In this document: in pieces, positions 1-64,000 of the stretch | Layout: the number at the start of each line of letters is the position of its first letter | Position numbering within the stretch: position 1 is the stretch's first letter | DNA from: Norana najaformis | Lineage: Eukaryota; Annelida; Clitellata; Crassiclitellata; Hormogastridae | Direction: 5' to 3' | DNA: 64,000 bases | Assembly (NCBI GenBank): GCA_964023275.1 | Contig: OZ029915.1 | Location: 598,501 to 662,500 of the forward strand | Program-made: the position numbers and the translations under genes | Notes under the pieces: generated by a model | What the model saw: the letters and a program-made list of their open reading frames with translations, nothing else | The model's database searches: none | What the model was told of the DNA's origin: nothing

Positions 1-143
1 CCAGTTTAATACAGTTAGTGAAGTGGAGGTCACTGAAAGGAAGAAACCGGGAGCAACAGAGGATTATCCACAGAAGGTACAATTTGACGAACTAGAGCGC
101 AGTTGCTACACGCGGTACACGGATAATCAAACGCTGATGTTGG

Positions 144-207
144 CTAATTAATGTAAATTTATGCGCTTTAGGATACTAATTAATGTAAATTTATGCGCTT
201 TAGGATA
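144..207. repeat. 32-bp tandem duplication
   Basis: CTAATTAATGTAAATTTATG followed by CGCTTTAGGATA occurs twice head to tail. Confidence 0.9.
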
Positions 208-374
208 CAGATGATAGACTATCAGGCAGTCTGCGACATCTACAACTCGGTTGGCCTCGGGGCTTCGTCGATTTTTGCCAGCGTGAGTTTTTATTCATTA
301 TTAGTCTACACAGGGATTTGATTTTGTCCTTAAGGTCAACTTTTGTGACTTTCAGTAGCTTAGACCAGCTGTGT

Positions 375-525
375 TAGGTGAGGTATGGTATGGTATTTTA
401 TGGTATGGTAATATAAGGCACGATAAGGTAAGGCAAAGTGAGATAGGGTGAGGTAACATACCTAAGGCAAGGCAATGCAATGTAAGGCAAGCAAGGAAAG
501 GCATGGTTCGTATGGCAAGTTGAAA
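375..525. repeat. GGTAA/GGCAA-rich degenerate pentamer tract
   Basis: Repeated AAGGTAAGGCAAAGTG-like sequence. Similar tracts at 45690-46062, 58500-58600 and 63205-63275; the opposite strand (CTTACC) at 2110-2360. Confidence 0.75.
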
Positions 526-536
526 AACAATCTGTT

Positions 537-775
537 AGTTGGTTAACGCATGCATGAAGGCGCCTCTAAGCGCGAGGATGCCGGTTCGCATACCGATCGT
601 GGCTTATTTCAGAGATTTGAACCTCGGGTTAGCACGGTCCGTATAGGGGAACCTTAAATGGTGTGGCGCCCATTCAAACGGGCAGCGGTGGTGAAGGATC
701 TCATCCGATTAATTCATTGAAAATGAGGAGCAGGATCAAAGATGTCATAGGGTCGCTATAGAAAAATGTGTGCCT
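537..775 (+). mobile_element. SINE family A (tRNA-derived-like), full-length copy
   Basis: Starts TTGGTTAACGCATG, has a B-box-like GGTTCGCATACC, a body with GGCGCCCATTCAAACGGGCA and ends CGGTCGCTATAGAAAA. Other copies at 6120, 29533, 31978, 38432 (-) and 61495 define it. Confidence 0.8.
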
Positions 776-1745
776 TTTTGAAGCACTGAAAATTCTTATA
801 TTTCAAAATTTACCCCATCAGCTGCGTTATTTGTAGGACATATGAAGCCCATATGTCAATGTTCCAATATGGGTTTCAAAACGTGTATCGTCAGAAGTTT
901 CGCAAGCAGAATTTAAAACCAAATCAAAACAGCTTAATCTAATCTAAATACTTCTATAGCGCCGTTATCACAATGCCCACGGTATCCATCAGTCGATGGT
1001 CGCTTCCAGTCAAGATAGCAATCCAAAATCATAATCCATTGGAGAAGCTGGTCGAATTCGGACAGGTCGGAGAAACCAGAAGCTAGGCTACGGTGGGTAA
1101 ACAAGTTGAAAGGGATGCGTCTTAAGTTTAGACCTGAATGACATCAAGGAATTGACAGAACGAACTGAAAGGGGCAGTGAATTCCAAAGCTTTAGACCGG
1201 CTACCGAGAAGGCCCGAGAGCCCAACACTGTTCGGGTTCGGGGCACAAAAGCTTAAGTTCTGGTACCAACTTCCTACCAACCCTTCTGCCATGACGCAGC
1301 GCTGGTCAACAAGCTGGAGCCCACGCGCGTAACTTTCAGTAGCGCTTTAAAAATTTTCAGCTTTATGATTACGATTTGGAATGTGTTACGGCGGACAGAA
1401 TGGAGACCGTTGCTTCACGGAGCACTGGGTGAATGGTCGGTTCTGTCCAGCAACCACCTGGTCCCCATCACCTGACTCAATCCATCCGGAACCGATAATG
1501 CAATGCATGAATAGTCTAGCGTTGTACGCGACCCAGGCTTTGCTGCGACCCAGCATTGCAACTGGGAGCGTGTAAGATCGATTGCTTTCAATGTGCTAAA
1601 GTGGATTGTCGCGATGCTCTTGAGCGCGGGGCTACTCCGCTGAGAAATCGGTGGTTCTAATCAAATGCCGATGACCCAGCGGTTGAGCTAAGCGTCTCAA
1701 CCTGATTGCACAACAGGTCATATCTACATCGAAGCTTACAGTATG

Positions 1746-1786
1746 TGTGTATTTATGTATGTATGTATGTATGTATGTATGTAGCT
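1746..1786. repeat. (ATGT)n microsatellite
   Basis: Run of TATG tetramers. Confidence 0.9.
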
Positions 1787-2109
1787 ACACATTCATGTAG
1801 CGCATTTTCTGAATCTCACAATGGAGCTTTATAAGTAGGGGCTTTATTCACGGAAAAGGAGCCTAAATTTGAACGAAAAGCGATAAGGGTCCTGGGTGGT
1901 TGTGACCCCCGCTCATAACATTGAACCACACGCTGGTCCATGAAAGACGTTATATTATAATTGCTCGGATACATACAGTCGGCTGATGCTGTGGATGCAT
2001 CGCTGGTAGGTGCAGTGATGTCAGGCGTTGTTTAGTTCGTGGCTAGTAGCTTAATGCGGTACCTTCCTTGCAATATGCTATGCCACTCATTTGGTTGTCC
2101 ATTATATAG

Positions 2110-2360
2110 TGGTCGGTAACCTAACTTATCCTCTCTTATCTTGTTTGCCTTTCTTTTACCTTTTTCTTACCTTGCTCTGGCTGTCTTTATCTGACCTAAA
2201 GCGACCTGTCTCGACCTTCCCTGATCTTCCCTTCGCTTACCTTGACCTGCCTTTGTTGATATGAAATGACCTTTGCCTTGATTTACCTCTTCTTAGCTTA
2301 GTTCATCTCACCTTCCTTTGTCTCACTTTCCTACCTTTCCTTACCAGACCTTAATTACCT
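2110..2360. repeat. Pyrimidine-rich CTTACC/CTTGACC degenerate tract
   Basis: Reverse-strand counterpart of the GGTAAG tracts, just upstream of the first resolved alpha2/delta exon, where it extends the pyrimidine tract. Confidence 0.6.
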
Positions 2361-2407
2361 TACCTTGCACTTTCATATGTTGACTGGTTTGTTTCTTCTC
2401 CCGACAG

Positions 2408-2460
2408 TCACTGGGGAGAATCTTCTCAACGTTCGCTTCCATCCTAAACGAACTGCTGCT
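2408..2460 (+). CDS. CACNA2D-like: alpha2/delta exon (SLGRIFSTFASILNELL segment)
   Basis: Pyrimidine-rich acceptor ending CCGACAG and donor GTAAGTT enclose 53 bp. Read in phase 0 it gives SLGRIFSTFASILNELL plus two bases. The next exon completes a Leu codon, so the hydrophobic run continues into FFLQFSLVDWW. The other open frame (TGENLLNVRF) does not connect in phase to a family-like sequence. Confidence 0.75.
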
Positions 2461-5400
2461 GTAAGTTCTTCACTTCGTTTCTCGTTCGTTTCTTCGCTCG
2501 ATCATTCGGTCGGATGGCGTCGGCGACTAATTGCGCCTATTTGCATACGCTAACGGTTCCCGCGGGAAATAAGAGATTCAAATTATTGCGCGCCGAACTC
2601 TCGCGGCGACGCACAATTAATGGCGGCTATTTTTTGGCCCGGGCTGTAACGCTGCTTCAGCCTAACATTTCAGCCTTCAGAGGCTAGTTTTTATGAAACA
2701 TGTTCTAAGTTCTGAACGAGTTCTGGTCTAATTCTCCAAACACAAACACTGTATACTTGTATAGTTGTTTGGAGGACAAAAATAACGGTGACGTTGTTGT
2801 CCTTGTTGTTGTTAATGATGATGATGATGATAATGACGACTATGATGATGATGATGATGTTTTCTTGTAGGTTTTTCCTGCAGTTCAGTCTAGTAGACTG
2901 GTGGAGAGGAGCAGCGAGTGTGGCCACCGATAGTAAGTTAGGTCTAGACACCATTGACAACACACTCAGACACGGACGGACCCACACAATCATGCATCCG
3001 TGGCCAAGATGAATGTTTTGTCTAGCGTGTCGTTTTTGATCAGTTGGTTGGTCACCTGCGGATTTTGCTTAATCAGTTTTTCTTCGGAATTTTAATGCTA
3101 CCCAGTCTGCGTTTCCGGAATGCAGCGCTTTTGCGAGGTACTGAAAAGGCGCTATATTAAGTGTGTACACATATATATATACACACGTACATACATACAT
3201 ACATACACACACACGCATACATACATCGCTATTTATTACTGCTTGACGAATAGTCATAAAAGTTTAAAAGTAATTGGAAAATGCCAAGATCGCACTAAAC
3301 TTAATGGGTGTTCGTTTACTCACGGTATGAAAAGCAGGGTGACGGTAACCTAGTCCAACAAGAGGGACCCAGGTACAACCTATGACCCCACCTGCCTAGG
3401 CTTATGATTACAAATGTAACTTTCGGACATTATTAATGTTAATATTAACGATTTTTTTACCATCACTTCACCCCTTGCGATCTCTGCGCAGATCTTTCAT
3501 AAAAAGTGAAAGCACTCCTCTTCGGCAGATCCTATCTTAAGTCTCCTTTCCAGTATCTGTCCTGCAGATCCAATTCCAAACGCCACCCACCGTAGCCGTA
3601 GGATTGCCTGCCTGCCTGCCTGCCTGACTCTTGGATCTTGGCCTGGAACCAAATCCTTTCTGCCTTTCGATTTTGTTTTGACTGAGCTCCTGTGAATAAG
3701 CCGGTTCGGGCGACTTACCTCTCGTTGGGCGCTGTAGAAATCTCGAGTTTACGATTATAGGTACAGCTGACAGTGTGACGTCAGCACATGACATCCTATC
3801 ATCAACGGAGTACATGGACATTTCGACGGACTACGGTCAGTACTACGACGACCTCAACCAATCGCGCAAGGAGGTCAAAGAGTTGATGCTCGAGTGTGCA
3901 AACATCATGAACGACCCGCAGCTGTCGGTCGACTTGAAGAAGAAGAAGTTCAAGGAATGTATGGACAGCATCCGGTTGAAGTTCTCGACGCGCGTCATCG
4001 GACGTCGCCCGTGCTATAAGCTGCACACCTACTACGCAGCCGACCCGATGAAGCTGCCTGCCTCTGGCGAGCTCATGAGGTGCCTAGACGGGGAAAAGTG
4101 TACCAAGTAAGCGTGGCCACTGCCTCCTTGATACTGCAAGGGATAACCCATTAGGATTTGAGTTAAACTCTAAATTTGAAGACGATAATATTGATAAATT
4201 TTTATCTTTATTGTGTAAGTAAAGTTCATTTATTTTCTATTAATACCTAAAAATAAAGTTTGGCCCTTGTCAACTTATATTTAGAGATAGACTAAGCATA
4301 TAATTAAGAGTGTTCATTTGTGCCCTCTAGCGAATAGACTAAAAAGTTCTTTACTGTTACTGCCATCTGTCGAATAAGAGTCGTAGTCATTACAATTTCT
4401 AACAAATATTATGATCCTAAAGCTTCAGCTTTTAACATTTCGCTTGTGAACTTTTATCATACTGAATATGAGACTGACCTAAAACCTACTATTTTTTAAT
4501 AAATTTGTGACGTTACTAGTATTTTTCGACATGAAAAATCATAAATAACCGCCTAATTCCGAATCGTCAAAGTGTGTTGACACAGGATAATTGAAACTCG
4601 TGAACTTGCTTAATATCCTGAGCAACGCCTTTTAGGTCTGTAGCGCAGAGACTTGAGTTTGCATTTTAATATGTCGAGATAACGTGAATTAGCATAAACA
4701 TCATTTCTTATGTTTACACTAACGTCTTGTAAATCAATACATCGGGTTGGGTCGGGCCAGAATTTGTGTGATAATACTGGGTCGGGTCAGGCTGGGTCCA
4801 TTACGTGATCGGGCGGGTCGGGTCGGGTCGGGTCGGTTAGCAACTGAACCACGGACGACCCTGGTCGTGACGGGACGTGACACCCGAACTTTGAGAGATA
4901 CATCTTACCAGGAAATAGTAGGTTGTGGTCAGGGCCTTTGAGAGATTCAGACAGGCCCCGGCCACTGCAAATACGAGGCCTGAATTTCGGCGCATGGACA
5001 TCTGAAGCCTACTAAATTGCAGTTGTGAATTATTATACAAAAAAGGTGAAGTAAATGTTATTAGAAACAATTAGATACGAACTTCTTTCAAAATTTGAGG
5101 CCTCTATGTGAGGCCCGGGTGGCCCCCGTCTCATAGGCCATGGTTGTGGGGAATTTCGTAAAGTGAGCTTTGTATAACGTTTCTGTGTTTTGTTCGTGGG
5201 CAGCCATTACAGCGTCAATCGAGTTCCCGGAACGAATCTCATTCTGTTGGTCGTCGATGCCATTTGCACCTGTTCCAATGAGGCACCGGTCTCGCTTGAA
5301 CCCGTCGAAATTAAATATATCCTTTTTGTTCAAACACGGTGGCATGTCTGCCCCAACCAGACATTATTTACTAAAGTTAAGGTGAATATGTATGTATGTA

Positions 5401-6852
5401 TGTGTGTATCTGTGTATGTATGTATATATGTATCTGTGTATGTATGTACGTATGTATGTATGTATGTATGCATGCATGTATATATGCTTGTGAGGATGTG
5501 TGCATGTAAGCTTGTATTTGTGTATGTATGTTTGTTTGTTTGTGCTTTTATTTGTTTGTGCATTATGTCCGGTTTTTAATCTCATTCGGGTGTAGTCTAA
5601 ACTCATCGGCTTCAGCGTGCTTACCTGCCGTAGCCTGGCTTCTGGTTTCCCTGAACTGTCGACTGTACTTCTCCAACTGTTTATGAATTTCTTACTGATG
5701 TTCCACTTTAAGCGACTATCGGTTGATGAATTGTGCATTATAATAACGGCGCTATAGAACTCGTCAGATTAGATTAGATTAGATTAGATTAGATATAACG
5801 CCTTTATTATTTTTATTTTTTATTTCTGCATTTATTGAGCGCCACTATCTAATGATTAAACATCAATTGATGACGCTGGGCAATTGTGTCAAGGGCTTGC
5901 TCAAGGTCCCTACACAGTACCTATCTCAGGAGAGGCTCGAACCCGTACTCACCACGTTATAAGCCGAGCGCTCTATCCATTCGGCTACCGTATCCCACAA
6001 AGGACCCCACTAACGCGCTGCACACTTGCCTAGTTGACCTAAACAAGCGTGACTTAATATTGATCCAAATTTATGCCGAACAGTCAGTTGAAACAGTGGT
6101 TTCTGTATTATGGAAGTATTCTCAGACGCGGATTTCAGAGATTTTATTCTCGGGCTAGCACGGTCCGTGCACGGGGACCTTAAGTGACCTGGCGCCCATT
6201 CAAACGGGCAGCGGTAGTGAAGGATCTTACCCGAAAATTTCATTTAAAATGAGCAGGGTCGAGGCCATACGGTCGCTATAGAAAAGCGTGTGCATTTAGA
6301 GTAATTAAACGGAATTGGGTTAACTAATGATTGGGTGAAACAGCAAAGACTTAGTTGATGTGACGTTTCTTAACACTGGTACATAACAATTCATACATCT
6401 GTCAAAAGCTTCAGAATGAGGTCTTCCGAAAGCGACCGAAATTTTGTCATGCATATCACAAGAACGTAAGTATGCTTCCTCTTCCTCTTCCTCTTATCGC
6501 TCTTTCCGCTCCAGTGCCAAACACCACCCACCATAGCCGTCTGACTGCCTGCCTGACTATTGGATCTCGATGTGGAACCGAACCCTTTCTGCCTAACGAT
6601 TTGTTTTGACTGTGCGTTGTGAATAAGATGGTTCCCGCAACTTAGCTTTCGTTAGGCGCTGTAGAAATATCGAGTTAGCGATTACGATTACGAATTCTTG
6701 TCATCCTTTTTATACGAATGTTTGTTTTAAAATGTTTTTGTCTTTCATTTCAGGAGAATTACACGGACTGCGGACGGTGTGGTCTGTTGCAGCCGTCAGT
6801 CTTAACGTTCCTTGTATTGCTACCTCTGACTTGCCTTGCTGTCCTTCACTAG
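2408..6852 (+). CDS. CACNA2D-like: Voltage-gated calcium channel alpha2/delta subunit, C-terminal part (5 exons; 5' exons lie left of or unresolved in the window)
   Basis: Auxiliary subunit that raises surface expression of high-voltage-activated calcium channels; the mature protein is extracellular and membrane- or GPI-anchored. I join exons 2408-2460, 2871-2932, 3761-4106, 5204-5381 and 6754-6852. All introns are GT-AG and every phase fits. The join reads SLGRIFSTFASILNELLL, then FFLQFSLVDWWRG, a Lys- and acid-rich stretch, a Cys-bearing segment (RCLDGEKC), the core VPGTNLILLVVDAICTC and PVSLEPVEIKY, and a tail ENYTDCGRCG plus about 20 hydrophobic residues before TAG. The family has matching landmarks: a LLEF/WW segment, IPSSNL-MVVVDSSC, APIEIRY, ENA-ECG and a hydrophobic GPI-type end. 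The VWA and Cache domains must lie upstream; I could not find their exons in 1-2400. The exact paralogue (1-4) cannot be decided. Confidence 0.85.
2871..2932 (+). CDS. CACNA2D-like: alpha2/delta exon (LFFLQFSLVDWWRG segment)
   Basis: Acceptor TTTTCTTGTAG follows an ATG-rich microsatellite; donor GTAAGTT. It encodes FFLQFSLVDWWRGAASVATD and ends on the first base of a Ser codon. The LLEF-x5-WW-like pattern is a known landmark just upstream of the last conserved block of alpha2/delta proteins. Confidence 0.78.
3466..3760 (+). mobile_element. SINE-like family B, full-length, abutting an alpha2/delta exon
   Basis: Contains the family landmarks CTTCACCCCTTGCG, GCCGTAGGATTGCCTGCC-like, GATTTTGTTTTGACTGAGC, GGGCGCTGTAGAAATCTCGA and a TTACGATTA tail. 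Its last bases are the candidate splice acceptor of exon 3761-4106. Confidence 0.85.
3761..4106 (+). CDS. CACNA2D-like: alpha2/delta exon with acidic/lysine-rich segment and two Cys
   Basis: Encodes TADSVTSAHDILSSTEYMDI..., then a charged helix (NQSRKEVKELMLECANIMND), then RRPCYKLHTYYAADP and GELMRCLDGEKCT. Donor GTAAGC. The acceptor is ambiguous: AG at 3759-3760 or the in-frame AG at 3765-3766, six bases later (exon start 3767). The bases immediately upstream belong to an interspersed SINE-like repeat (3466-3760). The charged middle is longer than I expect for vertebrate members. Confidence 0.75.
4800..4837. repeat. (GGGTC)n pentamer
   Basis: GGGCGGGTCGGGTCGGGTCG and flanking degenerate units from 4745. 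Confidence 0.85.
5204..5381 (+). CDS. CACNA2D-like: alpha2/delta exon with the conserved VPGTNLILLVVDAICTC core
   Basis: Acceptor TTCGTGGGCAG after a T-rich tract; donor AAG/GTGAAT. The first base completes an Asn codon, then HYSVNRVPGTNLILLVVD, AICTCSNEAPVSLEPVEIKY and a short variable tail. This is the best family match in the gene (family form: IPSSNLFMVVVDSSCLCE then APITMAPIEIRY). It ends in phase 0, matching the last exon at 6754. Confidence 0.85.
5389..5480. repeat. (ATGT)n microsatellite with variants
   Basis: ATGTATGTATGTGTGTATCT and onward, directly after the donor of alpha2/delta exon 5204-5381. Confidence 0.9.
5764..5795. repeat. (AGATT)n pentamer, tail of a GGCGCTATAGAA end
   Basis: Six AGATT units follow ACGGCGCTATAGAACTCGTC, looking like the tail of a SINE 3' end. 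Confidence 0.85.
5815..6000 (-). mobile_element. tRNA-derived SINE C
   Basis: The reverse complement has an A-box-like GGTAGCCGAATGGATAGAGC and B box CGGGTTCGAGCCTC, then a tail ending GCGCTCAATAAATGCAG. Same layout at 8533-8716, 17003-17110 and 46283-46440. Confidence 0.85.
6120..6297 (+). mobile_element. SINE family A, 5'-truncated
   Basis: Shares the body CGCCCATTCAAACGGGCAGC and end ACGGTCGCTATAGAAAA; lacks the B-box head. Lies in the last intron of the alpha2/delta gene, next to SINE C. Confidence 0.8.
6471..6697 (+). mobile_element. SINE-like family B
   Basis: From CTTCCTCTTCCTCTTATC to GCGATTACGATTACG; 57 bp before the last alpha2/delta exon. Confidence 0.85.
6754..6852 (+). CDS. CACNA2D-like: alpha2/delta last exon: hydrophobic C-terminal tail and stop
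   Basis: Acceptor TTGTCTTTCATTTCAG. Reads ENYTDCGRCGLLQPSVLTFL followed by VLLPLTCLAVLH and TAG at 6850-6852. The ENY-DCG start corresponds to the family's ENA-ECGG motif, and the about 20-residue hydrophobic end without basic residues after it suits a GPI-anchor signal or terminal membrane segment. Confidence 0.8.
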   Translation, partial: ENYTDCGRCGLLQPSVLTFLVLLPLTCLAVLH

Positions 6853-7652
6853 CAAAGGCCAATGATACTGTCGCAGGCCAAATACTGCCTCGAACCCCGC
6901 GATTGTCACAGCGCTGACGGGCGCCATTGGGCATCACGTGTCCGTCGAACTGGTAGAGCTGGGAACACCAGCCAGCTGAAGGCCACCGGTGCTTGGATAG
7001 ACGTCGGAAGGACCGCTTCGTCGTGGGCTCCAGCTGAACTATTTTCCATGGAAATACTTGTGCGAATGTTGGCGTGTATGTTGCTAATGTTAGCATGGGA
7101 ATAGGAGTATGTCTGCGTGCATTTGTGTGTAGGTATGAATGCTTATCTGGATGTGAGTGAGATTTCAAGAGAATTTGTGAATGATCGTATGTGGGGGCTT
7201 GTGGTCTCTGATGTGCAAGATAAATTGGTTGGCGTGAATGTGTAGGCCTATGTGTCGTCAGCAGGTGTAGGATGAGACCTCGAGTATGTTGCGTTGAATA
7301 GCTGCGGCTAGCCTCTGCAAGATTTCATACCAGAAAGACGAAAAGCAAGAAATTTCAACATCGCAGAAATGGCAGCTTGCGACTCATTGATACTGGAATT
7401 TTCTCTGGAACCGCTGGCCCAATGCATCAGAAAGCGATCATCGAAGACGCTCAAGGAAGACGATTATCTTGATTAAATGAACGTTCTTATGTTTCTGAAG
7501 ATGCATCTTGATTGGCCGCTACATCAATTTTCTTAACCGTGGTTACATTTACGACAAAATCTTAACAACGCCTCTCTCTCTCTCTCTAAATCCGATCGGC
7601 GCCAATCTATCTGTTGATCGTCATCGATTTCGTTTTATCCGTCTGTGTGTAG

Positions 7653-7980
7653 AGACGGAGAAGAGATTCTGAGATCGAAGGCAAATCTTCTGTCGAATAA
7701 CTGTGAGGACTCGGATGAGGTGACCACAACATCCAGTGGCGTAACTTCCACAGTTCGGGCCCTTCTTCCACAAGACACCGAAGGACCCAGGGGCAGTCCA
7801 GCCATGATCTCCATCCGAGAATTGTCTGGGACTAGGCATGACCTCAACCGGCGAAGGGGTCATTGCTACCCGACGGTCATCCCAGTCTACTCTTTCTCCC
7901 TTTGCATTCCTCTTCTCCTAGCCTTTGTTGCAGCTCCAATTCTAGATACCCTAACCATAACCCCTAACCCTTACCACTAG
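7653..7980 (+). CDS. Possible alternative terminal exon with hydrophobic C-terminus
   Basis: After a T-rich acceptor-like tract ending TGTGTGTAG there is an open frame: DGEEILRSKANLLSNNCEDSD, then a Ser/Thr-rich and basic stretch, and a hydrophobic segment (VIPVYSFSLCIPLLLAFVAA) shortly before TAG at 7978-7980. It could be an alternative 3' exon of the upstream alpha2/delta gene: RSKANLLSNNC loosely resembles the family's RSQKLRRRPDSC. It would need a donor inside exon 5204-5381 (GTGGCA near 5338), since the phase does not fit the GTGAAT donor. It may equally be chance. Confidence 0.25.
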
Positions 7981-8090
7981 CCGTCTGACTTTCTACCTGC
8001 CTCACCCACTTGGAACCGAACCTGACCCGAACCTGTCTACTGATTTTGTTTTGGCTGTGAATAAACTGGTAACTGCGACTGGGTTCTTTT
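7975..8090 (+). mobile_element. SINE-like family B, partial and diverged
   Basis: Retains AGCCGTCTGACTTTCTACCT and GATTTTGTTTTGGCTGTGAA. Confidence 0.6.
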
Positions 8091-8532
8091 GGGTCTCTCT
8101 ACAAAATGGCTTCGGCTCTAAACTGGCCGCCTCGTTTAAGTGCAACTGCAAGGCTTGTTGGCAGTAGTTTGGAAATTTATTTCCGATTCTAATTATACAT
8201 GCTTGACGTGTTTCGCTGGCCGACCTTCTCAGAACGCGACCACTGTTACATTTTGGCGATGGTCTGGTGGCGTCAGCTGAGCTACGCGCCGTCCTGCTTG
8301 CATTTACTTTGTCTCCCTGCCTAGAGTTTGATTGATAAAGGATCCCTTCGCTCCTTGACTCTGGGAAATTGGTTGCTCCTCCTCGCACGCGCTTCAGTAA
8401 TGCAACGTGGAGCCTTCTAAATGATTGGGCCCCCTACTTGAAATGGTCTTCCTCTAGATTTGCGTCTTTTTCTGCTTATGGACACTAAATATACCCCTTT
8501 TATCTCTTTCGCTGAGACTATTATTATTATTA

Positions 8533-8716
8533 TTATTATTTGTGCATTTATTTAGCGCCACTATCTAATGACTAATCATCAATCGATGTAGCTGAGCAAT
8601 GGTGAATAGAGGACTTGCTGAAGAACCCTTCATAGTATGACCGTCTCAGGAGAGGCTTGAACCCGTACTCTCCGCCGTACAAGTCGAGCGCTCTAGCCAA
8701 TCGGCTACCGTGCAAG
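8533..8716 (-). mobile_element. tRNA-derived SINE C
   Basis: Reverse complement: GGTAGCCGATTGGCTAGAGC, CGGGTTCAAGCCTCTCC, tail GGCGCTAAATAAATGCAC then an AAT run. Confidence 0.85.
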
Positions 8717-9669
8717 GCTTTTGAGATGTTTTTTGCAGCTGATTCATATAAATTCACTGAATTAATGAGATCTGTGCCGCTGTCTAAAGTTTCTCCACTG
8801 GATCAGTGATGGCTGTCGAGGGCATAAAATGCTAGTCTCTTTAAGATTGTGCCAAGATCTGGGAAGTAATTTACGATGACCTCCTTCAGCTTTATCGAAA
8901 GAGAATGGTTTTAAATGGTTGATAAAAAAATGGTTGATAAAAAAGATGTATTTGGGTTCCCTGCCAGAAGAAGATGCAAGTCTAAAGGAAGACCATCTTC
9001 TAGTTATTTCTACCGTTTTCCGGGAAGTTTAATAACGTTATTGTTTCCAAGAATTTTTGATTATTTTTTCTTAGTAGGCATCCCTCTCCCAAACCAATTT
9101 CGGAGCTACTCAAGTGGTGTGGGGCAGATGGCCCAACTGCCCCTTCCGGATCCACCATTAAACGTGGAAACCTATTATCTTGTAGATACCCTTAGACAAT
9201 ATGTTCGACATTTGTACATATTTCTTTTATTTATTTATACTGCGCTTCTTTTCATGTCCCTCCAGCTGCACATTCAACGACGACAGAAACTGAAATACGA
9301 TCGTATCTCTCATATCACTTGTGTAACTTAGTCTTGCGTTTCTCTCTGTTCAATGGACTAGTAGTACGAACAGGAAATTCTTCAACTTCTCACGTTTCTT
9401 GTTTATACCTAACTGATTGATTGTGTGTTCCATTGACTGATTTCTTTAATTCATTAATTTACTGAATCAGTTAACTGAGTCACCAACAACCTAAACGTAC
9501 ATATGCTGCCCGTAGGGGAGTCGTACTGTTTCACCAAAACCCGAAGTGGATGTAACCCTAGAATCTCCATTCAATCTATTTCGCAGATATTTCTCAGCCC
9601 TCCTGGCAATATTAGGAGTCGAATTTCGGGCCCTTAACTGTTCGCCCTTGTGCGTCTCTTATCCACAGT

Positions 9670-9767
9670 CCGACAGAGAAATCGTTTCAATGACACGATT
9701 CAACGCTGAGCGGCAGTTTGAACTCGGAAGAAACATCGAACAAGTGCAAATAACTACTGAAGCATAA
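9670..9767 (+). CDS. Orphan terminal-exon-like ORF
   Basis: A pyrimidine-rich stretch ending TCTTATCCACAG is followed by SDREIVSMTRFNAERQFELG, then RNIEQVQITTEA and TAA. Composition looks protein-like and the acceptor is good, but I recognise no family and see no partner exon. Could be a gene remnant. Confidence 0.2.
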
Positions 9768-9997
9768 TATAAGCCATGGTCAAGTATTGCCGCGGCAGAG
9801 GCCGTTTGGCCCATGCGTCTAATTGACAGCCCCTTCCACAAGCCCAGATGTGAAGCTTTTCTGAAATAACAAAGTTCGATCGACCTTGGAAAAAAATCGA
9901 AGATAACGTCACAGAACCGTGCTATCCCACGCCATCTCATCAGAGACAGAATCGCCATTGGCCACATCTGTGCCGAGCAGATAGAAGCAACCCGTAA

Positions 9998-10142
9998 TCA
10001 TAAACCCGAGACTTCTACAGGGTCAAACGAAAGCTAAGTTGCGGGAACAACAAAATCGATAGACAAGAAGGGTTAGGTTCTAGGTCAAGATCCAAGTCAG
10101 GAAGGTTACGGTAGTAGTATTTGGAATTGGATCTGCAGGATA
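9998..10142 (-). mobile_element. SINE-like family B, partial
   Basis: Reverse orientation: GAGACTTCTACAGG, ACAAAATCGATAGACAAGAA, then a diverged remainder. Confidence 0.7.
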
Positions 10143-11464
10143 GATAAGGGGATTGTGATTGACAAATGTTTAACAAAAGGGCTGTTAAAACGAAATGCTT
10201 CTTAGCCATCGTGGTCGTCGATCGTTACATCGAAGTCTAATCATAAACCGCAGAATACATATTCGCTCTGTGTGATGACTAGTTGCTTTTAATAATCCCA
10301 GCTATTCTAACAATAAATCCAACAACAGCCCACGTACAGTTTTTATATTAAAAGCACATTTCGAATCCGTCAAAAGCTGAAACCAATTTAGCCCTACTAC
10401 TATTAGCTCCTTTACTTGTAACTTATACGAAACAGTACTAAACCCCACAAATATATGCCTACTCATAAGAAATTCAAAAATTACACCCCTTTGGTGGAAA
10501 ACCTAACGCGCTGCATGCAAATATCAGTGTCTCCATACGATCTTGGCCTCATGCTCCAATATTCATTTCAAATCGCTATGGTCATTTAACTCTATTATCA
10601 CACTACAAACTTTGAAACTTGGCTTTAGATTTTTCTTGCATGCCACACAAATCCCCTACTCATAAAAGAACACCACCACACCGTTTGATTTTTATCAGGA
10701 AATCTATTCGAAGTGGGAGGGAATAGGGAAGAGGGAGCCAGAATATCGGCCTGAACGTGAGGGCATCACCTCAGAGGGACGGGTCATAGCCACCCAGAAT
10801 TGAGGCGTTGCTCTGAAGTTTTCAAAGTCGAAGCAAGTTCCGTTTTAACAACATGCGTCAAATAGGCCTACTACGAAAACAACCCTAACAATATTCATTT
10901 CGCTCATGGTTAAAACTTGCCATTTATATTAACGCAAGTTCCTTGACCGCAAATTCCTCTCACGAACATTCTAGATGCACATTTTAGACGTTGTTCCACA
11001 TGTAACCCGAAAAATTTTAAATTAATGTTTCCAGAAATAAACTTTTCATCATTGCATAAGTCGCACTTTACAAAACCAAGTTACACTAACAATTCAATGT
11101 ATAATTGAGGTCTGGTTACTCTACCCTAACTGTAATCTGAGCACTACGCGAAATTTTTACACCAGACGAAACGAGCGATGAAGTAACTGCGCCACACTAA
11201 CAAACACCACCTTTGCAATAGTGCCATTCTCGTTTGTTGCTACAGATTCCACTAACTTTTCAAGTTCAAACCAGTTGTTTAAAACGTTTGCCTATGAAAA
11301 GCAAAGCCAACCTATGAAAGCTCGCTGGTGCAAGACAATACCAGTGAGCACAGACAGATCAGACAAAAGGATTAAATAACAATTGTAATCTACAATAATA
11401 TTTGGGTTCGCTGCTCCGCAACCCGGGCAACCACAGCAGTTAGTTCTGCATATGAAAGCCTCAA

Positions 11465-14400
11465 TTAGTCTAAACAGATAACTCCGTGGACAACGTTATT
11501 GTTTGATTGAACAGAAGCATTGTGTTTCGACTTCGTTTGGTTCCCTGCACTGGAGTCTCCCCTTCCTCTCTCCACAAGCATACGATTGAAGTTGGCACTC
11601 GTCGGAATATAAACCCGTTGCCTCTGTTCAGCAGAAGTAGCCGTGGCTTCTGGAAGTGATCCAGCAAAGGCATGCGTCGAAATGGGAACATTCGGCCGCA
11701 ATCGAGCCAAATGTATTGCACGTAAGGTATTTACATCGATAGTTTGGTTCCGGAACGCTACATCGTTTCTTCCCTGGCCTCCAGTTTGTGATAATACAGT
11801 GTCTTTGGTATTCGATGATGTACTCTTCGAAGTGTTCACATCAGCTACACTTGAAGCGGGCACAGACCGTGTGCATCCTACCGGAAGCATACTGCAATTC
11901 CCTTCTGAATTTAACCTTGTGGCGTTTGGACTGAATCGTTTTTTGGCACATGACACGTCAGGAATTGAAGACAAAGTCTCCGGAATGCGTGACTGTTCTG
12001 AAGACACAAACTCCGGTAATGCGGTACTTTCACGTACAACAGATCGCGAAGAACTGACTACAGGTGGATTGTAGTGTAGTGTTACAGACGGCCGAGTCAC
12101 AGAAGCTTCTATCCCAACACAATTAGGGGAAACATTGGCACGGGCAACAGACGTACTTGTGGCTGAACCAGGGGGCTTGGAATGTGTCGACTGGAGGACG
12201 TTATTTAGTTCAACCAGGCTCCACGTGGTTTGACCACTTGGCAGCACCTGTTTGACTAGTTCTATGTTTGTCACGTTGTGCATCAGATAGTGATTTCGGA
12301 TCATAGTTCCCGAATTGTTGTCAAAGTTGAAAAGGCTGCTACATATGTGACATCTGAAAGTCAGAGGGGGAAGCGATGAATGTTCGAGAGATACTCCAGG
12401 CCGGTCTCGTTTTCTGGGTGGACAAGAGTCTAAGTTACTAGACAAAGGCCGCTTTTTCCCAAGAGCAACCGGCTCTTTATCTAATGCTTCACTATCACTG
12501 TCAAAAGACAAATCTATCGTATCACTACTCAGAATGGCGTTTCTGCCACCAGGTGGAACAGCAGGTTGGACTGAATGCCACGTAGGTGGAACTGAATGCC
12601 GATTTTTATCAGGTACTCTCTGTGAAGGCAAAGTAGTAATCCTGTCTGAATTCACGAGATTCTTATTATTATCGTGTAACTGGGCTGCATAATTTCTTTG
12701 CTGTTCAGTACATATTGCACTGTCTTCATCAGGTATTTCTATAACAATAGGTCTTTCAAGCTCTTTCTGTAGGTGTGAGGTCTGCTGCACCGAGGTCTTC
12801 TCAGTAGAGAGTTTAGGAACTTCAGCCGAGTTTTGCGATTTGTCAAACGATCTGCAACACAGTTTTTCGCCAACTTGTTGTGATATATCTCTCAGAACTC
12901 CTGAAGTCTTATGACTGCTGCTTTCTACAACTGTCTGCTGAGAAATGGACGCACTGGTCTCTGAATTATCAGGAGGCGATGACGAAACATTTTCTGTCAA
13001 GTCAATGACATCGGTAGCACTCGTTAGTAATGCTGATTGTCTATCTGTTATTTCAGACGACTTCTCAGCTGCTTCCAGTGGTGCACTATCATGATCTGCT
13101 ATAGTTATAACATCACCTGAACTAGCAGAGGAAGCAATTTTCTGACAATTTTCAATCAGACGAAAGTACTTTTCAGGGCTGTGCTGCTCTTTTGCAAGGT
13201 CATTTGATACGCTTTTCATGTTACTTTGACTTTTTGCCAAAGAGTAGACACTACTTATCTGAAACATCCGAGTCTGGGGATCATGATTTTCGACCTCAAA
13301 CACATTTTGTTGAGCAAGAGCCGTGAGAGGGACAAATTCCACGTTTCTAACAAAGGCTTGAGTATGCTCGATATGCTTGTTTACCGGTTCAAACAAACGA
13401 GGGCATGAATCGACAACAGGCAAGTACACATTAACTGTTGAACTACGTGCATCTGGATTACGTAAAGAGTATGACTGGTAAATGCCTATTTTTTTAACAG
13501 GATGTTTCAATACGTTTATCGTCTTTTCACTGTTCGACTGATGCAACTCTAACCCCTGCACACCACTAAAAATGTTCAGGAGTCCACTTCGCGATACGAT
13601 AAATGTTTCACTCTTATCCGTGACATTCTGCATTTCGGTTACTGCAACATCTTTATCGAGCACTTTCGTAAAATTTTCATCAGCCGATTTCAAATTTAAC
13701 AACTGAGTGAGCTTTTTAGCATCGCACGTCCCTCTTGCAGAATTATCACACGACAAGTTCAGCTTTTCAAGGGAAATCTTGCACGGCTTCATCTGTTGTT
13801 TAAGCTGGAGAGAGCTCAAACTGAGACCAGAGCAGCGAGCCTTACAGGATTCTCTCAACTGGGCTCTCGTAAAATTGTACTGGTGACAAAATTTTGATGG
13901 CTGACGACTCTTTCTGTAAGTGACATGGTAACATTTGTTCGAATGTGCATTCCTCGTGGCCGATGTACCACAATACTGTTCATAGTTTGTAGTGATGACT
14001 TTGCTTATTGGTAGCCTGCAGTCACCTGATTCTTTACCATAGTACCTAAGCCTCATCCCAAGAGGAGATGAAATATCAAACTTGAATACCTTTGACGAGG
14101 GCTTAGTGAAAACACCGCACTGTGTCTGACTGTTGCTTTTATTCTTGGAACGTAACCTGCCATTCTGCTTAGTTTTTGAATCCACGCTGTTAGGAGAAAG
14201 CAAATAGCGTTGTGACTTGTCTTCAGATATATCTTTATTTTCATCATCGCTGTCATCCTCGATGACAATGACGTCCAGTACAACATCTTTGCGTTTCTCT
14301 GACCGAACATGATCGGCATTTACCTTCGGAATGAGATTTAAGCAAGAGAGGAATGTTCGTTTTTTACCAACACTATTCTTTGTGTCGGTCAAGATCTTCT

Positions 14401-14517
14401 GAGAATTAGAAGCCAAGGCACATTCATTTTGGTGAGAATGCAGAACCTGGACGCCAGGGAACTCTTTATCACAAAAGAAGCAAACAAGCTTGCTCAAAAG
14501 TGTGTTTTCGATAAATT
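11465..14517 (-). CDS. Zinc-finger protein with multiple SUMO-interacting-like motifs, large terminal exon
   Basis: A 3,053-bp final exon, about 1,017 codons, starting after acceptor TTCTTTTCAG (minus strand) and ending in TAA at 11465-11467. Near the start is a C2HC finger (CFFC...HQNEC). A C2H2 finger (CHIC...HYLMH) lies near 12280-12365. Between and after are long Ser/Thr-rich disordered segments carrying hydrophobic-acidic clusters: VIVIEDDSDDE, VITIADHDS, VIDLTENVSSS, PIVIEIPDEDS, TIDLSFDSDSE and a C-terminal VICLD. These fit the SUMO-interacting motif pattern (V/I-x-V/I-V/I next to acidic or phospho-Ser residues). A nuclear role in SUMO-dependent regulation is an inference. I do not recognise an orthologue; ZNF451-like proteins share the SIM plus zinc-finger theme only. 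Confidence 0.85.
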
Positions 14518-14733
14518 CTGAAAAGAACAGCAAGAAAAATGTAGAGAAGTAGTTATCGGAACTATAAAAATCACAATGTATACTAACATTTCCCAAATGA
14601 GTTCATTTTTCTTAAATTTTTACAAAAATATGTCACAAATTTAAAGCATAATGCTGCGATAAAATGCACTTCTACAACGACACCACAGCATTTACCAATA
14701 ACTGCATCTTGTGGCAGAAAAACAGCAACATAC

Positions 14734-14823
14734 CTTGCGTAACATTTCCAGAAGCATCAAGCTCCATTCTGTCGGGCTGCATCACGTTTTCAAGAAAGCA
14801 TGCAGCAGGCATTGCCTTTTCAG
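14734..14823 (-). CDS. Upstream coding exon of the multi-SIM zinc-finger gene
   Basis: On the minus strand, acceptor TTTTTTGTCCACAG and donor G/GTATGTT enclose 90 bp reading EKAMPAACFLENVMQPDRME then LDASGNVTQ. It ends on the first base of a Glu codon that the 14517 exon completes (EFIENTLLSKL), so phase fits across a 216-bp intron. Any start codon further 5' was not located; Met codons inside this exon could also serve. Confidence 0.65.
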
Positions 14824-14995
14824 CTGTGGACAAAAAACAATGCCACATTTACTCATGTTTCATTTCAACAGTCCCGTGAAAATCATCCAAAGATGATGCA
14901 ATTTCTTGTGTAATTATTCCACTGAAAATCGTATTAGAAGTTATCTAGCAACATAAATAGTCTCCACATTTGGAGAATATTTTCAAACTACGTCT

Positions 14996-15345
14996 TTGGA
15001 ATTTGCACCACTGATGGCAAACAAGAAAAGACTGGAAGCAGCAAGCCATAGATAGCTGATGAGAATTCCGCACATTTCTTGGCGTGGTTAGATATAAAAT
15101 AAAACTATAAGGGAAAGGACGGGACAAGAGGATATGGAGAATATCATCAGAAAGAGAAGACAGAAATGGATGGGACATGTAATTCGTATGGACAAAGATA
15201 GGCGACCCAATCAAGCAATGAACTGGATTCCCGATAGGAAACTGAAGAAGGGAAGACGAAGGAAGAACTGGCCAGAGACCATTAGAGACTACCTTGGATG
15301 TTTGGAGAGGTCGTGGGACAAGACTAAGCAAGCAAGTGAAGGGAA
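14996..15345 (+). mobile_element. LINE reverse-transcriptase 3' fragment (copy 1)
   Basis: Decayed C-terminal end of a non-LTR endonuclease/reverse transcriptase. Translates to pieces of the typical tail: IRKRRQKWMGHVIRM, NQAMNWIPDRKLKKGRRRKN and WPETIRDYLGC. The middle has stop codons TAG-ATA-TAA. About 80-90% similar by eye to the copy at 26500-27187, same strand. It sits just upstream (5') of the zinc-finger gene. Confidence 0.8.
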
Positions 15346-16550
15346 TAGTGAAGATAACAGTAAAATTCTAAACTTCAGTTACATTTCAATTAAATCACCA
15401 ATTGCTAAATTATAAGCCACCCGACAGAACCATAGCACAGAAGTAAATAAACTAGAACTACCAAAACACGATAAAATTCTAAGTAAAAATAATGAGCATG
15501 TGCAAGTTTTTATTGTTTCATTGTGGTTTTCATTAAGAATTTTCGTTAATATTAGTAGTGAGTTTTCATATTAGTTCAAGTTATACTTCTGCCTTGAGTT
15601 TTAGTTTTTATCTCGTTATCGTTATTGCCCAAGTTTTACTTACAATTATTGTTAACAAAAATCAAAGTTTTCTTTGACAATGCTGTGTCAAAGGAAACTT
15701 CACTAATTCCAAATGCTCCACCACCATCCAAGGGATTTGCAAGTTTCTCTGCTTTTGGTAAATCAACAGAAGCAAATCCAAGCCTTTGTGTACTATTTCG
15801 AACAAACTTCCACTTCACATACATGCATCATTTTGACTCGGCTCAAAACGGCTTATTTTCTGAAGGACAGATTTTTCACAGATACTTATAAGCAGTTAAG
15901 TAAATGTTCTGATCTCACCAATTTCCAAAAGGTTATTCTAAGATTGACCGAAAGAAATCTAGCCTATGCTGGCTAAGGCAAAACTGATGTCCTGGTGGTA
16001 AATTCGTCACTATGAAACATCAACTTTGATTACTAAATTACCGAATTCTTGTTAGGCTACTCCAAGAACTAGTCGTGAAATAGAATATATTTGTGACGTG
16101 AATGCGTTTATCTGAATACGACACTAGAATTTAATTCTCTTTTTGTGATATTCTTAAATCTATACCCACTGCTAAACTTAAAAATGTAACAGACAGGTTA
16201 GTCCTGACTGGCTTTTAACAGTTACTGACTGCTCCAATAGGCAAACTCCAGCCAACAAATTGGTTTTTGGCAATCGATTTGCACTATCCGTTCTGACTTT
16301 CAGATTAATTCAGTAAACGATTTAATCAATCAAATGCAAAACAGATGTTGGAAGACAATCAACTGAAACCAATTTGGCAGCTACTACGTGCAAATCAATC
16401 ATATCTGGAGACAGTCTGCAACTGCGATGCTATGATTCACTCCCAAGCAGCTCGTCAAAGAGTAAAGAATGTGTATTCCGGTACATTTTGGTGTTGGCAT
16501 CAAGTGAGTGAACAATCCTGATTCACATATTGGAATGCTAATATTCATTG

Positions 16551-16715
16551 ATTGGAATGTGGGCGAGCCAGAGGAAGACCCAAGATGACATGCATAGATA
16601 ACATCAAGTCATGGACTAAATTATCATTGGACCAGTTATTACAGGAGACAAGGGACAAAAGCAGATGGCACAAAATTGTCCGTGGTCCAGCCAATCCTCG
16701 GCTCGAGGACGGTTG
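16551..16715 (+). mobile_element. LINE reverse-transcriptase C-terminal remnant (different family)
   Basis: Reads CGRARGRPKMTCIDNIKSWT, then KLSLDQLLQETRDKSRWHKI V and a stop. This is the common tail form of LINE polyproteins (GRP-x-W-DNIK-WTGLSL-EL...DR-WR-IV). No upstream RT domain remains. Confidence 0.75.
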
Positions 16716-17002
16716 AAGACAAGACGTGGAATATTGGCAGACATGTGCAAAGTCATTGGGGTACATAAATTAACTGTGCCCCATGCAGGTACCTTTGTAT
16801 CTTATACCCTGACAACAGCCAACTTAATGGAGACGGATTTCCGTTCCTGATGCAAATAATTATGAGTTAGGGTTAGGATAAAATGACCGACTAAATATTC
16901 TTGATGTAAATATGAACTATTCAGCAAATTTGTCATTAAATGACCTGCCAAATATTCAGTACAGAATAATATTGTGTGACAAATAAGCATCATTATTAAT
17001 TA

Positions 17003-17110
17003 TTTCTGCATTCATTAAGCCCCGTCAATCAGTGGCGCTGAGCAATTGTGAGTGAAGCATTTGCTCAAAATCCCTACATAGTGACAGTGGAAGGGGAGGT
17101 CTGGTGACAA
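17003..17110 (-). mobile_element. tRNA-derived SINE C, tail part
   Basis: Matches the body (CTGAGCAATTGTGAGTGAAG) and TTCTGCATTCATTAAGC tail; the tRNA head is lost. Confidence 0.6.
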
Positions 17111-20100
17111 GCATCAGTCCACAACGCGAGAGTCATCTGATGAATCAGTCACACGAGTCACTTTGGCTTCACCCACTAGACAATTCCGCTAATAAGGCAG
17201 CCATGTGACAATTCTACTCATGACTCTGTCACAAGATATCAACAAGAGAGTCAACTGAATCAAACGAGCCAACTCACTCAAAAAACTACTCCCCTAATTA
17301 GAATTAATGTTAATGGAGTCACAGTCTCCTCTCAAAATGATTGCCTTTGTCTTTATCTATGTGCGTGTGTTGGTGCACACGATCATGTGTATTATAATTC
17401 CCCAATTTTTTATATTTTTATGTTCAATAGTTCTTGTTAGATATTCATACGTATTACTCTTTACAATTCTTTTATTATTATTTTCAATTTGTAGTAGTTG
17501 AATCATAAACAATATTACTGTTTATCAAAATTCTAATAAATTTTGCTATTTTATTTAGTAGTCTTGAAGCGAAAATATACAAGGCTCATATTACCTTACG
17601 AGAACGACTCATGGAAACACAATCCATGAGAAAATCTATGCCTCACAAATGTCAGTGACTTAGCATTTTCTCTGTACCGAGGAGGGTAGGGAGTAGGGGG
17701 AAACGATGAAAGAAAGGGAGATTGTGAAGGGCGATTAAGGTGGAGAGAGGGAAGAAAAGAGAAGGGTAGAGGACCACCGACGGGGACAGGTGGGAATAAC
17801 TAGTGACCTCTGTAAATCTAGCTAAGTCATGCTGCGGTCAATGGGATACCAAAGAAGAGGAAGGCAATTGGGGCAGGAAGGGAGGGGCAGGAAGGAATTT
17901 CGCAGGCATGGCCCAGTGAGAAATAGAAGGACGGATAGGTTAGAATTAAACTCGGTGAGAAAGTGTTGAGTGGGAGAGGCAAGGGCTGGAGGGATAGGGC
18001 AGAGACTCCAAAGGGATAAGAGGTTAAGAGGGCATGGGAACAAGAAAATCAGGGCATGCTGCCGACAGGAGAAAGGAATCCAACAGGGGATGACAGAACA
18101 CAAAATGGGAATGGGCAGAAAATAGAGGGCAACGGATGGCCTGACCCGATGGGAGAGGACAACATCATCACAAATGGGAAACAGGAGGCAATGAGATGGG
18201 AAGAAAAGGGTGTGGATGGGTCAGTTGAAAACGGATGACGGAGAATGAAAATCGAAAATCGGGGTACATAAAGTGGGATTTTGAAATGAGACCAGATTAG
18301 CTACTCTAAACTGAATCAGAACAGCTCTTCGTTGCCATCTTCCGGTCTTCAGCCTCATTCCCATAGCATCTTCCTTTGCCTATTCCAGCACAACAGACTA
18401 CGGCTCACTTGATTCTAACCAGTTATACTACATGACCTTTGACCTAACACTTTGGTCTAATTGATTACCAGGCCAGTGACCTTTCATATGTTCCATATTT
18501 CAACCACTAACCACCCTAAAAGACTGTGAAAATTACAAAACTGATGATATCATGTTAACTGACATAAATACTAGATAATGACCAATAGGAATGTCTTTCC
18601 TGCTACAAAACCCAGTACATGAAAACATACAAGTTTCTAGTATTCCCAACAACTGCATTTTGCTTAATAGCCTAAGTAAATAAGAACTTACATCTGCAGA
18701 CTGGCAATTAATGTTCTACAGGACAATAGTAATTGTTCTTATAATTGGAAGGACTTTCAGACGTCAGGAACAAGACAGAACTTGTTATTTTAAATCTAAA
18801 ACAAATACCCTCAAACTGTAACTGAAAGACCACTTCATAGCAATGTGTAACACCTTCATACATAATACATCAGTACTGAAATAAGCATCTCATCTTGAAC
18901 TAAAAGCAGTCAGCTACCTGAATTTTCTAAGTACAACATATCCCAAATGAAAAGAAAATAAATTATCACCCAATGCAGCCAATTGAGGATCTTGACGATT
19001 AGTAATGTCTCTGCATGTTTGTCTCTATGCATTGTCAACACAGCCAAGTATAGCTGATTAAACATTTCAGCATATGACCTATTTAATATGAACAGATACT
19101 TGTTTATCCATATCCTGATGAATAAACACAAATGCCTGACTTCGACTGTGATTCATATGCTAAATTGTGGATTCTTTTAAAATTCTTTTGATGTCAGTTC
19201 TTTGCTCACACAATCCTTCCCCAAGAATACTTCTGCCGCATGACAATACTCTCTAGAAAATACTTTAATCTCAAGATGTACCCTTGTAAAGCATCCTCTA
19301 GACACAGAGTAAGGGCTTCAATGGGCTTCCCCTAATCTGCAGTAACCAGAGTTGGGGCTAATCAATCTCTTGGAGAAACTAAGCCTGTGCTAGCTATAGT
19401 ATCGTACATCAACTGTAGGAGGGAACACTGTATATATCTGCTACATTATTTTAATGTTGGTCTATGGGACCAACCCAAGGAACACAAAATAAACAAAGGT
19501 TGTGACCCCATTCTCTGCTTCCTTTGTTAAAGCAAACACACTGACAACCAGGAGTCTATGCACACATTAATCATTCACCTGATAATGTGTGCATTCACCT
19601 GATGACCGACTTTTCTTCAAACACCCATTCACATTACATTATTTGGCCTTGGCAACATATTAATGTACACACAATTTGTTTTTGCACCAACATAATGAAT
19701 ATTATATGTTATATATAATTTTTAAGTTATATACAATGCTATAATCTTATATACAATAGTGTAGTTCTAATGGCAATCTAAGATATATATAGCCTCTTCA
19801 AGACAGCCACATCAGAGGCACACCCAACCTAACGACAGAAAGCCAGGTAAAACTAAATATTTTCAAGCGCTTACAGAATGCCCTGAATGAATGAATGAAT
19901 GAATATACACACATAATTAATTCAATACTGAAGATCCTTTACTGCTATATATTTGTGAACACACTATGAATGCTTCCAATAACAAGGCATATCGTAATAT
20001 CACATATGCCATATGTACTGTTGTTAATAACTCCATATCATCACTGCATTTCAGAGTTTATTATTACTGATAACATACATCCATGCATATCTCAGAAATA

Positions 20101-20133
20101 ATTTAATACCAATTATTTTTTCATTCCTCTGTA

Positions 20134-20412
20134 TCAAACCTTTGAGGTCTGTAAATAGGAAACACCGTCTGCAATAAATGTCTGTTTAAAACTGTTATCA
20201 CATGAAATCATCTTCAAGTCCTTAATTAAAGCCTCTGTACTGGGTACGCCACTGCCCATTAACACTCGGACAAAGACAAACCCGCCTGCGTCTACTATTT
20301 CCTTGACACACAAGCCTATAATGGGTAAACCACGTATATCAAGGGCCGATTTCAACCAGTGTTGCCATTGATTACTCAGTCCCTTAGCGCGGCCCTTCGC
20401 CTGACTATTCAA
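20134..20412 (-). other. Unassigned open frame
   Basis: 92 codons on the minus strand, mixed composition (LPIIGLCVKEIVDAGG, MISCDNSFKQTFIADG). Not low-complexity and not repeat-like, but no family is recognised and no clear splice partners were found. It may be an exon or a remnant of a mobile element. Confidence 0.2.
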
Positions 20413-20985
20413 GCCCTGTTAGGCTACCGGCAGAGGCTATCCGCACCCTCAGTCGGCCTGGTTCAGGCGCTACCGCATCACAGCCGACAGTTGGACGGCC
20501 GCCTGGAGTGCCCCCCATCAATGTACAGGCTCAGCCGATAATGGAGAACGCCGCACGTATCATTACTCAGTACTGGCCCAACGAACAAGTTAATAGATAC
20601 TAAATAAACAAGTACTCTGAAGCTGGATCCATCTGTTATTTTAATTAAGTACTCCCTATTAACGTGTACACAAAACCGAGTAAACAACATTCTCACGCAC
20701 CTGAACCAGCAACTCGGCCCCAAATCTAGTGGACTTTGGATCCTCTCTCAAACCATGATAGGAAGGACTGTTCGCAACACAACATAGTAATAAAATGCAT
20801 TCCAATCGGCAGTACTCCCAAAGTATTATATTCCTTACTCTGAAGCATCAAACTGCACCGCGTATTTGCCAAGTTGTATGTTTTCGAAGTATCACATGCT
20901 TCACGAAGTTAAATATCACTGTGATAATGCCGAGATTTAGATTATAATCTAAATTATATTGTAATCATATAATTATAATCCCTTA

Positions 20986-21120
20986 AGCATCCATAACTCG
21001 GCGTGAAAGTAATACATTTTGTTGCCTTGAATTATGGAAGTAGTAATGATAATTATCATTATTATCTTCCATAATTCAAAGCAACAAAATGTATTACTTT
21101 CACGCCGAGTTATGGATGCT
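20986..21120. repeat. Near-perfect 135-bp palindrome
   Basis: The left arm (AGCATCCATAACTCGGCGTG onward) is mirrored by a right arm ending CACGCCGAGTTATGGATGCT. Arms are about 67 bp, with one mismatch and one single-base indel seen; the centre GATAATTATC is itself palindromic. It would fold as a hairpin with essentially no loop. Degenerate relatives of the right arm (CTTCCA-ACTTCAAAGGGTCAA) follow at about 21130-21300. Confidence 0.9.
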
Positions 21121-23599
21121 CAATATGATATTATCTTCCACACTTCAAAGGGTCAAACTGTACTATAATCCAGCCTTGCTGTGGATGCTCAGATATTCTT
21201 TTTTACTTAAAAGGGACAAGCACTACTGTTTTATACCAATTTGTGAATTTTCAAAATATCTTTCATATTCCAAAGGGTCAAGCTGTGTTAAGTTTAACCG
21301 AGTTGCCGACTCTCAAAAACTATCCCCTGTGTTTAAATGGAAAATAACTGACCTTCACGACTTCAATGGTTCAACTTAACTGAAATCTATGCAGATAGCA
21401 AACACAAGTTTCTCTTCCCTAGAATATGCAAAAGTATCATTTTTCTTAAGTGTACAGATAAGATATCTTGTAAGATACTTTAGCAAATGATCTTAGGTTC
21501 GAATTCTATAAAAATACATCCCAACTACGGAAAGTAACCAGTGACCTTCACTTTGACAGTCCAATAATGGAAAACAACCGACCTTCACGTGTTGAAGGGC
21601 ATAAATATGAAATAAATTATGCTTCATTTCACCACAACGGTTCAGTTTGAAAAATATAAAATATAACTTATATTTTACAACCCACGCAATATTTGGGTTT
21701 AACTAAACAACAGCATTTAATTGAATTTTATCTATATAGAAATTTAGGGCACGTGATGGCTAATACAAATGAGGCCAAGTGATCATTGTCGAAAACATCA
21801 CGCTGAAGTGTGTTACGTTAACGCCGCGTGCTTTCCAATATTTTGTAGTATCGCCGAAACTGTCGAAATACAGTCTAACGATACTTCGTTTACGCCAATG
21901 TAAGCCTATTCATTTATATCTATTACGCCATATTTAAAAGTAGCTTACCGTAATTTCGCTTTGGTTTTTCGCCGCTACGTATCTATTATTCCGGCATGAC
22001 CTACTAGACAAAGGCCCTTGTGCTACCACTAAGTGCCGGAACAACCGCAAACGCACCATAAGCTGTAACAAAAACTTCGTAGCACTTAGCACTATGATAA
22101 TGAGCAAATCTGGTTTGGACCGGTTTCAACCAGCCAGCTGATTTACATATCAGACGGTATCCATGCGCGGCACTTAGGACAAAGCCTTCCGTGCCAGTCA
22201 ACTTATGCGGCATATATCAATTACGCCGACTGGCGCTGCATAACCACCCAGCCAATAGCAATCTCCGATCTCCGTCTGCATACGGCATTAGGCGGCATAC
22301 GGCTTCTGCGCAGCAAGCCAAGCTGGCGCTAACCAGTCAGCCGGCTATCTGCTACATGCAGGCTACCTACTAACGTCAGCCACTGGGGCGTTATCGGCTT
22401 ATGCCGGATGACTAACATGGTGTGCCATCGGTTTGCACGAGGCGTACGCCGCGTTCAGCGGTTGTCGGCTGGCGCGCAGACAAAAGCCTTTGTGCCGCCA
22501 ACGTAGTATGAAATAGCACATGTTTAATATTGTTCAATACTGTTCGGCTGGCCTGTTTAGACCGGACGCGGGCCGTTCTGCATACTGCCAGAGTCGGAGT
22601 CGTTAACTGGGTCATGTATCAGCCAGTCCACGAGATAATCGGCCGAGAACGATTACTAGCTTTAGGCAGCTGTAGCTGCTTTTGCCGATCATGGTACGGG
22701 TAGCTAGGCAGGCATACTTAAACAACTACAACGAAGTATCCTGGGTCTATATATTTATATTCGCGTGTTGTTTTAACTGCGTAGAAATCGTTCGAGCTCG
22801 CGATAGGTTGAAATTGCGGCTACGAAATGCGCAATATGAGATTGCTATTTTATTAACGTTAAACATATCCACTCTACGTGTTCCAAATTCAAACTACCTA
22901 TTCATATTGCATTGCTTTGTAGCCGCTAGTTTCAGTTAATTACTGTTCCAAGTACGAACAGTTATACGAAATTAGCCGATTGGTCTGTATGGGCTGCCAA
23001 AAAATTTAAACTGACCAATAGAATTAGCCATGGCGTATTGCTGACGTCATCCACCATGTAGTCGAGCCAACGCTATCAATTCATTCTGGTGTACCTCTTC
23101 TCTTTAGGGCCATAATTATGTTAACAATTACAGTGAGAACTACAAAAAGATTGTCGAATCGACGTCAACGGCCTTTGATGCTACAACATTTCGTTAAACA
23201 TTGGAAACTAAAACGGGCTTTAGAGCCCAAAAATTCTGCTTCAAGAATCCGATGATCAAAATACATTAACACACTTTTGACAGTTAAAGAAATAGCCTTT
23301 AAAAAATTTTGCAGCTAATGAGGTTGGTGAAATCGCATAAATACTGCTATAGGTCAAGTTTAAAAAATCTATCGTAACTACGATTTTGCTAACTGATTCT
23401 TACTTCCTTGTTTATCATTTAAATCCGTAATATTTCTGCGTACAGACTGTAACGGCTAGAGTAAGCAGCAAGCACGCTAGAAGCTTAATAGTCCTATGGA
23501 ATCAGGAACTGCGTTGCAAAATCCACTTAGTCATCCGTTAATGTAAACAGTACGAATATAAACAGTTGCAACGTTTCTCACAAGAGTTTTGCTGTTAGC

Positions 23600-24250
23600 G
23601 ACTTTCCAAGTTGCAAATCGATTGGGCGTCGAATCCGAGATTCGCCCGATTTGTAGAGTTGCGCTAACTCGAGTAAAGACACAGTCTTTCGATTTTTTCT
23701 TGTAATATTAAATCAACAGTTCGGTCATGCCAATTACATCTGTCGCAAACAATAAATCTTCTATCGGCACGAATCTATAAATTGATATCGTCAGCAACAC
23801 TGAGAGTCACTCATAAGTCCAAATTGAGCAGAACACACTGCCGCTGTAACACATACTTAAACACTGGCAGGCTCTTTCCTTTCAATGTTTTCACTATCTC
23901 CATATGTAGCCTCAAGCCCGTTGTGTCGGCAAAATGTGCCCTGGCACAACTTTGACTCTTCGCTAACGCCAGACTAACGTTTCACCGCCTGAGCGCCACG
24001 TGACAAAATGAGTGCTAGCCGACGTCAGACCAGTCCCAGCACATGATTCAGACCTACTTTAGACAAGTCACTAACCCTCTGACTCATCACAGTCGTCAGG
24101 CCAACGCTCTTAGCGCTCAAGTTCTCACGTGACGCCTTCGCCAAACCAGCTGACTCATCACTACGTATCACCAACGTCAAATTGCGTGATCGATGCGTGT
24201 TCCATTGGTACAACTGGATTTTCCACAACTTAGTGACTCATCACATCTGT
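23600..24250 (+). mobile_element. Diverged dispersed element (copy 1)
   Basis: Shares several blocks in the same order with 60190-60740, for example GCTAACTCGAGTAAAGACAC and CCACGTGACAAAAT, with diverged sequence between. No coding capacity seen. Boundaries approximate. Confidence 0.45.
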
Positions 24251-24404
24251 GATGCGTCGGCGAAAAAACACGTTCACATGTACCAGTCAGCGACTCTCCG
24301 GAAAAGCCATTTCCCTTTCCTTAGGACCAATGCCACGCTGGAAGAAAAGGCATTTTAAGCATTCACGTTTGCAAGCAAATGCACTCTTATGCCTAGCTCT
24401 TGCG

Positions 24405-24590
24405 ATCGTAACCGTAAGCTCGAGATTTCTACAGCGCCCAGCCAAGTCGCAGGAACCAGCTTATTCAAGGCGCTCATTCAAAACAAAATCGATAGACAAG
24501 AAGGATTGGGTTCCATCCAGGTCAAGATCCAAACAAAGGTCAGACAGGCAAGCAGTCGGCTACAGTGGATGGTGTTTGAAATAACTTAAA
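24405..24590 (-). mobile_element. SINE-like family B
   Basis: CGTAAGCTCGAGATTTCTAC through AAAACAAAATCGATAGACAA to GGCTACAGTGGATGGTGTTT. Confidence 0.85.
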
Positions 24591-26212
24591 AGCTGTTATC
24601 CTTTGATAATTTGTCATAACTGATGAAACTTTAAAATATAATGTATTCGCGCCTTTTCTGACTGTTATGTATGAAGCAAGGTGCTGGTTCACGTGCGTTT
24701 CCAAAGTCTGGTGTCAAAAACATCGGATTACTAATAATTAAATATAAGGTTTTGTCTCCCAACCCAGCAGGTAAGTAAACACTGCATACAGCTGTTTGTG
24801 TTATGGTGTCTAATTAAAATTTTACACCTGAGGTTAATTCGGAGGTATAAAATTGCACAAGAAAACGCGCAACTGCAGCTTAACCTGCGTCTGATATTAA
24901 TGCCCCGCGAAAGGCGACTACGGCAAAAGCTCCGAATTGATGGCTTGCGAAAGCTCGAGTATAGTGTATGGGTAGATGGGTTTATGCTATTTTCAACGCC
25001 GGATTATGTTAATTAGGAGCCAATTACCCGCGTTAATCACCGGTGTGGTATGAAAAATATATGTTCTCACGAAACCGCTACTACGTGCCTGGCAGAATTT
25101 GTTCCAGGAAAGAAGCAGACCGTTGTGCTAACTTATCGACTAGTTTCGGTTACGCGGTGGCTTAAAAAAACAAATAAACGACTGCATATGGTGATGAGGC
25201 GAATTGCTTTTGCGCACACCAACCGCGGCCCTGTTATTACGCTGTCCCTAGGAAGGAAACCGGATTTCAATATAGTCAGCTAATTGCATTCCGTCTACAG
25301 AAACACTGTGTGTTATTGTTCGCTTTATGACTGTGAGTATATGCAGTGTACGTGTGCTCGGCTTGTGTGCTCAGTATTTATTGTTGCTAATACCCACTGC
25401 ATGATGCAGACCACCGTTGGGTATTCAGCGATACCATGCTTACCCATATGCCCAGCTATTACTTGGTTTGAGTATTTAGGTCCTTAAGATACAAGTGCCG
25501 CCTACTTTGCATAGATTACAGTGTCTGGCTGCAAAATCTCGGGAGTCCATCATCTTTGGTAATGGTTACTCGTTAAATCTAAAGACACGATCCACTGTTA
25601 TGCCGATTTAATAAGGATCTACTGGAATTGTTTCCAATATATGGACGTATATCACGCAAATCAGTGATCCCACGTTCTGCTCAGTCGCTTCTGTCAGTTC
25701 GGTCTCAACTTTAAACTTACCTTTTTCAGTTGGCTTATCCGCCATAGACTGCCTCTCTGTCTTGTGAACTGACCTTCTGGATATTGACCTGATTGCGGCT
25801 TGGGTTTCGTGCGCCATCGGTTGACGCCTTGCGCATTAGACAGCGGCGCATCAGAAGTTACTAATTATTATTTATATCATTGTTAATCGTTATTGCATAG
25901 CAGTTTCAAGCGGGCACAACAGCGTAGACTGCAAGAAATCCTAAAAGAAAGACGACCGATCAGAATAAAAGCAATATAATGAACGTTAGAGTTTCAAATG
26001 GTCAAAGGATAAAAAGTTTCAATCGATGATTGTAATGGCTGTATAGAAAAAGAAGCAGAATGCAAAAATAAACGCATGTCGCACATATTTCACTGTTGGA
26101 TGAAATAAAAGAATCATTTATCCAGCTCCAGAGTTACCGTCAGCTCAGGAATAGTTTCTTCTAAGAGTGTGAATAACCCCGATCGAATCATAAGAATATC
26201 ACAGGTAGAGGC

Positions 26213-26365
26213 GACCGAAATTCGGTTTCGGTTTCGGCGCCGAAAGTGTCCATATGGCGACTTTCGGCATAGTTTCGGTTTCGGCCGAAAGAGAAAAGCT
26301 AACTTTCGGTTTACTTTCGGTTTCGGCCGAAAGTGATCTTGGCTTTCGGTCGCCAACCGAAAGTC
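26213..26365. repeat. Cluster of CTTTCGG/CCGAAAG palindromic units
   Basis: About ten copies of TTCGGTTTCGG, ACTTTCGG or CCGAAAG, including TTTCGGTTTCGGCCGAAAG twice. Confidence 0.85.
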
Positions 26366-26499
26366 TATTGTTACGCTCACAGGTGGTCTGTCTGCTGCTG
26401 TTGCTAATATATATAACTAGCGATAGTAGCGGTGAGCAGCTGTTTAGTACAGCAGGACAGTTGTATGCTGATCGGCGCAGCTGCCTGCTGGGCGAGAAT

Positions 26500-27187
26500 G
26501 CCGAAAAACTGCTGTTTCTGAACTACCATATTCGTTTGTTTGGATTCAATTCAAATGATATGAAATGGACGGTCATGATTAACGACAAGGAGGTCAAGAT
26601 CATGGATGATTTCTGCTACCTCGGTAGCTTAATAACAGCAGACAGCAGCTGTGACAGGGAGGTACGGATACGCATAGGAAAGGCAAATGCTGCTTTTGGG
26701 ATACTCGAAAAGATATGGAAGGACAACGGGTGCAGTTTGAGGACCAAGATTCGTCTATATGAACTCATAGTATTAAGCACATTGCTGTGTGGATCTGCGA
26801 CTTGGCCAGTGACGGTGGCAAACAAAAATAGACTGGATGCAGCACATCACGGATGGTTGAGGAGAATTCCGCACATTTCTTGGCGTGGTTAGATATAAAA
26901 TAAAACTATAAGGGAAAGGACGGGAGAATAGGATATAGAGAATAAGATAAGAAGGAGAAGACTGAAATGGACGGGACATGTAATTCGTATGAACAAAGAG
27001 AGAAGAGCCAAACAAGCAATGAACTGGGTTCCTGAAAATAAACAGAGGAGAGGAAGACGAAGGAAGAACTGGCCAGAGACCATCAGAGACTACATTGGGT
27101 GTTTGGAGATGTCATGGTATGAGGCAGGAAGATTGACGGTCGGCAGAGATGAATGGAGAAGCTGCGTTACTCGATGTTCAATTTGAT
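26500..27187 (+). mobile_element. LINE reverse-transcriptase 3' fragment (copy 2)
   Basis: Carries the post-RT region of a non-LTR element: FCYLGSLITADSSCDREV, RIRIGKANAAFGILEKIW, LSTLLCGSATWPVT, then a TAG/TAA break at 26890-26898, then RRRLKWTGHVIRMNKE, RRGRRRKNWPETIRDYIG and a terminal DEWRSCVTRCSI. These are the YLGS, RTKIRLY, GHV-RM and W-x2-V-x2-C landmarks of such elements. 5'-truncated and disabled. Confidence 0.85.
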
Positions 27188-28736
27188 TTTTTAGAAATAT
27201 TTGTTTACCGTGACCTACTTCAATTCTTCTCAAACTCAGCAGGCAGATTGATCGAATGATTGGCCCTGGCTTCCAAACTTCCGCTTTCCACACAATAATC
27301 TGTGTTGGTTAATATGCGCGCCTCCTACAACTTCAGTAGCACGAATTTGTACGACAGATCTTTAGAACAAATCTTTTTACTGCGTTTATTGCGAAACCGA
27401 TGAATGAAATTTGCGCATAATATATTTGCCACAATTAATTTATTTGAAATTAGATGACGTTGCCGTTTTATTAACGAAACATAAACCATTGTTACGCAAT
27501 CGTGACGTCATTTCTAGTACTTATTTTGCCAATTTCATAATTAGTTAAGCGGAATTTCTAAAAGACGTCACTGCGGGAAAATAATTATGGGGTTCCATCT
27601 ATGAAAGCTTCCCAAAACTCAATTCTACAATAGCTGAAGACAATTCTAATAACCGTTAGCGTTAAATATAAACGGAACTTTATGCCGTCTGTCACAATGT
27701 CAGCAAGATTATTAGATTTTAGCAAATAATTTTGCGTACAAAGTGTAAGGGAACAATTTATGTCACCAGTCACAACATAGACAAGATTGTTAGATAATTT
27801 TATCCAATAAGCTATTAAGCATGCCTATATTGTGAATGGTGGCATAGATATCAAGCTGATTAATGCTTTCAAGCAATGCTTCTATAATAAAATTATAGAA
27901 TCCTATGAAACAGATATAAATTTAATGGAATACAGCAACAATATATGTCTTCATATAACCCTGTACATTATCATACTTGACAAACAGAGCTCTAATTACA
28001 TATGTTTAGCCGTGACGAATGATATAATTAACCTGTCAGACCATGAAAATTTGTGACCGATAGTAGTTTCAGTTTTCCATCTTACAGGACTGTAAGCCAT
28101 TAGTTTTGGAATACAGTGAAAAATTGAGTTGGCTTTGAGTAATGAAGCTGCGGTTAGCCATTTAATAGCATAGCAAACACTTGCACTTTATAGACTAAGT
28201 ATGCACGAAGCGGGAGTAGGTAACATAGGTGAACTTGCGTGGAAACAAGCAGATAGAGAAGCACCGACGCAGACAGAGAAGAGGTCGCTCCAGAGGCGAG
28301 GTGTAGTATGTGACATGGATGGGTCTGAGAACTTCAGTTGAGCAGTGACTGGAATCAGACGAGACTGAGGTCAGAGGGCGATGGGGAAGGAGCGTAGCGA
28401 AGGGATGCAGAGGGGAACAGTTGTCTCCGGGCGCGGGGCTGAGAGAGGGCAAATTGAGGGCGCAAACTGGTAACTGGATGCTTTCAGTTTTCGAAAATTA
28501 GCTTAGATTTTGGACATAGGGGGGCAGGTTTTGTTTCTCGCCCCAAAGCGCAGGAGACCCTAGCTACGCGACTTTGGTCGGGTAGAGCAGAGTGGTTCGA
28601 TGGCGAAAAGATCGGTGAGTTGGGTATACGGCACAGATTGCAAATTTCATTCATCGGTTTCCTAAGAAACGCAGTAAAAAGATTTGTGAATGAGATAAAT
28701 TGAGCGAATGTGCTGCCACCTAGCGAATGGATTGAA

Positions 28737-28950
28737 ACTCACCATCCTCTCTCCTGGCTGGAATTACTCCCTCCTAGGGATTAAAACTCACCATCTTCTC
28801 TCCTTCTAGATGGAATTAATCCCTCCTAGGGATTAAAACTCACCATCCTCTCTCCTTCTGGTTGGAATTACTCCCTCCTAGGGATTAAAACTCACCATCC
28901 TCTCTCCTTCTGGCTGGAATTAATCCCTCCTATGGATTAAAACTCACCAT
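28737..28950. repeat. 52-bp minisatellite, about 4 copies
   Basis: The unit begins ACTCACCATCCTCTCTCC and ends CTCCTAGGGATTAAA. Unit starts are at 28737, 28786, 28838, 28890 and 28942, so spacing is 49 then 52, 52, 52. Copies differ at few positions. Confidence 0.92.
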
Positions 28951-29532
28951 ACTGCTCGCTTTCCTGCATTAAAATTTCGTTGGCTGTTTTTGAACTCGTA
29001 AGAATCCCGGAGGCAGCTGAAGGTAGTTCGCATGTTAATCGTTTCTAACAATGGCTAACACATACGATTCATTGCAGGTGGTTTAGTGATACTCCCTATC
29101 GAAAACCAGGCCATGGCTTCGTCTGGAAAACTTATTTGTACAAAGCATTTCGGTTTTTATTGCGGTGCAGGGCAGTAGTAGGAGATGCAGGTATAAGGTT
29201 GCAAATGATGTTAATTAAATGTTTAAGCATATTTTATATGGCATTTTATGAGACACCGACAAAGTTGATTTAATTGTTTCGCTTCAGTGGTTTAAGTATT
29301 ACGATTTGACTTTAAAATGGCCTGTTTCTTTGGAAAAGGTGCGACTCTTAATTTTATAAGGAATTTCGGTTGCTTTATATTCTTATATGTAGGTAGTGAC
29401 GTCCCAGATGTAACTCGAAGGACATTAGCGTGAATTGTATGATTTTACAATTAGGAGTCATTGTTTTCAGGCCTATATGATATTTGATATTAGGCCTATA
29501 ATAGGATTTATAGCGTAATGAATGATAGGTGA

Positions 29533-29745
29533 CTGTTGGGCTATTTATGAGCGTCAGGATGCCGGTTCGCATACCGATCGTGGCTGTATGTGAGAGATTT
29601 GAATCTCGGGATAGCACGGGGACCTTTCATGGCGTGGCGCCCATTCAAACGGGCAGCGGTGGTGAAGGATCTCACCCGATTAATTTATTGAGAGAAGAGC
29701 GGGGTCGAGGCCATACGGTCGCTATAGAAAACATGTGTATTTACA
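29533..29745 (+). mobile_element. SINE family A
   Basis: Has the head GGATGCCGGTTCGCATACCG, the body and the end GGTCGCTATAGAAAA. Confidence 0.8.
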
Positions 29746-30159
29746 TTTATGTGGCCCTGTTACACAGGAGGATGATTACAAATTTATGGGTTCATGGGTA
29801 TTTTCCATAACTTTGGCATGAACTGAATTTTTCCATAAGTAGGCCTGGTGTGTACCTTGAGCCATGGACATAACATCTTCCTTCAATTCTGTCTTGGTAA
29901 CATTAAAGACCACAGTCTGTCTGGTGGTAGGCCACCCTTACTCTCTTCTGGCTGAATTCAAAGCCAGATTTATGACCAACTTATGCATTGTTGTGCACAG
30001 TTTCTTACAGGATAATTATTGTTGTTTATGAGATTTACAAAACAATTTCTGCTGTCAAAGAATTCAGATTTTAAATATACTTTTGTAGTGAAATAGACAC
30101 GAAAAACTATTGTTGTAACCATCAAGTAGAACAAACGACGTTATTGGGATATATGAAAC

Positions 30160-30372
30160 TTATTCTTCCTCTTCCCCTTATCTCACTTTCCGGTTCAATT
30201 CCAAACACCATCCACTGTAGCCGTCTGCTTGTCTGCCTGACTCTTGGATCTTGACCTGGAACAGAACCTTTGTTGCCTATCGATTTTGTTTTGACTGAGC
30301 GCCTATGAATAAGCAAGCTCTAGTTGGGTACTGTAGAACTCTCGAGCTTACGATTTTGATTACGATTACAGC
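30160..30372 (+). mobile_element. SINE-like family B
   Basis: TTCTTCCTCTTCCCCTTATC to GATTTTGATTACGATTACAG. Confidence 0.85.
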
Positions 30373-30516
30373 AGCTTAACACCGGCCTAAAAATTCTCCC
30401 TGTCACCAGTTTCTCTACTCCAAGAGTATTTTATTTTGCCTTATGCCATTATCTCAAAACCTTCAAAATCCAAATGAGCTGCTTGCTACTCAAGCCTATA
30501 ACGACTTGTGATTTGC

Positions 30517-30600
30517 TTCGTAATCGTAATCGTCATTCCGAGATTTCTACAGCGCCCAACGAAAGCCACATCACGGGGATCAGCTTATTACTAAGGTGCA
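30517..30600 (-). mobile_element. SINE-like family B, 3' fragment
   Basis: CGTAATCGTAATCGTCATTC then GAGATTTCTACAGCGCCCAA; facing the copy at 30160 about 150 bp away. Confidence 0.7.
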
Positions 30601-31977
30601 CGGATAGGATATGTAAGTATGTGTGTTTCAGAACACTTGATATAGCGCCCTTTAAGCGCCAGGTGTCTGCGGAGGTCAACCTTTCTAGCTTTGATTTATT
30701 GCAGGCCTTTGATATCATTTCCTATATACAGTGTATTCATCACCACCTACGCATTCCTTCGTCAAGTATTCATCTCGGGCGAATACACTATGTGAAAAAC
30801 ACGTCTACTAAGGAAGTGTCGTTTAAAGTGTTATATCAGTTATAAATATCTGACTTGCTCGGCTCAGTTTTATGGGCTTGGCTGTACCTCAGAATTAGTA
30901 CAGAAAATTCCCCATGTATATCTATACATCTGAGTTCATCGTATTCCGCCGAAAACTGTATGAGCAACAGCCAAACAACCTAGGCCTGACCTCTGAACCT
31001 TGACCTGGAACCTAACAACAGTCTTGACAACAACACAAAGCCCCAAAACCAGCCACTTTGTTCGCAACTAACGGCAAACAGCAGGATTGTACCATTTGTG
31101 TTGGAATTTGAGAATTGACACTTCACGCTTGGCCGGCTCCTAAGGTTATTTAGGCTAGGTCAGTACAGTGTCATCAATCCATGCGAGGAGACAATTATAC
31201 AGCCCCTATGTCTTCTTACTAGTCCATACTCTAAGCTCTTAGTCATTCGCCCGACTAGATTGGTTACAGTATGCAGGATTTTGAAGGAGAGGCGTTTGAC
31301 AGTATAATTGTAATTAAATATCGACTCAGGTGTTAAAGAGAATGCGGTAATATTTACATAAACACAGTATGGAACATAACGCTGGTTCCCATTCCTTCTT
31401 TAGATTCACTCCATCTTTTTTCTCTTTCTTCCTGTCTCCCACGCAAGCCTTTCTCTGCATGTTTTCCTTATGTCTTGGTTCTTTCCGTCTCTCTTTCCAT
31501 CTGTTGAACTGTCTCTGTTTCTTTGCTTGCCACCTTCAAAGTCTCTTTCTCTAATCTTTTCTGCCACTGTCCGTCTGACTGTCTCTCTCGCTCTTTAGCT
31601 CATATGTAATCATTTTACTTCCTGTATCGTTAAAAAATTATTGAAATTTATAATGTAAGAGTTACTGTGAACAAGAAAAGGGAGACCGAGGTATAATAGA
31701 GAACTGATGTATAGGTCAACCTATTATGGAGATAGACACGAGATCTGATTGGCAAATATAACCAGTGAGCCATACGTCAGCCTCAGTGCTTAGGCAAAAA
31801 TGGTGGAAAATCCCACTCTATTATTACAGAAAAAAATTTCACGCTTCAAAGTCAAAAGTTTTTAGACCAATTTTTAAATTAGGCAGCACTAACTATTCTT
31901 TCCACGCTTCGTTGACTTTTGGCAGCGGCGTTCTTCCCACCTTCTTTCTTTATACGCATGCTTAACTTTTGTCCCTA

Positions 31978-32115
31978 GCTTTCGTGCACGGGGACCTTAA
32001 ATGGCATGGCGCCCATTCAAACGGACAGCGGTGGTGAAGGATCTCACCCGATAAATTCATTGCAAAATGAGCAGGGTCAGATGGGTCATAAGGTCGCTAC
32101 ATAAACCTATACATT
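31978..32115 (+). mobile_element. SINE family A, truncated
   Basis: Begins inside the body (CACGGGGACCTTAAATGG) and runs to AAGGTCGCTACATAAA. Confidence 0.75.
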
Positions 32116-33639
32116 TGTCCGTGTCTTTCTGTCCGCGTGTACGTCTGTGTATGTCTCTCCCCCTGTATATATAATATAATGCATGTATATATATATATAT
32201 ATATATTTCTTACTTGTATTTAGCCATGCTGGGTAGTCTTCGAACATCGCTGAATGTGCCAGCTATGAGTCGCACCTTTGAAAACTGGCAATCAATTTAC
32301 CCGCAAGAAACTATATAGGCTCGTCTACTGCAAATTACCCTTATCGAAACATGGCATATATCCCGGAGACCTGATTCAGATATATGGGTTATTTTAAATA
32401 TAGATCATTGGGTCAACATGTCATCGTAACTGTCTCATCAGCCTCATGCACATTCCTTAGCTATTGCAATCTGTGTATCGCACATGGGTAGGACTCTGAT
32501 GTATACAACTGTAGGCCTACAGCCACTTCTGTGTGGCAAAATGTAACAAGAAAACACAGTCGAAAAACACAAGAAGTAAATTTTTCACGAATATGATGTT
32601 TACCCATCAAACAGATAATTATAAAGGTTCTATCTGTTAATTGAAGCAGAAGTACTGGCCTCGGAAATGGTTCAAGTTGATATGAGGTGCTACGTCGCTC
32701 GCTTTTGAATGCTTCTAAAGGAGTTATATCAACTACCAAATGTACGCCCGATCTAAAGAAACGGTAGAAGCAACCGAGGATATGGTAGGAGTCGTATGAC
32801 ATTAGTAATCTGCATTACACTGTAAAAGTAGCCTAGACTTAGTTACATCTATGTTACACTGTAAAGTTTACCCTAAAGGAATGGTAGAAGTATACGCTAC
32901 GCCGCACTGCATAGTCTTTTGAATGATAGATTAAGTATGCCAAGGAAATGAGAAAACCGCACTGCGTATGGTAAGCGTGAAACATCCGCCGTGCTGTACA
33001 GCCATTGGAATAGTAACCTCCGCTGCAGCGTGTGGTCCGATCGACTGGAGATTATCTCAGACAAGTAGACAGTATTCTGGCTTTCTGTATATTCACCTGA
33101 ATGCCGCTTGATTTTTTTGTACTCCAGCAGCTGATGCCTTGTGCATGAGATACCTGCGCTACAGAAGTTGCAAATTACAAATTACAATTCTAATGCTTCG
33201 AGAAATTCGTTCTCTCATTTCTCTGTTCTCATCAAATATCTCAGTTCTTTCAATGCAAGTCGTTGATTATATTATTTAACAGTCTTCTTGTCTGATACTC
33301 TTAAGCTTTGAACTGCATTCGCTACAAACCACTTTTACCATAACATTCCAAAGTCTGATAGAAATACTCACAGTTGGCAAACATTTTACATACACAAAGC
33401 ATCCGATATTTCCAGGAAATCTAAAACGCTGATGACTTTATAACTTGTTATCTTAGCCTCCCGAGTATCGCATTGAGCCAAACCTGAAGCACTTCAGTGA
33501 CATAAATTAGAACCGATACCATGAGACTGTGACTCAAACAACATTGCTTCAAGACGCGAAGATATGACGGTGAACGACAACAGCGAGCAGACAATGAACT
33601 ATAATGCCCAAGAATTAAAATCAAACTGAACCTAGTGAA

Positions 33640-33897
33640 GAATCAATCCTATTGAGAAATTCAACCTAACCTGAACGCAACCGAATCTGGTGAGAAATTC
33701 AACTGATTCTAATAAGAATCTAATCGTAGCTTAATCAACAATCCAACCAAGCCAAGTGAAAATTCAACCGAGCTTACCAAGACCCTACTAACCATGTCTA
33801 GTGACATATTAAACCAATCTACCAGGACATGAGAAATTCAATCTAACCAGTGAGATTTTAACCGTTTCTGGTGAGAAATTCAACAGATTCAAGTGGT
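33640..33897 (-). repeat. Degenerate short repeats in the 3' flank of the ZIP gene
   Basis: The motif GTGAGAAATTCAAC (plus strand) or close variants recurs near 33648, 33692, 33758, 33829 and 33870, with AACC-rich spacers. If transcribed with the ZIP gene it lies in the 3' UTR. Confidence 0.6.
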
Positions 33898-35022
33898 TCA
33901 GTGAGAAAGTGTGACGTTGGCAGTGTTGTTATAGTTGCATCCGTTGTCCTGGGCAGAGTGTGGAGAGCTGCCTGGAATGACAGCGAAAGCCGAAAGGAAG
34001 ACGTACCCAAAGAAAATGGCCAGGATCTTGGAGACGGGAGTGTTCTGCGTGATCTGACCTTCGAGGATCTCGTAGAAGATGACGTAGATGAAGCACCCGG
34101 AAGTGAGTGCCTGGAGGACCCCGTTGGCGATCTCCACCCCCGGGTCGTTCTCCATCGTCTCGTAGATGGCTGTCGCGATCAACACCCCGATCGGATTCAT
34201 CAGGGTGTAGACGGTGCAAGCCAAGAGGACTGGACACATGCGGTTCGGATTGACACGGACCAGTTGGAGCCCAAGGCAGAAGGTGATGACTGACTCGTGG
34301 ACGATGATTCCGATGAAAATCGCCCAGACTTCGACCACAGTCTGTTTCAGTCCGATGGTCATTCCCTCGAGGACGGAGTCGATCGAAAGGGCCATCATCA
34401 TCACGACTGATCGAGCGGTTGACTCTGGACTGATGTTGACCACATCGACCATCGACTGTGTCCTCGAGAGCGTTCCAGACGCAACCCCGTTGGCCAGTCG
34501 GATGGTGGTGGTAGAGCCACGCCTGTGTCGAGCCACGTAGTCGTCCACCACGATCCCATCATGCAGTTCCACGGGATATTCATCCCCTACCAGTCTCGCT
34601 CCACTCTGACTGCTTGTGATCCGGCTCGAGCCGGATTCATTATCATGGGCTCGGGTGGCATCTCCATTGCAGTTTCTTCCGGACTCTTTCTTGGCCCTGG
34701 CGTTGACAAAATGCACCAATTTATCTAGCGCCAGCATGACGAAGAAGCCGAGTCCGATAAGCATGTCTGGCAACGGATAGACGATCCCGTTGGGTTTCAT
34801 GACATTCGTCTCGATGAGGAATCGAACCGCAGGCGCCATGAAAACGAGGTAGGAGGAGAGGAAGACGCCGCCGGCGAAGCACGATAAAAGGTCAAGACAC
34901 AGCTGACCCCGGGCGCCATATTTGGTAACGATGCCCACCATCTTAATCGGAAGTAGGAAGCAGATCGGCATCGCTACAAACATGATGACCCCGCAGATTA
35001 TCTTGGCATGCCACCGCAACAT
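33898..35022 (-). CDS. ZIP (SLC39) family metal transporter, intronless, 374 aa
   Basis: Multi-pass transporter that moves zinc (or a related divalent metal) into the cytosol; closest in layout to the SLC39A1/2/3 group. Start ATG at 35022 gives a hydrophobic first segment (IICGVIMFVAMPICFLLPI), then LDLLSCFAGGVFLSSYLVFM, a third segment near LIGLGFFVMLALDKLVHF, a hydrophilic variable loop of about 95 residues, then the C-terminal block ALSIDSVLEGMTIGLK, IIVHESVITFCLGLQL, and further segments ending GYVFLSAFAVIPG. The family TM4 motif is normally HSVFEGLAIGL; here the His is Asp (IDSVLEG). The TM5 HE pair is kept. No introns, no frame damage; stop TGA at 33898-33900. A functional gene is likely, and a retrocopy origin is possible. 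Confidence 0.92.
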   Translation of the reverse strand: MLRWHAKIICGVIMFVAMPICFLLPIKMVGIVTKYGARGQLCLDLLSCFAGGVFLSSYLVFMAPAVRFLIETNVMKPNGIVYPLPDMLIGLGFFVMLALDKLVHFVNARAKKESGRNCNGDATRAHDNESGSSRITSSQSGARLVGDEYPVELHDGIVVDDYVARHRRGSTTTIRLANGVASGTLSRTQSMVDVVNISPESTARSVVMMMALSIDSVLEGMTIGLKQTVVEVWAIFIGIIVHESVITFCLGLQLVRVNPNRMCPVLLACTVYTLMNPIGVLIATAIYETMENDPGVEIANGVLQALTSGCFIYVIFYEILEGQITQNTPVSKILAIFFGYVFLSAFAVIPGSSPHSAQDNGCNYNNTANVTLSH

Positions 35023-36353
35023 TTCTTACAACTCAAATGAAAACGGAACCTGACGAGATGGATTTCTGGTGAACTGTCTACATCCAAATTTTGTTTTAAA
35101 CTCACATCTCCAGTCTCTCACTAGTTACTAGACGTTGCACCCCCTACGACAACTCGATATAAACTGGAACTGTGCTTTTAAATTATGGGTTAAATCTCGT
35201 AAATGTTCTTTTCTGATGACACTTCTCGCAAAAGTTGTGTCGAAACACATTTAGTCTACATCTTAAAGACTGGGAAAGGTCACCTTTGTCAACCTTATCA
35301 AGTGATTTTATCAAGTGATTTCAACTAGGTTGAAAGCGCTGCATCTGCCCCGGGATACTCGAAGTCGTCGTTCGCGTCCATTCACAAGCAGATTCATCAA
35401 CTTTTTCATGCGGAAATGAAACAATCTTCTTCCGAAGGGTTGGAAACTATCGCTGACCTTTGACCCCGCGATCTCCTGCTCCCCAATCGGTAAATCGTTG
35501 CGTCAACACCAGGCCTGTTTGCAAATAATATGCCGATTCTTCATATAAACTATTTTTCATATCGAGCTCAGACGCTATTCAACTTTCTTTATACGGGTAT
35601 TTGCTACGTTAAGCTGACTTCCTGTTTCCAACAATAATTTCGCATGCGTAAAATGCTGTCAAACGCTTCTGAATTCAAAGTCTGCCGAAATCTTTCGCCA
35701 CATTGATATTCCTATCATGCAGGTCTTCGTAACAAGTGTCCTCATCAGTTTATGAAGTTTCTTTATTTCACGAGAACTATGTCGAGGTTACCGATAATGT
35801 TTTACTTAAACAAACATGACTGCACAGCGTCGCCTGTTACGACTTGTCGAAGCCAGCGCAGCTGTTAATTAGCCAACATTTTTAGCCTATTAATGCGTCT
35901 AAAATCTATACTTCCTAACCCTTCGCCCAGACACATCAAAATGATTTTCATATTGCCGGTCCAATAGGGTAACTAGGTCACGGCGCTTGCGCAGTACGTA
36001 TCCAATTGGCCCGCGACATCACGTAGCACCAACTGACATTTAATTCTGGGTCTATTTATGTAACTGGGACACGCTGGTTGCTAGATCCACTGCCCAATTT
36101 GCCAAGAGCCAAATGCTTCCTTCCGATAACTAAATTGATGAAGGCTTCAACACTTAAGGACTAAAAGAAATCTATTGAGACAATGACGCCTATGTTGCGG
36201 GTAATTTCCCTGCAGTCACGCATAAAATGACCTATCGATAAGTATGTATGTGTGTGTGTTTGTGTGTGTGTGTGACTGGAGTTTTTAAATCGCATTCTAA
36301 GAACCCCACAAAAGCGCCGCAACCATGGCTTCAAACTCATTATAGGGACTCAA

Positions 36354-36648
36354 CAACACTTCACCCCTTGCAAACTGCGCATGTCTTTCACTCAAAACTG
36401 AAAACACTCCTCTTCCGCAGATCATATCCCGATTCTTCCTCTTCCCCTTATCTCTCTAACCGCTCCAATTCCAAACACCGTAGGAGTCCGACTGCGTGCT
36501 GCCCGACTCTTGGATCTCAACCTGGAACCGAACCCTTCCTGGCTATTGATTTTGTTTTGACGTAGCACCTGTGAAAAAGCTGATTCCCGCGACTTAGCTT
36601 TCGTTGGACGCTGTAGAAATCTTGAGTTTACGACTACGATTGCGAAGG
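36354..36648 (+). mobile_element. SINE-like family B, full-length
   Basis: Shares even the 5' part (CTTCACCCCTTGCAAACTGC) with the 3466 copy, so the full unit is about 290 bp. Confidence 0.85.
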
Positions 36649-37643
36649 CTTTCTATGGGAACTGAACAGGTGCTTCTTTACATAACAAGAAAGAGCAACC
36701 TGAGCAGAGCTAAAAGAAACAGATCGCATGTTCACAGGAAGATTGTTTCAAAGGATTGGACCAACGTCTGGAAGCACACGTTGTTTTGGTGTTGGCAGGA
36801 AGGGACCGGAAAATCTCCACGGGCACTAAGCGAAGCGATTCATGTCCTACAAACATCTCCTGTATTCATGCTGGGGGTCGACCAGCATATATAAGGGAGC
36901 CTTCAAATGTAGACCAACGATTAGAGATATTCGCTTTTCCATTTCGCTGAAGGAACATGTTTACCGCATGGCGTCTTCACTTCATTCGATAGCGATGACG
37001 TACTATAGGAGTCACCTGTTGTGAAGAGGAGAAAGTTCAATAGCAATGCTGTTCCTTGTTGTGGTCTATCACGCGCTCTCAGTGAATAGCAGAGGCCCGT
37101 TTGTGATGGTAGCAGTCGTCGGAAAGATGTGCAAGAGCGAAATGTATGAAGGAAATGTATTTTCAAAAGAAGACTGTCCTAATCAGTGAGAGAGAATAAT
37201 GTATGGGGAAATGTATGGTTAATGAAAGACAGTAACTGGAGTTCCCTTTTCTGCCTTCAAATCGCATCCTTGGTAATGTTCCTTCGAGCATCCGACGTCG
37301 CTACTTTGCTAAATAGGAGTTGACAGTCCAGCTGGAAAGTAGCATTAAGCTATGGCTTTTATTGTACAACGCGGTAGTAAACTGTTATCCTTGAACGACG
37401 ATTCGACAACGTAAACTGTTGAATATGAACTGTTGTCCATAGAAGTCGGTCATCAAAGTATATCAAACACTTCGCCCCGCCCACGCTTACACAAAGCGGA
37501 TAAACTCTGGCCTGTGTTATGATTATTAAAGGCTTAAATTTCTATGCGGGGCCCGTAGGCTTAGCAAACTTCGCCTATTCGACCCGTAGGGCCATCTTAT
37601 CAGTAACGAGTATCACTTTCAGTTTCTTCCTGTTTGTTATGTT

Positions 37644-37862
37644 ACCGTAATCGTAATCGTAATTGAGATTTCTACAGTGCCTAACGAAAGCCAGTCACTG
37701 GGACCAGCTTATTCACAGGCGCTCAGTCAAAACAAATTCCATGGGCAAAAAGGGTTAGATTCTAGTTCAATATCCAAGTAAGGCAGAGAGACAGCGTGGC
37801 AGCTACGGTGGGTATTGTTTGGGATTGGAGGGGAAAGAGAGATAAGAGGAAGAAGGGGATTG
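37644..37862 (-). mobile_element. SINE-like family B
   Basis: CGTAATCGTAATCGTAATTG, GAGATTTCTACAGTGCCTAA and downstream body. Confidence 0.85.
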
Positions 37863-38311
37863 GTATGGTGGCAGTGGTATCTCTGCTCACTGCTCACCCC
37901 TTAAACTAACAAGTATATCCATCCATCAGAAGACATGTTGACTCTTGTTGTACCTCGCTCCAGGACAGTGTTTGGCTCTCCAGTGTTTTATAGTAGAACG
38001 AAGAAAATATTAGAATCTTAGAATCGTAAAAGAGTCTTAGAATCATAATTGGAATTAGAGTCGTAGAAGAATCTTAGAAGAGTCTTAGAATCATTTCTTT
38101 GGCAATCGCTAGGTGGCAACCATCACAGCACCACAAAACGTATTTGCATCCCATCTGGAAGTCAGGCTCTGAGGCAGTGGTTCTCAAAGTAAGGTACGCG
38201 GACTGTGGATGGACCTGCGCCAGACGGTTCGCGGCAGAGGCCAACTTCCTAATATTCTCGCAATGTCCTTCCCTGCAGACAACCTTGCTGCTATTTTCTG
38301 ATATTATATTT

Positions 38312-38425
38312 AGTCTGTGTTTGTGGGACACCAATCGATCGGTGGAGGGTTCAAATTCCCGCCCAGGGCAGGAATTTGTTTCTAGATTTCGTCTCCACTT
38401 GCGCCCCCTGCATCCAACTCAGAAA
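38312..38425 (+). mobile_element. tRNA-derived SINE E, partial
   Basis: GAGGGTTCAAATTCCCGCCC AGGGCAGG matches the B-box region of 63325-63480; runs up against a reversed SINE A. Confidence 0.6.
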
Positions 38426-38431
38426 TAATGA

Positions 38432-38580
38432 GTACATTAAACGCCATTTAAGGTCCCCGTGTACGGACCATTCTGGCCAGAGATTCAAATCTCTGAAATA
38501 AGCCACGACGGGGACGCGAACCGGCATCCTCACTCTCAGAGGCTACGCTTTAACCAATGTAGCTAACCAAGCCAGCTATG
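38432..38580 (-). mobile_element. SINE family A, head half
   Basis: The reverse complement shows GCTACATTGGTTAAAGCG (A-box-like) then GGATGCCGGTTCGCGTCCCC (B-box-like). This copy best supports a tRNA origin for the family. Confidence 0.75.
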
Positions 38581-39304
38581 TAGCTAACCAGGCCAATTAT
38601 GTAGCTATAACGAATGCAGCTAATTATTGGGTAATTCAAACCGCCCTGGACTGGACTGGATTGGGTTGGATTAGGTTAGATTGGATAAGATTAGATCAGA
38701 TTATACTGGATTGGATTATATTGGATTTGATTTGATTGGAATGGTTATGTCTGATCGGATGATGGTAGATCGTATATCGCAGCGGATCCGACCCATTGAG
38801 ATCATATCAGCTCCGCTTCTTCGGAGCTACATTCTTGATCCTAACTTTAGTCCATACGATGGTTCCCTGTTGAGCAGATAAATCAGAAGTGGATCTGCTA
38901 GTCGAGGAAATGGATGTTTCCATCTGCTATGATCTCCAGAGGGAGGGAATCTTTCCCACTGGCTGGCGCTGGTTGCTCCCTCTCTACCCAGCCTCCCTAA
39001 TTAATTTCTTAGCCTCCTTTGTAGAACCGCATCCGCGATTTTCCAATTTGCAAGAACCGTTTAACTTCGCCGTCTGTGTAGTCAGAGCTACGCATTCAAC
39101 TGACTGCAGTAGTAACTGGTAACAGGAGACACTTCTATGGCTAAAACGTTCAGAAACGAACTTCGAACTCTACTATCTCCGACCGTCTGACCAACATCGC
39201 TTTCCATTTAGCACCCAGCTATCTTCCCGACTCATCTTCCACCCCGGATACTGGTCTGGCACCCCCAATCTGACGTCACCAGCCTGGCTCTTGCGGACTT
39301 GATT

Positions 39305-39525
39305 TCGTAATCGTAAGCACGAGATTTCTACAGCGCCTAACGAAAGCTAAGTCGCTGGAACCAGTATATTCACAGCTGCTTAGTCAAAACAAAATCCATA
39401 GGCAAGAAGGGTTCGGTTATAGGTCAAGATCCAAGAGTCAGGCAGGCAGACAGTCAGACGGCTACGGTGGACGGTGTTTAGAATTGAACCGGAAAGTGAG
39501 ATAAGAGTAAGAGGAAGACAGGATA
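39305..39525 (-). mobile_element. SINE-like family B
   Basis: CGTAATCGTAAGCACGAGAT through CGGCTACGGTGGACGGTGTT. Confidence 0.85.
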
Positions 39526-40745
39526 GGATTTGTGGAGAAGGAATGTTTTTATATAGCGCCAATGTACAAGCTGGTTTCCATTTGTGTGGCGCTTAGAAAT
39601 TTCGGAGATTTGCATTTACTTTACATACACAAACGTCTGGTGCCAAAAAGCACTTTCAGTGTCGTCAGTACTGCCAAGCAGTGTAGACAATTAGACCCAC
39701 TACAAAAGGTCACAGTAATGTCTGAATGTAGGCCACAGTAGACGTCCTTTATTAGCAGAAAGTTGTCTAGGAGAATTGTGGCCACATTCCAGTGTGTACT
39801 TTTTCAGACACTATTTGTATTAATCTACATTTTTGTATAAATATTTACATGAAAGCATAAGTACTTTGTAAATTTATATACAAATATCGTGAATATTTTC
39901 GCATAAAATAAGTTAATGCACTTAAATGCGCACACAATTGGACTGCATCGTTAGCAAAATGACGGTCTTTTACACAGACATAATCGGTCAATTTTTGTCA
40001 ATTGTCTTCGAAGCGAGGTCGTCGAATGACATAAATTTATGAGCAGCCAGTACATGGTTTGGGTTTGGTCAAATTAACTGGGGTAATTTGGATAAGGTGA
40101 AGCTACGATGCCCGGTCATATTTTATGCTAAATGTGGGGTGAACCTGTGACCTGTGACCTGTGACCTGTTCTGTTTGGAGGTCATTGACGTCAGTTTGAA
40201 CTAAAATTAGTTCACAAGTCTACGACGAATTCTTCACATCACTTTGGCCTTCATGGCCATGTCTTTCTCTGTGTCCTTCTGTCTCTGTCTCTGTCTTTGC
40301 GAGTATGTGTCCTTCTGTTTGAGTATGTCTGTCCTTCAGTTCTGCTGTCCTTCCCACGGATTGTGCTTCTGAGTCTGTCTGCGTGTCTGTCGGCGTGCAC
40401 CTGTGTCTCACCATGTCTGTCCCTCCGTCTGTCTGCCTTATTCCCTGTCTGTCTGTCCTGCGTCTCATAAATAATGAATTCTTTTGAACTGCGAAATCTA
40501 CGATCCGTTGACCTGACAAATTGTACCAACCGCAGTAGACATGGCAGAAGCCACCAGCCAATCACCGCACTGTCTGTCTCTTCATCTGCCTGTCTGACTG
40601 CCTGAGTCCTACTTTGTCATCGCGGCTCAAGGATGAGGGAGAGGAACACCAGCAGCAGCAGTCAGGGTCGTCTACAAGTACCGACGTCTGGGTGGTAAAC
40701 CTCATTCACAAGGACTGGAGCTTCCTCGAGTTATCTACATTCTCC

Positions 40746-40747
<2 letters not shown>

Positions 40748-40798
<51 letters not shown>
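40748..40798. repeat. (GA)n tract upstream of the collagen start codon
   Basis: About 24 GA units, ending 178 bp before ATG 40976. Confidence 0.92.
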
Positions 40799-40975
40799 TT
40801 CAACGGCTGAAGTCAAACCTCAGCCTGTCTCTTTGACAGCCATCGACTGAATACGCATCCCGGCGCTATAGAAGTCCGTAGATTTGATACCGGTAAACCT
40901 GCTTTTATCCACGCGTGGAATGTCGCGCCGGATGTAGTTCGATCTTGAACGCAGCTGAACGGAATACGTCTGAAG

Positions 40976-41072
40976 ATGACAATGTTCGACCGAATTCTCG
41001 TGGTTCACCTGTTCGTTCTTCTTGTGCCTGTTCTTTGCACTGTCATCGATGAACCGGAAACGAAGGCCAAAG
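40976..41072 (+). CDS. Collagen exon 1: start codon and signal peptide
   Basis: ATG ACA ATG opens MTMFDRILVVHLFVLLVPVL then CTVIDEPETKAK, a textbook signal peptide with probable cleavage after LCT or nearby. Donor G/GTGAGA leaves one base (G) that the TSPN exon completes to Ala. The second Met, two codons later, is an alternative start. Confidence 0.82.
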
Positions 41073-41126
41073 GTGAGAAGATAATTGTTAAAGTTCTTCG
41101 TATCTGAACATGAATATAGCGCATTT

Positions 41127-41185
<59 letters not shown>

Positions 41186-44100
41186 CAACAACAATAGCAA
41201 TAGCAATAGCAATAATAATAATAATAGTGATAATGATAATGATAATAATAATAATGATAATGATAGTGATAATGATAATGATAATAATAAGGAGAAGAAG
41301 AAGAACAACAACAACAACGACAATAATAATAATAATAATAGTAGTAGTAGTAGTAATAATAATAATAATATAATAATAATAATAATAATACTAATAATAC
41401 GATTTATAGAGCGCCGTAGTACGGCCGAGGCCGAGAAAAGGGCGCTGTACATGTATAGTTTTTCACTGACTGCATCCACATGCGGCGCAATTGTCAGAAT
41501 ACACACTGTAAAAACAATTAACAAATCAAAACGTCTTGCTATCTTTAAAGGATTCCATAGTGCAACACAATGTTTTAACAGATGCCTACAATACGAAATA
41601 TTAAAATGCTGTTTTTTTTTTTTTTATTTACATTAAATAATTTAGTTATCTAAAGCACCTATAACGCGCGCAATGATTTAGGTAAAAATAAGTGAAGTAT
41701 CCCATATCCCAGAAGTGAGACGTATGGGATGCGTTCATTTCCTTTTCTTTAGGCTCTTGACCCGGCAATGGACGAATCCCAAGGTCCTGGACACGAGACC
41801 AGCGCATTGTATGACTTGCAGTTTACTTCCCAGCCCCGTCAAAATCCGATGAGTCAGAAAAATTAGAGGTTAGGCTACGATGGGTCTTCATGTGATTTAA
41901 TCCTCCACTTTTCGCCCAAAAAAATGAGATCCTTCAGAGCACTGTCTAGACAACTTGTAGAGTAAGTTCTGTGGAAAGTCGATTTTTTTCAGTAGAAGTT
42001 GTTAAGTCGTGATGGAAATGGCTTTAAAAAAGGCGAAGAGCAAAATAGGTCGTTAAAAATTGTGACGAAAAATTGTCGGTGAATGAAAGTACGGCGTTGC
42101 TGTACATGGCCTCCTTTCAACGCTTTCAGACCTGCTACCAAATTATGCTGCTTGGTGACAGAGGCACGGTGTGCGCAAACAACTTGCCCAGGGTCTTTAC
42201 ACGGAGCCGAACCTGCAACCGCATGATCATGACGAAACGCGTTACCGATAGACCACCGTGATGCACAGTTATTATTTAAGGTGAAAGATTACTAACCAGT
42301 TGGACCTGTTATTCAGCAACTCAGTCCCAGTCTTACGGCATTAAAAAAAGTAGTTACAAAAGCAGTTTTAAAGCTGTCAACTACTTTCTCTGAACGAGTC
42401 ATTCACTACTACTTAAACTACTTGAAAAGTAGTTTAAAAGTTAATCTACGTAGTAGTTAGTGCCAATCACTCGATTGCTGCATAAAATACTGATTTTAGA
42501 GCGTGTGTGTGTGTGGTCTGTCAGATATCTCGTTTGCATTCGGTCAACCTTAACCTCGTAAACACAAATACATAATATGCAAAAATATGCATTATGCAAT
42601 GCATATAAAAGTTTCAAGCTGACATGTGTGTGTAAAGGAAACTTATTTATTTATGGTTAAAAATGTCTTCAGCGCTAATTGGTTTAGCCTGGGCTCACGC
42701 CTCGTATATGGGATGCATGGATTCTGTTACGTGTAAGGAAGGAATCTGATCAGGGTTCAAAAATAACCTGGTTAAATGAATAGCAGTTAATGGTCCCAGC
42801 CGCCCCAGGTTCTGCAAAACCACTTTCAAAATGAGTGAATTTCGCAACCGATACTCCATTCCGTTTCTCTGGTCGATTCCGAGATCCAGATGCAATGGAA
42901 CTAAAAGCTGCCGGTGTGGTGCAAGATCAGTTCCGGGGCGAAAACAGTTTTGAAAAATATTGTGATTGGTTCACGTGACCGATGACGTCATGTAGAAGTT
43001 TTCTGCCGTTTCGTCAATCAGAAATAAGATTACGACTGCATAAGTACAGACTGCTAGGGTGAATGCTTGGGCTTTTATTTCTCCACCTACTGAAATATTG
43101 TTTTGCATTAAATTTAACTATCAAGACAACAGAATACTTTAAAATTCGTTTCACTATGTCGTGCTTCGGCAACAAAGTGGGCGGAGTCAGAACTGTTTTC
43201 GCCCCGGAACCGAACTCGCACCACTACACCGGAAGCTGTCCTGATTCTGCAGAGATGGATGGAAGGACGCAAGAGCTTCGGTAAGGGTTTGAGAGCAAGG
43301 GAAGATCTGAAAGTGTTGAAAGAAGGCCATGTACAGCAACGCCATACTTTCATTCACCGACAATTTGTTCGTCACTATTTTTAACGACCTATTTTGCTCT
43401 TTGCCTTTTTTAAAGCCATTTACATCACGACTTAATAACTTCTACTGAAAAAAATCGACTTTTCACAGAACTCACTCTACAAGTTCTCTAGACGGTGCTC
43501 TGAAAGTTCTCATTTTTGGAGCGAAAAGTGGAGGATTAAATCACATGAAGACGCACCGTAGCCTAACCTCTAATTTTTCTGACTCATCGGATTTTGACAG
43601 GGCTTCTCAAGCGAAGTACGAAATTTGACTACGGTTCATTTGAAGCGAACATCGACATAGGCCTTGTTGCTCCATGATAAGGGTGCAGTAGATTAGATTA
43701 GACCTTTGGTCTGCCAGCTTTACGAGCAGAAAGAAAGCTAGGAGAAAAGAAAGGAGGAAAGTCAAAATAAAGAAAGAATAGAGAGTTAAACATACCTAAA
43801 TTAATTAGCAATGAAAGACAGATAGAAATGGAAAACACGCAGGAAGAGAATGAGATACTTAAAAAAAATGGAACATATATTTAGAGCAAGGTTGAAATAT
43901 TTGTGGAGAAGGCACGCGTTATGAATGTATGAGACATGTTCAGCTGGGAAATGCAGTCGCTCTCAACTGTGAGCAGGTTGTCCTATGCATAGTCTAGACA
44001 GTATAATGGAAACCATAGGTACACGAGTATGTGCGAGCAATGCGTGCGTGGGATGTGGCTCTAACAAGTGGCCGACATTAAAACGCAATCGAGTGTTTCA

Positions 44101-44681
44101 GTGAAATTTCGCCAGGTGGCGCTTTTAACAGGTCCAGCAAAGAACTTAACGGCGAGAGACAAGGCCACGACTTGATGTGTATACGTTTGTAATCCGCTAG
44201 GGCAGGTTTTATAGCGCTATTTGATGAAGACAAACAGGCTCTCACGGAATCAGAGAAGCTACAAACATGACTTTGGTAAATTAATTTGTGGTTATTACAT
44301 GAAAACAACTCGGAGGCGGTTTCAAAACAAATGTAGGCGCTGCATATGGATGGATGGATGGATGGATGGATCCAGGGACAGACAGACAGACAGAGAGACA
44401 GATATACATGTACATGTATATAATGGGAATTGAACGAATTGTCTCAGACACATGGACGACGCCTGTTTATCCTTCGATGGGTGTGGCACAAACCATTGGA
44501 ACTACTGCTGGGCCGACCAGCTGTCTGTCTGTCCGTCCCCTTGTTGTATCTTTTATCTCTGCCTCCTTAGTCTCACTGTCTTGGATTCAGGTGATGGCAT
44601 CCACACATCTGTCTGCTACGTTCATCGTTCTATCTTCATTCAAGGCAAACCCTTTGATGCTTACTTTACTCTGTTATCACT

Positions 44682-44716
<35 letters not shown>

Positions 44717-46466
44717 TCTCTCTCTCTTCCTCTTTTTATCTTTCAGTCAGTCAGTCAGTCATTCTGTCAGTCAACATGGATGGATAGATGGATGGATGGT
44801 TGAATAAATGGATACATGAAAGATAAATAAATGGATGGATGGATAGACAGAAGGATAAATGCACCGATGGATGGATGGATATAGAGATGGATGGGGATTG
44901 ATGGATTAATTGAGGGATAGATGGATGGAGTATAGAGATGGATGGATGGATTGACATACAGACTGATTGACTCATGGGTCAGCTTGCCACGTAGCCAATC
45001 TATCTCCATCTGTCTTTCTCCTCTTCTTTCACCACGACAGGTCTCACTTTTTGTTTCACTCTCGCTGTCTCTCTCTCTCTTTCTTGCTCTCTCTTTCTTT
45101 CTCTTTCTGTCTCGCTGTCTCTGTCTTTGTATGTCTGTCTCTGTCTGTCTGTCTCTCTTTCTCTATCGTTCGTCTCCTACTCTATTCTTCTACTTTTTCT
45201 TCATTATATCTCGCTCTCCGTCTCTCTACTTGTCTTCTTTATCAGCAACTTATCTATGATGCTGGTATGCAGGCAGCCTCCTTATCGTTTTCTCTTTGTA
45301 TTTATCTCCATCTTCCGTGCCACTGCCTCTCCTCCCAGCCTCTACGTCTCTCATCACTCGTGGAATTGGATTCGTTCATTCATGCTTTGATGCCCCAGTT
45401 TAGCAACGACTTACCGCGCTCCGTGAGTCTAAATCCGGCATCCGCCTGAAATGGGGTTTCGGTGTGTAATTCTATCCTTCCGACAGAAAACGAGTCGAAA
45501 TGCAATGGTACAGCCTGCCTCGGTTCCTTTACGGGTTGACAAAGATGTTGGACATTGCCCGCTCTCTTCCGATAAAATATACAGTGATGGTAAACCTGTT
45601 ACTCGCGTGGATGATTGCTACTGCAGTCAACTGAAAACCCAGAAATTATTGTAGGATGGGGAAAACACGGAAGAAAGAAGGCGGATAAAGGTAAGGTAAT
45701 TTAGATAAAGGTGAGGTAAGACAAGAGAAGGTATGGTCAAATCAGGTCAGGTTAGGCCATAAAGGTAACTGTAATCTCAAGATGTCTACAGCCACCACTG
45801 AAAGCTAATTCACGGGAACCAGCGTATTCACAGGTGCTCATTCAAAACAAAATCGATAAGCGTTTAAGTCAGTTTCGTTTTCGGGTCAAAATCTAAGGGT
45901 CAGAAGGCTACTGTGGATGGTGTACGGTTACAGTGGGTGGTGTAATTAAGTAAGATAAGGTATGGCCAGATAAGGTAAGGTACAAGAAAGATAAGATAAG
46001 GTATGGCCAGATAAGGTAAGGTACAAGAAAGATAAGGTATGGCCAGATAAGGTAAGGTACATTACAATCGCTCATTTATTAAGCGCCTCTATCAACAATG
46101 ATACTGAGTGTGGGCCAAGAGTAGTTGGGAGACTGATTGATACACGTACAGATGAAATACAGCGACCTATCATTATTTACCTTGTGGATCATATAGTTCC
46201 TTCGTAATTAATTGGCATCGCTGACCACATTTCATATCCAGATGGGCTTAACTTAATCTAATTTGATTAACTTAATCTAATCTAACTGGGCAGAGTAGCC
46301 GATTGGGAGCTCGGCAGCCGATTGGCTCGGCTTGTAACGCGGAGAGTACGGGTTCGAGGCTCCCCTGAGACGGTTACTGTGTAGGGCCATTGAGCAAGTC
46401 CTTAACTCACAATTGCTTCGTGCATCAGATTCAGATTTACTCATCTTGCGAGCATAAAATATGCAA

Positions 46467-46529
<63 letters not shown>

Positions 46530-48377
46530 TACAACAATAAGAGCAATAATAATAATAATAATTATAATCATAATTATAATAATCTAACCCAAATTAATCC
46601 ACGATCAGGATAAATCAGATCAGATTTGAGCAGATTAGATTCCGCCATAATGTTGAGACTATGTCTTTATGTGTTTAGCCGACCCGGACCTAGACTTATT
46701 AAGATTGATCGGGTCTCGTTTCCACTTCAACCGCGGAAGACTTACGCCTGGTCCAGAGAGACTACCAGCTTTCTACTTTGACCGTCGAATGTTGCGTTAC
46801 CGTCTCCCGTCCCGAGTCCTCATCCATCCACTCAGTTCCTCCTTCGCCCTCATTGCCAGGTTCCGACCCGATCTAGGGTCCCGTGGGTACCTCCTCGCTG
46901 CCCCGGACCAGTCAACGGGAATCGTCAAGTTCGGACTGAAGCTGAGTCCATCCGGGAGGGACGGTGTGGACATCACCCTGGCGCTTCCCACTCCAGTCAA
47001 CGTGACCTTTTCAGGGTTTTCCGTTGATGACATTGACGAGAAGTGGACTGAGTTGATCTTCATCGTGAAAGACGATGTCGTCAAGCTGTACGTCAATTGC
47101 ACTTACCACGGTCGAGTGAACATCAAGAATGGAAAGAGTGTGACAAAGGCATCGACGTTGCTACAGGATACGGTCCTGGCCATTGTTCCGGGTGAATTTG
47201 GCCGGGGATTTCTGGTACGCTTGCAACAGAATTTTCAAGTTTTCTATCTGAAATGTCTTCGTAAATTATGTTGCGCCATAAAATTCATTGTAAAGCATTC
47301 TTCCTCTTACCCTTATCTCACTTTCCGATTCAATTCTACACACCATCAACCTTAGCTGTATGACTATTTGCCCGTCTGACTCCTGATCTGGAACCGAACC
47401 CTTTTGTTTAGATCGAGCGCCTGTGAATATCTAAGCTGGTTCCCGCGACTTGGCTTTCGTTAGGCGCTGTAGAAATCTCGAGCTTACAATTACGATTACG
47501 AATAGATCTCGACTTATTCTGTCCAAGAGATTATGATGGTCCTATAGCAATTCGTTTCTGCTTAGAAGCGACCATCGCTCGAAGCCTTCTGCGTTAAGAA
47601 ACAGAGCTATTGACGTTTACAGATAGTGTTAGACTAGATTAGATAGTATATCTTAAGGCTGTCTAGCAAATGAAATTTGTTTAATCTTTATTCGTCATAT
47701 TCCAACAGAAATAAACTTCTACCAGTGGCGAAAAACGAAGCTTCCGTAAATGTCCAATGTCTGTAAGCATTGTACCGGAATTTTGTTTTACTGAGAGTAT
47801 ACTTCTGAGTACTTTGTTCTTTAAGAGGCGCTATATAAGTTATCAAATACGATACATAAGTATTCAAGAAAGTTGTCTATGTTTTAGGGCAGCGTACAGA
47901 CGCTGCGGTTTAGCACCAAGCTGAAGAGTGTCTTAGACCACTGCGAGGACCTCGTTGAGGTAAGACGACGAGACCACTAAATTTCCAACAGATGCATGTA
48001 ATGTAATGTAATGACTACAATTTATATAGCATCGTAAGTAGCAGGCTACTTCTAGGGTGCTTTACAAAGTCAAAAGTCATATGATAAACTAAGAGTAGGC
48101 CTATATAGAATTTCAGTGTTTCTTAAAAAGGTTGACACTTTTGGACTCCTGAATGGATGCCGGAAGACTTTTCCAGGGACGCGGGCCTTCTATCTCTTAA
48201 TGGAGATTTTATTTGAGATGCTACACCTGCCTCGCCTTGACTACCTCTGAAAGTTGATTATGATTATGATTATGAATTATTATGATTATAACAAAGGTTA
48301 TGGAAAAGATTATGGATACGATTCTGGTTACAGTAGATTACCATCGTGATAAAATTATGGCCTTCATGAGAGCTTCG

Positions 48378-48414
<37 letters not shown>

Positions 48415-51400
48415 TCATAATCAACATCATCATTTCAATTATTAATAATGATTTTATTATTAGTAAAAAGTTACTGTAATATTTTCAGCCAGAATCTCTG
48501 CCTGGAAGTAGCGAAGGCGATCAGATGGTTGTTGTCACAGGACACGAAACAACAGAATCTGAAGTAAATGCAAAACTAACGATGTTTCATCATCCAATTT
48601 TAAATTCCGAGGTTTTCAAAAACAACTTCGGAAATTCTTAGAAGTAGGTACTGTCGTTGGATTGCTGTGGTTGCGTTCGTTCGTGCCTCAGCCAAACGAT
48701 TTCTTAGGCCTTGGAACTCATCTAGATTCCTCGTTCGGCTGATTGACATGTGGCATGCTGACAAATGCCCAATTACTTACTTACCTGTATGATTATGTAC
48801 TTACTTACTTATACACTAACTTGCATATCATGCCAAATTACTTACTTACCTAGTAACTTACTTCTATACTTACTTACTTACTTATTTAATTCAAAATGTG
48901 TACCATTTGCTTTTAAGTTTCCTGTTAATTACAACGCTCAGAATTGATGATGTTAAATAAAAAGACTGCGAACAGGGCTTCTTAATTCAGAATAAATTGA
49001 TAAGATAAATGATGAAATTGAACGTTACTGCAAATAGCACTGAACTTAAAAGCCAACGGCGCTCATGGCATCGATCAAGACGATGGTCAAAGTTTGGATG
49101 GAGTGATGAACATTAGACGGGAACAATGAGTGGCTATATATTGATGACAATCGCTGCATAGGTGGTTTTACAGGATGAACGAATGTGAAGATGACTGACG
49201 AATGACAAGAATGATTGATGATGATGGTGGTGATGCTGGTCATGACGGTGGAAATGATAAAGATAATGAGGGTGAAGGTGAAGTCGAAAACGACGGCTCA
49301 CAAAACGAACATGACAGTACTGAAGTTATTTCAAAAAGGTCAGACACATAGATTGAAAGAAACAAAGAATTTATTAATTAATTAGCTAATAAACGAAAGA
49401 AAAACGAACAAGAGAACGGTATGTCGTTCAATTTACTTACTTACTTTCTAACTCAATTCGTTCAATCTTACAGTCGTTCAATTTAAGCAGCGATGGATTG
49501 AATGCTTTACCTTTGTGTTTTCTCAGGACAAGAAATCGAATGGAGAAACCCCTACTGGTGGAGAAGAAATTCACCTAGAAATAACAAGGCATCGAGATGA
49601 AAGAATTGATTCAGAGGAACTAGAAGGCAGAGGTGGGAGCATTGAAGGAGGCAGAGAAGAACCAACTGATGAAGACAAGAGTGGAAGAAAAGATGGAGAC
49701 AGAAGCGGAAGAATAGATTTAGAAACAGGAATTGTTGTTGATCGTTCAGAGCAAGTAACCGTAAGTGAAAAGGTTGAATCAGAAACAGGATTTGATGTTG
49801 ATCATGCAAAGCAAGTAACCGTACGCGAAGGAGTTCAATCAGAAACAGGATTAGATGTTGATCGTGGAAAGCAAGTTATCGGAAGCGGAAGAGTTGAATC
49901 GGGAACAACAGTTGATACTAATTTGGAAGAAACTGCTAGAAGACGGTGGAGTGTTGACGCAAACAGTGGTGTGAGAATAGATGTAAATAGAGGTGGAAGA
50001 ATAGATTTTGAAGTCGAAGTTGATGATGAATCGAAATCGGGTGCTAGAAGACGGTGGATTATTGACCGGAGCACAGGTGTGAGAATTAATGTAAGTACTG
50101 ATGGAAGAGTAGATTTGGAAACCGGAGTTGATTCAGATTCTGATGAGCAAGTAGAAAGAGGTGAAACTTTCGAATTGGAACCTGGCGTCGATGTTGATTC
50201 CGAAGAGAATGCTGGAAAACTGTGGATCATTGATGGAAAAGAAGGCGTTAGAGTTATTGTGAGTAGAGGTGGAAGAATAGATTTAGAAACTGGAGTTGAT
50301 ACTGATCCTGAGAAGATTGCTGGAAGTCGGTGGAAAATTCGTGAGGGCAGAGGAACGAGAATTGAAGTAGGTGCAGATGGAAGAATATATTTGATAACTG
50401 GATCTGATGTTGATCGTGAAAAGCAATTACTCGGAAGCGGAACAGATGATTCGGAAACAGGAGTTGATGTTGATCGTAGAAAGCAAGTTGTCGGAAACGG
50501 AAGAGTTGAATCGGAAACAAGAGTTGATGTTGATCATGCAGAGCAAGTAACTGTAGGCGACGGAGTTTATTTAGAAACTGGAGTTGATGCTGATCATACA
50601 GAACAGGTAACTGTAGACGACAAAGTTAATTTAGAAACAGGATTTGATGACGATCATGCAGAGCAAGTAACTGCGGGCGAAGAAGTTGATTCCGAAACTG
50701 GAGTTGATGTTGATCATACAGAACAAGTAACTGTAGGCGACAGAGTTGATTCAGAAACTGGAGTTGATGACGATCATGCAGAGCAAGTAACTGTAGCCGA
50801 AAAACTTGATTCCGAAACTGGAGTTGATGTTGATCATACAGAACAAGTAACTGTAGGCGACAGAGTTGATCTAGAAACTGGACTTGATGCTGATCATGCA
50901 GAGCAAGTAACCGGGCGCGAAGGGGTTCAATTAGAAACAGGAATAGATGTTGATCGTGGAAAGCAAGTTATCGGAAGCGGACGAGTTGAACCGGGAACAA
51001 GAGTTGATACTGATTTGGAAGAAACTGCTAGAAGACGGTGGAATGTTGACGCAAACAGTGGTGTGAGAATAGATGTAAATAGAGGTGGAAGAATAGATTT
51101 TAAAGTCGAAGTTGATGATGAATCGAAATCGGGTGCTAGAAGACGGTGGATTATTGACCGGAGCACAGGTGTGAGAATTAATGTAAGTACTGATGGAAGA
51201 GTAGATTTGGAAACCGGAGTTGATTCAGATTCTGATGAACAAGTAGAAAGAGGTGAAACTTTCGAATTGGAACCTGGCGTCGATGTTGATTCCGAAGAGA
51301 ATGCTGGAAAACTATGGATCACTGACGGAAAAGAAGGCGTTAGAGTTATTGTGAGTAGAGGTGGAAGAATAGATTTAGAAACTGGATTTGATACTGATTC

Positions 51401-54400
51401 TGAGGAGATTGCTGGAAGTCGGTGGAAAATTCGTGAGGGCAGAGAAACGAGAATTGAAATAGTTACAGATGGAAGAATATATTTGGTAACTGGATCTGAT
51501 GTTGATCGTGAAAAGCAATTACTCGGAAGCGGAACAGATGATTCGGAAACAGGAGTTGATGTTGATCGTGGAAAGCAAGTTATCGGAAGCGGAAGAGTTG
51601 AACCGGGAACAACAGTTGATACTGATTTGGAAGAAACTGCTAGAAGACGGTGGAATGTTGACGCAAACAATGGTGTGAGAATAGATGTAAATAGAGGTGG
51701 AAGAATAGATTTTGAAGTCGAAGTTGATGATGAATCGAAATCGGGTGCTAGAAGACGGTGGATTATTGACCGGAGCACAGGTGTGAGAATTAATGTAAGT
51801 ACTGATGGAAGAGTAGATTTGGAAACCGGAGTTGATTCAGATTCTGATGAGCAAGTAGAAAGAGGTGAAACTTTCGAATTGGAACCTGGCGTCGATGTTG
51901 ATTCCGAAGAAAATGCTGGAAAACTGTGGATCATTGATGGAAAAGAAGGCGTTAGAGTTATTGTGAGTAGAGGTGGAAGAATAGATTTAGAAACTGGAGT
52001 TGATACTGATCCTGAGAAGATTGCTGGAAGTCGGTGGAAAATTCGTGAGGGCAGAGGAACGAGAATTGAAGTAGGTGCAGATGGAAGAATATATTTGATA
52101 ACTGGATCTGATGTTGATCGTGAAAAGCAATTACTCGGAAGCGGAACAGATGATTCCGAAACAGGATTTGATGTTGATCATACAGAACAAGTAACTGTAG
52201 GCGACAGAGTTGATTTAGAAACTGGAGTTGATGTTGATCATACAGAACAAGTAACCGTAGGCGAAATAGTTGATTCAGAAACTGGAGTTGACGTTGATCG
52301 TGCAGAGCAAGTAACTGTAGGCGACAGAGTTGATTTAGAAACAGGAGTTGATGCTGATCATGCAGAGAAAGTAACTGTAGGCGACAGAGTTGATTCAGAA
52401 ACTGGAGTTGAAGGCGATCATGTAGAGCAAGTAACTGTAGCCGAAAAACTTGATTCCGAAACTCGAGTTGAAGGCGATCATGCAGAACATGTAACTGTTG
52501 GCGACAGAGTTGATTTAGAAACAGGAGTTGATGTTGATCGTGCAGAGCAAGTAACTGTAGGCGAGAGAGTTGATTTAGAAACCGGATTTGATGTTGATCA
52601 TGCAGAGAAAGTAACTGTAGGCGACAGAGTTGATTCAGAAACTGGAGTTGAAGACGATCATGTAGAGCAAGTAACTGTAGCCGAAAAACTTGATTCCGAA
52701 ACTCGAGTTGAAGGCGATCATGCAGAACAAGTAACTGTTGGCGACAGAGTTGATTTAGAAACAGGAGTTGATGTTGATCGTGCAGAGCAAGTAACTGTAG
52801 GCGAGAGAGTTGATTTAGAAACCGGATTTGATGTTGATCATGCAGAGAAAGTAACTGTAGGCGACAGAGTTGATTCAGAAACTGGAGTTGAAGGCGATCA
52901 TGTAGAGCAAGTAACTGTAGCCGAAAAACTTGATTCCGAAACTCGGGTTGAAGGCGATCATACAGAACAAGTAACTGTAGGCGACAGAGTTGATTCAGAA
53001 ACTGGAGTTGATGCTGATCATGCAGAGCAAGTTACCGGGCGCGAAGGGGTTCAATCAGAAACAGGATTAGATGTTGATCGTGGAAAGCAAGTTATCGGAA
53101 GCGGAAGAGTTGAATCGGGAACAACAGTTGATACTGATTTGGAAGAAACTGCTAGAAGACGGTGGAGTGTTGACGCAAACAGTGGTGTGAGAATAGATGT
53201 AAATAGAGGTGGAAGAATAGATTTTAAAGTCGAAGTTGATGATGAATCGAAATCGGGTGCTAGAGGACGGTGGATTATTGACCGGAGCACAGGTGTGAGA
53301 ATTAATGTAAGTACTGATGGAAGAGTAGATTTGGAAACCGGAGTTGATTCAGATTCTGATGAACAAGTAGAAAGAGGTGAAACTTTCGAATTGGAACCTG
53401 GCGTCGATGTTGATTCCGAAGAGAATGCTGGGAAACTATGGATCACTGACGGAAAAGAAGGCGTTAGAGTTATTGTGAGTAGAGGTGGAAGAATAGATTT
53501 AGAAACTGGATTTGATACTGATTCTGAGGAGATTGCTGGAAGTCGGTGGAAAATTCGTGAGGGCAGAGGAACGAGAATTGAAATAGGTACAGATGGAATA
53601 ATATATTTGGTAACTGGATCTGATGTTGATCGTGAAAAGCAATTACTCGGAAGCGGAACAGATGATTCGGAAACAGGAGTTGATGTTGATCGTAGAAAGC
53701 AAGTTATCGGAAGCGGAAGAGTTGAATCGGGAACAACAGTTGATACTAATTTGGAAGAAACTGCTAGAAGACGGTGGAGTGTTGACGCAAACAGTGTTGT
53801 GAGAATAGATGTAAATAGAGATGGAAGAATAGATTTTGAAGTCGAAGTTGATGATGAATCGAAATCGGGTGCTAGAAGACGGTGGATTATTGACCGGAGC
53901 ACAGGTGTGAGAATTAATGTAAGTACTGATGGAAGAGTAGATTTGGAAACCGGAGTTGATTCAGATTCTGATGAGCAAGTAGAAAGAGGTGAAACTTTCG
54001 AATTGGAACCTGGCGTCGATGTTGATTCCGAAGAGAATGCTGGGAAACTATGGATCACTGACGGAAAAGAAGGCGTTAGAGTTATTGTGAGTAGAGGTGG
54101 AAGAATAGATTTAGAAACTGGAGTTGATAGTGATTCTGAGAAGATTGCTGGAAGTCGGTGGAAAATTCGTGAGGGCAGAGAAACGAGAATTGAAATAGGC
54201 ACAGATGGAAGAATATATTTGGTAACTGGATCTGATGTTGATCGTGAAAAGCAATTACTCGGAAGCGGAACAGATGATTCGGAAACAGGAGTTGATGTTG
54301 ATCGTAGAAAGCAAGTTGTCGGAAACGGAAGAGTTGAATCGGAAACAAGAGTTGATGTTGATCATGCAGAGCAAGTAACTGTAGGCGACGGAGTTTATTT

Positions 54401-57193
54401 AGAAACTGGAGTTGATGTTGATCATACAGAACAAGTAACTGTAGGCGATAGAGTTGATTTAGAAACAGGAGTTGATGCTGATCATGCAGAGAAAGTAACT
54501 GTAGGCGACAGAGTTGATTCAGAAACTGGAGTTGAAGACAATCATGTAGAGCAAGTAACTGTAGCCGAAAAACTTGATTCCGAAACTCGGGTTGAAGGCG
54601 ATCATGCAGAACAAGTAACTGTTGGCGACAGAGTTGATTTAGAAACAGGAGTTGATGTTGATCGTGCAGAGCAAGTAACTGTAGGCGAGAGAGTTGATTT
54701 AGAAACAGGAGTTGATGTTGATCATACAGAGAAAGTAACTGTAGGCGACAGAGTTGATTCAGAAACTGGAGTTGAAGGCGATCATGTAGAGCAAGTAACT
54801 GTAGCCGAAAAACTTGATTCCGAAACTCGAGTTGAAGGCGATCATACAGAACAAGTAACTGTAGGCGACAGAGTTGATTCAGAAACTGGAGTTGATGCTG
54901 ATCATGCAGAGCAAGTTACCGGGCGCGAAGGGGTTCAATCAGAAACAGGATTAGATGTTGATCGTGGAAAGCAAGTTATCGGAAGCGGAAGAGTTGAATC
55001 GGGAACAACAGTTGATACTGATTTGGAAGAAACTGCTAGAAGACGGTGGAGTGTTGACGCAAACAGTGGTGTGAGAATAGATGTAAATAGAGGTGGAAGA
55101 ATAGATTTTAAAGTCGAAGTTGATGATGAATCGAAATCGGGTGCTAGAAGACGGTGGATTATTGACCGGAGCACAGGTGTGAGAATTAATGTAAGTACTG
55201 ATGGAAGAGTAGATTTGGAAACCGGAGTTGATTCAGATTCTGATGAACAAGTAGAAAGAGGTGAAACTTTCGAATTGGAACCTGGCGTCGATGTTGATTC
55301 CGAAGAGAATGCTGGGAAACTATGGATCACTGATGGAAAAGAAGGCGTTAGAGTTATTGTGAGTAGAGGTGGAAGAATAGATTTAGAAACTGGAGTTGAT
55401 AGTGATTCTGAGGAGATTGCTGGAAGTCGGTGGAAAATTCGTGAGGGCAGAGAAACGAGAATTGAAATAGGCACAGATGGAAGAATATATTTGGTAACTG
55501 GATCTGATGTTGATCGTGAAAAGGAATTACTCGGAAGCGGAACAGATGATTCGGAAACAGGAGTTGATGTTGATCGTAGAAAGCAAGTTGTCGGAAACGG
55601 AAGAGTTCAATCGGAAACAAGAGTTGATGTTGATCGTGCAGAGCAAGTAACTGTAGGCGACGGAGTTTATTTAGAAACTGGAGTTGACGTTGATCATACA
55701 GAACAAGTAACTGTAGGCGATAGAGTTGATTTAGAAACAGGAGTTGATGCTGATCATGCAGAGAAAGTAACTGTAGGCGACAGAGTTGATTCAGAAACTG
55801 GAGTTGAAGACGATCATGTAGAGCAAGTAACTGTAGCCGAAAAACTTGATTCCGAAACTCGAGTTGAAGGCGATCATGCAGAACAAGTAACTGTTGGCGA
55901 CAGAGTTGATTTAGAAACAGGAGTTGATGTTGATCGTGCAGAGCAAGTAACTGTAGGCGAGAGAGTTGATTTAGAAACAGGAGTTGATGTTGATCATGCA
56001 GAGAAAGTAACTGTAGGCGACAGAGTTGATTCAGAAACTGGAGTTGAAGGCGATCATGTAGAGCAAGTAACTGTAGCCGAAAAACTTGATTCCGAAACTC
56101 GAGTTGAAGGCGATCATACAGAACAAGTAACTGTAGGCGACAGAGTTGATTCAGAAACTGGAGTTGATGCTGATCATGCAGAGCAAGTTACCGGGCGCGA
56201 AGGGGTTCAAGCAGAAACAGGATTAGATGTTGATCGTGGAAAGCAAGTTATCGGAAGCGGAAGAGTTGAATCGGGAACAACAGTTGATACTGATTTGGAA
56301 GAAACTGCTAGAAGACGGTGGAGTGTTGACGCAAACAGTGGTGTAAGAATAGATGTAAATAGAGGTGGAAGAATAGATTTTGAAGTCGAAGTTGATGATG
56401 AATCGAAATCGGGTGCTAGAAGACGGTGGATTATTGACCGGAGCACAGGTGTGAGAATTAATGTAAGTACTGATGGAAGAGTAGATTTGGAAACCGGAGT
56501 TGATTCAGATTCTGATGAACAAGTAGAAAGAGGTGAAACTTTCGAATTGGAACCTGGCGTCGATGTTGATTCCAAAGAGAATGCTGGAAAACTATGGATC
56601 ACTGATGGAAAAGAAGGCGTTAGAGTTATTGTGAGTAGAGGTGGAAGAATAGATTTAGAAACTGGAGTTGATAGTGATTCTGAGGAGATTGCTGGAAGTC
56701 GGTGGAAAATTCGTGAGGGCAGAGAAACGAGAATTGAAATAGGTACAGATGGAAGAATATATTTTGTAATTGGAGTTGACGGTGGTCCTGAGGACCATGT
56801 AGGCAGAGTCGTAAGGACAGATTTAGAAACTGGAGTTGGTGTCGAGTCCGAAGACAGCGCAGGAAGAGGTTTGAGAATCGATGGTGTGACAGCAAGTAGA
56901 GTCGAGTCGGAATCCGGAATAGATACCGAAGATAGATTTGTCATTGTTCATAGCCGTGATTCAAGAGAACCAGATATTTCAGGTTAGTGATTGTAATTCG
57001 TGTCTTATTAAAAATTTCACTGGTAGTTTCTAACATTTGGTTTCTATGAATGATGCCAAATTCCATCTTTATAGCTGAATTTCATTGTTATCGTTATTAG
57101 ATTGAATATAGTTTTGTTAAGTTTTTCACTTGCGTGATTCTTATTGAATGACACCTTTTGTGGTGTTTAAGAAACCTTGCTCATGCAAAATTT

Positions 57194-57239
<46 letters not shown>

Positions 57240-60200
57240 TGTATGATATAAACTTAAGTGTTTTATCAAACCTTTTCCTCTGGTTTGGCTTTTAAGATGT
57301 TCCCGCATCACAGTTGATTGCAAAAGAATTCTATCATTTTAAAAATCTCGAGAAACTCAGCCGCTTTATTTATAAGTTTGAGGTATCCATATTTGGTTGT
57401 GTATGACTAAACTAGACCAAGCTATACCACGCTAGAATAGACTAGACGCATACTGGATTAGACTGGTCGGGATATGATTGGAAAGGATTAGGCTGTATTA
57501 GACAATTGGATTGGATCTTGGGTAAGTCTTCAGCTTATGACTGACGAGTGCTTAACGACATCGACAAATGCCTTTACTTTATGAAGCGCAATTTAATTTT
57601 GCAGGAACTACCACGGGTAGCGATAGGACATCGGGAGGAGAGCGGGAGGAAGAGGAAGAGGAGGAGAAGAAGCATGCGAGGGCAGTGGTGGCGGTGGTGG
57701 AAGAGGAGAAGGGTTCTGGACAGCCGGAGCCAACGGGAGAGGCCGTCGTGTTTGAACAGAAAGAATCCTCTAAGGAAAGTAAACGACACGAAGAGGAGGA
57801 GCCTAGTTCGAGTCCAGTTTCCCCAACCCACACTGACGACAGAGTAAGTGCCTATTCGAGTTTCCTCTTGTTATATTATTCAGTCTAATGGCAAATAATG
57901 CGATGTAATCTCGTGAAATTTTATGAAGGATTATCTAATGCGATGGACGCGATGATGTAGTGGTATGGTCTATGCCTCGTAACCAGAGGGTTATGCGTTC
58001 GAATCTGCCTCAAGCCACTGCGTAGCGACGACCTTGAACAAGTTGCTCACCCCAGTTCTTTGTGAGGAAGGCAACGGGAAAGCACCTCACTCATCTCATA
58101 AAGCCAGTGGACCTGCCTTCGGGCAAAGAACTCATCATCATCTAATCCAAACTAATATAACTGAAGCGGCTAATGTACGTAACCTAACGCATTATGACTT
58201 AGAGCAATGCAGCGTAGGGTAATGCAGGAAAGTACGGATGTAATAGTACAAGGATAGCAGGGTGAAAGAAGTGAAAGGTGGAGAAATAAATTTGGGAAAT
58301 AAGCGAGGAGAGAAAGAGAAAAGAAAAGAGGAAAGAAAGGCGAAAGGAAAAAGGAAAAAGTAATGTTGACAAGAGAATGACGGAAGGAAGGACAGATAAG
58401 GTAATGTAAGATAAGATAAGATAAGATAAGATAAGATAAGAAAGATAAGAAAGATAAGAAAGATAAGATAAGAAAGATAAGATAAGATCAGATAAGATAA
58501 AGTGAGGCAAGTATGAGGCAAGGTAAGGTATGGTAAGGTAAGGTAAAGTAAGGTCAGGTGAGATGAGGTGAGGTGAGGTTAGCTGAGACAAGACTGGAAA
58601 AGACAAAGTCATTATGTAAGAAGAAGATTATCTTGAGCTACCAGAGGGTCCGGAGCAAAGACTTCGACTGCGCCACAGTTAGGCACCTTACACTTATGAT
58701 GACCAGGAGCGCATTACATCAAAAGTCTGGAACCAGCGCGTCTTGAGTCAGAAGGATGGGTGACTCACCCACCATCCAAGACATAGGAAACAAATGCGTA
58801 AAACACTCATCTAAGAAACTCCCAAGAGACAGGGCGAGGCATCGGCGACGGACAGACGCCGAGACACTTCGACGGGAGAAGAGAGAGACCACGCAGGCAT
58901 ACAGAAAGTGATGGAGGAAGGGATAGAGGAAGGGAGAGAACCAGCCAGGCAGACAGGAAAGGGATGGATGGATAGAGAAAGGGATAGAGCCAGTGAGGGA
59001 GGGGTAGGAAAATGAGGAAGCCAAGGAGGGAGGAAGCAAGAGATGGATGGTGGAAGAAGGGAGGTAGGAAAGGATAGAATAAGAAAGAGAGGGAGGGAGC
59101 GGATGAGGGAGAGGGAGAGAAAGAGCGAAGTGGGAGGGAAGAATGGGAGAAAGGTGGGGAGGCAGGATGGCATGGAGGGAGGCACTGTGGATGGACAGAA
59201 GGACGAGCTGAGGCAGAGGACTCGTTGATCTTAGGGGCGGTGCAGAGTAATATGAGAAGATGATCAACTGAATGTTCTTATGATAGTGGCCAGCCACCGT
59301 CTGCCGACACTTATCCGAAATACTCCATAAGTCCACAACTGTTGCACCGAAGAATTTCAGAGGGAGAAGAGAAAGAAGGACGGATGGAGGGATAGAGTTG
59401 TTTGGTCTGTGGAGTTACTTTCGATGGCAAACAGTCCTCTCAGCTGCGGCTGAGTAAACACTGCAGCTGCTGCGTACTTTGAAGGAATGAAAGCGATTTT
59501 TAGATGGGTGAAACGAAACAGGACTTCGTCAAAACACCAGACACGGTTTTATAATCAAAAGTGGCATAGTTATGTTCAGCCCAGAGTAGAGAACCTAAAC
59601 ATACTATGCTTGCCATACCTAATACATGTTAATAAAGTTTAATATAAATATATACATGCGTTCCTACTTAACAACTTACTTGCCTAAATACCCACCTACC
59701 TACCTCCTACCTACCTACACACTTGCGTATGTACAGTATGCATGCATGCATGCTTGTTTGCGTCGAAACTTCATATGGCGCCTTTATATATCTCACAAAA
59801 GCATAAGTAGGTTCGTGTTCAACTATTTACCTACTTACCTACTTAACTGCATACCAGACTACTTAATTATCTACCTACCTACTTACCTACCCAATTACTT
59901 AAGATACTTCTGTGATTCTGTTGCTAGAGTGAGGGCTTTTCTCAGCCGACCGTTTCCCAGCCTACGACTCACTACTCACGACCTGACGAAAGCGACTACG
60001 ATTACAACAGCTACGATGATAAAGACAACAACACGATCATTTATGAAGTCACCAGAGCAGCACATCCTCCGACCCCACCTAGTTTGGCAGCGTCGTCGAC
60101 CAATCAGTACGAACCACTTCACCCAGATGTAGTAGCTACACACGACTACGAAAAGCTTGGTGAGGATTGGACATTTGTCTATTTTTAGAAACAGGATTGG

Positions 60201-63200
60201 TGTCGACGAACTTTCGTAGTGGACAACGATCGCTTTTCGAACCGTCGACTCGTCCCTTTCGTAGCTTAGCGTTGACTCGAGTAGACACAGCCTTTGATTT
60301 TATAAATTATAGTTAAACGAACAGCTTAGTCACAACAGCATGTGAATCATCACAGTCTCTAAACGCATGAGTTTACCAACGACATTTGTAACTCAGGCTT
60401 TCAATTTAGCAAACGCCAGATCAGTGCTACAAATCATCGCGCTCTCTGCTACAAAATTGTTTGCACTCGCTTATAATAAGCCCTTTCTAGCCGAGATAGC
60501 AGACTAGTACAAACTGGATTAGACCCGCCTCCAGTTATTGTGCAATCGTGTGTTTTTCTTAAAACTCGCTGACTCATCGTAACACAGGCCGCGCGAGCGT
60601 CCACGTGACAAAATACGCATCCAATAATTTACTGCTGATGTTGGCCCGCCTAACCGTTGCGCACTGCACCACCCCACCAAGTGTCTGACCCGTGGCAGTC
60701 GTAATCACGTGATGAACGCATTCAAAAATAAATCAAATAACCCAGTGACTTATGAAAATGTCCTACTCAATATGCACTCAAAACTTGCTGTAGCGCAATA
60801 TTACGTTCACCGTCGGATTATGAAAGTTTAGCAGTACGGTTGGCTTTAAAGTGTTGAGGATTAGGCCTAACTAATCAAGTAACTGCAGAATCTAATCTAG
60901 TAAATGCAGAATCTAACAAATGGGATTAGATTATCGAAGCGCATTTTGTAACTGTATTTCTGATTGTTCGTTTTATTCAAAGAATCAATCGAGGCGACAG
61001 TTGGATCGAAGGACGAAGTTAGTTCCACGCCACATGTACAGGACTTCACGACAAAGTATCCGCCGAGGGAACGTCATGGCATCGATCTCCCGACGGTAAG
61101 ATACTGATTTATCTAACTTCTATTGATTTACTGATCGACTGACTGGCTGATTGATTGATTGACTGATTGATTGATCGATTAAGTTAATGACTTCTGTTTG
61201 ACATGTACTTATGTATGCTTTCATTTATTTGTGTACAGATTCATTTGTTAAATTGTTCTAATGCTGGACTGCTATTTTCTCACTTCCTTAACTTGTTCTC
61301 ACGTTCGTTCATTCACTAATACAAATTTTGTTTTCTTAGTTCATTCATTCTTCCTCTTATTCGTTAATGAGCTAATTCATTCATTCATTGATTCACCGAT
61401 TCATTCATTCATCAGTTTATTCTTTCTCTCTCTCGTTCGTTCCATTATTTATTGCATCATTGATTAACATTGATAGATTGGTAAGGTAAGGCGACGTCAA
61501 CGGCCGTGGCAGCCAAATTTGCATCAGGATGCCGGTTCGCAACCGAATCGTGGCTTATTTCAGAGATTTAAATCTCAGACTAGCACGGTCTGTACACGGG
61601 AACCTTAAATGGAGTGGCGCCCATTCAAACGGACAGCGGAGATGAAGGGTCTCACTCAATTAATTCAGTGAAAATGAACAGGGTCCAGGCCATACCCTCG
61701 CTCTAGAAAAAAACCTGTACATTTAGGGGGCTTACACTTACATTTGAGATGTCGATAAACAATGGTTACTACTACTTAATCGACCCACAGCTTTGAGTGT
61801 TTGAGCCCTTTTAATGACTGTGTTCGAAAGGGAGGAGTGGCGTCAACTCAGCCCACAGCTGCCTCTCAGCCTCAGGAAACGGACTCAGATTTTGATGACG
61901 AGGTCGACGAACAAGATAAAGACGACAAAGACGACGACGCCAGTCCAGAAATGCCTCTTCATCCGCCTACCCGACCTGACCTACATTTGCCGTTGACCAA
62001 TCAGAGTGAACCTCATGACCCGTTTAGGGTTATCTTTGACGATATTATATCCGGTGAGGATTGGACACTTGCTATTATTATAGTCAACGCAACTGGCTTA
62101 TATAGCGCTACTCCATTCGCTGCGTTGTGTTATATTGTATAGTATCCTATTGTTTTGCATTGTATTATATTGTATTGCATTGTTTTGCATTGTATTGTAT
62201 TACATTTTTACATTGTTTATGCATTGCATCGTATTGTTTTCCATTGTTTCTTATTGGTTTGTATTGCGCCGTATTCTACTGTATTGTATGTATGGTACTG
62301 AATTGCATTGTATTACAAAATCGTCTTTTTCTGTTGTGTTCAGCGGCAAGTCCTGATCCAAAGGAAGTTGTCTACCAGGCGACTGATGGACCGATTGACG
62401 CAGATTCAGAGACAAGAAAACCTCAAACAGATGGTCAAGAGGCTTCTGTAAGCAGACGCAGGGAGGACAGTGTTAAGGCTACTCATGTTTACATATTACG
62501 AATTTCCACCATGGCCTTGATCAAAAATGATTAACGAAAAATCTGGCTATAGCGTGTGGTGTTTGGAATTGTACCGGAAACTGAGATGAGAGGAAGGGGA
62601 AGGAGTGAAGTGTTGGTGAGTTCGTATGACGGGTAAGATATTTGGGAATATAAAACTTGAATTCTGTGTGATTACGTTGGCTGAGATTAGATTAAATCGG
62701 AATGGACTGGATTTGGCTGGACTTGACTGGATTGGACTGGGCTGAACTGAACTGGACTGAACTGAACTGAACTGAACTGAACTGGATAGGACTGGACTGG
62801 ACTAGATCAAACCATATCAGGTTTGATGTTGGCTTAGGTTCGGCTGTGTGTTATTCCTCTGTGACACATTGTATTATTGTGTTAAACTGAACTGAGTGGG
62901 ACTGATATGTGATTGGGTTAACTTATGTTGTAACATGTAGATTGTGTTGCATATGCAGACTTATGTTGATCGCGACGACGGTGATTCCGGGACTGATTGG
63001 ACGTCGAAACGCCCATCGGATCACGGGGTTCTCATCCAGGGTCCTCCAGGCCCACCCGGTCTCCCTGGGCCTCAGGTATTTTGTCCCACCCCACTCCCCC
63101 TAGGAAGGAATTTCCTTCCTATAACTGCATCGTTAAATGATAACCAACAGATATGGTATTTGGTAAGGTATGGTAAATCGTAATTGTAATCTTCAAACTC

Positions 63201-64000
63201 CACATTTCTTAAGGTAAGGTAAGATATGATAAGGTAAAGTAGGATAAGGTTAAGTAAGATAGGATAAGGTAAGGTTCTTTTCTTTCTTTGTTTTGTATGC
63301 ATTGTTGTTTGTTAAGTGTGGTGGATGCCTCGCTAATCTAGTGGTTAAAGTGTTGGAATGTCATCCTTAAGGTCGTGGGTTCAAATCCCCGCCAGGGCAG
63401 AAAGATGTTTCAAGATTTCTGCTCCGGCTGATTGGCTGCTATAGTCATTGATTAACGCATCTTCTTATATATAAACAGCAATACCTAATTTAACGCTAAT
63501 TACGAAGTTTATGCTTAATTAAGAAAAGGTCAATCACTAGCACTTCATACCCATGGCTGCCTCTCGAGGTTGTAATTGCAATTGTAATCTGACATTTATG
63601 AAGCGCCACTTCAGGAATAAACTACACTCCATGTAGGAACCGGAAGATACACACACACACACAGACACACACACACACACGCCTAAGAGCAAACTTCAGG
63701 AATAAACTACACTCCATGTAGGAACCGCAAGATACACACACACACACAGACACACACACACGCCTAAGAGCAAACTTACAATCATTGATTAAATAAAAGG
63801 ATTTATAAAACTATATAATTCTACCCTTTGATGCTTTGTCACTTGAATCTAGGGTCCTCCGGGTCCCCCAGGGAAGTCGATTACTGGGCTCAATGGACTT
63901 CCAGGATTTATGGGCCCTCGAGGGGCTCCAGGGCCCCCGGGACCACCCTCGCCTCCTGGGCCACCGTGCTCCTGCCCGCCTGGGCCGCCTGGAATACCCG
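40976..64000 (+). CDS. Secreted TSPN-domain collagen with giant acidic repeat region (12 exons, 3' end outside window)
   Basis: Extracellular-matrix collagen. Exons: 40976-41072, 46679-47214, 47888-47959, 48489-48563, 49527-56982, 57605-57843, 59928-60159, 60983-61095, 61852-62053, 62344-62447, 62959-63075, 63853-64000+. All junctions are GT-AG and all phases agree; the join is 9,391 bp, about 3,130 codons, open throughout. Order: signal peptide, TSPN/LamG domain, short linker, about 2,485-residue repeat exon, acidic Ser/Thr/Pro-rich linker exons, Gly-X-Y helix with interruptions. TSPN plus a long acidic region before an interrupted helix points to a multiplexin (XV/XVIII)-like chain; V/XI-type fibrillar chains also have TSPN plus an acidic tyrosine-rich variable region, so class is not settled. 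The C-terminal domain that would decide it is beyond the window. Confidence 0.88.
41130..41400. repeat. (AAT)n compound microsatellite
   Basis: AAT with AAC, AGC, GAT and AGT variant trinucleotides over 270 bp. At its end comes ACGATTTATAGAGCGCC, the inverted SINE-type 3' end. Confidence 0.93.
41832..43604. mobile_element. Foldback element with about 300-bp terminal inverted repeats
   Basis: 41832 to about 42130 is the reverse complement of about 43290-43604 with roughly 90% identity by eye (outer ends AGCCC-GTCAAAATCCGATG and its mirror). The 1.15-kb centre contains a second, shorter inverted pair (TTCCGGGGCGAAAACAGTT near 42931 and inverted near 43190). No transposase frame; target-site duplication not obvious. 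Non-autonomous DNA element or a foldback element. Confidence 0.85.
44346..44960. repeat. GGAT and CT microsatellites
   Basis: GGAT runs at 44346-44372 and 44775-44960, (CT)n at 44688-44725, with CTGT-rich sequence between. Long open frames here are microsatellite artefacts. Confidence 0.85.
45770..45945 (-). mobile_element. SINE-like family B, in collagen intron 1
   Basis: TCAAGATGTCTACAGCCACC, ACAAAATCGATAAGC and GCTACTGTGGATGGTGT. Confidence 0.75.
45940..46062. repeat. Tandem GATAAGGTATGGCCA units
   Basis: GGTATGGCCAGATAAGGTAA occurs three times with AGGTACAAGAAAGATA linkers, unit 40-45 bp. Confidence 0.9.
46283..46440 (+). mobile_element. tRNA-derived SINE C
   Basis: AGAGTAGCCGATTGGGAGCT with a duplicated A-box-like segment, then TACGGGTTCGAGGCTCCCC and a body ending before an AAT microsatellite that may be its expanded tail. 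Confidence 0.8.
46468..46530. repeat. (AAT)n microsatellite
   Basis: About 20 AAT units after SINE C; 150 bp before the TSPN exon. Confidence 0.92.
46679..47214 (+). CDS. Collagen exon 2: TSPN/laminin-G-like domain
   Basis: Opens ADPDLDLLRLIGSRFHF and proceeds through SSSFALIARFRPD, a strand-rich core, EKWTELIFIVKDDVVKLYVN, CTYHGRVNI and VPGEFGRGFL. This pattern (DLL-LIG start, SFAL-ARFRP, W--L-------V-LYV-C, FRG-L end) is the thrombospondin N-terminal-like domain of collagens V, XI, IX, XV and XVIII. One N-glycosylation sequon (NCT). Ends in phase 0 at donor GTACGC. Confidence 0.9.
47299..47513 (+). mobile_element. SINE-like family B, in collagen intron 2
   Basis: TTCTTCCTCTTACCCTTATC to GAGCTTACAATTACGATTAC. 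Confidence 0.85.
47888..47959 (+). CDS. Collagen exon 3: end of TSPN domain
   Basis: 72 bp, GSVQTLRFSTKLKSVLDHCE DLVE, phase 0 both sides. It supplies the second domain cysteine (HCED), the usual partner of the NCT cysteine in exon 2. Confidence 0.85.
48489..48563 (+). CDS. Collagen exon 4: short linker
   Basis: 75 bp, phase 0 both sides: PESLPGSSEGDQMVVVTGHE then TTESE. Acceptor TATTTTCAG, donor GTAAAT. Links TSPN to the repeat exon; Ser/Gly/acid-rich. Confidence 0.75.
49527..56982 (+). CDS. Collagen exon 5: giant 7.46-kb repeat exon (about 2,485 aa)
   Basis: Acceptor TTTGTGTTTTCTCAG, donor TTTCAG/GTTAGT; open in one frame for 7,456 bp. After an acidic lead (DKKSNGETPTGGEEIHLEI) come seven 184-residue modules starting at about 49911, 51003, 51615, 53127, 53739, 55011 and 56283. 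Each has four subrepeats of the form RRW-ID---GVRI-V---GRID-ETGVD. They are joined by 20-residue units typified by VDVDHAEQVTVGDRVDSETG in runs of 3 (leading), 9, 1, 16, 1, 12 and 12. About 54 short units in all. No cysteine noted; Trp occurs four times per module. Strongly acidic, with DxDx(D/E) runs and repeated GSG motifs. The end diverges (VESESGIDTEDRFVIVHSRD). Function unknown; best read as a long extracellular spacer, possibly metal-binding or glycosaminoglycan-bearing. Confidence 0.9.
49725..56330 (+). repeat. Hierarchical tandem repeat: 60-bp units and 552-bp modules
   Basis: Spacings between consecutive module starts are 1092, 612, 1512, 612, 1272 and 1272 bp. Each equals 552 + 60n with n = 9, 1, 16, 1, 12, 12. 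Within the n=16 run a 4-unit, 240-bp higher-order repeat (VDVDRAEQ, FDVDHAEK, VEGDHVEQ, VEGDHAEQ) occurs three times. The two 1272-bp blocks (about 53739-55010 and 55011-56282) are nearly identical. Confidence 0.93.
57195..57243. repeat. (AT)n and (ATGT)n microsatellite
   Basis: ATATATATATATATATATGT then ATGT units, in collagen intron 5. Confidence 0.9.
57605..57843 (+). CDS. Collagen exon 6: Glu/Lys-rich acidic linker
   Basis: Acceptor TTTAATTTTGCAG, donor AGA/GTAAGT. Encodes GTTTGSDRTSGGEREEEEEE then KKHARAVVAVVEEEKGSGQP and ends SSSPVSPTHTDDR. Contains an acidic-flanked GSG (EEEKGSGQPEPTGE) that could be a glycosaminoglycan site. Confidence 0.8.
57946..58165 (+). mobile_element. tRNA-derived SINE D
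   Basis: tRNA-like head: GATGTAGTGGTATGGTCTAT, stem-loop CCTCGTAACCAGAGG, B box GCGTTCGAATCTGC; then a body AACTCATCATCATCT. No acceptor-stem closure, so not a tRNA gene. Confidence 0.75.
58395..58600. repeat. (ATAAG)n then (GGTAA)n pentamer arrays
   Basis: GATAAGATAAGATAAGATAA, GATAAGAAA variants, then GGTAAGGTATGGTAAGGTAA and AGGTGAGGTGAGG; collagen intron 6. Confidence 0.9.
58880..59220. repeat. Purine-rich GGGA/GAAG tract
   Basis: Degenerate GGAGGGA/AGAGA-rich stretch in collagen intron 6; no coding sense. Confidence 0.7.
59928..60159 (+). CDS. Collagen exon 7: acidic, tyrosine-rich linker
   Basis: Acceptor TTCTGTTGCTAG; donor CTTG/GTGAGG. Reads SEGFSQPTVSQPTTHYSRPD, then ESDYDYNSYDDKDNNTIIYE, a Pro/Ala stretch and HPDVVATHDYEKL. 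Tyrosines inside acidic clusters are typical tyrosine-sulfation contexts, as in the variable regions of collagens V and XI. Ends on the first base of a Glu codon. Confidence 0.8.
60190..60740 (+). mobile_element. Diverged dispersed element (copy 2, in collagen intron 7)
   Basis: Related to 23600-24250 by ordered blocks (GTTGACTCGAGTAGACACAG; CCACGTGACAAAAT). Non-coding, inside the intron between collagen exons 7 and 8. Confidence 0.45.
60983..61095 (+). CDS. Collagen exon 8: short linker
   Basis: 113 bp. ESIEATVGSKDEVSSTPHVQ then DFTTKYPPRERHGIDLPT. Acceptor GTTTTATTCAAAG (AAG type), donor ACG/GTAAGA; phases fit exons 7 and 9. Confidence 0.72.
61495..61735 (+). mobile_element. SINE family A, in collagen intron 8
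   Basis: GGATGCCGGTTCGCAACCGA head, CGCCCATTCAAACGGACAGC body; about 115 bp before exon 9. Confidence 0.8.
61852..62053 (+). CDS. Collagen exon 9: Asp-rich linker
   Basis: Begins PTAASQPQETDSDFDDEVDE, then QDKDDKDDDASPEMPLHPPT and NQSEPHDPFRVIFDDIIS. Donor TCCG/GTGAGG. The acceptor (GGCGTCAACTCAG) has a poor pyrimidine tract but is the one that fits phase 0 from exon 8. One sequon (NQS). Confidence 0.7.
62127..62310. repeat. (TATTG)n / TTGCA pentamer array
   Basis: TGTATTATATTGTATTGCAT and similar over 180 bp in collagen intron 9. Confidence 0.85.
62344..62447 (+). CDS. Collagen exon 10: short linker
   Basis: 104 bp after TTTTTCTGTTGTGTTCAG. AASPDPKEVVYQATDGPIDA then DSETRKPQTDGQEAS, donor TCT/GTAAGC. 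The IDADSETRK stretch faintly echoes the exon-5 short unit. Confidence 0.75.
62548..62612 (-). mobile_element. SINE-like family B, 5' fragment, in collagen intron 10
   Basis: GTGTTTGGAATTGTACCGGA and the following GAGATGAGAGGAAGGGGAAG match the reverse complement of the family's 5' region. Confidence 0.55.
62690..62810. repeat. (ACTGG/ACTGA)n pentamer array
   Basis: CTGGACTGAACTGAACTGAA and variants, collagen intron 10. Confidence 0.88.
62959..63075 (+). CDS. Collagen exon 11: start of the triple helix
   Basis: 117 bp, phase 0. TYVDRDDGDSGTDWTSKRPS DHGVLIQ then GPPGPPGLPGPQ: the junction from non-collagenous linker to the first Gly-X-Y triplets. An acid-flanked DSGTD is another possible glycosaminoglycan site. 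Donor CAG/GTATTT. Confidence 0.85.
63325..63480 (+). mobile_element. tRNA-derived SINE E
   Basis: CTAATCTAGTGGTTAAAGTG (A box) and GTGGGTTCAAATCCCCGCCA (B box) with a following AT-rich body; in collagen intron 11. Confidence 0.75.
63612..63775. repeat. About 84-bp tandem duplication with CA tracts
   Basis: TCAGGAATAAACTACACTCC to GCCTAAGAGCAAACT occurs twice, differing mainly in CA length; collagen intron 11. Confidence 0.93.
63853..64000 (+). CDS. Collagen exon 12 (cut by window edge): interrupted Gly-X-Y
   Basis: Acceptor CTTGAATCTAG then GPPGPPGKSITGLNGLPGFM and GPRGAPGPPGPPSPPGPPCS CPPGPPGIP. Interruptions GKSIT, a Ser in a Gly position (PPSPP) and a CSC pair within the repeats. Imperfections suit FACIT/multiplexin or a short helix rather than a long fibrillar helix. 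The cysteines could make interchain bonds. Confidence 0.88.

Follow-up and report, generated by a model that had tools for sequence, protein, structure and literature searches.

Related collagens and giant exons

The closest described systems to the locus analysed here are the multiplexins (collagens XV and XVIII), a basement-membrane kind of collagen. The locus lies in a 64,000-nucleotide stretch of DNA from the annelid Norana najaformis (the window), and it shares with these collagens a signal-peptide-like start, a TSPN domain, a non-collagenous spacer, an apparently interrupted Gly-X-Y region and a C-terminal endostatin, all in the same order. The entire human alpha1(XV) chain, however, is given as 1,388 residues, whereas here the spacer alone has 2,841, with 2,485 of them in a single exon. 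The invertebrates that reviews of the family take up (worm, fly, echinoderms) are treated there as having a single multiplexin.

Exon 12 of aggrecan (CS1/CS2) is likewise described as encoding part of an extracellular core as short tandem repeats within one large exon (19 residues per repeat there, 20 here), and the number of its CS repeats is reported to vary; each CS1 repeat is credited with two Ser-Gly pairs, whereas here 13 of the 67 twenty-residue units have one. In the N-propeptides of sea urchin fibrillar collagens, repeated non-collagenous modules (SURF) are described ahead of the helix, though those modules have four cysteines each and 16 were deduced from exons within one intron, while the present array has no cysteine and lies in one exon. 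Very large repetitive coding exons are also reported for MUC2/MUC6 and for filaggrin, whose exon 3 is put at 12,753 bp, but these belong to other, non-collagen protein families. Among the papers listed by a literature search with few subscription papers in its scope, no description of a multiplexin with such an exon was recognised, which is weak evidence, and no paper was found that combines a giant exon, a tandem repeat and a collagen.

Gene model and identity

A model of 12 exons on the + strand runs from an ATG at 40976 to the end of the window, giving 3,137 codons without a stop. Exon 1 (40976-41072) has a signal-peptide-like start, MTMFDRILVVHLFVLLVPVLC..., with a second ATG at 40982; it ends in phase 1 and joins exon 2 in frame. 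The putative signal peptide was judged from hydrophobicity alone, in a scan of 34901-46678 that gave two candidate exons; the hydrophobic-stretch score is 3.22, as against 2.79 for the other candidate (40253-40322). Exon 2 (46679-47214) encodes a TSPN-like domain, placed by profile and paralog matches, and the end of this domain lies in exon 3 (47888-47959; phase 0 in and out), which has a cysteine and extends the thrombospondin-1 match. The spacer begins with the 25 residues of exon 4 (48489-48563; also phase 0 in and out) and continues through exon 5, the giant repeat exon, and then through five further non-collagenous exons: the Glu-rich exon 6 (57605-57843), exons 7 (59928-60159) and 8 (60983-61095), the acidic exon 9 (61831-62053) and exon 10 (62344-62447). 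Exon 11 (62959-63075) contains both the end of the spacer and the first Gly-X-Y triplets, from 63040, and the figure of 2,841 residues for the entire spacer is counted from 48489 to that point. Exon 12 (63853-64000) encodes Gly-X-Y with breaks and continues past the window; the part of the helix visible in the window, at 63040-64000, consists of short Gly-X-Y stretches with interruptions. The first-pass annotation of this DNA had Gly-X-Y exons downstream of the giant exon. They are indeed present, but they do not adjoin it, the five exons at 57605-62447 lying between.

Outside the window, a search of the same genome located three endostatin exons at C3:667501-669060. They match the endostatin profile PF06482 at E 8.2e-51, over positions 31-167 of the 170 in that profile, because the domain is cut off at its start by the adjoining 5 kb, which lie outside the analysed sequence; against PDB they match collagen XV/XVIII chains at E ~1e-39. 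The trimerization domain expected in NC1 of such a collagen would probably lie in those 5 kb. Endostatin, followed by a stop codon, closes the downstream part of the locus. The predicted product is thus a multiplexin, of the collagen XV/XVIII kind; of the two kinds named in the first-pass annotation, V/XI and XV/XVIII, it is the latter that the endostatin exons indicate. The Gly-X-Y exons and endostatin probably belong to one transcript, as their order, strand and distance across the 5 kb suggest.

A single-sequence search with exon 2 alone gave a TSPN match at E 0.52, and with exons 3-4 added one at E 0.048, which is not significant; in a Pfam search of the TSPN region, Laminin_G_3 stayed under its cut-off. 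A profile made from four TSPN copies of this genome gave E 7.6e-4 against the thrombospondin-1 N-domain and E 0.024 against collagen IX, and in tblastn exon 2 matched the paralog exons at E 5e-8 to 1e-10. The TSPN domain of this gene is, judging by its sequence, a diverged one. The genome has three other endostatin loci, with TSPN and Gly-X-Y exons, and no comparable giant exon was seen at any of the three.

The giant exon and its repeats

Exon 5 (49527-56982, + strand, 7,456 bp) forms one exon of 2,485 codons in a single open frame, which is free of stops from 49452 to 56984. Its acceptor (TTTTCTCAG/GACAAG) and donor (CAG/GTTAGT) give phase 0 at entry and phase 1 at exit. They fit in phase with the neighbouring exons, and both the phase-compatible GT-AG junctions and the single very large in-frame exon between the TSPN domain and the collagen helix that had been proposed are thereby confirmed. 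There is no in-frame Met in exon 5, which argues against its being a separate gene. The chance of 2,485 open codons at this base composition is about 10^-86, an unfair figure because the exon is a tandem repeat; the fair one, taken for a single unit of 20 codons, is about 0.2. Stronger evidence than open length comes from the junction phases, from the ending of the arrays inside the exon and from the regular one-frame tiling of residues 66-2413, though the units were detected in the translated frame and their keeping of it is not independent of that detection.

The exon had been described as some 2,485 residues of repeats; regular units do span residues 66-2413, but the first 65 and the last 72 residues are not made of them. 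There are 67 units of 20 residues and 28 of 36 or 38, in a young and nested array. On the + strand the order is a first short run of 20-residue units (49722-49895), the last of which has 18 residues plus 2 shared, before the 38-residue unit; large module copy 1 (49896-50453; 38+36+20+36+36+20 residues); a 20-residue array (50454-50987); copies 2 (50988-51545) and 3 (51600-52157); the longest 20-residue array (52158-53111); copies 4 (53112-53669) and 5 (53724-54281); a 20-residue array (54282-54995); copy 6 (54996-55553); another such array (55554-56267); and copy 7 (56268-56801), regular to 56765 and diverging after. All eight own-genome matches of a 183-residue module lie inside exon 5. The largest copied blocks, 53724-54995 and 54996-56267, are 98.8% identical, which suggests very recent growth. 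The exon is free of cysteine and acidic, as first annotated, with 311 K+R against 635 D+E (net -324, or -0.13 per residue) and a pI of 4.34; its predicted tryptic digest has 64 distinct peptides of 7-30 residues.

Several candidate relatives of the repeats were considered and rejected. Whole-exon sums for Pfam NNH6 and PKD_3 exceed the cut-offs, but no stretch passes alone at E 0.1, and the isolated module scores 12.5 bits for PKD_3 (cut-off 26.3) and does not match NNH6. These two and Pfam DUF2326, which stays below its cut-off, were set aside as sums of weak repeat matches. Also rejected were the NCBIfam autotransporter barrel (28.6 bits, cut-off 16), for which again no stretch passes alone, and three weak NCBIfam matches. 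The one match to exon 5 in a PDB sequence search (E 0.11) is taken as chance, and a prokaryote genome scan gave 32 pattern matches and no relatives.

Interpretation of the spacer

The explanation that we favour, with fair though far from complete confidence, is that this is a multiplexin in which a single giant exon has enlarged the N-terminal non-collagenous region that lies between TSPN head and first triple helix. The exon would be coding and would form a secreted, acidic, sequence-tolerant spacer produced by recent duplication. Such a cysteine-free, polyanionic product would keep the TSPN head apart from the trimeric collagen stem; its length, its charge and its absence of cysteine would matter more than exact residues, and its moderate number of Ser-Gly sites could bear glycosaminoglycan chains, like those of known multiplexins. 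Exon 5 would then carry to an extreme the variation already described for this region, with a putative spacer function; that it sets distance, charge or hydration in the matrix, as first proposed, is a guess from composition.

A bolder proposal, to which we give rather little weight, sees one of the four multiplexins as turned into a giant collagen. Its polyanionic tether of ~2,800 residues, poor in glycans and tunable in length, would be under selection for length and charge and not for sequence, would differ in copy number from one individual to the next and would give the matrix of this animal a property (reach, hydration or ion binding) that is absent from other multiplexins. Four endostatin loci, one of them with a 7.5-kb repeat exon, offer a natural test of how far a TSPN head can be separated from the helix, and of whether the spacer serves by length and charge alone; through in-frame repeat growth, one copy of the gene would here have become a matrix protein of a very different kind.

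Between copies, pN/pS is 0.81-0.96 in the coding frame, so that there is little constraint on which residue is present; the five other frames give 0.50-1.06. With such overlap, substitution patterns favour neither the coding frame nor a fixed residue-level function, and dN/dS was discarded as proof of coding, there being no discrimination between the coding frame and the others. Values near 1 are also what speaks for mere tolerance of repeat growth, in which exon 5 is translated while its sheer length is functionless, as do the near-identical blocks and the three endostatin loci at which no comparable exon was seen; in-frame duplications would be neutral if they kept the frame and added no stop. 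Against this, no stop occurs across the 95 regular units, and certain residues are held across 36 distinct units of 20 residues: Thr2 never varies, position 12 is always Val or Leu, and Asp7 and an acid at position 5 are each found in 35 of the 36. A chain of this length would probably also be costly. Counted by changes, the 79 unique ones that separate 20-residue units include no in-frame stop where 3.4 would be expected (P 0.024), nor do the 41 that separate large modules, where 1.8 would be (P 0.15); the sets overlap. Functionless length is a possible account, though we doubt it.

The spacer explanation takes exon 5 to be part of the normal mRNA, as is probably the case. Leaving it out alone shifts the frame and brings a stop after 407 codons, which lessens concern over its being skipped. 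When exons 5 and 6 are left out together, exon 4 being joined to exon 7, the frame is kept and a repeat-free isoform becomes possible; the pair might thus be a tissue-restricted cassette, with short and giant isoforms, and for sea urchin 1-alpha collagen a short form is described alongside a putative long one that includes SURF-module exons (PMC2852846). This requires the joint skipping of two exons, however, and can be put forward only tentatively. Under a simple rule there are no acceptor-like sites in exon 5, where the longest pyrimidine run is <=5, and 35 in 13,613 bp of intronic sequence from the same gene; strict donor-like sites number 15 in the exon vs 6 in those introns. All 15 are in phase 0, which misfits exon 6, and joined to exon 7 they would preserve the frame.

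An unlikely alternative makes the repeats a bottle-brush site for chondroitin or heparan sulfate, resembling the aggrecan CS region but carried on a collagen. Multiplexins are described as proteoglycans, and human collagen XV is reported with 18 putative chain sites, mostly N-terminal (PMC7852327). Ser-Gly occurs 33 times in exon 5, where shuffled sequences average 18.5, and there are 17 D/E-x(1-2)-S-G/A consensus sites against 12.1, counts that are non-independent because of the repeats; the consensus excess, moreover, lies inside the range of 1,000 shuffles (maximum 24). Where aggrecan CS1 is reported to have two Ser-Gly per 19 residues in every repeat, the pair is confined here to the 13 of 67 units, and is too sparse for an aggrecan-like brush; a dense-glycosaminoglycan version of the hydration idea is not favoured.

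Still less likely is a rigid rod, in which the 20-residue units would stack as a beta-solenoid into a stiff fibre whose length is fixed. For 16 units AlphaFold2 does give a regular beta-strand pattern with a 20-residue period (mean pLDDT 68.4, pTM 0.66), and Val makes up 14.6% of exon 5. The method has, however, been reported to return beta-solenoids for random 20-residue repeats in 36 models out of 50 (PMC11795689, section 3.1), and the solenoid of the array is untrustworthy because such repeats give the same artefact. The model of the large module is poor (pLDDT <50). None of the 316 PDB matches to the array model at E <= 10 reaches E <= 0.001, and within the best 50 of the 316, E goes no lower than 7.5e-3 and TM no higher than 0.20.

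Long near-identical blocks such as the two at 98.8% are difficult to assemble, but an assembly error, or an intronic satellite taken for an exon, is highly improbable given that both splice junctions are in phase, that the arrays end within exon 5 and that 20-residue units differing at 23-29% of sites have no stop in the coding frame, as against 7-120 in the other five.

The gene and its multiplexin identity

The gene model runs without a stop for 3,137 codons from its ATG to the end of the window. Exon 1 (40976-41072, +) appears, from its sequence, to encode a signal peptide, and a diverged TSPN-like domain is spread over two exons (46679-47214 and 47888-47959, +). Next come a short exon and the giant exon, then five further non-collagenous exons and a Gly-X-Y exon, with the earliest Gly-X-Y triplet at 63040 and a further Gly-X-Y exon at the window edge. 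The downstream 60 kb was also examined, from 5 kb beyond the window onward. Three exons starting 5 kb past the window, the first of them 5'-partial, encode 146 residues and a stop; they match Pfam Endostatin with E = 8.2e-51 over profile positions 31-167 of 170, indicating a nearly complete domain whose start is cut at the edge of the sequence examined. The same exons match collagen XV and XVIII chains in the PDB at E about 1e-39, and together these matches identify the gene with the giant exon, at the sequence level, as one of the multiplexin kind. That the Gly-X-Y and endostatin exons lie on one transcript we infer from their order, strand and distance.

The TSPN domain of this gene is judged to be diverged. 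Exon 2 alone matches thrombospondin-1 at E = 0.52 and exons 2-4 joined do so at 0.048, while the Pfam Laminin_G_3 score for the region falls under the cut-off. A same-genome profile built from this domain and three paralogous copies reaches thrombospondin-1 at E = 7.6e-4, collagen IX at 0.024 and NEL/NELL2 at about 0.3.

Three successive exon pairs (49527-57843, with the giant exon, 59928-61095 and 61831-62447) share the same phases, 0 to 1 and then 1 to 0; since the phases repeat in this way, and since exons 7 and 9 have the donor flanks gtgaggattggaca in common, exon-pair duplication is suggested as their origin.

The giant exon and its repeats

A single frame is open on the + strand from 49452 to 56984 of the window (C3:598501-662500, in a genome of 608 Mb and 17 contigs), and splice sites have been placed around a 7,456-bp exon at 49527-56982 (+), entered in phase 0 and left in phase 1. 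Its product of 2,485 residues is without Cys or Met and has a net charge of -324 and a pI of 4.34. Repeat units tile residues 66-2413: 67 are 20 residues long (consensus ETGVDVDHAEQVTVGERVDS), and a further 28 are longer (36 residues in 21 of them, 38 in the other 7) and fall in seven large modules. Before each 38-residue unit stands a 20-residue unit whose last two residues belong to both. Thr2 is invariant among the 36 distinct 20-residue units, Asp7 is present in 35, and position 12 is Val or Leu in all. Larger blocks have also been copied (53724-54995 and 54996-56267, 98.8% identity). All 8 matches to the 183-residue module in a whole-genome search lie inside the giant exon, and BLAST with the exon gave no match elsewhere in the window or at any of the three paralogs.

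Purines make up 64.7% of the exon, and no pyrimidine run is longer than 5. The - strand of the array (49552-56947) has open stretches of up to 436 codons, probably a product of purine bias and repeat periodicity; no sign of their use was seen here.

Evidence for coding

Splice phases are compatible at both ends of the giant exon; a transcript lacking this exon alone would meet a stop after 407 codons, and one lacking exon 6 as well would stay in frame. By a simple rule it contains no acceptor-like sites, as against 35 in 13,613 bp of the same gene's introns, and 15 strict donor-like sites as against 6 in those introns; all 15 have phase 0, which would be compatible with a join to exon 7 but not to exon 6. 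No stops occur among the unique changes between 20-residue units (3.4 expected, P = 0.024) or between large modules (1.8 expected, P = 0.15), two sets that overlap in sequence, so that the tests are not independent. All 66 spacings between units keep the frame, partly by construction, the units having been found in the translated frame. In the coding frame pN/pS is 0.86 for large modules, 0.81 for 20-residue units, 0.88 for 36-residue units and 0.93-0.96 between classes of these units; the five remaining frames give 0.50 to 1.06. With no stops, yet such ratios, the frame is read as open throughout and its residues as almost free to change. Tolerated growth of the repeats, without function, is a serious rival to any role for the product.

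Paralogous loci

Four endostatin loci are present in the genome (12 exon matches, three per locus), the three paralogs being found by own-genome search at C3:2365242-2366842, C2:30602170-30604065 and C1:28484050-28489069. At each, 60 kb was examined, less 5 kb upstream of the TSPN at the C3 paralog. Each has a TSPN exon, lying 2.9, 9.1 and 2.9 kb upstream of the first Gly-X-Y stretch of at least 6 triplets, and this interval holds no + strand open stretch of at least 160 codons, the longest being 141. TSPN identity is 39-40% among the paralogs and 24-28% between them and the giant-exon gene; endostatin identity among the four loci is 47-58%. On these comparisons the giant exon is taken to mark one copy of an old family, the copy whose TSPN is also the most diverged. 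The portions of reviews consulted give a single multiplexin in worm, fly and echinoderms, as against four endostatin loci with collagen exons here.

From the first Gly-X-Y (63040) to the endostatin (L001:5001, in the piece starting just downstream of the window) is at most about 6 kb, of which 5 kb lies outside the sequence examined; the corresponding span in each of the paralogs is roughly 13-20 kb, so the helix region of this gene may be shortened.

Possible role of the spacer

The best explanation, which we hold to be reasonably probable, is a multiplexin in which a giant coding exon supplies a secreted, acidic spacer. The product would be a long, Cys-free, polyanionic tether linking the TSPN head to the trimeric stem. 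According to the part of PMC7852327 consulted, the TSPN heads of collagen XV often protrude from multimers; the tether would lengthen the reach of the head beyond a protrusion of that type.

A dense glycosaminoglycan brush on the repeats is not favoured: Ser-Gly occurs 33 times (18.5 in shuffles) and glycosaminoglycan consensus sites 17 times (12.1 in shuffles), and 13 of the 67 20-residue units have a Ser-Gly, whereas aggrecan CS1 has two per 19 residues in the section available of PMC4648834. The spacer may carry chains in moderate number; for human collagen XV the estimate is 4 to 20 chains (PMC7852327, in part).

AlphaFold2 gave the array a regular beta pattern (mean pLDDT 68). This has been given no weight because random 20-residue repeats turned into beta-solenoids in 36 of 50 models (PMC11795689, as excerpted) and a PDB search with the array model found no match at E <= 0.001.

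Comparison with known systems

The giant exon alone, at 2,485 residues, exceeds the whole human alpha1(XV) chain of 1,388 (PMC7852327, same portion). In the fibrillar collagens of sea urchins a series of SURF modules containing Cys precedes the helix (PMC2852846, in the text available), so repeat growth in that position is of a known kind, and single large repeat exons are known from aggrecan (PMC4648834, in part) and, in the sources at hand, from mucins and filaggrin. No description of a multiplexin with a giant repeat exon was found in the literature searched, partly among the best matches listed; the combination and its size appear new, the kind of thing being already known.

Other features in and near the window

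A ZIP zinc transporter gene or exon lies at 33901-35025 (-; Pfam Zip, E = 4e-44), and an open frame of 1,045 codons at 11468-14602 (-) has no Pfam match over the cut-off. The region 26209-26889 (+), with an hAT dimerisation match over the cut-off (E = 1.6e-5) and a weak DUF6451 match below it, looks like mobile-element debris. Downstream of the window, frames at about 6056-9199 of the piece L002 resemble, by eye, what we take to be the start of a GalNAc-transferase.
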